From IMG/VR virus record IMGVR_UViG_3300020200_001375, positions 1-38,624 of that record: 38,624 bases of DNA. One strand, 5' to 3'. The position numbers and the translations under genes were made by a program. This document shows, piece by piece, positions 1 to 38,624 of the stretch. Source of the stretch: a virus. The notes under the pieces are model-generated. The model worked only from the letters and a program-made list of their open reading frames with translations. It was not told the origin of the DNA and did no database searches. How positions within the stretch are numbered: the stretch's first letter is position 1; each line of letters begins with the position of its first letter.

Positions 1-61
1 AAAATATAATTGCTCAATAACAAAAGAAGAATTATTAAAAACATATTATGGCACAAATTAA
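1..61 (+). CDS. 3' end of an upstream gene (partial, hypothetical)
   Basis: One frame, beginning at base 2, is open from the window edge to a TAA at 59-61. It encodes about 19 residues ending in EELLKTYYGTN. It overlaps the next gene by 14 bases, which fits the overlapping style of this operon. The fragment is too short to assign a function. It could be a chance open frame, but no other gene explains bases 1-47. Confidence 0.4.
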   Translation, partial: KYNCSITKEELLKTYYGTN

Positions 62-308
62 AATAAAATTTAATCCTCCAATAGTAAATGCGCCTGATCC
101 TCAAGGTAGATTATTTAAAAATTTACCTCATATTGAATGGAAACGTCGATTACACGAAAAAATTGAAGGGGCAAAAACATATGTTCATTTACCTTCAATA
201 TATGAATTATCACTTCATCATAATAAAACCATTGAAAAACAAATAGAAACAAATGTAAAATATAATAAAATGTTTACTGAAGAAGAGAATAAAGGATTTA
301 AAGTATGA
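48..308 (+). CDS. small hypothetical protein (86 aa)
   Basis: I do not recognise a family. The 86-residue product is basic and soluble. It has a beta-like N-terminus (AQIKIKFNPP), a central IEWKRRLHEKIEGAK segment and a charged C-terminal helix. There is no signal peptide or membrane segment. Its end overlaps the start of the following glycosyltransferase by four bases (ATGA), so it is probably translated with the glycan operon. Its function may be linked to that cluster, but nothing in the sequence shows it. Confidence 0.6.
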   Translation: MAQIKIKFNPPIVNAPDPQGRLFKNLPHIEWKRRLHEKIEGAKTYVHLPSIYELSLHHNKTIEKQIETNVKYNKMFTEEENKGFKV

Positions 309-1081
309 TAAAAGATAAAATTACAGTAATTTTAAATGGTTATAAACGAGGAAATGCATTAAATGAACAATATGATGCTTTACAAAAACAAACCGTAAAA
401 GCCGATGAAATTTATTTGTGGTATAATAATCCAGACGGAGGAGATGTAAATTATGATATAATGGAAAAAATTCCGACAGCATTTTCAAATCTTAATATGG
501 GTGTATGGGCAAGATTCGCATATGCATTAAATGCAAAAACAGAATATGTTTGTATATTTGACGATGATATGATTCCAGGATCAAAATGGTTAGAAAACTG
601 TAAACACACAATTAAAAAAGTAAATGGATTACTGGGTGGTGTAGGTCTTTTATATATGAAACCGAATCCGCCACAATATTCTTCTTATTATGAACCATAT
701 ACTAGATTTGGATGGATACCAAATGGTCATAATGATAATCCTATTAAAGTAGATTTAGTAGGACATTCATGGTTCTTTAAAAGAGAATGGTTGTCTTATT
801 ATTGGAGAGAATTACCTGATCCTAAATATTTTACATGTGGTGAAGATATGCATTTTAGCTATATGTTACAAAAATATGCAAATCTAAATACATATGTTGC
901 TCCACATCCACATAATGATTCTGAAATGTGGTGTAATATAAAAGGTTCAGTACATGCTACAGATAAAAATTCAATGTGGGAAACAAATCAATCTTCTCCA
1001 CAAGGAGTTCCTTTTAAACAATTAATGAATGATGCATTTATTGAACAAAGAAAAAAAGGATGGAAATTAATAAACGAATAA
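305..1081 (+). CDS. GT-A fold (family 2-like) glycosyltransferase
   Basis: This is a probable nucleotide-sugar-dependent glycosyltransferase of 258 residues acting in the cytoplasm. The N-terminus reads ITVILNGYKRG, a typical first strand of the GT-A nucleotide-binding fold. The metal-binding acidic motif is CIFDDDMIPG near residue 90. A later CGEDMHFS stretch fits the catalytic-base (ED) region of family 2 enzymes. There is no membrane anchor. It overlaps the upstream gene by four bases and is followed one base later by the WecB-type epimerase. The donor and acceptor sugars cannot be told from sequence. Confidence 0.75.
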   Translation: MIKDKITVILNGYKRGNALNEQYDALQKQTVKADEIYLWYNNPDGGDVNYDIMEKIPTAFSNLNMGVWARFAYALNAKTEYVCIFDDDMIPGSKWLENCKHTIKKVNGLLGGVGLLYMKPNPPQYSSYYEPYTRFGWIPNGHNDNPIKVDLVGHSWFFKREWLSYYWRELPDPKYFTCGEDMHFSYMLQKYANLNTYVAPHPHNDSEMWCNIKGSVHATDKNSMWETNQSSPQGVPFKQLMNDAFIEQRKKGWKLINE

Positions 1082-1082
1082 T

Positions 1083-2081
1083 ATGTTACTTATTTCTTAT
1101 GGAACTAGACCTGAATGGTTAAAGATAAAACCTATTATTGATGAATTTAAAAATAGAAATTTATCAAATTATAAAATTTTATATACAGGTCAGCACGCCG
1201 ACCTTGTGGAAAAAAATTATGACATTATAACCACAATCAATGATGGAAAAAATAGACTTGATAGTATAGTTTCATCACTATTAAATAAAGAAGAATTATT
1301 TGAATCTATAACTCATGTAATGGTTCAAGGAGATACATGTTCCGCATTTTCAATTGCACTAGCAGCGTTTCATCGAAATATAAAAGTTATACATTTAGAA
1401 GCAGGTTTAAGAACATACGATTCTCAAAATCCTTATCCAGAAGAATTTTATAGACAATCAATCGGTAATCTTGCAGACTTACATTTATCACCAACCAATT
1501 TAAATAAAGAGAATTTACTAAAAGAAGGAAAGACGAATATATATGTGGTCGGAAATACATCAATTGATAACCTCAAAAATTATAAAAATTCATCATATAC
1601 AAAAAATGTATTAATCACACTACACCGTAGAGAAAATCATGGAATGTTAAAGGATTGGTATGAAGAAATATCAAGATGTGCAAACATCTTAAAAGATTGG
1701 AAATTCACTGTCATTTCACATCCCAATCCAAATGTTCAGAATAATTTGAAGTATTTAAAAGATGTAGATATAATTCCACCTATAAAACATGACGATATGT
1801 TAAAAAGAATTTCTTCTTGTGGATTTTTAATATCTGATAGTGGTGGATTACAGGAAGAAGCTTCTTATTTTAAAAAGAAAATAATTGTGTGCAGAAAAGT
1901 TACTGAAAGACAAGAGACATTAGAAAATACTTCATTTTTATGCAAACATCCAAATGAATTATATAATATGACAATGAATATTTCAAAAAATTATCAAGTT
2001 CAAGACTTCAATTGTCCATATGGTGATGGTGATTGTGCAAAAAAAGTAACAGATATATTAATATCAACGGGAATTTTATGA
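1083..2081 (+). CDS. wecB: UDP-N-acetylglucosamine 2-epimerase (WecB-type)
   Basis: This enzyme family interconverts UDP-GlcNAc and UDP-ManNAc in the cytoplasm, supplying ManNAc-derived sugars. The 332-residue protein shows the family blocks in order. These are GTRPEWLKIKPII at the N-terminus, QGDTCSAFSIALAAF, HLEAGLRTYD with a following PEEFYRQSIG, LHRREN, and SDSGGLQEEASYF near the C-terminus. Length is slightly below the usual 360-380 residues. In this operon it could feed the UDP-sugar dehydrogenase at 7091 (giving ManNAcA) or the NeuB-type synthase at 13541 (which uses ManNAc or a related sugar). A hydrolysing variant that releases free ManNAc is an alternative I cannot exclude. Confidence 0.88.
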   Translation: MLLISYGTRPEWLKIKPIIDEFKNRNLSNYKILYTGQHADLVEKNYDIITTINDGKNRLDSIVSSLLNKEELFESITHVMVQGDTCSAFSIALAAFHRNIKVIHLEAGLRTYDSQNPYPEEFYRQSIGNLADLHLSPTNLNKENLLKEGKTNIYVVGNTSIDNLKNYKNSSYTKNVLITLHRRENHGMLKDWYEEISRCANILKDWKFTVISHPNPNVQNNLKYLKDVDIIPPIKHDDMLKRISSCGFLISDSGGLQEEASYFKKKIIVCRKVTERQETLENTSFLCKHPNELYNMTMNISKNYQVQDFNCPYGDGDCAKKVTDILISTGIL

Positions 2082-2857
2082 AAAAAACATTTAAAGAAGA
2101 TTTATTATTATTAAAAGAAAAATTATTGAATAAAGAACCATTTGCATTCAACAGATTTTCAGACGGAGAAATGTTTATATTAAAAAATCAAGAACTTATT
2201 CTCGGAGAAGGTATAATAAAAATGGGAGATGTAATTACAGGAGGACCGTATCAAAAAGAAGATCATAAACATTTTGACCCAAAAAAACATCAATTTTTTA
2301 GAGAAAGTTTGACTCAAGCATTTCGATTTTCTAAAAAGAATTATTTTAAAGGAATATGTTGTAAATGTTGTGCATCAGCAGAAGATTATAAATGGCAATT
2401 AGAATATATGCAAAATGGAAACGACGAATATCTTACCTGGGCAAATTTATGGGTAAATTCAAATTATCCTACATTTTTATCTGATATATTTCCTTGTTTT
2501 TTCAATTATAATACGGTAATATTGTGTAATGAAAAGGCAAATCTAAAAAGATTTCCTTTTATAGTAAAAGATTTCAGAGTTGGGTCTAATGCAATGATTA
2601 ACAATTATAACATAATTGATGAAATGAAAAACTGGATTGAGAAGAATAATATCAAAAACCATTTATTTTTATTTTCAGCATCATCATTGAGTAAAGTCGC
2701 AATACATAAATTATACGAATTTAATGACCAAAATACTTATGTTGATATAGGCACAACATTAAATTTATCAATGGATTTGAGATTAGATAGAGGATATTTG
2801 CAAGGATATTGGTTAGGACATTCACACCCGGATATTAAACTTGAATGTATATGGTAA
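2078..2857 (+). CDS. GT-D fold glycosyltransferase-like protein
   Basis: The ATG at 2078 overlaps the stop of the previous gene in an ATGA arrangement and is preferred to an in-frame ATG at 2033, which lies inside wecB. This gives 259 residues. FNRFSDGEMFIL near the N-terminus matches the RFGDGE-type metal/nucleotide-binding block of the GT-D fold glycosyltransferase family (DUF1792). The C-terminal part contains GTTLNLSMDLR, reminiscent of the conserved end of such proteins. There is a Cys cluster (CCKCCA) at about residue 95 that I cannot explain. The role is probably addition of a sugar within the glycan made by this operon; donor and acceptor are unknown. Confidence 0.55.
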   Translation: MKKTFKEDLLLLKEKLLNKEPFAFNRFSDGEMFILKNQELILGEGIIKMGDVITGGPYQKEDHKHFDPKKHQFFRESLTQAFRFSKKNYFKGICCKCCASAEDYKWQLEYMQNGNDEYLTWANLWVNSNYPTFLSDIFPCFFNYNTVILCNEKANLKRFPFIVKDFRVGSNAMINNYNIIDEMKNWIEKNNIKNHLFLFSASSLSKVAIHKLYEFNDQNTYVDIGTTLNLSMDLRLDRGYLQGYWLGHSHPDIKLECIW

Positions 2858-3252
2858 AAAATTTAAAATTAGTAGAATGTGAAGAAAAGTATTGGGAATT
2901 TATCCGTTTACTTAGAATAGATCCACAAAATCTCTCTGGATTTGTTCAAACGTCCGATATAACTCCACAACAACAAAAACAATACATGACAAAATATAAT
3001 AAAAATTATATGATATGTTTATGGAATGATATTCCTGTTGGATTTATTGGAGAAATAAACGGAGATATAAGAGTATGCACCGACAATTTATACAAACAAA
3101 AAGGTATAGGAAAGTTTATGGTGTTGGAATTTATCAAGAAATACCCAAATATATTCGCAAAAATAAAAATCGATAACACATCAAGTCTTAAACTTTTCGA
3201 ATCATGTGGATTCAAAAAAAAGTATTACATTTTAGAACCTAATATTATATGA
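2845..3252 (+). CDS. GNAT family N-acetyltransferase
   Basis: This is a 135-residue acetyl-CoA-dependent acyltransferase of the GNAT fold. The acetyl-CoA-binding loop region is YKQKGIGKFMVLEFI (Q/R-x-x-G-x-G/A type). It is followed by IKIDNTSSLKLFESCGFKKKYYIL, the usual strand-helix-strand end of the family in which an Asn-Ser pair precedes the helix. Starts at 2845 or 2851 are both ATG and both overlap the previous gene. In glycan clusters such enzymes acetylate amino-sugars, so the amino sugar made by the DegT-type enzyme at 3889 is a plausible substrate. That link is inference. Confidence 0.75.
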   Translation: MYMVKNLKLVECEEKYWEFIRLLRIDPQNLSGFVQTSDITPQQQKQYMTKYNKNYMICLWNDIPVGFIGEINGDIRVCTDNLYKQKGIGKFMVLEFIKKYPNIFAKIKIDNTSSLKLFESCGFKKKYYILEPNII

Positions 3253-3881
3253 AAGAATTTAAAGCATTAAATGATGATAATTGGAAGCAATTTATAATGA
3301 ATGAAGTATCTTACATTCTGTCAAATGAATGTTATGGCGGAATTTGTATAGATGCTGGGTGTAACATTGGAGATTTTCCTATGAATCATAGAAATCGTTT
3401 TGATAAATATGTATGTTTTGATATATACGATGACAATATACAAAAATGTATAGAAAATACTATCAATATAGGTGTACCCGTCGAAGTAAAAAAATTAGCA
3501 GTGTGGTCGGAATCAAATAAAAAAATAGATGTATTTGCATATAAAATGCATGACAAAGAAGATTTAAACGTTTTTGGAAATAGTGGAAGTATAGGATGTA
3601 TAGAATATAATGGCCCTCATGGAGAAGGATGGCACAAAGAAAATAAAATCGGAGAAGTATATACTATTTCAATAGAAGATATATGCAAACAATACGGAAA
3701 AATAAATTTATTAAAAATTGACGTTGAAGGATCAGAATACGAATTCTTAATGAATAAAGATTTATCAAAAATTAATTATATTGTTGGAGAATTTCATTTT
3801 TCGTCGGAAAAAATAGAAGCTCTAATAAATTGGATTAGAAATACTCACCATCAAATAAGAGGCGGATTTAAACTAAAATAA
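3249..3881 (+). CDS. FkbM family SAM-dependent methyltransferase
   Basis: This is a probable sugar O-methyltransferase of 210 residues. The SAM-binding loop is CIDAGCNIGDFP, followed by the acidic strand end CFDIYDDNI. The FkbM-type core motif LLKIDVEGSEYEFL lies near residue 155. There is no membrane or signal sequence. It overlaps the GNAT gene by four bases. FkbM enzymes commonly methylate sugar hydroxyls in polysaccharide, glycopeptide or macrolide pathways, and the context here points to capping or modification of a glycan. Confidence 0.85.
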   Translation: MKEFKALNDDNWKQFIMNEVSYILSNECYGGICIDAGCNIGDFPMNHRNRFDKYVCFDIYDDNIQKCIENTINIGVPVEVKKLAVWSESNKKIDVFAYKMHDKEDLNVFGNSGSIGCIEYNGPHGEGWHKENKIGEVYTISIEDICKQYGKINLLKIDVEGSEYEFLMNKDLSKINYIVGEFHFSSEKIEALINWIRNTHHQIRGGFKLK

Positions 3882-3888
3882 TAAAAAT

Positions 3889-4530
3889 ATGCCATCAAAT
3901 CTAAATACTCACAATCCCTTCAAAATCGTAAAGATGTTTGAAGAAGAAATTGCAAATTATACAGGAGCACCATATGCAGTGTCAGTTGACAGTTGTACAA
4001 ATGCATTGTTTTTATGTTGCAAATATCTAAATGTAAAAGAAGTTACAATTCCAAGTAAAACTTATCTTTCAGTACCCATGTCTATCGTTCACGCAGGAGG
4101 AGAAGTTATATTTGACAAAAGAGGTGAAACAAATCATTGGAGCGGATTGTATCAATTAAAACCATATCCAATTTGGGATAGTGCAAAACGATTAACAAGT
4201 AAAATGTATATACCAGGCCAATTCATGTGTCTGTCATTCCATATTAAAAAATCATTGGGAATAGGAAAAGGAGGAATGATTTTAACAGACAATGAAGACG
4301 CGGTAAAATGGTTTAAACGTGCCAGATATGAAGGAAGGTCTGAGAAGTTCTATAAAGAAGATGATATTGAATTCTGTGGATGGAACATGTATATGTTTCC
4401 TCTATTGGCAGCTAGAGGATTAGAACTTATGCAAAATTATCCAGAACACGTAACTGATACTCCAGAAATAAATGGATATAGAGATTTGACAGAATTTAGT
4501 GCATTTAAGAAATGTAAAATTATAGAATGA
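3889..4530 (+). CDS. short DegT/DnrJ/EryC1-type sugar aminotransferase
   Basis: PLP-dependent enzymes of this family aminate keto sugars on nucleotide carriers. The 213-residue protein keeps the cofactor-binding half. It has a VDSCTNAL phosphate-binding segment near residue 33, WDSAKRL with Asp97 where the pyridine-nitrogen aspartate sits, and SFHIKKSLGIGKGG with Lys121 at the Schiff-base position. Full-length members are about 370-400 residues, so most of the C-terminal domain is missing. The stop is clean and the next gene starts four bases later, so it looks like a compact form rather than a fresh truncation. Activity as an aminotransferase is likely but unproven. Confidence 0.75.
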   Translation: MPSNLNTHNPFKIVKMFEEEIANYTGAPYAVSVDSCTNALFLCCKYLNVKEVTIPSKTYLSVPMSIVHAGGEVIFDKRGETNHWSGLYQLKPYPIWDSAKRLTSKMYIPGQFMCLSFHIKKSLGIGKGGMILTDNEDAVKWFKRARYEGRSEKFYKEDDIEFCGWNMYMFPLLAARGLELMQNYPEHVTDTPEINGYRDLTEFSAFKKCKIIE

Positions 4531-4533
4531 AAC

Positions 4534-5619
4534 ATGGAAAATATAGATATATTATATATATGCGGCCCCATAGGTTATGAAAAATCCGTGAGTGGAAATT
4601 ATTATATATATAAAATATTATGTGACCATTTAAAAAAATATAATAACAAATGTATATCTATATGGGATTATCCATATCATAGTTATTGTAATCCTTCACA
4701 TTTTATAAAATATTGTCATTGGGATAGATTGAAATCATTGTCAAAAGAAAAATTAATAGAATTGTTGCCTAACCATAAAATTTTATTTCTATGTGGAGAT
4801 GAATTTACTGAAGACCAATTGTTATTCATAAAAAACCATTATAATTGTAAAATTTTTATAATGGCAATGACATCGTGGGTATTTGGAAACCGTTCAGAGA
4901 GTTATCCCGAGATAGAAGGCAGTTTATTATCCGATATTGCAAAACAGAGGTCTATAAAATATGAACAAGCAAATATTGATATAATAAATGCGTCATCATA
5001 TTCATCTAATATTCAATCAATTAGTTTTTTTAAAAATTTAAAAAATCATATAATTCCATTAATTACAACGGAAAATATGCAAAAATATGATAAAGAAAAA
5101 AACATAAATCGTGAGTTTAAAACTATTTTGTGGGGAACTACTCAACCAGAGTGTTTTAGAAAAGGAAAACATAAACTCGAAAATATATTAAATATATTAT
5201 ACAAAAAATATAATAAAACAAATATAAAAATAAATAATGTAGGACCAATTACTAACATAAACTCCCCATATGAAGTAATTAGTCATGGAATTTTAGATAA
5301 AAAAGAAATGGCAAATATGTATCATCAATCAGATGTATTTGCATTGACAACTCTCGCGGATTCGGGACCAATGATGGCAACAGAATGTGTGTACAATGAG
5401 ACGCCGTTAGTATCGTATAATACAAATATTGCACTTGATATTACAAATAATGGCATTAATGGATATACAGTAAATACAGATGAAAAATTTGCAGATAAAC
5501 TTTATGAGATATTATTTGAACAAAAATATAAAATGTCAATTGAATACTTGTTTAATTTTTCATCTACTGAAAAAATATTAGAAAAATACGAATCTATTTT
5601 TGACAAATATATACAATAA
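4534..5619 (+). CDS. GT4-like (GT-B fold) glycosyltransferase
   Basis: This is a 361-residue probable retaining glycosyltransferase. The C-terminal half carries the typical donor-binding region of group 1 enzymes. SDVFALTTLADSGPMMATEC near residue 270 is the position of the usual E-x7-E type block, and VYNETPLVSYNTNIALDIT with a GINGYTV turn follows. The N-terminal domain begins with IDILYICGPIGYEKSVSGNYY, a nucleotide-fold strand with a glycine-rich acceptor loop. It lies between the short aminotransferase and the fucosyltransferase with 3-base gaps. Substrates are unknown. Confidence 0.78.
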   Translation: MENIDILYICGPIGYEKSVSGNYYIYKILCDHLKKYNNKCISIWDYPYHSYCNPSHFIKYCHWDRLKSLSKEKLIELLPNHKILFLCGDEFTEDQLLFIKNHYNCKIFIMAMTSWVFGNRSESYPEIEGSLLSDIAKQRSIKYEQANIDIINASSYSSNIQSISFFKNLKNHIIPLITTENMQKYDKEKNINREFKTILWGTTQPECFRKGKHKLENILNILYKKYNKTNIKINNVGPITNINSPYEVISHGILDKKEMANMYHQSDVFALTTLADSGPMMATECVYNETPLVSYNTNIALDITNNGINGYTVNTDEKFADKLYEILFEQKYKMSIEYLFNFSSTEKILEKYESIFDKYIQ

Positions 5620-5622
5620 CAT

Positions 5623-6483
5623 ATGATAACATTTCTAAATTTAGGATTAAACGGAAGATTAGGAAATCAGCTATTTCAATATGCTGCACTAAAATCATTA
5701 TCAATTAAAAAAAATTATACTATTAAACTGCCAAATATAGAAAATCTTGTTTGGCACAATCAAAAATGTTTATTAAACCAATTAAATATAAAAGAAGAAG
5801 TTATTACTGATGTTGATATATCACAGTTACAATTCGAATTTGAAGAAACGTCTTTTGACACTAACTTTTTTGAATTGCCTGACAACATTTCTTTAAATGG
5901 GTATTTTCAGAACATTAATTATTTTATCGATAATATATCACTATTTAAAAATTTATATAAAAGCAACGATAATATCGTAAATCAAGCTGTTTCAAAATTT
6001 CAAGAATATTCGAAACAAAGAAAACATAATAATATAATAGGAATACACATAAGATTAGGAGATAATATTACGGTATACCCAGCAAAAAGTATTTATGAAA
6101 AAATAATGATGGGTGATCCTTATATTACATATTTAAAATCTGCAATTGAATTTTTTGGAAAAGATAATGATTATTTAATATTTTGCGGTGGAACTAGAGA
6201 TTCAAAAACAGGTCAAGATAGTAATGATATAAAATTATGTAAAGAAATACTCAAGAATTTTGATTGTAATTTTATATATTCCGTTGGAAACGACACTTTA
6301 ATAGACTTTGAATTAATGAAAATGTGCAATCATAATGTTTTGTCTCCAATAAGTTCATTTAGTTTGTGGATTGGATATCTGTCCGATAATAAAAAAATTG
6401 TTGTACCAAAAAGTTATTTTATGAATGCCGAAAATCACATTGATATGAATTCGATATATCTTAAAGATTGGAATAGATTATGA
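5623..6483 (+). CDS. alpha-1,2-fucosyltransferase-like (GT11) enzyme
   Basis: GT11 enzymes transfer fucose from GDP-fucose to galactose-type acceptors; some relatives use other deoxysugars. The 286-residue protein has the N-terminal LNGRLGNQLFQYAALKSL signature and the central NGYFQNINYF block. GIHIRLGDNI matches the HxRRxD-type GDP-binding motif, with Leu in place of the second Arg. The C-terminus has SSFSLWIGYLS, matching the conserved S-x-F-S-W-W-x-A-x-L region. No GDP-fucose pathway is complete in this window, so the donor may be supplied by the host or by the GDP-sugar epimerase at 8932. Confidence 0.85.
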   Translation: MITFLNLGLNGRLGNQLFQYAALKSLSIKKNYTIKLPNIENLVWHNQKCLLNQLNIKEEVITDVDISQLQFEFEETSFDTNFFELPDNISLNGYFQNINYFIDNISLFKNLYKSNDNIVNQAVSKFQEYSKQRKHNNIIGIHIRLGDNITVYPAKSIYEKIMMGDPYITYLKSAIEFFGKDNDYLIFCGGTRDSKTGQDSNDIKLCKEILKNFDCNFIYSVGNDTLIDFELMKMCNHNVLSPISSFSLWIGYLSDNKKIVVPKSYFMNAENHIDMNSIYLKDWNRL

Positions 6484-7088
6484 AAATGATTAATTTGGGA
6501 GGATATGGAGGGTGTTCACTAACTCAAGTTTTGAGAAAATTTCGTTTCAATACGGAGGCATTCCCATTTGACTGGAATATCGCCAATCAACAATTCGTAA
6601 CAAAATGTATAAATTCATCAGGAAGTTATTTTTTTAACTTTGACGACAATAAATATTTATTTGATACAAATATTTTATTGTCGCCTAATAATGATGCTTT
6701 TTGTATACACGATTTTGTAAATTGGGAGGCGCAAAAAAATGAAGTAAAATTGAAATATATACGTAGATTAAATAGACTTATAAATTATATACATTCCGAT
6801 GAAGATATATTATTTTGCCGACATATGTTGGATATTAATCCCTATAATGATTATCACAAATCCAGTTGGAGTAGAATTCCTTTTGTTATAAATTATGATG
6901 ATATCAATTGTTGGAAAGATTTTTTGAACGGATTAAATAGAAAGGCTACAACAAAACTTGTACTAATAACAAACAATCCTACATTAGAATCAAATCATCC
7001 AGATATATTAATTTGTAAACAAATAGATAATTATACAAATTGGGACAATACAGTTTTTAACTTTATCAACAATTTAATTGAATACTAA
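6480..7088 (+). CDS. DUF1796 (putative papain-like cysteine peptidase) protein
   Basis: The N-terminus NLGGYGGCSLTQVLRKF followed by NTEAFPFDWN matches the opening signature of DUF1796, a family annotated as putative papain-like cysteine peptidases and often found beside glycosyltransferases. Cys12 is the candidate nucleophile. A CIHDF stretch and a DILFCRHML stretch further along fit conserved His-containing positions. The protein is 202 residues, shorter than many members, and soluble. It overlaps the fucosyltransferase by four bases. The biochemical role of this family in glycan clusters is not established, so I leave it open. Confidence 0.65.
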   Translation: MKMINLGGYGGCSLTQVLRKFRFNTEAFPFDWNIANQQFVTKCINSSGSYFFNFDDNKYLFDTNILLSPNNDAFCIHDFVNWEAQKNEVKLKYIRRLNRLINYIHSDEDILFCRHMLDINPYNDYHKSSWSRIPFVINYDDINCWKDFLNGLNRKATTKLVLITNNPTLESNHPDILICKQIDNYTNWDNTVFNFINNLIEY

Positions 7089-7090
7089 AT

Positions 7091-8191
7091 ATGAAAAATA
7101 TATCTATAATCGGAGTAGGAAAACTAGGTTTATGCCTATCTCTCAATTTAGAAGCAATCGGATACAATATAATCGGAATCGATGCATCAAATGATTATAT
7201 AAATTCTCTAAAAGAAAAAACTTTAATTACAAATGAACCATATGTAACCGAATTATTAAAAAATTCAAAAAACATAAAATTTACAATCGATTTAAAACAA
7301 TCATTAAACAATGATATAATTTTTATTGTAGTCAATACTCCATCAACGCCTGATTGGAAATATGACCATAAAAACATCGATGACGTTATAGAACAGTTGA
7401 TTTCATTTGGAAAACAATCAATCAGAAAAGACATAATTATTAATTGTACTACATTCCCAGGTTATTGTGAATCTTTGAATAAAAAATTAAACAGTTATAA
7501 TTATTATGTTTCATATAATCCCGAGTTTATTGCCCAAGGATCTATTATAAAAGACCAATTATATTGTGATTCTGTATTGATTGGTCAGTATGATGAATAT
7601 ATAGGAAATATAATTGAATCTATCTACAAAGACATGTGTAAGTCAAATCCGACAATTAACCGAATGACTCTGACAGAAGCCGAATTAGTGAAATTATCAG
7701 TTAATTGTTTTCTGACTACAAAGATTTCTTTTGCGAATATGATAGGTGATATATCAAAAAAGATAAATTGCAATCCGACAATTGTTCTAAATGCAATTGG
7801 TGCAGATTCTAGAATTGGAAATAAATATTTAAAACACGGGTTTGGCTTTGGAGGACCATGTTTTCCGAGAGATAATAGAGCATTAGCAAAATGTGCCGAA
7901 GAAGTAGGAATAAATGCTATTATTTCAAAATCGACGGATGAAATGAATTCTCTACATTTAGATTATCAAATTGAAGATTTTATAAAATCAAATCCAAATA
8001 AAAATATTCCAATCGAAATAGATTCTATTACTTATAAAGTAAACAGTGATATAATCGAAGAATCTCAACAATTAAAATTTGCAATTAGATTGTCCGACAT
8101 AGGATATTCTGTTATAATAAAAGAGATTGACACTGTTATTAAAAAATTAAAATCGAGTTATGGAAACAAATTTACATATATTATCAGATAA
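7091..8191 (+). CDS. UDP-glucose/UDP-ManNAc dehydrogenase family enzyme
   Basis: These NAD-dependent enzymes oxidise C6 of a nucleotide sugar twice to a uronic acid. The 366-residue protein opens with a Rossmann loop (SIIGVGKLGLCLSLNLE). It then has NPEFIAQGSII and the central dimerisation helix TEAELVKLSVNCFLTTKISF. GFGFGGPCFPRDNRAL contains the catalytic Cys. The C-terminal domain is short compared with the usual 390-430 residue enzymes but includes EESQQLKFAIRLSDIGYSVII. With the WecB-type epimerase upstream, UDP-ManNAcA is a reasonable product, though UDP-GlcA cannot be excluded. Its end overlaps the NAD synthetase gene by 32 bases. Confidence 0.85.
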   Translation: MKNISIIGVGKLGLCLSLNLEAIGYNIIGIDASNDYINSLKEKTLITNEPYVTELLKNSKNIKFTIDLKQSLNNDIIFIVVNTPSTPDWKYDHKNIDDVIEQLISFGKQSIRKDIIINCTTFPGYCESLNKKLNSYNYYVSYNPEFIAQGSIIKDQLYCDSVLIGQYDEYIGNIIESIYKDMCKSNPTINRMTLTEAELVKLSVNCFLTTKISFANMIGDISKKINCNPTIVLNAIGADSRIGNKYLKHGFGFGGPCFPRDNRALAKCAEEVGINAIISKSTDEMNSLHLDYQIEDFIKSNPNKNIPIEIDSITYKVNSDIIEESQQLKFAIRLSDIGYSVIIKEIDTVIKKLKSSYGNKFTYIIR

Positions 8192-8930
8192 GATTATAAA
8201 ATGGATTTCAAATTATTGTAAAAATAATAAAATAAAATCATTAGTTGTAGGCGTAAGCGGAGGTGTCGATAGTGGATTAGTTAGCACATTATGTGCAAAA
8301 ACTAATTTGCCAACATATGTTATAAGTATGCCTTTACATCAAGAGTTTTCTCAACTAGAAAGATCCAGAAATCATTGTAAATGGTTGACTGATAATTTTA
8401 AAAATGTGACGTTTATAGAAAAAGACCTCACCCAAACATTTGAAACATTTAAATCGTTATTTATAGATGACTATAATAGTAAATTAGCATCTGCAAATAG
8501 TAAATCTAGATTGAGAATGATAACACTTTATCAAATCGCAGGTTCTACAAACGGAATAGTAGTTGGAACAGGAAATAAAATTGAAGATTTTGGAGTTGGG
8601 TTTTTTACAAAATATGGCGACGGCGGTGTTGATATTAGCCCCATATCCGATTTAACCAAAACAGAAGTTAGGTTAATGTCTAAAACATTAAATATTCCCG
8701 ATTTTATAGTCAATGCTATTCCTACAGATGGTCTGTGGGATGATAATAGAAACGATGAAAGTCAAATAGGAGCATCATATGAAGAATTAGAATGGGCAAT
8801 GGAATATAAAGGCGATATGGAAACACTTACAAATCGTCAACGTGCGGTATATAATATATATCATAAATTAAATACTCAAAATCAACATAAAATGATACCC
8901 ATTCCTCAATTTAAAAAAGAAAGTATATAA
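8160..8930 (+). CDS. nadE: NH3-dependent NAD+ synthetase (NadE-like)
   Basis: NadE amidates nicotinic acid adenine dinucleotide to NAD+ using ATP and ammonia. The 256-residue protein has the PP-loop GVSGGVDSGLVSTL, the NadE block GTGNKIEDFGVGFFTKYGDG with the following GVDISPISDLTKTEV, and the late PTDGLWDDNRNDESQIGASY region corresponding to the family's substrate-closing segment. There is no glutaminase domain. The ATG at 8160 lies inside the previous gene, giving a 32-base overlap that suggests coupled expression with the NAD-using dehydrogenase. N-type PP-loop amidotransferases also occur in nonulosonate pathways, but the TKYGDGG segment favours true NadE. Confidence 0.85.
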   Translation: METNLHILSDKIIKWISNYCKNNKIKSLVVGVSGGVDSGLVSTLCAKTNLPTYVISMPLHQEFSQLERSRNHCKWLTDNFKNVTFIEKDLTQTFETFKSLFIDDYNSKLASANSKSRLRMITLYQIAGSTNGIVVGTGNKIEDFGVGFFTKYGDGGVDISPISDLTKTEVRLMSKTLNIPDFIVNAIPTDGLWDDNRNDESQIGASYEELEWAMEYKGDMETLTNRQRAVYNIYHKLNTQNQHKMIPIPQFKKESI

Positions 8931-8931
8931 T

Positions 8932-9933
8932 ATGAATAAAAAAATAGCAATTGTTTTAGGAGCAGGTGGATTTATAGGTGGTCATTTAGTTAAACGATTA
9001 AAAGAAGAAGGTTACTGGGTTCGTGGTGTTGATATTAAAAATAATGAATATCAAAACTATGCCGATGATTTTGTTCTCGGAGACCTAACTGACTCAAATG
9101 TAGTTGAATGTGTAATTCCTGAGAATGCTGATGAAGTATATCAACTCGCTGCAGATATGGGTGGGGCATTATATATTTTTACAGGTCAAAATGATGCAAA
9201 TGTAATGCATAATTCTGTATTAATTAATTTGAATGTGGTCCACGAATGCGTAAAAAAGAAAGTCAAAAAAGTGTTTTATTCTTCAAGTGCATGCGCATAT
9301 CCAGAATATAATCAAATGGATCCAAATAATCCAAAGTGTGCAGAGAAGGATGCATATCCCGCCGAACCAGATAGCGAATATGGTTGGGAAAAATTGTTTA
9401 GTGAACGTCTATATTTAGCATATAATAGAAATCATAAATTGGATGTTAGAATTGCAAGATTTCACAATATATTCGGTCCATGTGGAACATATAAAGGAGG
9501 AAAGGAAAAGGCACCAGCTGCAATGTGTAGAAAAGCAATCGAAACACAAAACGACGGAGAATTAGAAGTGTGGGGAGATGGAAAACAAACTCGTTCTTTT
9601 CTTTATATAGATGAATGTATTGAATCAGTTTTAAGATTTATGAGACAAGATTCATTTTTAGGACCTGTAAATATAGGTTCCGAAGAAATGGTAACAATTA
9701 ATGAATTAGCAAAAATAGCAATCAATTTAACCGGCAAAAAGATAAATATCAAAAATCTAGCCGGAGAAGAATTTAAACAAAAATATGGGTTTAAATGTCC
9801 TACCGGCGTAAGAGGTAGAAATTCAGATAATAAATTATATCATGAAAAAATGGGATGGGAACCTTCACAACCTCTTAAAATAGGAATCGAAAAAACATTT
9901 AATTGGATTAATCAACAATTGACAAATTCTTGA
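8932..9933 (+). CDS. GDP-mannose 3,5-epimerase-like extended SDR
   Basis: The 333-residue NAD-dependent epimerase closely resembles GDP-mannose 3,5-epimerase, which converts GDP-D-mannose to GDP-L-galactose or GDP-L-gulose. Visible features are the Rossmann loop GAGGFIG (10-16), the AADMGGA block, YSSSACAYPE with Cys121 at the catalytic Cys position, YGWEK (Tyr150, Lys154) and RFHNIFGP. These are followed by the KGGKEKAPAAMCRKA segment that holds the second catalytic Lys in plant enzymes, and WGDGKQTRSFLYIDEC. The match to the plant family in the Cys and KEKAPAA regions is specific enough to prefer this over a general UDP-sugar epimerase. Host GDP-mannose would be the substrate. Confidence 0.78.
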   Translation: MNKKIAIVLGAGGFIGGHLVKRLKEEGYWVRGVDIKNNEYQNYADDFVLGDLTDSNVVECVIPENADEVYQLAADMGGALYIFTGQNDANVMHNSVLINLNVVHECVKKKVKKVFYSSSACAYPEYNQMDPNNPKCAEKDAYPAEPDSEYGWEKLFSERLYLAYNRNHKLDVRIARFHNIFGPCGTYKGGKEKAPAAMCRKAIETQNDGELEVWGDGKQTRSFLYIDECIESVLRFMRQDSFLGPVNIGSEEMVTINELAKIAINLTGKKINIKNLAGEEFKQKYGFKCPTGVRGRNSDNKLYHEKMGWEPSQPLKIGIEKTFNWINQQLTNS

Positions 9934-9953
9934 TAATCCGTACAATATTAATT

Positions 9954-11273
9954 ATGGATAAATTAGAACAGATTCTATCGTTGGTTTCCGATTATATAGA
10001 AGAAAAACATTCATCAAAAAAATGGGAAAAAGGCAAAGATTGGGTACAATATGCGGGACCACATTTTTCTGAAAAAGAGTATGTTGCGGCTATTAAATCA
10101 TTGTTAAATGAGTGGTTGGTACTGGGTCAAGACGTAATAACATTTGAAAATAAGTTTTCTGTATTGTTAGGGAAAGAATATGGTATATTAACAAACAGCG
10201 GCAGTAGTTCCAATCTTATAATGATGTCCGCAATGACTTCTAAAAGATTATATAATTTTAAAAAAGGAACCAAAGTAATTACTCCTATTGCGGGGTTTCC
10301 TACTACGTTAAACCCAATTTTACAAGTAGGATTCGAACCGATTTTTGTTGATATCGATTTAGATACACTCAACCTTAATTTAGACCAAGTTGAAGAACAG
10401 GCAAAAAAAGGTGTAAAAATAATTACATTTGCTCATGTATTGGGAAATCCTCCTAATATGAACCGTTTAATGCATATAGTTAAACAATACAATCTAATAT
10501 TATTAGAAGATTGTTGTGACGCTCTTGGTTCAACTTACGACAATAAACCATTGGGAAGTTTCGGAGAATTAACAAGTTGTAGTTTCTATCCAGCACATCA
10601 TATGACAATGGGCGAGGGTGGATTTATTGCATGCAATACAAAGATACAAGAAATAGTTACACGCAGTTTTCGTGAGTGGGGTCGTGGATGTTACTGTATA
10701 GGTAAAAAAGCAAATTTGTTAAAGAACGGAAGTTGTGGAAATAGGTTCTCAAATTGGTTGCCAGAATTACCAAATGAAATATTTGACCATAAATATGTAT
10801 ATGATGAAATTGGATATAATTTAAAACCAATTGAATTACAAGCTTCCATCGGACTTGAACAGATCAAAAAACTGCCAGAGATTCATCGCAAAAGAAAAGA
10901 AAATCATTCAAGATTGGTTAATATATTTTCTAAATATGAAGAATATTTTTATATTCCAAAAGCAACCATGAATTCAGACCCAAGTTGGTTTGCATTTGCA
11001 TTAACAATTAAAGATAATTCAAAATTTAAAAGAAAAGATATAGTTGATTATTTAGAATCGAACAAAATTCAAACTCGGCCATATTTTGCGGGAAATATAA
11101 TGTTACAACCTGCTTATGACGGATTGATTAATAAAAATGATGTTATTAATAAATATCCAAATGCTAGAAAAATTACAACTGACACTTTCTTTTTAGGCAC
11201 TAGTCCTGTAATAACACATGAACAATTGGACTATGTGGAAAATACAGTTGAAAACTTTTTTAAAAATATATGA
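9954..11273 (+). CDS. RfbH/DdhC-type Fe-S PMP-dependent 3-dehydrase
   Basis: The first ATG at 9954 is preferred to an upstream in-frame TTG at 9930, giving 439 residues, the length usual for RfbH. E1/RfbH enzymes remove the 3-hydroxyl of an NDP-4-keto-6-deoxy sugar on the way to 3,6-dideoxy or branched sugars. The fold is DegT-like, but the Lys is replaced by His: FYPAHHMTMGEGG, His215. The [2Fe-2S] ligand pattern is visible as C188-X57-C246-X-C248-X12-C261. The first two spacings equal those of the E1 motif and the last is longer than its X7. The DCCDALGS and FREWGRG blocks also match. The partner reductase (E3) is not in the window. Confidence 0.87.
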   Translation: MDKLEQILSLVSDYIEEKHSSKKWEKGKDWVQYAGPHFSEKEYVAAIKSLLNEWLVLGQDVITFENKFSVLLGKEYGILTNSGSSSNLIMMSAMTSKRLYNFKKGTKVITPIAGFPTTLNPILQVGFEPIFVDIDLDTLNLNLDQVEEQAKKGVKIITFAHVLGNPPNMNRLMHIVKQYNLILLEDCCDALGSTYDNKPLGSFGELTSCSFYPAHHMTMGEGGFIACNTKIQEIVTRSFREWGRGCYCIGKKANLLKNGSCGNRFSNWLPELPNEIFDHKYVYDEIGYNLKPIELQASIGLEQIKKLPEIHRKRKENHSRLVNIFSKYEEYFYIPKATMNSDPSWFAFALTIKDNSKFKRKDIVDYLESNKIQTRPYFAGNIMLQPAYDGLINKNDVINKYPNARKITTDTFFLGTSPVITHEQLDYVENTVENFFKNI

Positions 11274-12259
11274 GAGTTGCATTTTTGACCGAAATGAATT
11301 TTTCTGGAAAAATACCAGAGATGCACAAAAACATGCGAACTGAATTCGCATGGATGTATGCTCTTAATGCCGATCATTTTTATATAGAAAATTGGTCAAA
11401 TGTTAGCGGTTATGATTACATAATGATAATATTTCCAAAAGGAGAAGTATTTCTAAACGCAGTAGGATCAAAATTGAAAGACGATATCAATTCTAAATCA
11501 TTATTATTATCTTCTTCAATAATTTTAGATTTAAAGTCAAAAAATAAGTTTGTATGTTCTATACAAGAGGGACCTACATGGTTATGTAATGATTTAGAAT
11601 TAGTAGACCAATTTAACTTTTACAATAGACTTGTAGAATGTGATATATTATTCGCACATAATACATATGATACATTATGGTATAAAGGATTATTTCCAGG
11701 TAAACGAGTTGAAGTAATGCCTACATTAATGATTGAAAATTTAGTAAATAATATTATTCCAACAAAAAATAATAAAGTTATATTAGGTGGAAATTTTAGT
11801 AGATGGTACGGCGGATTTCAAAGTTTTATTATTGCCGAAGAATTTCAATGTGAAAAATATGTTCAAACTTCTCATTCAAGTAGAACCGGAGAAGACGATA
11901 TACCGGGACTATCAGTATTGCCGAGGTTGTTTTGGTACGATTGGATGGTAAATTTATCAACTTTTAAATATGCAGTGCATATGATGCCTACTGTTGCAGC
12001 GGGAACATTTTCTTTAAACTGTGCATATTTTGGAATACCATGTATAGGAAATAAAAAAGTGGATACTCAAATAGAGTGTTTTCCAGAATTGTCATTTGAT
12101 TCAGAAGATGTAGAGGGCGCTAGATACGCAGCAAAAAAATTATATGAAGATGAAAATTTTTACATAAAATGTAGCGAATTCTCAAAAAACGTGTATAAAG
12201 ATAAATTTACATTAAAGGATTTTAAAAATAAATTGAATAAAATTCTAACAAATATTTAA
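11270..12259 (+). CDS. GT-B-like glycosyltransferase (putative)
   Basis: This is a 329-residue soluble protein with a likely two-domain GT-B layout. The first strand MRVAFLTEMNFSG is followed by an EFAWMYALNADHFYIENW region. A C-terminal donor-site-like stretch, MMPTVAAGTFSLNCAYFGIPCIGN, leads to a helical tail, YKDKFTLKDFKNKLNKIL, common in family 4 enzymes. No single diagnostic motif fixes the family. It begins with an ATGA overlap on the RfbH gene. The role is probably transfer of one of the unusual sugars made by the neighbouring enzymes. Confidence 0.6.
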   Translation: MRVAFLTEMNFSGKIPEMHKNMRTEFAWMYALNADHFYIENWSNVSGYDYIMIIFPKGEVFLNAVGSKLKDDINSKSLLLSSSIILDLKSKNKFVCSIQEGPTWLCNDLELVDQFNFYNRLVECDILFAHNTYDTLWYKGLFPGKRVEVMPTLMIENLVNNIIPTKNNKVILGGNFSRWYGGFQSFIIAEEFQCEKYVQTSHSSRTGEDDIPGLSVLPRLFWYDWMVNLSTFKYAVHMMPTVAAGTFSLNCAYFGIPCIGNKKVDTQIECFPELSFDSEDVEGARYAAKKLYEDENFYIKCSEFSKNVYKDKFTLKDFKNKLNKILTNI

Positions 12260-12272
12260 AAGAAAATAATTT

Positions 12273-13235
12273 ATGAAAAAAATAGTATATGTTACAGGTT
12301 GTTTAGGGTTTATAGGTTCTTATGTTACAAGAGAATGTCTAAACAAAGGATGGTATGTAAAAGGAATCGATAAAATTACATATGCCGCACAACCAAATTT
12401 ACTTGATGAATTTAATAAATATAAAAATTTCAGTTTTGAACAAAAAGACATTTGCGATTTAGATAGATTAATTGATTGTGATTATTTTATTAATACCGCA
12501 GCGGAATCGCATGTAGACAACTCTATTAGAAATAGTCAGGAATTTTTACATTCAAATGTAAATGGAGTATATAATATTTTAGAATTAATAAAATTATATA
12601 GCAAAAAAGAAAGTGGAACATGTCCTATTTTCTTACATTTCAGTACAGATGAAGTATACGGCGATGTCACTGAAGGAGAACATATAGAAACAGACATATT
12701 AAAACCAAGCAATCCTTATTCCGCAACAAAAGCTGCGGCAGACCAATTGATATTGGCATGGGCAAGAACATATAATATTCCATATATCATATTTAGACCT
12801 ACAAACAATTATGGTATTGGTCAATATGTTGAGAAATTAATCCCAAAAACATGTAAATTTTTAAATATTAATAGAAAAATTGCTCTACATAATAATGGAA
12901 CTCCTGTGAGAAATTGGTTACATGCGAACGATACTGCAACAGGTGTGATAACAATTATAGAATCAGGTATTAAAAATGAAATATTTAATATTGCAGGTGG
13001 ATTTGAACAATCTAATATTGTAACCGTAGAAAAAATAATTGAAAAATATTTGGGACATTTACCAATTGATTATAAAGAAAAATATATAGATTTTTCTTTA
13101 TCAAGGCCAGGTCAAGATGTAAGATATGCTCTTAATGATAATAAATTAAGAAGTTTAGGTTGGAAGCCAGAAAAAAATTTTGATATTGAAATTAAAAATA
13201 TAGTCAATTACTATAAAGAAAACTTTATTTGGTAA
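12273..13235 (+). CDS. RmlB-like NDP-glucose 4,6-dehydratase
   Basis: This is a 320-residue extended SDR that would convert an NDP-hexose to its 4-keto-6-deoxy form. The Rossmann loop is VTGCLGFIGSYV, followed by DKITYAAQPNLLDEF as in RmlB. TAAESHVDNSI, STDEVYGDV (the Thr-Asp-Glu catalytic group), YSATKAAADQL (YxxxK) and RPTNNYGIGQYVEKLIP are all present, as is VRNWLHANDTA. The match is best to dTDP-glucose 4,6-dehydratase, but the nucleotide specificity is not readable. It is the likely supplier of the 4-keto substrate for the RfbH-type dehydrase. The paired nucleotidyltransferase (RmlA/DdhA) is absent here. Confidence 0.85.
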   Translation: MKKIVYVTGCLGFIGSYVTRECLNKGWYVKGIDKITYAAQPNLLDEFNKYKNFSFEQKDICDLDRLIDCDYFINTAAESHVDNSIRNSQEFLHSNVNGVYNILELIKLYSKKESGTCPIFLHFSTDEVYGDVTEGEHIETDILKPSNPYSATKAAADQLILAWARTYNIPYIIFRPTNNYGIGQYVEKLIPKTCKFLNINRKIALHNNGTPVRNWLHANDTATGVITIIESGIKNEIFNIAGGFEQSNIVTVEKIIEKYLGHLPIDYKEKYIDFSLSRPGQDVRYALNDNKLRSLGWKPEKNFDIEIKNIVNYYKENFIW

Positions 13236-13238
13236 TAT

Positions 13239-13544
13239 ATGATTATTTTTATTGATATAGATGGAACAATATGTAATACTCCTGATGTTTCGGATTATTC
13301 TGTGAGTCATCCCATTAAAGAAAATATTAAAATAGCCAACAATCTATATAATGAGGGACATACAATTATTTATTGGACTGCTAGAGGAACTGTAACGAAA
13401 AAGGACTGGCGAGAAGTCACGGAAAAACAACTAAAAAAGTGGAAAGTCAAATATCATGAATTAAGGATGGGAAAACCATACTATGATTTATTTATAGATG
13501 ACAAAAATATAAATGCCAAAGATTTTAATAAATTACCAATATGA
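13239..13544 (+). CDS. small HAD-superfamily phosphatase-like protein
   Basis: The 101-residue protein begins with FIDIDGTICNTP, the HAD nucleophile motif DxDGT (Asp6, Asp8). YWTARGTVTKKDW follows as motif II. Lys-rich GKPYYDLFIDDKNINA provides motifs III and IV (Lys and the acidic pair). There is no cap domain, so it is a minimal HAD like those in capsule and LPS clusters. Its stop overlaps the NeuB start in ATGA form. A role in dephosphorylating a NeuB-type product or another sugar phosphate is a fair guess only. Confidence 0.72.
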   Translation: MIIFIDIDGTICNTPDVSDYSVSHPIKENIKIANNLYNEGHTIIYWTARGTVTKKDWREVTEKQLKKWKVKYHELRMGKPYYDLFIDDKNINAKDFNKLPI

Positions 13545-14584
13545 ATAACCAAATTTTTCAGAACTTATTTGTTTTAGAATTAGCAAATAATCACTGGGGA
13601 TCTTTAGATAGAGGTAAAAAAATTGTACGAGAATTTGCTAAAGTTGTAAAATCTAATAAAATTAAAGCATCAATCAAACTTCAATTTAGAGACGTTGACA
13701 GTTTTATACATAAAGATTTTAAAAATGAAAATAGTAGATATATACAAAAAACTAAAAAAACTAAACTTACGTTTTTAGAATTTTCTGAATTGGCTGATTA
13801 TGTTAAAAAACAAGGTTGTATTCCGATGGCAACCCCATTTGACGAGACATCTGTAGATTGGTGCGTCGAATTAAATTTACCTATAATAAAAATAGCAAGT
13901 TCAGATATAAACGATTGGATATTAATTAATAAAATAGGAAATACAAAAAAACCTGTGATTATATCTACAGGCGGCGCGAATGATAAACAAATAGATGATG
14001 TAATTAAATTTTTTACAAATAGAAATATACCGATTGCAATAAATCATTGCGTTTCAAAATATCCAAGTTTAGATGAAGAACTTGAGCTAAATCAAATAGA
14101 TTATTTAAAAAATAAATATCCAAATTTAACAATCGGATTATCTACTCACGAATATCACGATTGGCATTCTTCAATGTTGATTTCTTATGCCAAAGGCACT
14201 AGAACATGGGAAAGACATATAGATATTCCTTATCCTAAAAATCATGAACAAAAAGAAGTTTCTTCTTATTGCTCATTACCACATCAAATTGATGAATGGT
14301 TTAAAGCACATAACAAAGCAGTAATTATGTGTGGAACATCATCGGATGTTCGCAGAATAATTGATGAAAAAGAATCTTATTATTTAGAATCATTATACAG
14401 AGGTCTTTATCTGAAAAGAGATATGAAGATGGACGATATAATTACTATTGATGATTTGTATAGTGCAATCCCTTATCAAAAAGAAATAGGACAAATATCA
14501 TCAAGAGATTTTATAGAAAAGGATTGTATTTTGAATTGTAATATAAATAAAGATGAACCATTATTAAAAACTCATATAAAGTAA
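13541..14584 (+). CDS. neuB: NeuB-type N-acetylneuraminate/nonulosonate synthase
   Basis: NeuB enzymes condense phosphoenolpyruvate with ManNAc or a related amino sugar to form sialic, legionaminic or pseudaminic acids. The 347-residue protein has the TIM-barrel signatures. These are ELANNHWGSLDRGKKIV, KLQFRDVDSF, ATPFDETSVDW, IASSDINDW, ISTGGAND, HCVSKYPS, GLSTHEYHDW and a WERHIDIPYP segment. The C-terminal part RGLYLKRDMKMDDIITIDDL is an SAF (antifreeze-like) domain. Length equals the family norm. The CMP-transferase (NeuA) is not in the window, so activation of the product would need a gene elsewhere or the host. The exact sugar cannot be read. Confidence 0.87.
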   Translation: MNNQIFQNLFVLELANNHWGSLDRGKKIVREFAKVVKSNKIKASIKLQFRDVDSFIHKDFKNENSRYIQKTKKTKLTFLEFSELADYVKKQGCIPMATPFDETSVDWCVELNLPIIKIASSDINDWILINKIGNTKKPVIISTGGANDKQIDDVIKFFTNRNIPIAINHCVSKYPSLDEELELNQIDYLKNKYPNLTIGLSTHEYHDWHSSMLISYAKGTRTWERHIDIPYPKNHEQKEVSSYCSLPHQIDEWFKAHNKAVIMCGTSSDVRRIIDEKESYYLESLYRGLYLKRDMKMDDIITIDDLYSAIPYQKEIGQISSRDFIEKDCILNCNINKDEPLLKTHIK

Positions 14585-14588
14585 TAAG

Positions 14589-16337
14589 ATGAAATTATCA
14601 GAATATGTTTTCGATTTTATAGAATCAAAAAAAATAGACACAGTTTTTACTGTCTCAGGTGGTGGATGTATGCATTTAGTTGATTCTCTTGGTAGAAATA
14701 AAGTAATAAAGTATGTTTGTAATCATCACGAACAGGCATGTGCAATGGCAGCCGAAGGTTATGCAAGAACTTCGGAAAAACCTGGTTGTATTTTAGTAAC
14801 AACTGGTCCTGGAGGAACAAACTCATTAACAGGAGTTTTGTGTGCATATCAAGATTCTATTCCAATGATTGTATTATCAGGACAAGTTCCAACCGAACAG
14901 TTGTCCAATGGAACGGGATGTAGACAAATTGGACAACAAGAATTTAATATAGTAGAAACTGTAAAAACAATGACTAAATATGCAGTTGTAATTACGGATA
15001 AAAACACAATTAAGTATGAATTAGAAAAAGCATATCATATTGCAACATCTGGTAGACCAGGTCCTGTATGGGTTGATATACCGTTAGACATACAGGCATC
15101 AGAAATAGAACCTTCAGAATTGAGTGGATTTTATTTAAAAGTAATTCCAAATAATAATTTACAAAAGTTTGAAGAATTAAAGTTACTATTAAATAAAAGT
15201 AAAAAGCCAGTTATAGTTGTTGGTGGTGGGATAAGATCTTCATTAACAGTAAATCAATTCAAAAAATTTATAGATGAATTGCAAATACCAGTTATGACTG
15301 GACCACATTCTGCAGTTGATGTTGTTAATACTGATTACAAATACTATGCTGGTAGATTTGGTTTATTAGGACAATACACATCAAACTCACTAATACAAGA
15401 AAGTGATTTGGTTATTTCATTGGGTTCTAGATTAAATCCAAAAATGATAGGTTATGATCAAAATAAATTTGCACCAAATGCAAAAAAGTTTTTGGTAGAT
15501 GTTGATATAAATGAAATGAACAAATTAAAGTTTAATTCAAAAGTTCAATGGGAAATAGATTTGAAAGATTTTTTTGAAATTGTTTTAGGTAATATATCGA
15601 AACCAGACATAGAAACCTGGAGAGATTATGTAGTTAATCATAGATCAAAAGAAAAACTTGTGTTGGAAAAACATAAAACATTAACCGATTATGTTAGCAC
15701 ATATGTATTTGCAAAAGAACTAGAAAAATATTTATCCGATGATTCTATAATAGTTACAAGTGATGGAACTGCCCATGTTGTTCCATTGAAAACTATCAAC
15801 TTAAAATCTAATCAGAGATTATTTAGTAATGAAGGAACCGCTCCTATGGGATATGGTTTACCAGCGGCAATTGGAGCACATTATGGATCTAATAAACCAA
15901 TAATTTGTATTGAAGGTGATGGTAGTATTATGATGAATCTTCAAGAACTTGAAACTGTCCGTCATAATAAAATACCATTAATATTATTCATAATAAATAA
16001 TGATGGTTACTTGTCAATAAAACTAACACAAAATTCTTTCTTTAAAGGAAATTTAGTTGCATCGGAAAAATCATCGGGGGTGTCCATTCCAAAATTTAGT
16101 TCAATTGCAGATGTATTCGGTTTTAAATATTTTTCAATAAATAATAATAATGAAGTAAATGATGTGTTAAATAAAGTATTTAATGAAAATTATTTGTTTC
16201 CGATTATAGTTGAAGTTTTTTCTGATCCAAATGAACAACACGAACCAAAAGTTCTTGCAAGAGGAATAGATAATAGTGGTAAAATAATACCAGGCGAATT
16301 AACAAACATGAATATAAATATTTTTGTGGAGAAGTAA
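14589..16337 (+). CDS. ThDP-dependent acetolactate-synthase-like enzyme
   Basis: This is a full-length 582-residue thiamine-diphosphate enzyme. The Pyr domain has HHEQACAMAAEGYAR with Glu48 as the cofactor-activating residue, and TTGPGGTNSLTGVLCAYQDS. The central domain has VVGGGIR, SLGSRLNPK and related strands. The PP domain carries the GDG...NN ThDP motif starting near residue 443 (GDGSIMMNLQELETV, then NNDGYLS). Relatives range from acetohydroxyacid synthase to YerE, which adds a two-carbon acetyl branch to a 3,6-dideoxy-4-keto sugar. Next to an RfbH-type enzyme and an SDR, a YerE-like role is attractive, but the substrate is inferred from context. Confidence 0.83.
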   Translation: MKLSEYVFDFIESKKIDTVFTVSGGGCMHLVDSLGRNKVIKYVCNHHEQACAMAAEGYARTSEKPGCILVTTGPGGTNSLTGVLCAYQDSIPMIVLSGQVPTEQLSNGTGCRQIGQQEFNIVETVKTMTKYAVVITDKNTIKYELEKAYHIATSGRPGPVWVDIPLDIQASEIEPSELSGFYLKVIPNNNLQKFEELKLLLNKSKKPVIVVGGGIRSSLTVNQFKKFIDELQIPVMTGPHSAVDVVNTDYKYYAGRFGLLGQYTSNSLIQESDLVISLGSRLNPKMIGYDQNKFAPNAKKFLVDVDINEMNKLKFNSKVQWEIDLKDFFEIVLGNISKPDIETWRDYVVNHRSKEKLVLEKHKTLTDYVSTYVFAKELEKYLSDDSIIVTSDGTAHVVPLKTINLKSNQRLFSNEGTAPMGYGLPAAIGAHYGSNKPIICIEGDGSIMMNLQELETVRHNKIPLILFIINNDGYLSIKLTQNSFFKGNLVASEKSSGVSIPKFSSIADVFGFKYFSINNNNEVNDVLNKVFNENYLFPIIVEVFSDPNEQHEPKVLARGIDNSGKIIPGELTNMNINIFVEK

Positions 16338-16339
16338 TC

Positions 16340-16591
16340 ATGGAATTTAAACAAGTTAATAGTGAAGAACCGGACAAGCATTGGGAATTTGTTTCTGTTG
16401 TAGATAAGAGAGTTTTAGATTTAGGATAATGGAGGCGGAACAATTTCAAACATAAACGAATATAATTTTTCTATAAAAAACTTAATTGGGTCAATTTTAA
16501 AAAAATTTGTAATGCAATATAAAAAATATATATTAATATCAAAGAATCTACTCATATAGGAATGACAAAATATATAGATAAATATTTATGA
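16340..16591 (+). pseudogene. broken gene, possible SAM-methyltransferase remnant
   Basis: Three fragments in three frames look like one decayed gene. The ATG at 16340 opens 29 codons ending in KHWEFVSVVDKRVLDLG before a TAA at 16427-16429. The frame one base on continues from 16428 as NGGGTISNIN, which would complete a VLDLG-x-GxG SAM-binding loop. That frame stops at 16557. The last fragment, from 16523, reads INIKESTHIGMTKYIDKYL and ends at a TGA overlapping the next ATG (ATGA), as intact operon genes do. At least two indels are needed to restore a frame, and the middle also looks shortened. The methyltransferase identity rests on one motif. Confidence 0.55.
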
Positions 16592-17352
16592 AAATTTTAG
16601 TCACGGGTTCAAATGGATATATCGCAAAATCAATTATCAATACGTTTAGTAATAAATATGATATAATTAGTTTATCTAGACATGATGCGGATTTAACAAT
16701 TTCAAATGAAGTAAATAACTTTTTCAAAAAACATAATTTTTTTGATGTAATAATTCATACCGCAATTGTTGGTGGAAACAGATTAATACCAGAAACTGAT
16801 GTTGTCATTGATAAAAATTTAAAAATGTATTATAATTTATTAGAACATCAAGATAAATATAATAAATTTATATCATTTGGTTCTGGTGCAGAATTATATC
16901 AAACTAATACTCCATACGGTTTAAGTAAAAAAGTAATACATGAATCAATGTTGGGAAAACAAAATTTTTATAACATTAGAATCTTTGGTCTATTTGATGA
17001 AAACGAACTTCAAACTAGATTTATAAAATCAAATATAATAAGATATATAAAAAAAGAACCCATTCAAATTTATGAAAATAAACTGATGGATTTCTTTTAT
17101 ATGAAAGATTTTTTATCAATTATAGATTATTATTTAAATAATAATATATTAAAAAAAGTTGTAAATTGTTCATATAAAGAAAAATACAATTTGTTAGAAA
17201 TTGCCAATATAATTAATAATTTAGAGAAATATAAAGTAGATATAATTGATTCAAATATTAAATCAAACGATTATATAGGAGAATATAACTGTGATATTCC
17301 ATATATCGGATTATTACAAGGAATCAAAAATGTATACAAAAAGGTAAAATAA
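16588..17352 (+). CDS. extended SDR, sugar epimerase/reductase
   Basis: This is a 254-residue NAD(P)-dependent sugar-modifying enzyme. The Rossmann loop is KILVTGSNGYIAKSI. A HTAIVGG segment takes the place of the HxAA block, FISFGSGAEL follows, and TPYGLSKKVIHES gives YxxxK. NIRIFGLF and FFYMKDFLSII follow the family order. It is short for an extended SDR and resembles reductase-type members such as RmlD, GDP-fucose synthase or YerF. Placed directly after the ThDP enzyme and the broken gene, it may reduce a keto group on the same sugar. That assignment is contextual. Confidence 0.78.
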   Translation: MKILVTGSNGYIAKSIINTFSNKYDIISLSRHDADLTISNEVNNFFKKHNFFDVIIHTAIVGGNRLIPETDVVIDKNLKMYYNLLEHQDKYNKFISFGSGAELYQTNTPYGLSKKVIHESMLGKQNFYNIRIFGLFDENELQTRFIKSNIIRYIKKEPIQIYENKLMDFFYMKDFLSIIDYYLNNNILKKVVNCSYKEKYNLLEIANIINNLEKYKVDIIDSNIKSNDYIGEYNCDIPYIGLLQGIKNVYKKVK

Positions 17353-18635
17353 TGAACACAAATTTAACATTTTGCATAAATACCGCAAAAAACGAAATAA
17401 ATCACATCAAATTATTATTTAAATCGTTAGAAATAAATCTTTCAAGAAAAGATTATGATATTATTGTATTCATTGACAGCGATAACCAAAATACTACAGA
17501 ATGGTTATTAACACAAAAATCAATATTTAAAAATTTAAAAATAATTAAAAATCCCAATCCGATTCCAATTGGATATCAGAGAAATATCAATCTAATGTTT
17601 GAAATGTCAAAGACGGATATAGTCTCTTATATCCAATCCGATATGGTTATTTCAAAAAATTATGATTTAGATGTATTAAAAAATTTAACAGAGAATACTA
17701 TTATCTCCAGTACAAGAATAGAACCTCCTTTACATCCTCGATCACCGGAGAAAATCACATATGATTTTGGATTAGAACCAACCAAATTTAATTTTGAATC
17801 GTTTCAAATGTTCGCATCACAACAAAAACAAAATAAATTAACAGATTATTGGTTTGCACCATTTACATTATATAGAAAAGTATGGAACGAAATTGGTGGA
17901 CACGATACAATATTTAGACGTGCAAGAGAAGATTCAGATGTGCTCTATAGACTCTGTATGAAGGGTATACAATTTAAACAAGATTGGAATGCAATTGTAT
18001 ATCATTTTACATGTACTTCTTCCAGAGGTAACGAATGGTGGAAACAAGAAAACCAAGAAAGAACACGATTGCAGACTATCGCGGATCAAATAGAAATGAT
18101 GCGATTTTTAAGAAAATGGGGAAAATTTAAACACGATACTAAACAAAATAAAGAAGATTTTAAATATAACATTTCTATAAATTTTAAAAATTCATTAAAC
18201 AACGAAAAATTTATATTTGAAAATTATTATTTATTTAATAAAATAAGTATTGATAATGAACACTCATATAATTTATTAAAACATAATTATGATAAACAAC
18301 ATGATGTTGCAAATAAATTATTAAATATATCAGATGAAATATGGCAAAAAACAAAATCTTCATATAGAACTATAGAATTTGAAGATATATTCTCTATGTC
18401 GCCAATAGAAGACGATGTTGTTATTACTTTGGATTTAAATCATATTAATCAAAAAATCGTGGAATATCTTCACAAAATGCAAGAAATTATAAAATATTCA
18501 TTAAATGAAAATGATAATGGAGAATTTGATTTAGAAAATAATATGAATATAAAAGTAAATAAATTGACAAATAGAATTTATGAAAATATAGTTGTAAAAA
18601 ATCCACCTCTAACATTACCAATAGAATACTTATGA
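17352..18635 (+). CDS. family 2-like glycosyltransferase with C-terminal extension
   Basis: This is a 427-residue GT-A type enzyme. The N-terminus LTFCINTAKNEINHI is followed by IIVFIDSDNQNT. GYQRNINLMFEMSKTDIVSYIQSDMVIS carries the metal-binding acidic motif (QSDM). FAPFTLYRKVWNEIGGHDTIFRRAREDSDVLYRL is the acceptor-side and catalytic ED region. After about residue 240 there is a charged, mostly helical extension rich in Asn and Lys of about 180 residues with no recognised domain. Its ATG shares one base with the preceding stop (TAATG). Donor and acceptor are unknown. Confidence 0.8.
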   Translation: MNTNLTFCINTAKNEINHIKLLFKSLEINLSRKDYDIIVFIDSDNQNTTEWLLTQKSIFKNLKIIKNPNPIPIGYQRNINLMFEMSKTDIVSYIQSDMVISKNYDLDVLKNLTENTIISSTRIEPPLHPRSPEKITYDFGLEPTKFNFESFQMFASQQKQNKLTDYWFAPFTLYRKVWNEIGGHDTIFRRAREDSDVLYRLCMKGIQFKQDWNAIVYHFTCTSSRGNEWWKQENQERTRLQTIADQIEMMRFLRKWGKFKHDTKQNKEDFKYNISINFKNSLNNEKFIFENYYLFNKISIDNEHSYNLLKHNYDKQHDVANKLLNISDEIWQKTKSSYRTIEFEDIFSMSPIEDDVVITLDLNHINQKIVEYLHKMQEIIKYSLNENDNGEFDLENNMNIKVNKLTNRIYENIVVKNPPLTLPIEYL

Positions 18636-18958
18636 TAATAACATTTATAATATTTATTAATATAATATGGTTTGAAACAGAAGCATTTGTTGAATATATT
18701 AAATTATTCAAACTCAATTGGTTCAAAGTTAACGAATATTTGACAACAAAAGAATCAAATTTTGAATTAACATATCATTCATATTTATTACAATATCACA
18801 GAAACTTTTTTACAAAATTAATAACATGTCCAATATGTCTTACAACCTGGTTAAGTATTATATCAAGTCTATTATTTACAAAATCTATATTCGATTTTTC
18901 AATTATATTCGTGTTATCAATACTTGGTTATAATATTTATAAAAAACTATCAACATGA
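18632..18958 (+). CDS. small membrane protein with CPICLTTW motif
   Basis: I do not recognise a function. The 108-residue product starts with a hydrophobic helix (IITFIIFINIIWF). It has a polar middle section, and then a second hydrophobic region, LISSLLFTKSIFDFSIIFVLSILGYNIYK type, preceded by the pair CPIC in TCPICLTTWLS. The CxxC close to the membrane could bind metal or form a disulfide. Both ends overlap neighbours by four bases (ATGA), so it belongs to the glycan operon. A role in membrane association of the glycosyltransferases is possible but not shown. Confidence 0.6.
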   Translation: MIITFIIFINIIWFETEAFVEYIKLFKLNWFKVNEYLTTKESNFELTYHSYLLQYHRNFFTKLITCPICLTTWLSIISSLLFTKSIFDFSIIFVLSILGYNIYKKLST

Positions 18959-19242
18959 TTATAACCAATATTACAGAATTCTTTTACTTCCTAAATAACA
19001 ATGGATTACAAGGTCTAAATCCTGTATTTGGTAGATTTGTTACATGCGTAAATGAATTCAATGGAACTTGCAACTGTCAAGCTGCTCAAAAAACAAAAAA
19101 ATTGAATCAGTGTCAACAATTATATACAGAATGTGCAAATATGTTGTCAATATTCAAACCTACTTTGTTCTCTAAGTTTCCAAGTGAATCATTTATTGAA
19201 TTAAGAAACAATTCTGTAGTATTAAATACTATTGTGAGATAA
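18955..19242 (+). CDS. small Cys-containing hypothetical protein (95 aa)
   Basis: This is the last gene of the rightward operon. The 95 residues include five cysteines, three of them in TCVNEFNGTCNCQAAQKTKK, and no membrane helix. No family is recognised. It starts with an ATGA overlap on the membrane protein and its last 21 bases overlap the end of the leftward dNMP kinase gene. The Cys pattern, next to a CPIC-bearing membrane protein, may point to a shared metal or redox role, which is speculation. Confidence 0.6.
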   Translation: MIITNITEFFYFLNNNGLQGLNPVFGRFVTCVNEFNGTCNCQAAQKTKKLNQCQQLYTECANMLSIFKPTLFSKFPSESFIELRNNSVVLNTIVR

Positions 19243-19860
19243 TACTCCGATATCATATAATACTTTAGTTACATTATCTCTAATGTATGGACATTCTATT
19301 ATAGTTTCCTTAGTGGGATATTTATCGGAATAATCCTCCCATTCAAAACTATAATCAGCTCTATTTTTTACCTTTGGATTGTTTATAGCTTCATGTTCGT
19401 TCGGTGGAACATCATATATCTTCTTCTTTCTCTTTGAAGAAGTATCATACTTAAATCTAGTTATATGAACTAATTTTCCACATTGTTTATATTGTAACCA
19501 TGAACATTCATCCTCTACATAAAAATCATATCGTATATCAGTAATAAAAATCACATCCGCTTTGCTTTTACCAATACGTTGTTCCATCTTTTGTGTCCAA
19601 TACTTACCCTCACTAATCTTTCTCATTACATCGCCATATGCAACGAGCAATGGACGAATAATAGTCTTCTCTCCGGTGTTTTCTGTAAAGACATCAATGC
19701 CTGTCTTTTTGTATATCAATTGTTTTAAGTCATTCTTTAATTCATAAGCAAGAGCATATCTTTCAGCTTTTAAACCTTGTTCTTTTAATATATCTTGTGC
19801 TACAGTAGTAAATAAATCCTTGCCACTTCTAGCTAGTCCAGATACACCAATCAATTTCAT
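19222..19860 (-). CDS. deoxynucleoside monophosphate kinase (T4 gp1-like)
   Basis: This 212-residue kinase phosphorylates dNMPs, including phage-specific ones, to dNDPs for DNA synthesis. The P-loop is GVSGLARSGKDLF at residues 5-17, and FITDIRYDFYVEDE matches the conserved region of phage dNMP kinases in which Arg and Asp line the substrate site. The C-terminal VPPNEHEAINNPKVKNRADY stretch also occurs in the family. It begins with an ATGA overlap on the gp62-like gene and is the last gene of its transcription unit. It works with ribonucleotide reductase at 29783-33136. Confidence 0.83.
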   Translation of the reverse strand: MKLIGVSGLARSGKDLFTTVAQDILKEQGLKAERYALAYELKNDLKQLIYKKTGIDVFTENTGEKTIIRPLLVAYGDVMRKISEGKYWTQKMEQRIGKSKADVIFITDIRYDFYVEDECSWLQYKQCGKLVHITRFKYDTSSKRKKKIYDVPPNEHEAINNPKVKNRADYSFEWEDYSDKYPTKETIIECPYIRDNVTKVLYDIGVLSHNSI

Positions 19861-20378
19861 ACTTCTAATAATCTTTCTATTTCTTTGTCAGTCTTTCCAT
19901 ACTTCTGACAAATATTATGTATATATGATATACCATTTTCGTCTCTAAACAAGATTTTACAATAGTCTTTTACTTCATCTTGTCCAATTTGGAAATATTT
20001 TGATAACAACTCCAATAGTTCACCATTAAACTTTGTTCCACTTGATTTAATCCATTTACAATATTTCTTGCCTACAGGTGTTAAATCACAACAAGCAGTG
20101 TAAAATTGTTTGTTTGGAATTAATTCAAAATATTTCGATAGATATGCTATTGTGTCAATAGACCCAATATCCATACTTAAACCAATCAACAATGTATATT
20201 TGTTAAATCCTTTCTTTTCAACTTCAGTAAGTTTATCATAATAATCAATCGTTTTAGATTCACGGATATGATTAATATAATCAAAAAGAGTCCTACTCTT
20301 CGTTAAGTTCGGATTCTTTACGCTCAATTTGTCTGAGTCGTTCTTCGATTGTTTTAGGTTTTTCTTCGGCCTTACCAT
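19857..20378 (-). CDS. 62: clamp-loader small subunit (T4 gp62-like)
   Basis: T4 gp62 and four gp44 subunits load the sliding clamp gp45. The product matches gp62-type proteins in pattern. LFDYINHIRES is followed by a helical stretch with NKYTLLIGLSM, then NKQFYTACCDLTPVGKKYCKWIK, equivalent to the GKRYGKWAK region of T4 gp62, then LLELLSKYFQIGQDEVKDYCKIL. The start is uncertain. ATGs at 20378, 20414 and 20447 all lie inside the upstream gene. A TTG at 20327 would put the start closer to the conserved domain. I chose 20378 as the shortest ATG form (173 residues). gp44 is not in the window. Confidence 0.72.
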   Translation of the reverse strand: MVRPKKNLKQSKNDSDKLSVKNPNLTKSRTLFDYINHIRESKTIDYYDKLTEVEKKGFNKYTLLIGLSMDIGSIDTIAYLSKYFELIPNKQFYTACCDLTPVGKKYCKWIKSSGTKFNGELLELLSKYFQIGQDEVKDYCKILFRDENGISYIHNICQKYGKTDKEIERLLEV

Positions 20379-20631
20379 TTGATTTAATTTTATTAACTCT
20401 GTTTCTGACTGCATTGATTGATAATGATAATCGTTTTTGATTATCATTCAAAATTTTTATATCATCATTTATACGTGACGTGCGATTATCTAATATATCC
20501 AATTTAGAATCGTTTATTTGAATTACATTCAATATAAAAAGTGCCAGTAATCCTATAATTACTGGCACTGTTACAGGGAATGCCGCCGACACTATACAAA
20601 GAATTATAATTAGTGTCGTTTTAACTATCAT
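20293..20631 (-). CDS. membrane protein with coiled coil (112 aa)
   Basis: The product is unrecognised. The N-terminus holds two hydrophobic segments, IVKTTLIIILCIVSAAF and VPVIIGLLALFILNVI, likely a hairpin or one long helix in the membrane. These precede a charged helical region (residues 40-112) with heptad-like leucine and isoleucine spacing and a tail rich in Glu, Arg and Lys. Its ATG lies inside the end of the 48-residue gene, and its last part overlaps the gp62-like gene by at least 86 bases. A strong terminator-like inverted repeat sits within codons 22-30, so full-length expression may be limited. Confidence 0.6.
   Translation of the reverse strand: MIVKTTLIIILCIVSAAFPVTVPVIIGLLALFILNVIQINDSKLDILDNRTSRINDDIKILNDNQKRLSLSINAVRNRVNKIKSNGKAEEKPKTIEERLRQIERKESELNEE
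20541..20568 (-). terminator. intragenic terminator-like hairpin
   Basis: A perfect 11-bp inverted repeat, GTGCCAGTAAT and ATTACTGGCAC, encloses the six-base loop TATAGG (read on the - strand). It is followed at once by TTTTTATATT. This is the layout of a rho-independent terminator for leftward transcripts. It lies inside the 112-residue membrane protein gene, downstream of the promoter at 21067-21095 and upstream of the gp62-like and dNMP kinase genes. It may act as an attenuator. Confidence 0.6.
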
Positions 20632-20767
20632 TTTCTTCTTCTAGGAAGTCTCTGACTGACTTCTTTTTTGGAAGATTAGAAGTTTCCCACTTCTTTGTTT
20701 TCTTTCCAATCTTCGGCTTCTTGTCTTTAAAAGCACGATCCGAATCACGGCGATATGTTTTTCCCAT
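20621..20767 (-). CDS. small basic hypothetical protein (48 aa)
   Basis: A short gene from the ATG at 20765-20767 to the TAA at 20621-20623. The 48 residues are very basic in the first two thirds (MGKTYRRDSDRAFKDKKPK, then KKTKKW) and end in the acidic tail RDFLEEENDS. It has no hydrophobic segment. It lies between the 70-residue gene and the membrane protein gene and overlaps the latter by 11 bases. The composition suits a nucleic-acid-binding or ribosome-interacting peptide, but no family is recognised. Confidence 0.6.
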   Translation of the reverse strand: MGKTYRRDSDRAFKDKKPKIGKKTKKWETSNLPKKKSVRDFLEEENDS

Positions 20768-20788
20768 AGTTCTACTCTACTTTAGTTA

Positions 20789-21001
20789 TTAACGACGAGA
20801 AGCAGCACGTTTGCTAGCGGTGATGATACGGGTCAAAGCATTAACTTGACGACCGTTCAATTCAATACGCTTTTCACCTTCAACGATAACCAACTTGGTT
20901 GCCTTCTTGGTGGAAGCAAACGGAACAACAACGTGAGCACGAACTCCTTGAACAGCAGTTTTAGCAAACGTAGTGCGCTTCTTAGTATTTGTAATAGTCA
21001 T
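20789..21001 (-). CDS. small basic protein, probably highly expressed (70 aa)
   Basis: This 70-residue basic protein starts MTITNTKKRTTFAKTAVQG, contains a strand-rich centre (AHVVVPF, TKLVIVEGEKRIEL) and ends in a basic helix (TRIITASKRAASRR). No family is recognised. It is the first gene behind a sigma70-like promoter at 21067-21095. It has a 5' hairpin and a strong AAGGA ribosome site nine bases before the ATG. By eye its codons are less AT-biased than those of neighbouring genes, which suggests high expression. A DNA- or RNA-binding role is possible. Confidence 0.7.
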   Translation of the reverse strand: MTITNTKKRTTFAKTAVQGVRAHVVVPFASTKKATKLVIVEGEKRIELNGRQVNALTRIITASKRAASRR

Positions 21002-21037
21002 ATTTTTTTTTCCTTTTTTTGTTTTTTTGTTTTTTTA

Positions 21038-21058
21038 GTTAGTAGTTTAACAACTAAC
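21038..21058 (-). promoter_or_regulatory. 5' leader hairpin before the 70-aa gene
   Basis: On the - strand GTTAGT pairs with ACTAAC, with one further G-C pair beyond a mismatch and a TTAAA loop. It begins about two bases after the start point predicted from the -10 box at 21067-21072. The rest of the leader is A-rich and ends in AAGGA before the ATG. A 5'-terminal hairpin can protect mRNA from decay. Confidence 0.5.
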
Positions 21059-21066
21059 ACAAAATC

Positions 21067-21095
21067 ATATTACCACGTTAATCCAAAAAGGTCAA
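21067..21095 (-). promoter_or_regulatory. sigma70-type promoter for the 70-aa gene unit
   Basis: On the - strand the -35 box TTGACC (21090-21095) is 17 bases from the -10 box TAATAT (21067-21072). The predicted start is near 21060. It would drive the 70-aa, 48-aa, membrane protein, gp62-like and dNMP kinase genes, subject to the internal hairpin at 20541-20568. Confidence 0.72.
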
Positions 21096-21107
21096 CGGTT
21101 TTATTTA

Positions 21108-22022
21108 TTATAATTTATATGTTTTTTCAAACTGTATAATAGCATAATCCTTAGATTTAAACTCAAATTCAAAATCCACATTATCTAGATTGTTATATTC
21201 ATCAGGTATGCAACGAACATAATCACCATGCGCACGTGGATTTGTATTGGTAAGGTCATTGTCACTAAAATGAAATAATGGACGATGCTTCCCCCAAGTA
21301 GACATGGCTACATTTACAGCCTCTTTCGCAGAGAACTTACCATTGTTACACCGATAATGTAAATTGTCGTAGGTAATCGGAATACCAGTTTGAGAATAAA
21401 TAAGGTCATACAATTCGTCCACTTTCCAACTATTAGGTTTATCTTCGTTCTCCAAGACTAGTCTTGGCCTAACATTGTCAGGTAATGCTTTATAGACATC
21501 AATAAAACGCAATGCGGTGTCTTTTACGTTACCCTTATAACAATTCATATGAATGTTAATAGGAGCTTCGTATGAACGAGGAAGACCAAAGTAGTCCATC
21601 ATTTTGCCATGCATAGCCAATTCCTCAATAGATTTTTTAACAACTGTAGAATTTGCACTAGCAGGAACCACAAATTGATCAGGATGTGTTGAACAACGAA
21701 TATTGTATTTTTTAATAATATCCGCACACAAATCAAATTCTTGTTTAATTTTAGAAAAATTGTAATTGTTTTCCAATAACAAATTAGCATCTGGTAGTGT
21801 TTCCAACGGCATCATACCGCTACTAATGCGATAATTCCATCCACGTTGGCCACAAAACTCAAGAGTCTTACGAGTTACATAAACATTGTTAAGAGTTCTA
21901 TCCGCAACAATACGTTCTGCACTCTTACGCTCAAGAGCAAGAAATCGGGTTTTGGTCATGGTAGAAGCCTTGATACCTTGTTCTTGCAGCTTGAGGGAAA
22001 TACAACAAAGAGATTTTTTCAT
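21108..22022 (-). CDS. uvdE: UV damage endonuclease (UvdE)
   Basis: UvdE nicks DNA 5' to UV photoproducts and some other lesions as the first step of an alternative excision repair. The metal-binding TIM-barrel signatures are visible: CCISLKLQEQG near the N-terminus, NYRISSGMMPLETLP, STHPDQFVVPA, INIHMNCYKGN, RLVLENEDKPNSWKVDEL, GIPITYDNLHYRC and HFSDND. The ATG at 22022 is preferred to an in-frame TTG at 22037 that overlaps the -10 box, giving 304 residues, the expected length. It lies between its own promoter and the promoter of the next unit. Confidence 0.9.
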   Translation of the reverse strand: MKKSLCCISLKLQEQGIKASTMTKTRFLALERKSAERIVADRTLNNVYVTRKTLEFCGQRGWNYRISSGMMPLETLPDANLLLENNYNFSKIKQEFDLCADIIKKYNIRCSTHPDQFVVPASANSTVVKKSIEELAMHGKMMDYFGLPRSYEAPINIHMNCYKGNVKDTALRFIDVYKALPDNVRPRLVLENEDKPNSWKVDELYDLIYSQTGIPITYDNLHYRCNNGKFSAKEAVNVAMSTWGKHRPLFHFSDNDLTNTNPRAHGDYVRCIPDEYNNLDNVDFEFEFKSKDYAIIQFEKTYKL

Positions 22023-22028
22023 ATTCTC

Positions 22029-22057
22029 AATATACAATATACATTATAATAAGTCAA
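22029..22057 (-). promoter_or_regulatory. putative promoter for uvdE
   Basis: On the - strand TTGACT (22052-22057) is followed after 17 bases by TATATT (22029-22034). This places the start almost at the ATG (22022), so the transcript would be leaderless. A perfect TATAAT at 22043-22048 would leave a short leader but has no good -35 box. The choice between them is open. Confidence 0.5.
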
Positions 22058-22060
22058 CTG

Positions 22061-23236
22061 TTATCGTCCTACTTCTTTGAAATAAACTGATTTGGCTTCT
22101 TCATATGTCATACCTATCATTTTATTATAATAAAGAATATCAGATTTTAGATTATTTTCCGATTTCAATTTCTTGTATCTTTCAATTGCTTTTGGTTTCC
22201 ACCATTCCATAATACCATTTATATCTTTCTTAAATAGTTCTTTCATCTTCAATTGGTCTTCTCCGATTTTATTTTGAAGAAATTCTTTGGTATTTTCATA
22301 AAAACAACTATAATATACCCCACGTTCATATCCATGTTGATAATCAGTTGTTTTTATTCCCAATTGTTGAAATATCATACTAATAACTCGGTTCTTAGCA
22401 CCTGTTACGGGTCCACTAACACCTTCTTTTTGAGTCATTGCTTCATTATATTCTTGACTCTTATTATCTTTCAACCATTGATGCCATACTTCATAAACAC
22501 TATCATCTGGTTTAATCATCATTTTACCTGCACTACTACCACATTTGTGCCACCATTTAAGACTGTTATACATACTATAACTACCATATAGTGATGTTGT
22601 AGTAATACCTACAAGTGTTTGATTATATAATTGTTTCCAGAGTTCTCTAGTTTTGGAACATGTAACTAAAGCGGCTATTAATTTACCACCCAAGAAATTA
22701 TAACCAAATGGTTGAGTAGACATAATACAACTTCCAATAGCACTATGTGCAAGTTTTTTATTGTCTAATCTATTTTCACTAGTCCAGCCAATATAATTAT
22801 CTCTATCAGTTATGGCAATTACATCACTGGATATGCTTACCACACCCAAATAACGAGGTTCATCTACATTCCCATCAGCAATCAACAGTTTTATAAATCT
22901 ACCAGGTGTCTGAGCATATTCCATCGTATGACAAAATGTTCTTAACATTAACCAATCATTATCTACTCGGGATTCAGTTACATGAACAACAGTTGGATTT
23001 ATTGACTCAATTTCTTTAATAGTTAATTGTTCGTCATTAATATCAGTTGGGGTCCAAATCTTAGCTTTTGATTGAGATGACTTATTTATATAATGACTCA
23101 ATCCTTGAACTTCCAACCATTTCTTATAAAAGGTCTGTTCTTCCGCAGTCATACCCCTCAAGAAATTTAAATTATTTATAAACTTTTGTTTCTCAAGGTA
23201 AAAGTCAAAATCTCCACTATCCCAAAAATCACTCAT
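22061..23236 (-). CDS. DUF4338 / Druantia DruA-like protein
   Basis: This is a 391-residue protein of uncertain biochemical role. The central block RYLGVVSISSDV, then TDRDNYIGWTSENRLDNKKLAH, then a Gly-containing strand (NFLGGKLIAALVTC), resembles the conserved core of DUF4338, the family that includes DruA of the Druantia anti-phage system. The later SLYGSYSMYNSLKWWHKCGSS and GYERGVYYSCFYENTKEFL stretches are also distinctive. It overlaps the upstream small gene by four bases and ends beside the uvdE promoter. In a phage it could be a host-directed or DNA-associated enzyme. The family assignment is by motif memory and needs a profile search. Confidence 0.55.
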   Translation of the reverse strand: MSDFWDSGDFDFYLEKQKFINNLNFLRGMTAEEQTFYKKWLEVQGLSHYINKSSQSKAKIWTPTDINDEQLTIKEIESINPTVVHVTESRVDNDWLMLRTFCHTMEYAQTPGRFIKLLIADGNVDEPRYLGVVSISSDVIAITDRDNYIGWTSENRLDNKKLAHSAIGSCIMSTQPFGYNFLGGKLIAALVTCSKTRELWKQLYNQTLVGITTTSLYGSYSMYNSLKWWHKCGSSAGKMMIKPDDSVYEVWHQWLKDNKSQEYNEAMTQKEGVSGPVTGAKNRVISMIFQQLGIKTTDYQHGYERGVYYSCFYENTKEFLQNKIGEDQLKMKELFKKDINGIMEWWKPKAIERYKKLKSENNLKSDILYYNKMIGMTYEEAKSVYFKEVGR

Positions 23237-23502
23237 TCAGTTTTTCTTAATTCTAATTTAAATTTCATTGTGATAGTTAGTTCGTTGGCAGTGGATTTGG
23301 TTTCTTCTATTTCTTTTAGAATCCACTTTTCTTTAAAACTATCTACATAATTGTTAATCCCATTATATACTACATCTACATCTTCGTTCAACAACTTTTT
23401 GCTCGGAGTTTTTCCAGATTTAACTTCGGGTTTAGTATATGCAATAAATATTTTTTTGAGTTTGTCAAAATATAATATTACTTTGTTTCTTTTATCACTC
23501 AT
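23233..23502 (-). CDS. small hypothetical protein (89 aa)
   Basis: The product is unrecognised. The 89 residues start MSDKRNKVILYFDKLKKIF and end in a strand-rich TANELTITMKFKLELRK segment. It is basic, soluble and has no cysteine. It overlaps both neighbours by four bases (ATGA), so it is part of the transcription unit that begins at the promoter at 24145-24173. Coupled expression with the DUF4338 protein suggests a related job, but nothing in the sequence defines it. Confidence 0.6.
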   Translation of the reverse strand: MSDKRNKVILYFDKLKKIFIAYTKPEVKSGKTPSKKLLNEDVDVVYNGINNYVDSFKEKWILKEIEETKSTANELTITMKFKLELRKTE

Positions 23503-23702
23503 AGTTTCACATTTAATTTAACAATGGCGTATTTATCTTCTTCATACATATTAGAATCATACTCAAACAAAGTATCTTCTTCGATTAAAGATACATAAAT
23601 TAATCTAGAATCATCAAAAGAAAAGATGCCAAATATAGTCACATAGGATATATTCGGCACCTTACTCTTATTTGTTTTTATTTTTTTAAGCATTAACAGC
23701 AT
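23499..23702 (-). CDS. small hypothetical protein (67 aa)
   Basis: The 67-residue product is beta-rich, with ISYVTIFGIFSFDDSRLIYVSLIEED in the centre and a final YAIVKLNVKL strand. No family is recognised. Its ATG at 23702 (or 23693, the fourth codon) lies inside the end of the 131-residue gene, and its stop overlaps the next start. The arrangement indicates translational coupling in one operon. Confidence 0.55.
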   Translation of the reverse strand: MLLMLKKIKTNKSKVPNISYVTIFGIFSFDDSRLIYVSLIEEDTLFEYDSNMYEEDKYAIVKLNVKL

Positions 23703-24081
23703 GAGAAGTATTCTTCTCAGAAGTTTCCACCTTTGTGGTGTCAGTTTCGACTGCGTTAGTAGAACTAATATTCATTACATTTACAGCAGAATAACGTTCA
23801 TCCAACAACACTTCATTGTTGCGAGCAAGTTCAAGTGCTTTATCCGTAACTGGTGCCATAGCGTATGCTACCTTTGGACGACCCTTACCACCATGAATGG
23901 TTCCCAAACGGCAAATATTACATTCTTCAATCGATTTGTTAAGTTTGACACGAAGGGTAATCGCCTTGATGTGGGAGTTCTTCTCCAAGAGAGATTCTAC
24001 GGTAAAGAATGTATCTGCACTTGGCCAAGTAACAACCTGATTGGTCATATTCTTGCGGTCGGTCTTCTTAGTATTGTTCAT
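23686..24081 (-). CDS. hypothetical protein behind a strong promoter (131 aa)
   Basis: The product is unrecognised. The N-terminus is basic (MNNTKKTDRKNMTNQ). The middle (residues 20-90) looks folded, with SADTFFTVESLLEKN, AITLRVKLNKSIEECNICRLG and HGGKGRPKVAYAMAP. The pair CNIC could bind metal. The C-terminal 30 residues are polar and Thr/Ser/Asn-rich. A sigma70-like promoter, a 5' hairpin and an AAGGA ribosome site precede it, matching the 70-residue gene at 20789. By eye its codon use is less AT-biased than average here. A DNA- or RNA-binding role is possible. Confidence 0.68.
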   Translation of the reverse strand: MNNTKKTDRKNMTNQVVTWPSADTFFTVESLLEKNSHIKAITLRVKLNKSIEECNICRLGTIHGGKGRPKVAYAMAPVTDKALELARNNEVLLDERYSAVNVMNISSTNAVETDTTKVETSEKNTSHAVNA

Positions 24082-24120
24082 ATGTTTTTTCCTTTTTTAT
24101 GTTTTATTTGTTTATGTTTC

Positions 24121-24137
24121 TGGTTAAATCCTAACCA
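24121..24137 (-). promoter_or_regulatory. 5' leader hairpin before the 131-aa gene
   Basis: On the - strand TGGTTA and TAACCA form a perfect 6-bp stem with the loop GGATT. It begins about one base after the start point predicted from the -10 box. The remaining leader is A-rich and ends with AAGGA before the ATG at 24081. The design matches that at 21038-21058. Confidence 0.5.
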
Positions 24138-24144
24138 TTTTTAA

Positions 24145-24173
24145 AGTATATCAGACGTTATATATTATGTCAA
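24145..24173 (-). promoter_or_regulatory. consensus sigma70-type promoter
   Basis: On the - strand a perfect TTGACA (24168-24173) is followed after 17 bases by TATACT (24145-24150). It overlaps the last codons of the VWA protein gene. It would start the unit with the 131-, 67- and 89-residue genes and the DUF4338 gene, with transcription beginning near 24138. Confidence 0.78.
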
Positions 24174-26275
24174 TCTTTATCTAAAAACATTTTATTGATT
24201 GTTTTGGCAATATCAAAAATGTTATCTATGTTGACATACGTAGCATGTTTACCATACATGGTCTTAAATTGTTTACGAATCTTATCAGATTCAATTGAAA
24301 GAGAAGCGAGATTATAAGTAGATTCATAGGAGTCTCTGATGAAATAACTCAAAATCTTATATCCCTTGTCACGAATTTTATTTACCTGTTGACGAGTATG
24401 TATTAAAGCATTTTCGTCTTGATAAGCAACAGAGTCACCATTAGGTTCTGAATAAGTCATGTATGGTTGTCCATCACTAAAATTCAAAAAGTAAAAATTG
24501 TCATCCGTAGATGTGGGTAGATGTTCCATGATTGCCTCATAACACAATCCTTCAGGAGTGCATCCAGCGGGAACAATATACGGAAATAGATTCTTTACCT
24601 TATTAATTTTATCAATAGAAGAGTCATAAGCAAGAACCACGTATGGCAATTGAGAATTTGTAACTCGCGTGCAACTAAAGGTTGACCTAAAACTCACACT
24701 TACTCTCAAATTATCAATCATAGAAGCGGCCTTACAAATAGCTACAACAGCAGTCATTGTGCTTGTCCACTTCTTGCCATTCATGCTAGAACTGGCATCT
24801 ATACTAATGTGAATATATGATTTATTATAACGGTCTACATCGATGTTATAAAATACATTTTCATTATCAAACGACAATTCTGATAGAATACGTTTGTCAA
24901 TTCTTCCGGTAGACTTACGCATATGCTTACATGTATTGATTTCATTGCGAATTTGTAGTCTACGGCCAAGAGCAGCGCCTTGAATAAATCCAAGGTTTAC
25001 AGCGTCCGTCAACTCTTTTGTTGTATAAGCATTTTCTTTATAATCAAGACGGCTTAACGGGAACATTTCGCTGTTGATAAGTTCTTTGGTAAGCTTCTTA
25101 ACAACAATTGAATCTACACTATAAGTTCCATCTGACTTAATATAGTTATTACCAACAACTACAAGAGTCATTCCAGACTGTTCGATAGCATCCAGAATCT
25201 TCTTTTCTTTGGCGGTAACCTTTTTCTTTTTAATATTACCGCTCAAAAAATCCCGTTGTTTATCCAAAGCCTTACGAATTTGGTTATTTTTAATCTTAGA
25301 AATGTTTTTATCTTCACCAATATTTTGTTTTACTTCTTGTTCTTTTGTAGTATCAACCTTTGTTGTATCATTGACACCAAGAATATCATCAATAGATTCA
25401 GATGATTTAGATTTGTTCGATGAATCAGAAGAACCAATTTTGGAAATAATTGCATTTTTGGATTCAGACTGGGATTTAGAATTTCCCCCATCTGATTGAT
25501 TATCAGAATTATTATTTGATTTTGTAGACTGTTTAGGAGCCTCGACAATGTTCTTTAGAATAATTTCTGATATCTGATATGCTATATTCAATCGATCAGT
25601 TGTAGTCTTTAACCTATCAATATCAGATAGGTCAATAATTTTAGCAATGTCACGTAAACCTGGCAACGCTTCCAAGTCAGTATTCTTATTATTAAAATTA
25701 ACAATACGAGCTTCATAACTCGCAATACTGGGAACTCTATATAGATTACTCTTTAACATCACATCAATCTTTGGACTGTTAAAATAAGTATCGTATAGTG
25801 CGGTGTAATATCCTCTATATCCAGGAGCGTTATTAAAGACATAGTTGTCAATATAGCGGTCCTCAATATAGTTCAACATGTTCTTTACAAGAGAATGAAC
25901 ATCTTCCTTTGTAATTTGTAAATGTTGGGCATAGTTGTATAGATCACGAGGAACTTTTTGCCAAACGGTCTTGAATATATCAAAATTGGTCAACAATACA
26001 TGACTACCTTCATGTAAAGCAAGACCTACAGCGGGGTCAAAATCCTCTTTGTTAACAATATCAGAAGAAATATACACAACACTACCGTCAGTGCAATTTT
26101 CCCCAGTATCATTAAAATAGACAGGAATAGACTTGTTTGTAAGAATATGAACGAAATTGCTGATAGCTCTACGAGCCATTGCCAACTTAATCAAGTTGGT
26201 ATTAATTGCCTTTTCGTTATCAACTTCTTCGAAATCAAAGTCGTCCAACCAATAATCGCTGTAGGTATTTTCCAT
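24170..26275 (-). CDS. VWA-domain protein with HExxH motif (CobT-like partner of AAA ATPase)
   Basis: This 701-residue protein has three parts. The N-terminal part has LALHEGSHVLL (HEGSH, residues 88-92), a zinc-metallopeptidase-type motif, followed by NYIEDRYIDNYVF, where acidic residues often give the third ligand. A polar Ser/Asn/Lys-rich linker spans about residues 245-330. The C-terminal VWA domain has a MIDAS motif D493-A-S495-S-S497 in HISIDASSSMNG. It lies 12 bases after the MoxR/CobS-like ATPase gene. Such ATPase and VWA pairs act as metal-insertion or protein-remodelling machines. The target here is unknown. Confidence 0.78.
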   Translation of the reverse strand: MENTYSDYWLDDFDFEEVDNEKAINTNLIKLAMARRAISNFVHILTNKSIPVYFNDTGENCTDGSVVYISSDIVNKEDFDPAVGLALHEGSHVLLTNFDIFKTVWQKVPRDLYNYAQHLQITKEDVHSLVKNMLNYIEDRYIDNYVFNNAPGYRGYYTALYDTYFNSPKIDVMLKSNLYRVPSIASYEARIVNFNNKNTDLEALPGLRDIAKIIDLSDIDRLKTTTDRLNIAYQISEIILKNIVEAPKQSTKSNNNSDNQSDGGNSKSQSESKNAIISKIGSSDSSNKSKSSESIDDILGVNDTTKVDTTKEQEVKQNIGEDKNISKIKNNQIRKALDKQRDFLSGNIKKKKVTAKEKKILDAIEQSGMTLVVVGNNYIKSDGTYSVDSIVVKKLTKELINSEMFPLSRLDYKENAYTTKELTDAVNLGFIQGAALGRRLQIRNEINTCKHMRKSTGRIDKRILSELSFDNENVFYNIDVDRYNKSYIHISIDASSSMNGKKWTSTMTAVVAICKAASMIDNLRVSVSFRSTFSCTRVTNSQLPYVVLAYDSSIDKINKVKNLFPYIVPAGCTPEGLCYEAIMEHLPTSTDDNFYFLNFSDGQPYMTYSEPNGDSVAYQDENALIHTRQQVNKIRDKGYKILSYFIRDSYESTYNLASLSIESDKIRKQFKTMYGKHATYVNIDNIFDIAKTINKMFLDKD

Positions 26276-26287
26276 AGTCCACTTATT

Positions 26288-27241
26288 TTAGAATGGAGGC
26301 TGGGTATTGTCAACCTTTAAGGGGTCATTGATTAATGTTTCTGCCGTAGCAGCAGGAATATACTTCTGAACCAATTGTTTAATATAAGTTCGTTCACTGT
26401 CAACTCCACCATCAGTCATGAAGTTGGGATAAATTGCAGTTTCAGCAATTTCGTTCAATGTAAATCCATCAAGAATAAGTTCACTCATTTCTACAGTAGA
26501 ACGTGTAGGAATAAAGTTAGTAATCTTACTATCTTCACTCTTTACCTGTTCACGGGTATGATGAGCAATCTCACAAACAGCAGTAAGAATCTTTAGAGAA
26601 AGTTCATCCGTAATAGAAAACCGAGTCTTCAAATAATTAAATTCAGTTAGATTATCCATAGGAGACATTTCAATCTTGATAGGGAAACGACTCATAAGAG
26701 CACGGTCCATTACCCTAGTAGCAGTATATTCGTTACCGATATTTGCGGTTCCAATGAAACACACACCCTCAGCAACCTTTACAACATCACTCTCTATCTT
26801 TTCGTCCAATCGTAGATAACGTTGAATGTCGTCCAATACAGTCATCAATACGTTCCAAGCATCGTGATGAGCACGGCTAACTTCATCAAGAAGAATTACA
26901 GCATTTGGAGTCTTGATTGCCTTGACGAATGTAGATTCACTAAAATAAGTTCCAGATTCCTTATTGTAATGTGTATTTCCAATAAGAGATGCACGTGCAT
27001 CTTGCGCAGCACCAAGATTGAAATAAAAGAAAGGGCGGTCTAAAGCATTAGCTACTGTTTGAGCCGCAAGAGTCTTTCCACATCCTGTTGGTCCCACAAC
27101 CAAAATGTTCTTTCCACGATAAACAGACCGAACCAAATATTTCCATTTGATATCGTCCATTATGAGACTTACCGGCTTCAACTTGGAAGCGTTATTAATT
27201 AGCGATTTCGTATTCATTGTTTTGTTTAATACTTTCTTCAT
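26288..27241 (-). CDS. MoxR/CobS-like AAA+ ATPase
   Basis: This is an AAA+ ATPase of 317 residues when started at the ATG at 27241. An in-frame TTG at 27292 lies inside the upstream terminator and is rejected. Visible are Walker A VVGPTGCGKTLAA (from about residue 49), Walker B NAVILLDEVSRAH, sensor 1 FIGTANIGNEYTATR, and the Arg finger region DRALMSRFPIKIEM. The order and spacing fit the CobS/MoxR clade, and CobS-type ATPases are known from T4-like cyanophages. With the VWA protein next door it should form a chelatase-like or remodelling complex. Its promoter is at 27249-27276. Confidence 0.85.
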   Translation of the reverse strand: MKKVLNKTMNTKSLINNASKLKPVSLIMDDIKWKYLVRSVYRGKNILVVGPTGCGKTLAAQTVANALDRPFFYFNLGAAQDARASLIGNTHYNKESGTYFSESTFVKAIKTPNAVILLDEVSRAHHDAWNVLMTVLDDIQRYLRLDEKIESDVVKVAEGVCFIGTANIGNEYTATRVMDRALMSRFPIKIEMSPMDNLTEFNYLKTRFSITDELSLKILTAVCEIAHHTREQVKSEDSKITNFIPTRSTVEMSELILDGFTLNEIAETAIYPNFMTDGGVDSERTYIKQLVQKYIPAATAETLINDPLKVDNTQPPF

Positions 27242-27248
27242 TACACCC

Positions 27249-27276
27249 ATCTTACCATGAGTTTTTATAAAGTCAA
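27249..27276 (-). promoter_or_regulatory. putative promoter for the AAA-VWA pair
   Basis: On the - strand TTGACT (27271-27276) and TAAGAT (27249-27254) are separated by 16 bases, just downstream of the terminator at 27283-27303. The predicted start is only a base or two from the ATG at 27241, so a leaderless transcript is possible, or the true start codon may be the later ATG at 27217. Confidence 0.5.
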
Positions 27277-27282
27277 ACAAAA

Positions 27283-27303
27283 AAACCGCCAAAATGGCGG
27301 TTT
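27283..27303 (-). terminator. rho-independent terminator after the PVVY gene
   Basis: On the - strand AAACCGCC pairs with GGCGGTTT around a five-base loop, and the second arm runs into a run of seven Ts. It sits 24 bases after the stop of the secreted PVVY-repeat protein and before the promoter of the AAA ATPase gene, so it cleanly separates two transcription units. Confidence 0.8.
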
Positions 27304-27326
27304 GATTTAAATTATCTATTCACCAT

Positions 27327-27665
27327 TCAACGACAACGATGATGATAATAATGATACCTATATATTGGAGTAGGATAACCGGGATATACAATTAGTTGTG
27401 GGGAACCATAATAAACTACTGGTGCTGGTTGGACATATACAACAGGATGTGATTGAACAACCACAGGTGCTAATTGGGTGTATACAACGGGTTGTTGAAC
27501 ATAAACTACTTGAGTTGGAGGGTTTACAATTCTATCGATGACTTGAATAGCTGCAACGCCTGTCAATACTTTCCCTACAGTTGCCCATTCTCTATCACCT
27601 GCATAAACTGACATGTTTGATGCCAAAAGTATTGCACCAAATACTGCCATTAATTTATTTTTCAT
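27327..27665 (-). CDS. secreted Pro/Val/Tyr-repeat protein
   Basis: The 112-residue product has a clear signal peptide: basic MKNK, hydrophobic LMAVFGAILLAS, and a VYA cleavage site after residue 22. The mature part starts GDREWATVGKVLTGVAAIQVI, which could be a small membrane-associating helix. It then has several PVVY-type repeats (VYVQQPVVYTQLAPVVV, HPVVYVQPAPVVYYG) and a His/Tyr-rich tail (YRYHYYHHRCR). The layout resembles bacterial envelope proteins with PXPV-like repeats. Export by the host Sec system is likely. In a phage it may act at the cell envelope; the function is unknown. Confidence 0.7.
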   Translation of the reverse strand: MKNKLMAVFGAILLASNMSVYAGDREWATVGKVLTGVAAIQVIDRIVNPPTQVVYVQQPVVYTQLAPVVVQSHPVVYVQPAPVVYYGSPQLIVYPGYPTPIYRYHYYHHRCR

Positions 27666-27678
27666 ATTACTTTGTTTT

Positions 27679-28329
27679 TTATTTACTCCTACCTTTATAG
27701 ATGGAAGGTTTTACAACAAGTTTCTTATCCTTTTGTTTAGGATACTTGTAGTTAACCTTTTCACCTTTAACGCTATGGTCGCTCTGTTTCTTTATTTTTT
27801 CAACAGATTTCATAGGTGCGGTAGGAAAATCATCTTTCTTTTCGACAGCATCATCAGTTTTTTCGTTAGTTTCTTGTGGTTTGTCGAGGTCTTTCTTACC
27901 TTCTTTGTCTTCTGAATTGGTTACACATTTGTTCCATTTTTGTTGACCAAAGTCCGCTTTCTTTTCTTTCAATGTATCGACGACGAATTTCTTCAAATCT
28001 TCAAAGGTAAGATTCAATTTCTTTGTTCTATCGGTATTATTTTTAAAATGTGTTACGGTGAAATTGTCATCTGTTATAGGTTGGATATTAAAGTGATGTG
28101 GTTTGCAGTCACATACGTTATATCTTTTGGCATCATCAAGAGAAACCTTTGCTTCTTTGTTTACACCTTTAACCACATCAGCCAATTCTTGCATCTTTGC
28201 TTCCAATGAATGTTCTTTTTCAACTTTCACAGGCTTCAATGATTCTTTTACTATACCACGTATAGCTTTTTCTAATTTTAGTTCCGCTACACATTCACCG
28301 ATAAGTTTCTTTAATTCGTTTCTGGTCAT
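27679..28329 (-). CDS. Lys-rich hypothetical protein (216 aa)
   Basis: The product is unrecognised. It begins MTRNELKKLIGECVAELKLEKA, a helical start seen in several phage proteins. A Cys-His segment, CDCKPHHFNI, lies near residue 73, then a folded-looking section LTFEDLKKFVVDTLKEKKADF. Residues from about 135 onward are very rich in Lys, Asp and Glu and look disordered, ending in basic KLVVKPSIYKGRSK. No signal or membrane helix is present. It lies 13 bases upstream of the PVVY protein gene and so probably shares its transcript. Confidence 0.6.
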   Translation of the reverse strand: MTRNELKKLIGECVAELKLEKAIRGIVKESLKPVKVEKEHSLEAKMQELADVVKGVNKEAKVSLDDAKRYNVCDCKPHHFNIQPITDDNFTVTHFKNNTDRTKKLNLTFEDLKKFVVDTLKEKKADFGQQKWNKCVTNSEDKEGKKDLDKPQETNEKTDDAVEKKDDFPTAPMKSVEKIKKQSDHSVKGEKVNYKYPKQKDKKLVVKPSIYKGRSK

Positions 28330-28359
28330 ATATATGAAAATGGTTGTATATAAATATCA

Positions 28360-29142
28360 TTAAAAATACAAATTATCATTGTTATTTTTTACAGTTATTT
28401 CTGTTATTTGATCTATATGATTATTTATCTTAGGTGGAGTCAACACTTTATGCTTAAGTGATTTAGCAAGTTTTTTGTTTTCTATCTTGTTAGTTATAAA
28501 CTTTATATATCTATGTTTACCGCTTTCCTTTTTACGCCAAAAGGTTCTTCCTATCTTCTTCTTTAATATATCCACACTGTGACTTCCCCACTTAGAATAC
28601 ACAGTTCTACTATGTATCCAATCATAATTTGGTGGACCAGATAGACTTACACTGTAGTTAGGCATTAATGCCACACTTACATAATTGTCTCCCTGATATA
28701 AAAAGCCAGTAGCTTGATAGATTTTACCAGTATGTCCAGCCTCACTATCCGCGTAACTGAGAATGCATTTAATTTGTGGATAATCTTTGTTTAGGTGTCT
28801 AAACGATTCTGCGATACAATAACTTTCTATATTCTTACCATATCCATCCTCAATCCACAGACGGGTTAATTCAAACACATTATTGTTATTAAGTAATGGA
28901 CTAACACTGGTGCTAGCATTCCTACCAACAGCTTGTCCATATACTAATACACCAATTAATTTACTATTATACCCACCAAAAAATGTGCTTTCTATGTATT
29001 GTTTATAATAAATACCATAAGCAATCCTACAAACTGTCCATTTGTGTGTATAATGGTTTTTTATTATTAAATCCTTGGCTAAATTCTTATGAATTGGTTT
29101 GAGATAAACCAATGAAGTGTCACAATAATTTTCGTTTGTCAT
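28360..29142 (-). CDS. Mom-like DNA modification enzyme (GNAT-related)
   Basis: Phage Mu Mom converts adenine in DNA to N6-carbamoylmethyladenine (acetamidoadenine), protecting it from restriction. This 260-residue protein shows the Mom pattern. IKNHYTHKW is at residues 28-35 and SKLIGVLVYGQAVG follows. ELTRLWIEDGYGKNIESYCI then leads to ILSYADSEAGHTGKIYQATG, where the AD and G-x-G-x-x-Y-Q-A elements match Mom. A conserved C-terminal helix (WGSHSVDILKKKIG) is followed by a basic tail. It overlaps the SemiSWEET-like gene by 23 bases. The modification it makes need not be identical to that of Mu. Confidence 0.75.
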   Translation of the reverse strand: MTNENYCDTSLVYLKPIHKNLAKDLIIKNHYTHKWTVCRIAYGIYYKQYIESTFFGGYNSKLIGVLVYGQAVGRNASTSVSPLLNNNNVFELTRLWIEDGYGKNIESYCIAESFRHLNKDYPQIKCILSYADSEAGHTGKIYQATGFLYQGDNYVSVALMPNYSVSLSGPPNYDWIHSRTVYSKWGSHSVDILKKKIGRTFWRKKESGKHRYIKFITNKIENKKLAKSLKHKVLTPPKINNHIDQITEITVKNNNDNLYF

Positions 29143-29392
29143 ATAACCAAATAAAAAACAATATAAAGCAGTTCAATATTATTGAACCTATACTGTTAAT
29201 ATACACCCACAATCCAGAGTGTGTCAAGTATGCATAACATAAAACACATATCTGTCCCATGTTATTTAACCAAAACGCAGGTCCACTTACTGCTTTGCTA
29301 TCTTTTTCGGATATTAACTTTCCTAATTGAAAACACGGCCCTAGTAAAAATAAGACAGTAAATGCAATACCCAAAACCATTTTTAATGTCAT
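29120..29392 (-). CDS. SemiSWEET/PQ-loop-like small membrane protein
   Basis: This 90-residue protein has three predicted membrane helices: MVLGIAFTVLFLLGPCF, AFWLNNMGQICVLCYAYL and YINSIGSIILNCFILFFIWLY. The loop after helix 1, QLGKLISEKDSKAVSG, resembles the PQ-loop region of SemiSWEET sugar transporters (PQ...K-x-K-S-x-x-G), with CFQ in place of PQ. Helix 3 contains the Asn of the INSIGSIILN segment that fits the family. SemiSWEETs dimerise to move small solutes. Its ATG shares a base with the preceding stop. A sugar-transport role is a suggestion only. Confidence 0.5.
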   Translation of the reverse strand: MTLKMVLGIAFTVLFLLGPCFQLGKLISEKDSKAVSGPAFWLNNMGQICVLCYAYLTHSGLWVYINSIGSIILNCFILFFIWLYDKRKLL

Positions 29393-29748
29393 TATTTAAT
29401 TTTTACAGCTTTTTTATTTATTAAACTTTTTATAACTTCGTTTGCAGATTCTAATTTTGATTCGAGTTTATCAAGTTCTGTCTTTAAAGTTTTATTTTCT
29501 TCTTTGTATGTATCTAATTGTTTCTTATAACCGTCTAATTCTTTTCGTAGAATTTCTCTGTCTTTTCTACATTCATCTAATTCTTGTTTTAATTCGTTTT
29601 TAAGCTGACTGCTTAATTTGTTAAATTCCGTTTTTACCTTACCTTCACTATCAACTTGTAATTTTTTAATTGCTAATGTGTAAGATACAATTGCCGATAT
29701 TACAGCAGGTAAAATTCCGATAAGTGCTAAAGTAGTTGGTTCGTTCAT
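29392..29748 (-). CDS. membrane-anchored coiled-coil protein (118 aa)
   Basis: The ATG at 29748 is chosen because the longer frame upstream runs through the end of nrdB and has no matching start context. The product has one N-terminal membrane helix, LALIGILPAVISAIVSYTLAI. A long heptad-containing coiled coil with many Lys, Glu and Leu follows, running from about residue 33 to 110 (for example ELKQELDECRKDREILRKEL). It may act as a structural scaffold or spanin-like tether, but there is no lipobox or second gene to support a spanin. It is followed by the SemiSWEET-like gene. Confidence 0.6.
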   Translation of the reverse strand: MNEPTTLALIGILPAVISAIVSYTLAIKKLQVDSEGKVKTEFNKLSSQLKNELKQELDECRKDREILRKELDGYKKQLDTYKEENKTLKTELDKLESKLESANEVIKSLINKKAVKIK

Positions 29749-29782
29749 ATTGTTATTATAAATATAGATATTTTTTATAAAA

Positions 29783-30841
29783 TTACAATTTAAAATCATC
29801 AAAAGCGTTTTCAGTAATAGTATTATCCACACCTTTTACATAACTACTTAATTCAGTTTCTTGGGGAGCTACTTGTAGTTTTTTACTATCATAATAACTA
29901 TCCAACCAACCTGCCAAGGGATTTGACTTGGTATTAGGATACAATTTCTTAAATCCCAAACTAGTTAATCTATTATTAGCTAACCACTCAATATAATTCT
30001 TGAGACTTTCAGAAGTTAATCCAATTAAATTACCTTTACTAAATAGATAATCCGCCCAATCTTTTTCTGCATTAACTGCGATTTCATAAGCCGCATATAT
30101 TTTATCTTCATTTTTCTTAATAATATCTTGGAATCCTTCATCTGGATTATTAATCCAGTTCTTCATAATATTTAATGTAATAGCTACATGTAGATTTTCA
30201 TCTCTACTAATAAATTTAATAATTTTACTATTTCCCTCCATTTTTCCACGATAACCAAAATAAAAACTACAAGCAAATGATACATAAAATATCAATCCTT
30301 CAGTAATTTGAGTAGCCAATACTGTATCAAATAATTGTTGTTTTACATCATTTGTTTGTGTTAGTAATTCATCATATTTCTTACTAATAGCATTAGCTCT
30401 CTTAACAATTTCTTGATCGTTTAAGATACTATCAAAGAACTTAGTGGCATCTGGATAAACATTATTCAAAATATAGGTATAACTATTACTATGAATGGTT
30501 TCAAAGAAACTCCATGTATTCATGCAAATCTCAAGTTCGCTATTTGTTACATGTTTCATCAATTGATGAATACTACGGCTCAACATACTATCAGTCATAG
30601 TCTGAAACTTTAGATTACTATCAAATACAAATCGTTCTTCGTAAGATAGATTTTTATAATCGCTAATATCTTTGATGAGTGAAACCTCTTGTGGTCTCCA
30701 GAAAAAATTTAATTGTTGATCATATAAATCATAAAATTTAGGATATTTAATTAAATCATATCTTTGCAGAGAAAGAGGTTCTCCCAAAAACATTGGATTT
30801 TTTAATTGGTCTATATTTTTTTTATTTAATACGGTTTTCAT
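29783..30841 (-). CDS. nrdB: class I ribonucleotide reductase small subunit NrdB
   Basis: NrdB holds the diiron-tyrosyl radical used by NrdA to make dNDPs. The 352-residue protein matches NrdB throughout. Metal ligands can be placed at Asp84, Glu114, His117, Glu181, Glu215 and His218. The radical tyrosine is at Tyr121 in ETIHSNSYTY. The EGLIFYVSFACSF and SRDENLHVA blocks are intact. The C-terminal tail FDDFKL matches the sequence through which NrdB binds NrdA. It lies nine bases after nrdA. No missing key residue is seen, so it should be active. Confidence 0.95.
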   Translation of the reverse strand: MKTVLNKKNIDQLKNPMFLGEPLSLQRYDLIKYPKFYDLYDQQLNFFWRPQEVSLIKDISDYKNLSYEERFVFDSNLKFQTMTDSMLSRSIHQLMKHVTNSELEICMNTWSFFETIHSNSYTYILNNVYPDATKFFDSILNDQEIVKRANAISKKYDELLTQTNDVKQQLFDTVLATQITEGLIFYVSFACSFYFGYRGKMEGNSKIIKFISRDENLHVAITLNIMKNWINNPDEGFQDIIKKNEDKIYAAYEIAVNAEKDWADYLFSKGNLIGLTSESLKNYIEWLANNRLTSLGFKKLYPNTKSNPLAGWLDSYYDSKKLQVAPQETELSSYVKGVDNTITENAFDDFKL

Positions 30842-30850
30842 ATTTTTGTA

Positions 30851-33136
30851 TTATAAAGCACAGGCGCCACTTTCACAACCAGATTCTTCAATAATTTGTT
30901 TTTGTTGAACATTTTTTTCATCCATTATGGTTTGTTTATCACCGTCATCTGTATTAGCATAATATAAATTTTTGATGCCATATTTATAAGCTGTCAAAAT
31001 ATCTTTAATAACTTCTTGAATGGGAACTTTATTACTAGGATATCTTGAGGGAACATAATAAGTATTTGTGCTTATGCTCATATCTGTAAACTTTTGAATA
31101 GCCGCAGCTACTTTCAAATAACCTTCGTTATTTGGCATGTCAAAAGCAAAAGTGTAATCATCTTTATACTTATCAATTCCTGGAATTACCACAGGTAATA
31201 TACTAGCTTTGCTGCCTTTGTAACTGATTGCACTACGTGGAGGTTCGATGCCATTAGTGCTACTTTGAATAACGCTACTAGATTCTACAGGCATACAAGC
31301 TGTTAAGGTAGAGTGTCTCATACCGTGATTCTTAATTTGTTCACGAAGAGTTTCCCAGTCACAGTGTAATTTTTCTGTAATAAACTCGTCGATGTCTCTC
31401 TTATAAGTATCAATTGGAAGAATACCTTGACTAAATTTTGTTCTATCAAATTTTTCACACTTACCAAATTCCTTAGCCATTTCTACACTCGCCTTAATTA
31501 GATAATAACTAGTCTTTTCCATCCATTGTGCGACGAAGTTAGGAGCTTTGGTATCCCAATACTTCAATCCTTCTTTAGCCAATAGAGCAGCCAAATTACT
31601 TACACCCACACCAAGGCTACGACGTTTCTTAGCAAAGTTTTCAGCAGCAGGTACAAAGTAATCTTGATGTTCAATCAAAGAATCTAACATTCTGACAATA
31701 ACATCACATACACTTTCCATTTCATTATCATCCTTGATTTCCAACCAATTTACAGCAGCCAAAATACAAACACCGATTTCTCCATCTTTATCATTAACAT
31801 CCTTAATAGGAATTAAGGGATGATTTACTTCAAGACATAGATTACTTGTATCAACTTGGTCTAACCAACTACCATGTTCATTTGCATGATCGACATGCAT
31901 CGTATAAATACGTCCAGTTTCAAGACGTTCTTTTGCTAGTAATCCCATCAATTCTCTTGCGGAAATCTTCTTTTTAAATTTAATGTTCTTGTTGACTTCT
32001 GCTTTCTCATAAGCTTCTCTAAATCCTTCCATACCAAATTTGTTCCACAATGAAGCACATTCATGGTAACTAAACAATGTTATATCTTGATTCTTTAAGA
32101 ACCGTTCAAAGATTAGTTTATCTAAACCAATACAATAGTCTAGTTTACGAACGCGGTTATCATCAGTCCCTTGATTGTTCTTCAATACAAGAATATCAAG
32201 AATATCGTAATGAAACCATGCAAAGTTTACGGTAGCACTACCGCCTCTAATACCGTTTTGATGACAACTCTTTACAGTAGACTCAAATGCCTTGCTAAAA
32301 GGAATTGGTCCAGTATGAATTACTTCACCATTACGAATAGGAGCATTTGTAGCACGTAGTCTTGATAGATTTAATCCAATACCATAACGACTAGCGGTAG
32401 CAAATCCAACTGCACTATTATTAGCAAAAATACTCTTTAGTGTATCGTCTACTGTGAACAGTGAACAACTAGCATAACTCTTCATTACAGTTCTTACACC
32501 CGCCATAATTGGAGTGGGGAGATTAATCTTATGTTTACTAAAATAGTTATATGCCTTTTTGATATATTCCAATCTATATTCTTTATAATCTTTAAAAAAC
32601 GTCATCGCAATCAACATATAAGCAAATTGCGGAGTCTCATAAATTTTTTTAATAGACCTATTTTGGACTAAATATTTATCGCATAGTTGTTTAACACCGG
32701 CATATGTAAAATTGAAATCACGATCGTGTTTTAAAAATTCATCAATTTTATCAAACTCTTGTTTGGTATACCAGTTCATGATATTTCCATCATATACTAA
32801 ATTAGCAACGTTGTCTTTTACAATATCATATAACTTTGGTGGATTCTTTCCTCCCCAAACTTGTTTTCTTAGTTGATAATTAAGTAATCTAGAAGCAACA
32901 TATTGATAGTTCGGTTTATCTTCGTTGATTAGATTTGCGGCAGATTCAATTAACAATTTGTGAACATCAGATGTAGACATTCCGTCAAAAAATGAAAGAT
33001 GTGCATTCATTGCGACTTCTTCAAAACTAACACCTTTGATATCTTCTGTTGCCCACTGTAAAACTTTGTTTATTTTATCTGCACTAAACTTTTCTACTTT
33101 CCCGTTACGTTTTTTAATATAAATTTCTTTGTTCAT
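30851..33136 (-). CDS. nrdA: class I ribonucleotide reductase large subunit NrdA
   Basis: NrdA catalyses reduction of ribonucleoside diphosphates. The 761-residue protein has an N-terminal ATP-cone (IKKRNGKVEKFSADKINKVL, allosteric activity site). Active-site cysteines fall at Cys224 (SYASCSLF), Cys434 (SNLCLEVN, with Glu436) and Cys457 (GVCILAAVN). The C-terminal redox pair is in GCESGACAL. These match the class Ia enzyme. With nrdB it forms the phage dNTP supply used by the replication genes. A weak promoter may lie just upstream at 33162-33190. Confidence 0.95.
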   Translation of the reverse strand: MNKEIYIKKRNGKVEKFSADKINKVLQWATEDIKGVSFEEVAMNAHLSFFDGMSTSDVHKLLIESAANLINEDKPNYQYVASRLLNYQLRKQVWGGKNPPKLYDIVKDNVANLVYDGNIMNWYTKQEFDKIDEFLKHDRDFNFTYAGVKQLCDKYLVQNRSIKKIYETPQFAYMLIAMTFFKDYKEYRLEYIKKAYNYFSKHKINLPTPIMAGVRTVMKSYASCSLFTVDDTLKSIFANNSAVGFATASRYGIGLNLSRLRATNAPIRNGEVIHTGPIPFSKAFESTVKSCHQNGIRGGSATVNFAWFHYDILDILVLKNNQGTDDNRVRKLDYCIGLDKLIFERFLKNQDITLFSYHECASLWNKFGMEGFREAYEKAEVNKNIKFKKKISARELMGLLAKERLETGRIYTMHVDHANEHGSWLDQVDTSNLCLEVNHPLIPIKDVNDKDGEIGVCILAAVNWLEIKDDNEMESVCDVIVRMLDSLIEHQDYFVPAAENFAKKRRSLGVGVSNLAALLAKEGLKYWDTKAPNFVAQWMEKTSYYLIKASVEMAKEFGKCEKFDRTKFSQGILPIDTYKRDIDEFITEKLHCDWETLREQIKNHGMRHSTLTACMPVESSSVIQSSTNGIEPPRSAISYKGSKASILPVVIPGIDKYKDDYTFAFDMPNNEGYLKVAAAIQKFTDMSISTNTYYVPSRYPSNKVPIQEVIKDILTAYKYGIKNLYYANTDDGDKQTIMDEKNVQQKQIIEESGCESGACAL

Positions 33137-33161
33137 AAAACTTCAAAATAGGTAATACATA

Positions 33162-33190
33162 ATTATAGACGAAGATAAAAATAAAACTAA
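33162..33190 (-). promoter_or_regulatory. possible weak promoter for nrdAB
   Basis: On the - strand a perfect TATAAT (33162-33167) lies in the 114-base gap between the helicase and nrdA genes. The box 17 bases upstream is TTAGTT, a poor -35. The leader would be about 20 bases. It is reported because the gap has no other visible signal, but AT-rich DNA gives such matches by chance. Confidence 0.3.
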
Positions 33191-33250
33191 AAAATAATTT
33201 CAAAAATTTTAATTTTTTCTAGCTTTTTTATTTCTTATCTGATATACTAA

Positions 33251-34636
33251 TTAATCGGTGTCCTCATCACTCATATGAGCGTTCCATTTACCTGACATCA
33301 TTTTCTTGACTAGATTTTCGCCTTGGTTCATCTCATTAATAATACCAACACCTTCTCTGCTATTTTCAGAAAAAATCTGGATATCACCACAACCAGCATT
33401 CATTCTACTTGGAAATGTAATACCATCAGGTCCAAATCGATTCTTTATGATATGAAATCGTGCGGTGTTACTAACTTTATCGTTAACTTTACGACTTAGT
33501 GACATAACAAAGTCTGCGGTCATAATTTTTCTATAACTATCCGAGATATTATTTGCTTGGATAATATCCTCATCCATTGCCGCTCTATTACTTTGACTCG
33601 CTGTCCAAATTGGAACCTGAAGTTCGCCGGCAACACCACGAAGTTCTTCATATATACCACCAGCTTCACTATAACTGTTACTATTACGTTCACTTTGTGT
33701 TGGACGTAGAATATCAGCATAATCGACTACAATCATATCTACTTTCGTTCCCAAGGTTTGAATACGTTCTGCGTGAAGTTTCAAACTATGAGCGGACACA
33801 GTTTTGATAGGGAAATACTTAATGATAAGTTTACCAGGAACTTCAGAAATCTTTTTCTTTACAGTATCAATGTTGTTACGAATGTTCTGGAAATCAATAC
33901 CAGTAAAACACGCGTCATACCTTAACCCGACATAATTTTCATTTAACTCAAGAGTATAATGTAATACATTTTTTCCTTGTCTCATTGCTTCAGCACCAAT
34001 TTTACTCAATACCCAACTCTTACCACTACCTGCACAAGCTGTAACAATACCAAGTTCGCCACCGGCTAATCCGCCGTCCAAAATAGTATCAACTTCAACC
34101 CAATTAGTTTTGATTGTTTTACGAGCCATCATGCTCATACGTTTTTCGATATCAACGTCGTATTCATGACCAATATTACGTTCCATACCAGCTTTCATTG
34201 CAATATCTACAACGTGCTTAATTTTATCATATTGACCGTTTTTCAAATGATCAACACTTTCCATGATAGCGTTCTTTAACTTCTGATTCTTACAGAATTC
34301 AAGAAACTGCTCTTTAATAAATTTCAAATCACTATCTGTGATTTTTTGGTAAACCAAACGTAATTGGTCTACTACTGTTTTCTTTAACAGTTCATTTTCA
34401 ATACTATCAACCTTTACCTTAAAGACGGCGAGTGTAGGCAGTTCCTTGTAATGTAGAAAATAAGTTATTGTTTCTTTAACAATAAATTGATGTGCATCTG
34501 TCTCGAAAGATTGCGGTTCAATAATATCGCTGATTCGTTCAATAAATGTTTTGTCACTTACAAGTGCTGAAATGCACTTGGTTTGAAACTCAGTTCCAAA
34601 CTTCTTTAGATTGTCTATAATATATGTTTCGCTCAT
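33251..34636 (-). CDS. 41: DnaB-like replicative helicase (T4 gp41 type)
   Basis: This 461-residue helicase has a helical N-terminal domain (to about residue 150) and a RecA-like motor. Walker A is ACAGSGKSW (Lys206), the Glu-containing segment is YTLELNENYVGLR, and Walker B is MIVVDYADIL. A glutamine-rich sensor, IWTASQSNRAA, follows, and an Arg finger region lies near FHIIKNRFGPDG. The T4 equivalent unwinds the leading edge of the fork and recruits primase. No primase gene is visible in the window. Position downstream of the exonuclease and recombinase genes suits a replication operon. Confidence 0.87.
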   Translation of the reverse strand: MSETYIIDNLKKFGTEFQTKCISALVSDKTFIERISDIIEPQSFETDAHQFIVKETITYFLHYKELPTLAVFKVKVDSIENELLKKTVVDQLRLVYQKITDSDLKFIKEQFLEFCKNQKLKNAIMESVDHLKNGQYDKIKHVVDIAMKAGMERNIGHEYDVDIEKRMSMMARKTIKTNWVEVDTILDGGLAGGELGIVTACAGSGKSWVLSKIGAEAMRQGKNVLHYTLELNENYVGLRYDACFTGIDFQNIRNNIDTVKKKISEVPGKLIIKYFPIKTVSAHSLKLHAERIQTLGTKVDMIVVDYADILRPTQSERNSNSYSEAGGIYEELRGVAGELQVPIWTASQSNRAAMDEDIIQANNISDSYRKIMTADFVMSLSRKVNDKVSNTARFHIIKNRFGPDGITFPSRMNAGCGDIQIFSENSREGVGIINEMNQGENLVKKMMSGKWNAHMSDEDTD

Positions 34637-34699
34637 AATGTTTTATACATACCTTCTGAGTATAATACTACACCCCAATCAGTTTTATAGAAAGATATT

Positions 34700-35767
34700 T
34701 TACGATACAAACGAATTTACTTTACCAAATACTTCTTGTAACCAAATCATACTATTTGGAAAGTTATTCTGCATATTATCTTCTAACAACAACTTGCTAA
34801 AGTTGTATCTATCAAGTTTAGTCAGTGATTTCTCAAGAATTTCATTGATTCGGAGTTGACTAAATGTCTGTATCTGTGTGTCTTGTAATTGCATTAATTG
34901 CCAATTACGTTCCATGATATTTTTATTATCTAATATTGTGTTATATAATTTATACTTTCCCTTGTGGGTATCACTATAATTATATATTTCCTGCAAACCA
35001 TATTGTTTCTCCTCAGTGAAAATAGGAAAACATTTGATAATGGTCTTTAATCCAGCACCATTTATACCATCAATATTATCGCTGTTATCGCCTTCCATAA
35101 TACGATAATTAAGGAAGTTACTACAACTAACACCATATTCAGTTAGTATTTCAGCACAACCATATAATTTCTTTTTAGTAGGACTCCATATTTTAACTCT
35201 ATTATTTGCAAGTTGTAGAAAATCTTTATCCGCACTCATAATAGTCACATTACTATTTTTGAAATATTGCGTAGCAAGATATGCAATAGCATCATCCGCT
35301 TCAATATGGTCAATTGCCATTGTTGTAACAGGCAATGTATTCAAATATTTTACAGTCTTAATTAACTGTATCTTTAGATTCTTTTCTTCTGAATCTGGGT
35401 TGCTTAAGTCTTCGTAAGTTCTATTTAGTCTTACTTTTGTTTTTCTACCACTCTTATATTGTGGATATATTTTACGACGTTTCATCGACCCACCATTACC
35501 ATCAGATACGATAATTATTCTTGTTGGATTCAACAATTTAACCGCATATCCAATACTCTTTAAACACCCAGCAATACCACCTGTGTGGTTCCCGTTTGCG
35601 TTTAATGATGGACTTGCCATAAACGCTCTTAGAAAAGTATTCATGAAGTCTACAATAAGAACGTCCGAATTGAGGGTCCGATTAAGACCCTCAACCCGGT
35701 CAGTTGGTTTAATTTGATTGAACAAACTAAACAACTTTTTCTTTTCACTATCAGTCAGATTGCTCAT
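34700..35767 (-). CDS. 5'-3' exonuclease, T4 RNase H/FEN-like
   Basis: FEN-family nucleases remove RNA primers and 5' flaps during lagging-strand synthesis. The 355-residue protein has the usual acidic metal sites: VLIVDFMNTFLRAF (Asp40), IIIVSDGNGGSMKRRKIYPQYK, DHIEADDAIAYLA, TIMSADKDFLQLA and EGDNSDNIDGINGAGLKT, where the helix-hairpin-helix follows. The N-terminal 35 residues are a variable lead. It starts with an ATGA overlap on the recombinase gene. It matches phage T4 RNase H (Rnh) in type and position in the replication cluster. Confidence 0.87.
   Translation of the reverse strand: MSNLTDSEKKKLFSLFNQIKPTDRVEGLNRTLNSDVLIVDFMNTFLRAFMASPSLNANGNHTGGIAGCLKSIGYAVKLLNPTRIIIVSDGNGGSMKRRKIYPQYKSGRKTKVRLNRTYEDLSNPDSEEKNLKIQLIKTVKYLNTLPVTTMAIDHIEADDAIAYLATQYFKNSNVTIMSADKDFLQLANNRVKIWSPTKKKLYGCAEILTEYGVSCSNFLNYRIMEGDNSDNIDGINGAGLKTIIKCFPIFTEEKQYGLQEIYNYSDTHKGKYKLYNTILDNKNIMERNWQLMQLQDTQIQTFSQLRINEILEKSLTKLDRYNFSKLLLEDNMQNNFPNSMIWLQEVFGKVNSFVS
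35670..35694 (-). repeat. 9-bp inverted repeat inside the exonuclease gene
   Basis: A perfect 9-bp inverted repeat (TTGAGGGTC and GACCCTCAA, seven-base spacer) lies about 75 bases into the exonuclease gene. It is G+C rich for this genome. No T-run follows on either strand, so it is not a standard terminator. It could be an RNA hairpin near the ribosome start region or a protein-binding site. Confidence 0.4.
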
Positions 35768-36912
35768 TCTTCGTTACCAGCGGTTTCTTCGTCAGTATCA
35801 ACTACGGCATCATCAACAATTTGACTGTTGGGGTCTTTGTATTTCATAATAACAGAGTCACAAATCTTCAAATAAACTTCTTCTTTGAGAGATGAATCAC
35901 TCTGCATTGTTTCAACAAAGTCTTTGGATTGGAACTTCCATTCGTTTCCGTCATCCTTTTTATAGGTATAATAAGCGCCACCTTGTTTAACAATGTTGTT
36001 TTCTTTCAATACTTTAATCCAGCTACTATAATCAGCAATACCACTATCAAAGTAGATATCGAATGATGCTTGACGTTGTGGTGGACCCATTCTGTTTTTA
36101 ACAACTACTGCTTTACACTCATTACCGATGATTGTTTCACCTTTCTTGAGTTTACCAGTATTGGTCAAACGAACACGAACACTACAATGATAAGCAAGTG
36201 CCTTACCACCACTTACTACATACTTATCACCGAATGCCATAGCATTTAGATTCTGACGCAGTTGGTTAGTAAATACAGTAAGAACCTTCTGACGACCAAT
36301 CATGTTGGTAATCTTACGCATTGCTTTACTGATAATAATACTCTTTCCCGTTGCAAATCCATCCTTACCGTGATCACTCTCCAATTCTGCCTTTGTAGAA
36401 GCAGCGGCTACAGAATCAACAATAATTGTAAGAATACGATCTTTGTTAGACTTTCTTACTACACCAATCATTTGTTCCATCTTTTCAAAAATAACTTCTA
36501 CAGTATCAGTTTGAACATATAGAAGATTCTTTAAATCTACACCAAGACTTTTCCAGAATCCTGGAGCAGCGGCGTTTTCGGTATCTAATACAACTGCGAT
36601 ACCACCTTTACGTTGAGTTTCTGCACAAATATGTGCGGATATTAGACTTTTACCAGTTCCTTCCAATCCGTTTAATTCGACCATTTTACCAACAGGCAAT
36701 CCGCCGTGGGAACGGTTACTAATTGCCAAATCAAGAATGGATGAACCTGTGCTAATCCAATCACTAATTTCGGCGGGATTTTCTTGTTCGTCCAAGAAAT
36801 AAGCAATCTTTCCACCGTCTTTGTTTGCTTTATTTAATTCATTCGCCAACATTTCGACCAATTCGTCTCTTTGCGAACAATCATTCTGCGTAACATGTGT
36901 TTTCTTTTTCAT
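35764..36912 (-). CDS. uvsX: UvsX/RecA-like recombinase
   Basis: This 382-residue recombinase drives strand exchange and recombination-dependent replication. Walker A is GLEGTGKSL (Lys88), the Walker B strand is ILTIIVDSVAAAS, and VLDTENAA and VFTNQLRQNLNAM fit the RecA/UvsX core, with GDKYVVSGGKALAYHCSVRV as the L2-type region. The C-terminus is acidic (DTDEETAGNEE), as common in UvsX proteins. It lies after a terminator-like hairpin downstream of SSB and is overlapped by the exonuclease gene. UvsY, its mediator, is not identified in the window. Confidence 0.92.
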   Translation of the reverse strand: MKKKTHVTQNDCSQRDELVEMLANELNKANKDGGKIAYFLDEQENPAEISDWISTGSSILDLAISNRSHGGLPVGKMVELNGLEGTGKSLISAHICAETQRKGGIAVVLDTENAAAPGFWKSLGVDLKNLLYVQTDTVEVIFEKMEQMIGVVRKSNKDRILTIIVDSVAAASTKAELESDHGKDGFATGKSIIISKAMRKITNMIGRQKVLTVFTNQLRQNLNAMAFGDKYVVSGGKALAYHCSVRVRLTNTGKLKKGETIIGNECKAVVVKNRMGPPQRQASFDIYFDSGIADYSSWIKVLKENNIVKQGGAYYTYKKDDGNEWKFQSKDFVETMQSDSSLKEEVYLKICDSVIMKYKDPNSQIVDDAVVDTDEETAGNEE

Positions 36913-36930
36913 AAAAATAGGAAATTAAAA

Positions 36931-36957
36931 GGGTAATAGTAATATATACCATTACCC
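36931..36957 (-). terminator. terminator or attenuator between SSB and uvsX
   Basis: On the - strand GGGTAATGGTA pairs with TACTATTACCC (11 bp, one G-T wobble) around a TATAT loop, and is followed by TTTTAATTT. It sits 19 bases after the SSB stop codon. It would separate abundant SSB mRNA from lower-level recombinase transcription. Confidence 0.72.
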
Positions 36958-36975
36958 CATATCAAACCAGTTATT

Positions 36976-37785
36976 TTAACTGTTAAACAAATTATCAAAA
37001 GCCTTTGTGAGGTCTTCAGTATTTGATTTGCTTGCGGAAGCCGATGGTGATTTATTTGAAGTTGATGCTACTGGAGCAACAGCATCTACATCTCCATCAT
37101 CATCTGATACCGCATTCACACTTGGTTCAGACGTGGTTTCTGGATTTAACCAAGCATCCATTACTGCCTTGAGTTGGTCATAACTCAATTCTGGAAACAA
37201 GTCAAGAATGTTGGTTTGTTTTCCAAGCAAATCTTTCTTTGAAACATCAATTGCGGTAGATGTGTTTGGTTTAACACGAATTGTAGTTTCTGGAAAACTC
37301 TTGCCAGATTCCTCTGCGGTTCTGAATTCCACAACAATATCACGACCATTTACAGGATCGGTAATATCACCATAATCCGCATCGCTGATAATGCTAAGAA
37401 GTTCTTGATAAACATTCTTTCCGAATCCCCAGAAACGGACACCTTGGTCTTCTTCACCACGAACAATCACAGGAACATAGGTTCTCATTTTGGGTTCCAT
37501 CTTACGCCCCAACTGCCATTCTTCTTTGTTTCCGGTCTTTTTCATACGATTGGACCATTCAACGATTGGATCTGGACGGTTAAAACTATCAGGTGAAAGA
37601 TAGGTTTTGTTATTGATATTATAGTGAAACTTTAACTCAATAAACGGATTCTCAGGAGCATACTTGTAGGGAACAATACGAACAACCTGTTTTCCAGGAT
37701 TTGGTTTCCAAATCAAGTTAGATTTTTGATTTGTGTTTGTTAAAGAATTCAAACGATTCTTAATTTTAGATAGGTCTAATGCCAT
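36976..37785 (-). CDS. 32: single-stranded DNA-binding protein (T4 gp32-like)
   Basis: gp32 coats single-stranded DNA and coordinates the T4 replisome. This 269-residue protein shows a gp32-type start (MALDLSKIKNRLNSL, cooperative domain). Its core has NPGKQVVRIVPYKY, ELKFHYNI, RRKMEPKMRTYVPVIV-like basic residues and GVRFWGFGKNVYQELLSI. A Ser/Ala-rich linker with acidic DDDGDVD and a C-terminal EDLTKAFDNLFNS follow, the tail that contacts partner proteins in T4. The zinc ligands of T4 gp32 are not evident. It has its own promoter and a structured AU-rich leader. Confidence 0.87.
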   Translation of the reverse strand: MALDLSKIKNRLNSLTNTNQKSNLIWKPNPGKQVVRIVPYKYAPENPFIELKFHYNINNKTYLSPDSFNRPDPIVEWSNRMKKTGNKEEWQLGRKMEPKMRTYVPVIVRGEEDQGVRFWGFGKNVYQELLSIISDADYGDITDPVNGRDIVVEFRTAEESGKSFPETTIRVKPNTSTAIDVSKKDLLGKQTNILDLFPELSYDQLKAVMDAWLNPETTSEPSVNAVSDDDGDVDAVAPVASTSNKSPSASASKSNTEDLTKAFDNLFNS

Positions 37786-37805
37786 AATTATTTAATAGTT
37801 AATTG

Positions 37806-37845
37806 TTAAGTGTTAATTAATTAATCGATAAGTCCACACAGACTT
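37806..37845 (-). promoter_or_regulatory. SSB leader hairpin with AU-rich tract (possible autogenous operator)
   Basis: In the SSB leader a hairpin AAGTC/GACTT has the loop TGTGTG (37830-37845). Downstream, toward the ATG, lies a stretch of repeated TTAA/ATTAA units. ACAC at 37810-37813 could pair with GTGT of the loop, giving an H-type pseudoknot. T4 gene 32 is repressed by its own product through a pseudoknot followed by an unstructured AU-rich region, so the arrangement is suggestive. Confidence 0.45.
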
Positions 37846-37869
37846 TACTTCATAACTAATACACGAATA

Positions 37870-37898
37870 ACTATAAACCGAAATGGCAAAACACTCAA
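37870..37898 (-). promoter_or_regulatory. sigma70-type promoter for SSB
   Basis: On the - strand TTGAGT (37893-37898) is followed after 17 bases by TATAGT (37870-37875). The predicted start near 37863 gives a leader of about 78 bases before the SSB ATG. The -35 box overlaps the stop codon of the upstream small gene. Confidence 0.68.
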
Positions 37899-38284
37899 CT
37901 TATTATATCGAAAAGTTTTATCGGAATTATTCTAACCGAAATCTCACTAGTTAAAATAAGGCAGTTGCTATAAAGTTCCCAATTTAATTGAAATTTGTTA
38001 TTAAATACCCCATTATTTTCTTCAGCTATTAACTTATTCATAGCATTCAACGTATAAAGAGTATTGGTTTGTTTTTTTCTATGAAGTCCAATAGTATTTG
38101 GAAACTTTGGAAAGTGAGAACTATCTTCTACATCTATATTATAAGTGATGTATATATTTTTAGGAAGTTTTACTCCGTTAAATAAAAATAGTTTATTATT
38201 TACGGTATAAAATTGTCTAATTTGGGCAATTAGATTTTTGTATTCTTCAACGGTTGAGAAAGTACAAAGTAGTTGTTTTTTCAT
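37895..38284 (-). CDS. conserved-type phage hypothetical protein (129 aa)
   Basis: No function is recognised. The 129-residue soluble protein has LCTFSTVEEYKNLIAQIRQFY at the N-terminus. KFPNTIGLHRKKQTNTLYTLNAMNKLIAEENNG lies in the middle and FQLNWELYSNCLILTSE near the end. The central pattern seems familiar from small conserved proteins beside gene 32 in other T4-like phages, but I cannot name it. It starts with an ATGA overlap on the Pro-rich upstream gene and ends next to the SSB promoter. Confidence 0.65.
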   Translation of the reverse strand: MKKQLLCTFSTVEEYKNLIAQIRQFYTVNNKLFLFNGVKLPKNIYITYNIDVEDSSHFPKFPNTIGLHRKKQTNTLYTLNAMNKLIAEENNGVFNNKFQLNWELYSNCLILTSEISVRIIPIKLFDIIS

Positions 38285-38624
38285 CTTCTTGGACGTATAA
38301 TTATTTTACCCAAGTCTTCAACATATCTAGCGACTCCAACTTCAATTCCTTCCGTTGTATACCACATCAATCCTTTTCTATAAAAACCATTTGTGTTTGC
38401 TTCATCTAGTGTGTATTCGGTTGTCAATATTTTTTGAATTACTTGAGCATCAGATTGTTTTTCTTGAGAAGTTCTTAAATCTGGTTCGTTTTTATTTTTT
38501 TCTGCAGTTGTCTCCGGTGCAGGCGTATCCGGCGTTGGTTCTGTCGGAAAAGTTGGTTCAGATGTGGATTGTGCAGGTTGTTGCGGTTCGGTCTTTGGTG
38601 GGGGTTCGGTTGACGGTTGTTCTG
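38281..38624 (-). CDS. Pro/Thr/Glu-rich protein, 5' end outside window (partial)
   Basis: This is the C-terminal 113 codons of a leftward gene whose start lies beyond the right edge. The first half is a low-complexity Pro, Thr, Glu and Gln-rich linker (for example PSTEPPPKTEPQQPAQSTSE). The second half looks folded: AQVIQKILTTEYTLDEANTNG, then GLMWYTTEGIEVGVARYVED and the end GKIIIRPRR. The stop overlaps the next ATG. No family is assigned. A linker joining two domains is likely. Confidence 0.6.
   Translation of the reverse strand, partial: EQPSTEPPPKTEPQQPAQSTSEPTFPTEPTPDTPAPETTAEKNKNEPDLRTSQEKQSDAQVIQKILTTEYTLDEANTNGFYRKGLMWYTTEGIEVGVARYVEDLGKIIIRPRR

Follow-up and report, generated by a model that had tools for sequence, protein, structure and literature searches.

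What does a phage make with an RfbH-like dehydratase, an RmlB-like dehydratase, a ThDP enzyme and an SDR encoded at positions 9954-17352 of a viral sequence of 38,624 nucleotides (IMG/VR record IMGVR_UViG_3300020200_001375, positions 1 to 38,624; hereafter, the window)? The preliminary description of this DNA had proposed the logic of yersiniose synthesis, in which a two-carbon branch is added to a deoxysugar. Our analysis indicates that the locus is probably a phage module for a C4-branched 3,6-dideoxyhexose with a donor made by a NeuB-like synthase, all the reactions being inferred. Under the best reading, the product is caryophyllose- or erwiniose-like, not the two-carbon yersiniose; the chemistry is untested, and the donor, the nucleotide and the product are inferred. 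The branched sugar of the earlier proposal is supported by gene neighbourhoods, but its two-carbon branch is now improbable, since the module includes a NeuB-like 2-oxo-acid synthase. The observations are of family membership, active-site residues, clade placement and conserved co-occurrence.

Genes of the locus

The four genes originally recognised are all intact and located on the + strand where they had been placed (Table 1). The NeuB-like gene (13541-14584) and the small HAD gene that precedes it had been passed over.

Table 1. Features of the candidate sugar module, with the basis of each assignment and the predicted role
Feature	Coordinates	Strand	Basis	Predicted role
RfbH-like (E1-type) sugar 3-dehydratase, 439 aa	9954..11273	+	NF011936, 3bcx, motifs	removal of the 3-OH from a 4-keto-6-deoxyhexose
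RmlB-like nucleotide-sugar 4,6-dehydratase	12273..13235	+	TIGR01181; motifs STDEVYG and YSATK	source of the 4-keto-6-deoxyhexose
Small HAD-like protein, 101 aa	13239..13544	+	weakest assignment	may dephosphorylate a 2-keto-3-deoxy acid phosphate
NeuB-like synthase, distinct subfamily	13541..14584	+	PF03102, 3g8r	PEP + aldose (phosphate) to 2-oxo-acid donor
YerE/JanthE-like ThDP carboligase, 582 aa	14589..16337	+		2-oxo acid decarboxylation, transfer of the remaining part onto the keto sugar at C4
Methyltransferase remnant, first ~29 codons	16340..16426	+	tblastn to L002	
RmlD/epimerase-type SDR	16588..17352	+	PF01370	reduction of the ketone on the new branch (C4 ketone in branchless variants)

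The RfbH-like protein meets the family cut-off of the NCBIfam model for RfbH (470 bits, cut-off 423), and its best solved relative is E1, structure 3bcx (359 bits). The reported substitution of His for the PLP Lys is borne out by the active-site stretch SFYPAHH, which agrees with 3bcx, whereas 3bb8 has Lys; all viral 3-dehydratase-like matches with a readable motif (131 and 124) have His, and none has Lys. The Cys set is exactly as had been claimed (C188-X57-C246-X-C248-X12-C261), with the last spacing 5 residues longer than in E1 due to an insert visible in the alignment. E3 and the nucleotidyltransferase are indeed missing, with neither a Fer2 domain nor a nucleotidyltransferase found in the window. 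No E3-type Fer2 protein was detected in 23 further phage records either (24 in total), and because E3 is absent, host electrons are assumed for RfbH. This absence counts against the best reading, and so does L002, the closest phage, where the place of RfbH is taken by an H-type 3-dehydratase that lacks the Fe-S cysteines.

The RmlB-like protein scores 298 bits against TIGR01181, under the equivalog cut-off of 365, and 75 bits against the CDP-glucose 4,6-dehydratase profile; no CDP-glucose synthase or NTP_transferase was recognised in the window. Given that this RmlB is of the dTDP type and that the characterised RfbH and YerE enzymes work on CDP-sugars, RfbH might act on another sugar pool; this and the score under the cut-off weigh against the best reading. 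Of 26 phage ThDP loci, 21 have a homologue of the SDR (60 bits to its Pfam family, YGLSK at 110), as do 16 of the 51 full bacterial loci. The small HAD protein matches TIGR01689 at 30.8 bits, far under the cut-off, and phrog_1238 at 103 bits, and its homologue directly precedes NeuB in at least 5 phage loci. The remnant aligns with L002:11742-12287 (tblastn 3e-8, 63% identity), where the methyltransferase gene of L002 is intact.

The ThDP enzyme

The TPP_enzyme_N, M and C Pfam domains give this protein the three-domain architecture of the decarboxylase superfamily, with the GDG motif at 443 and the catalytic Glu, E48, in NHHEQ (invariant in A1). The closest solved relative, by both sequence and fold, is JanthE of Janthinobacterium sp. 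HH01 (8rph, 8rpj), with 351 bits to 8rph compared with 232 to acetohydroxyacid synthase (AHAS); JanthE is also the first match of the fold model. Placement on a tree, which the preliminary description had put forward as a check, grouped the enzyme with YerE/JanthE-type carboligases; its clade includes JanthE and 5ahk (presumably PpYerE) and has support of 100 under two models. The firm grouping with biosynthetic acetohydroxyacid synthases that the preliminary description had named as a refutation therefore did not occur. Grouping of the window enzyme with AHAS was rejected by the AU test (p-AU 5e-78), the AHAS model TIGR00118 was matched at 341 bits, short of its cut-off of 538, and a separate true AHAS above the cut-off is present in 8 of 10 genomes of bacteria with a homologue of the ThDP enzyme. 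AHAS identity is rejected by the tree, the AU test and the cut-off. As judged from its sequence, the enzyme is a YerE/JanthE-type ketone carboligase, not a biosynthetic AHAS, and its joining of a 2-oxo acid to a ketone is inferred.

The identity to JanthE is 32%, and the window enzyme has the canonical GDG, not CDG. The JanthE hot-spot residues Y297 and K567 are conserved as Y289 and K554, whereas V121, Y268, P293, H494 and F564 are not conserved; two of these, Y268 and P293, are FAD contacts in JanthE and correspond to L260 and K285 (these two contacts only), a difference that weighs against the best reading.

Candidate donor synthase and gene neighbourhoods

The closest solved structure to the NeuB-like protein, by both sequence and fold, is 3g8r; H203 and H226 of the NeuB-like protein line up with the metal-binding His pair and are invariant among 25 sequences. 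The protein misses the cut-offs for NeuB (113 of 400 bits) and PseI (124 of 340 bits), and has Ile310 where the N. meningitidis sialic acid synthase NeuB (mutants 4ipi, 4ipj) has R314 of the C-terminal domain. A role in legionaminic, pseudaminic or sialic acid synthesis was rejected because the cut-offs are not met and R314 is lost. Of the genes within window positions 1-18958, none was recognised as a CMP-transferase.

Bacterial homologues of the ThDP enzyme are housed in RfbF-RfbG-RfbH clusters, with RfbH present in 36 of the 51 full-flank loci. Within 8 kb, 44 of these 51 loci encode at least one of three partners, namely NeuB, an HMGL resembling 4-hydroxy-2-oxovalerate aldolase, and an HpcH/HpaI aldolase; 42 have just a single one, and the partner switches at least 8 times on the tree. 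In bacteria, the two aldolase families thus occupy the place of NeuB. The 8 AHAS control regions lack NeuB, HpcH and RfbH, and contain only weak HMGL matches. This NeuB was found at 61 viral loci; 59 of them have a ThDP gene nearby and in the remaining 2 the contig ends there, and RmlB, a 3-dehydratase and an SDR are present in 50, 46 and 46, respectively. Viral RfbH loci, counted when at least 6 kb of flank was available on both sides (n = 46), encode a ThDP enzyme in 44 cases. Three kinds with no relation to one another occur: a YerE-like enzyme, a miniature split transketolase and a miniature split E1 dehydrogenase. A split transketolase- or E1-type pair replaces the YerE-like enzyme in 19 of the 44. 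The split pairs (about 208 + 165-200 aa), in which only two ThDP-binding domains were recognised, have relatives that are likewise accompanied by RmlB, a 3-dehydratase and an SDR. Activity on keto sugars is known for three superfamilies: decarboxylase (DC), alpha-keto-acid dehydrogenase and transketolase (PMC12247030).

These neighbourhoods bear on the alternative that survives best, unlikely as it is: the ThDP enzyme would use pyruvate to add a two-carbon, yersiniose-like branch, and NeuB and HAD would make an independent nonulosonic-type sugar. Pyruvate is the substrate of YerE and is accepted by JanthE too (PMC12247030), and none of the three donor partners was found at 7 of the 51 bacterial loci with the ThDP enzyme or, within the stretch examined, at 14 of the 36 viral RfbH loci with a YerE-like enzyme, a count that also weighs against the best reading. 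However, NeuB adjoins the ThDP gene in every phage NeuB locus that reaches that far, NeuB, HMGL and HpcH interchange beside the enzyme, and both the divergence of the NeuB-like protein from sialic and pseudaminic acid synthases and the lack of a recognisable CMP-transferase within positions 1-18958 speak against an independent nonulosonic pathway. Still less probable is an ordinary 3,6-dideoxyhexose as the product of RfbH, RmlB and SDR, with NeuB and the ThDP enzyme serving a separate pathway in a shared polysaccharide island, for example one in which a decarboxylated 2-oxo acid is used as an aldehyde. All are glycan genes of one island, and the SDR is also found alongside other ThDP types. 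Moreover, the glycan islands of Synechococcus phages RN05-S, S-H68 and others include an RfbH homologue (41% identity), and the cultured RN05-S, unlike the window, has neither a ThDP nor a NeuB partner that could be found. Nevertheless, ThDP enzymes of one kind or another accompany 44 of the 46 viral RfbH genes with sufficient flank, and the bacterial version sits in RfbF-RfbG-RfbH clusters. Finally, the notion of an AHAS-type auxiliary metabolic gene aiding amino-acid supply, prompted by generic annotation and the TIGR00118 match, can be set aside, being already refuted at the sequence level by the missed cut-off and the AU test, with no small subunit gene beside the ThDP gene and sugar synthesis genes all around.

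Proposed pathway and related systems

In the branched-sugar pathway with a NeuB-made donor, each reaction is inferred, and so are the nucleotide, the length of the donor chain, the sequence in which the enzymes act and the molecule that finally receives the sugar. RmlB would convert a host NDP-glucose, probably dTDP-glucose, to the 4-keto-6-deoxy sugar, from which RfbH would remove the 3-hydroxyl with host electrons. The NeuB-like synthase would join PEP to an aldose or its phosphate, forming a 2-keto-3-deoxy acid, which the small HAD protein may dephosphorylate. The ThDP enzyme would then decarboxylate the 2-oxo acid and join the resulting acyl-anion equivalent to the 4-keto-3,6-dideoxyhexose at its C4 ketone, so that C4 becomes a tertiary alcohol bearing a polyhydroxylated side chain. 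The ketone of that side chain would be reduced by the SDR, and phage glycosyltransferases would attach the sugar.

The likeness to the yersiniose A pathway of Yersinia pseudotuberculosis (E1/RfbH, E3, YerE, YerF), claimed at the outset, holds for the RfbH-type 3-dehydratase and the ThDP carboligase of the decarboxylase superfamily, and a reductase is also common to both; it fails for the dehydratase, which is a CDP-glucose dehydratase in Yersinia and a dTDP-type RmlB in the window, where E3 and a cytidylyltransferase are missing. The window also differs in being phage-borne and in the NeuB-like gene adjoining the ThDP gene. The chemistry proposed here is that of the branching enzymes of erwiniose (ErwE) and caryophyllose (MMAR_2332), the donors of which are long functionalised 2-oxo acids (PMC12247030, PMC7821131); C4 of caryophyllose bears a C6 chain (PMC7821131). 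No NeuB-type donor synthase is described in the literature examined on ErwE and MMAR_2332. Paulomycin and avilamycin synthesis relies on a two-subunit ThDP enzyme (Pau11/Pau12, AviB1/AviB2) together with a ketoreductase for adding a branch at C4 and reducing it (PMC4753412). These enzymes resemble the split pairs of the related phages, although the phage pairs are miniature and the window enzyme is a single chain.

The search of a phage collection yielded no isolated phage carrying the module; the ThDP matches there (at most 34% identity) resemble bacterial AHAS genes in assemblies, and the NeuB matches do not exceed 32% identity. Among the papers searched, none dealt with phage branched sugars. 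We lean, if only slightly, towards a widespread modular phage pathway for C4-branched 3,6-dideoxy sugars, in which ThDP enzymes that are not related to each other fill one slot and the YerE-like version has its own NeuB-family or aldolase gene for making a long 2-oxo-acid donor; the sugars would therefore be C10 or larger and undescribed. Phages seem to make unusual sugars that have not been attributed to them before, given that many related viruses swap unrelated enzymes at the same step.

If this is correct, the making or remodelling of higher-carbon branched sugars, until now associated with bacterial lipopolysaccharide and antibiotics, extends to phages, and a chemically unusual coat sugar is suggested, with either virion glycosylation or a change of the host surface being possible. 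Enzymologists would then gain hundreds of new ketone carboligases, some of them very small ThDP enzymes of two subunits, whose natural partners point to the donors, and the donor 2-oxo acid of each YerE-like enzyme would become testable through the neighbouring synthase or aldolase. In other phages, AroB-related and SDR genes (c7/c8) adjoin the ThDP gene.

The glycan island and the identity of its ThDP enzyme

The window is a viral fragment of 38.6 kb that carries UvsX-like, DnaB-like helicase, ssDNA-binding, exonuclease and ribonucleotide reductase genes, along with a glycan island spanning approximately positions 305-18635. The four genes from which the preliminary description had drawn a yersiniose-like route to a branched-chain deoxysugar, encoding RfbH-like, RmlB-like, ThDP and SDR proteins, are all present and intact. 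The RfbH-like protein exceeds the curated family cut-off (470 vs 423 bits) and possesses His where aminotransferases carry Lys, as well as exactly the cysteine pattern initially described (C-X57-C-X-C-X12-C). The RmlB-like protein retains the dehydratase residues and falls below the equivalog cut-off (298 vs 365 bits). Two genes absent from the preliminary description, encoding a HAD-like protein (101 aa) and a NeuB-family protein, lie between the RmlB-like and ThDP genes.

Grouping of the ThDP enzyme with biosynthetic acetohydroxyacid synthases (AHAS) had been named as a result that would refute the proposed route, and this was not observed. In a 72-row tree, the phage ThDP enzymes, 37 bacterial homologues, the carboligase JanthE (8rph) and the solved structure 5ahk form one group with support of 100, separate from ten AHAS sequences; a mixture-model tree agrees, and forcing the window enzyme to join AHAS lowers the log-likelihood by 334 units (p-AU 5e-78). 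JanthE is also the top solved match (351 bits, compared with 232 for AHAS) and again precedes AHAS in a fold search with the enzyme model (mean pLDDT 89.6). Residues Y297 and K567 of JanthE are conserved as Y289 and K554, and V121, Y268, P293, H494 and F564 are not conserved. JanthE is described as YerE-like, with ketones and 2-oxo acids of both short and long chain as substrates (PMC12247030; PMC12188165). In ten genomes carrying a bacterial homologue of the window enzyme, the homologues score 310-373 bits, under the AHAS cut-off, and 8 of the ten encode a separate AHAS above it.

Bacterial neighbourhoods and the inferred donor

Homologues of the window ThDP enzyme (37-45% identity) were sampled from 80 bacterial loci across many phyla, 51 of which have at least 7.5 kb on either side. 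Because glucose-1-phosphate cytidylyltransferase (401 bits; cut-off 300), CDP-glucose 4,6-dehydratase (427 bits; cut-off 278) and RfbH (36 of the 51 full-flank loci) are encoded among the genes around them, the bacterial homologues were placed in CDP-3,6-dideoxyhexose clusters, where YerE likewise resides. In one Elusimicrobiota locus, RfbH and NeuB adjoin two ThDP enzymes that both belong to the YerE-like clade, one of which groups with 5ahk.

A NeuB of the window subfamily, an HMGL protein or an HpcH/HpaI aldolase is encoded within 8 kb of the ThDP gene in 44 of the full-flank loci, with exactly one of the three in 42, and the partner switches at least 8 times over 45 rows of the ThDP tree. 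All three families form 2-oxo acids via C-C bond formation; the HMGL partner is closest to 4-hydroxy-2-oxovalerate aldolase. NeuB, HpcH and RfbH were absent from 8 AHAS control regions of the same genomes, where HMGL matches were weak (54-68 bits, against about 320-810 in YerE-like loci). Members of the NeuB subfamily from phages and bacterial phyla share 49-81% identity with the window protein and an invariant metal His pair. Unlike sialic acid synthase, window-type NeuB lacks R314; the best fold match of the NeuB-like model (pLDDT 92.8) is 3g8r (TM 0.88). The erwiniose enzyme ErwE is reported to reject pyruvate and favour 4-hydroxy-2-oxo acids; MMAR_2332, its counterpart for caryophyllose, is reportedly similar (PMC12247030). 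In caryophyllose, a hydroxylated C6 chain is attached at C4 (PMC7821131). From the partner families, the NeuB features and these precedents, we infer, without direct demonstration, that NeuB makes the donor used by the ThDP enzyme. The branched-sugar reading is supported by comparative evidence and extended, except that a NeuB-made 2-oxo acid would, under this proposal, replace pyruvate.

Across 24 phage records, of which 14 are 120-269 kb long, no E3-type Fer2 protein was detected, and nucleotidyltransferase-family proteins are rare in phage records (1/19 and 4/15), so that NDP-glucose and electrons would presumably have to come from the host, which is plausible for dTDP-glucose. Many bacteria produce dTDP-glucose, and RfbH relatives that use dTDP sugars and cellular reductases exist (SpnQ).

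Viral loci and miniature split ThDP enzymes

The gene order RmlB-(HAD)-NeuB-ThDP-SDR, with a 3-dehydratase nearby, recurs among the 26 viral loci in which relatives of the ThDP enzyme were identified. Some of these, among them the nearest relative, L002, have an E1-like 3-dehydratase that keeps the His without the Fe-S cysteines. A NeuB-seeded search yielded 61 viral loci, 59 with a ThDP gene and two in which the contig ends beside NeuB. Among 80 close viral loci from an RfbH-seeded search, 76 encode RmlB and 36 a YerE-like enzyme; of these 36, 11 have an HpcH partner, 9 an HMGL partner and 2 a NeuB partner.

In most viral RfbH loci without a YerE-like enzyme there is a pair of small genes, commonly located between those for RmlB and SDR. 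The first (about 208-215 aa) matches the E1 dehydrogenase or transketolase N-terminal domain and the second (about 165-200 aa) the transketolase pyrimidine domain (Pfam), these two ThDP-binding domains being all that is recognised. Some ThDP enzyme is present in 44 of 46 viral RfbH loci with 6-kb flanks, including 2 where only half a split pair was recognised. Loci recovered with each kind of small gene as the seed encode RmlB (68/80 and 74/79), a 3-dehydratase (72/80 and 62/79) and SDR (76/80 and 73/79), with both RmlB and SDR within 2.5 kb in 108 of 158; every 3-dehydratase-like protein with a readable active-site motif has His, and none Lys. Because the seeds of the viral searches came from such loci and only their nearest relatives are retrieved, these percentages are upper estimates; some contigs were recovered by several searches.

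Use of ketones has been reported for three superfamilies, those of the decarboxylases, the alpha-keto-acid dehydrogenases and the transketolases; two of them have sugar-branching members, and for the third such members have been proposed (PMC12247030). The presence of three unrelated kinds of ThDP enzyme in one context is therefore the strongest sign that the module serves C-C branching of a keto sugar. The module was not found described in the literature searched, where a 2025 review goes no further than suggesting that viruses may hold such enzymes (PMC12247030), nor was an isolated phage with it found in a phage collection search. New here are the genetic carrier, the donor-synthase partner and the miniature ThDP enzymes in relatives; the inferred chemistry is already known.

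Accessory and variant genes

Searches of Pfam, NCBIfam and PHROGs gave no match for the 329-aa protein of the island.

Coordinates of additional features in the window and in related viral loci (L numbers; L002, closest phage)
Feature	Location	Strand	Evidence or occurrence
Mom-like DNA modification protein	window 28360-29142	-	phrog_1384, 141 bits
NAD synthase-like gene, within glycan island	window 8160-8930	+	TIGR00552, 179 bits
329-aa protein, between RfbH and RmlB	window 11270-12259	+	homologue in L002, 396 bits
Truncated methyltransferase gene start, between ThDP and SDR genes	window 16340-16426		intact copy at same place in L002
Miniature split ThDP enzymes, transketolase-like and E1-dehydrogenase-like, in phage RfbH clusters	L239:11289-12415, L210:11252-12422		about 150 further viral loci
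E1-like 3-dehydratase, His for Lys (SFYASHVITAGG), without Fe-S cysteines, replacing RfbH	L002:3477-4637, L013:6183-7322		also L007, L010, L023

A gene related to AroB and to TIGR04425, encoding a putative sugar-phosphate phospholyase and not present in the window, lies with an SDR gene and often a kinase-like gene 3' of the ThDP gene in L013, L014, L016, L017, L020 and about 30 of the 61 NeuB viral loci.
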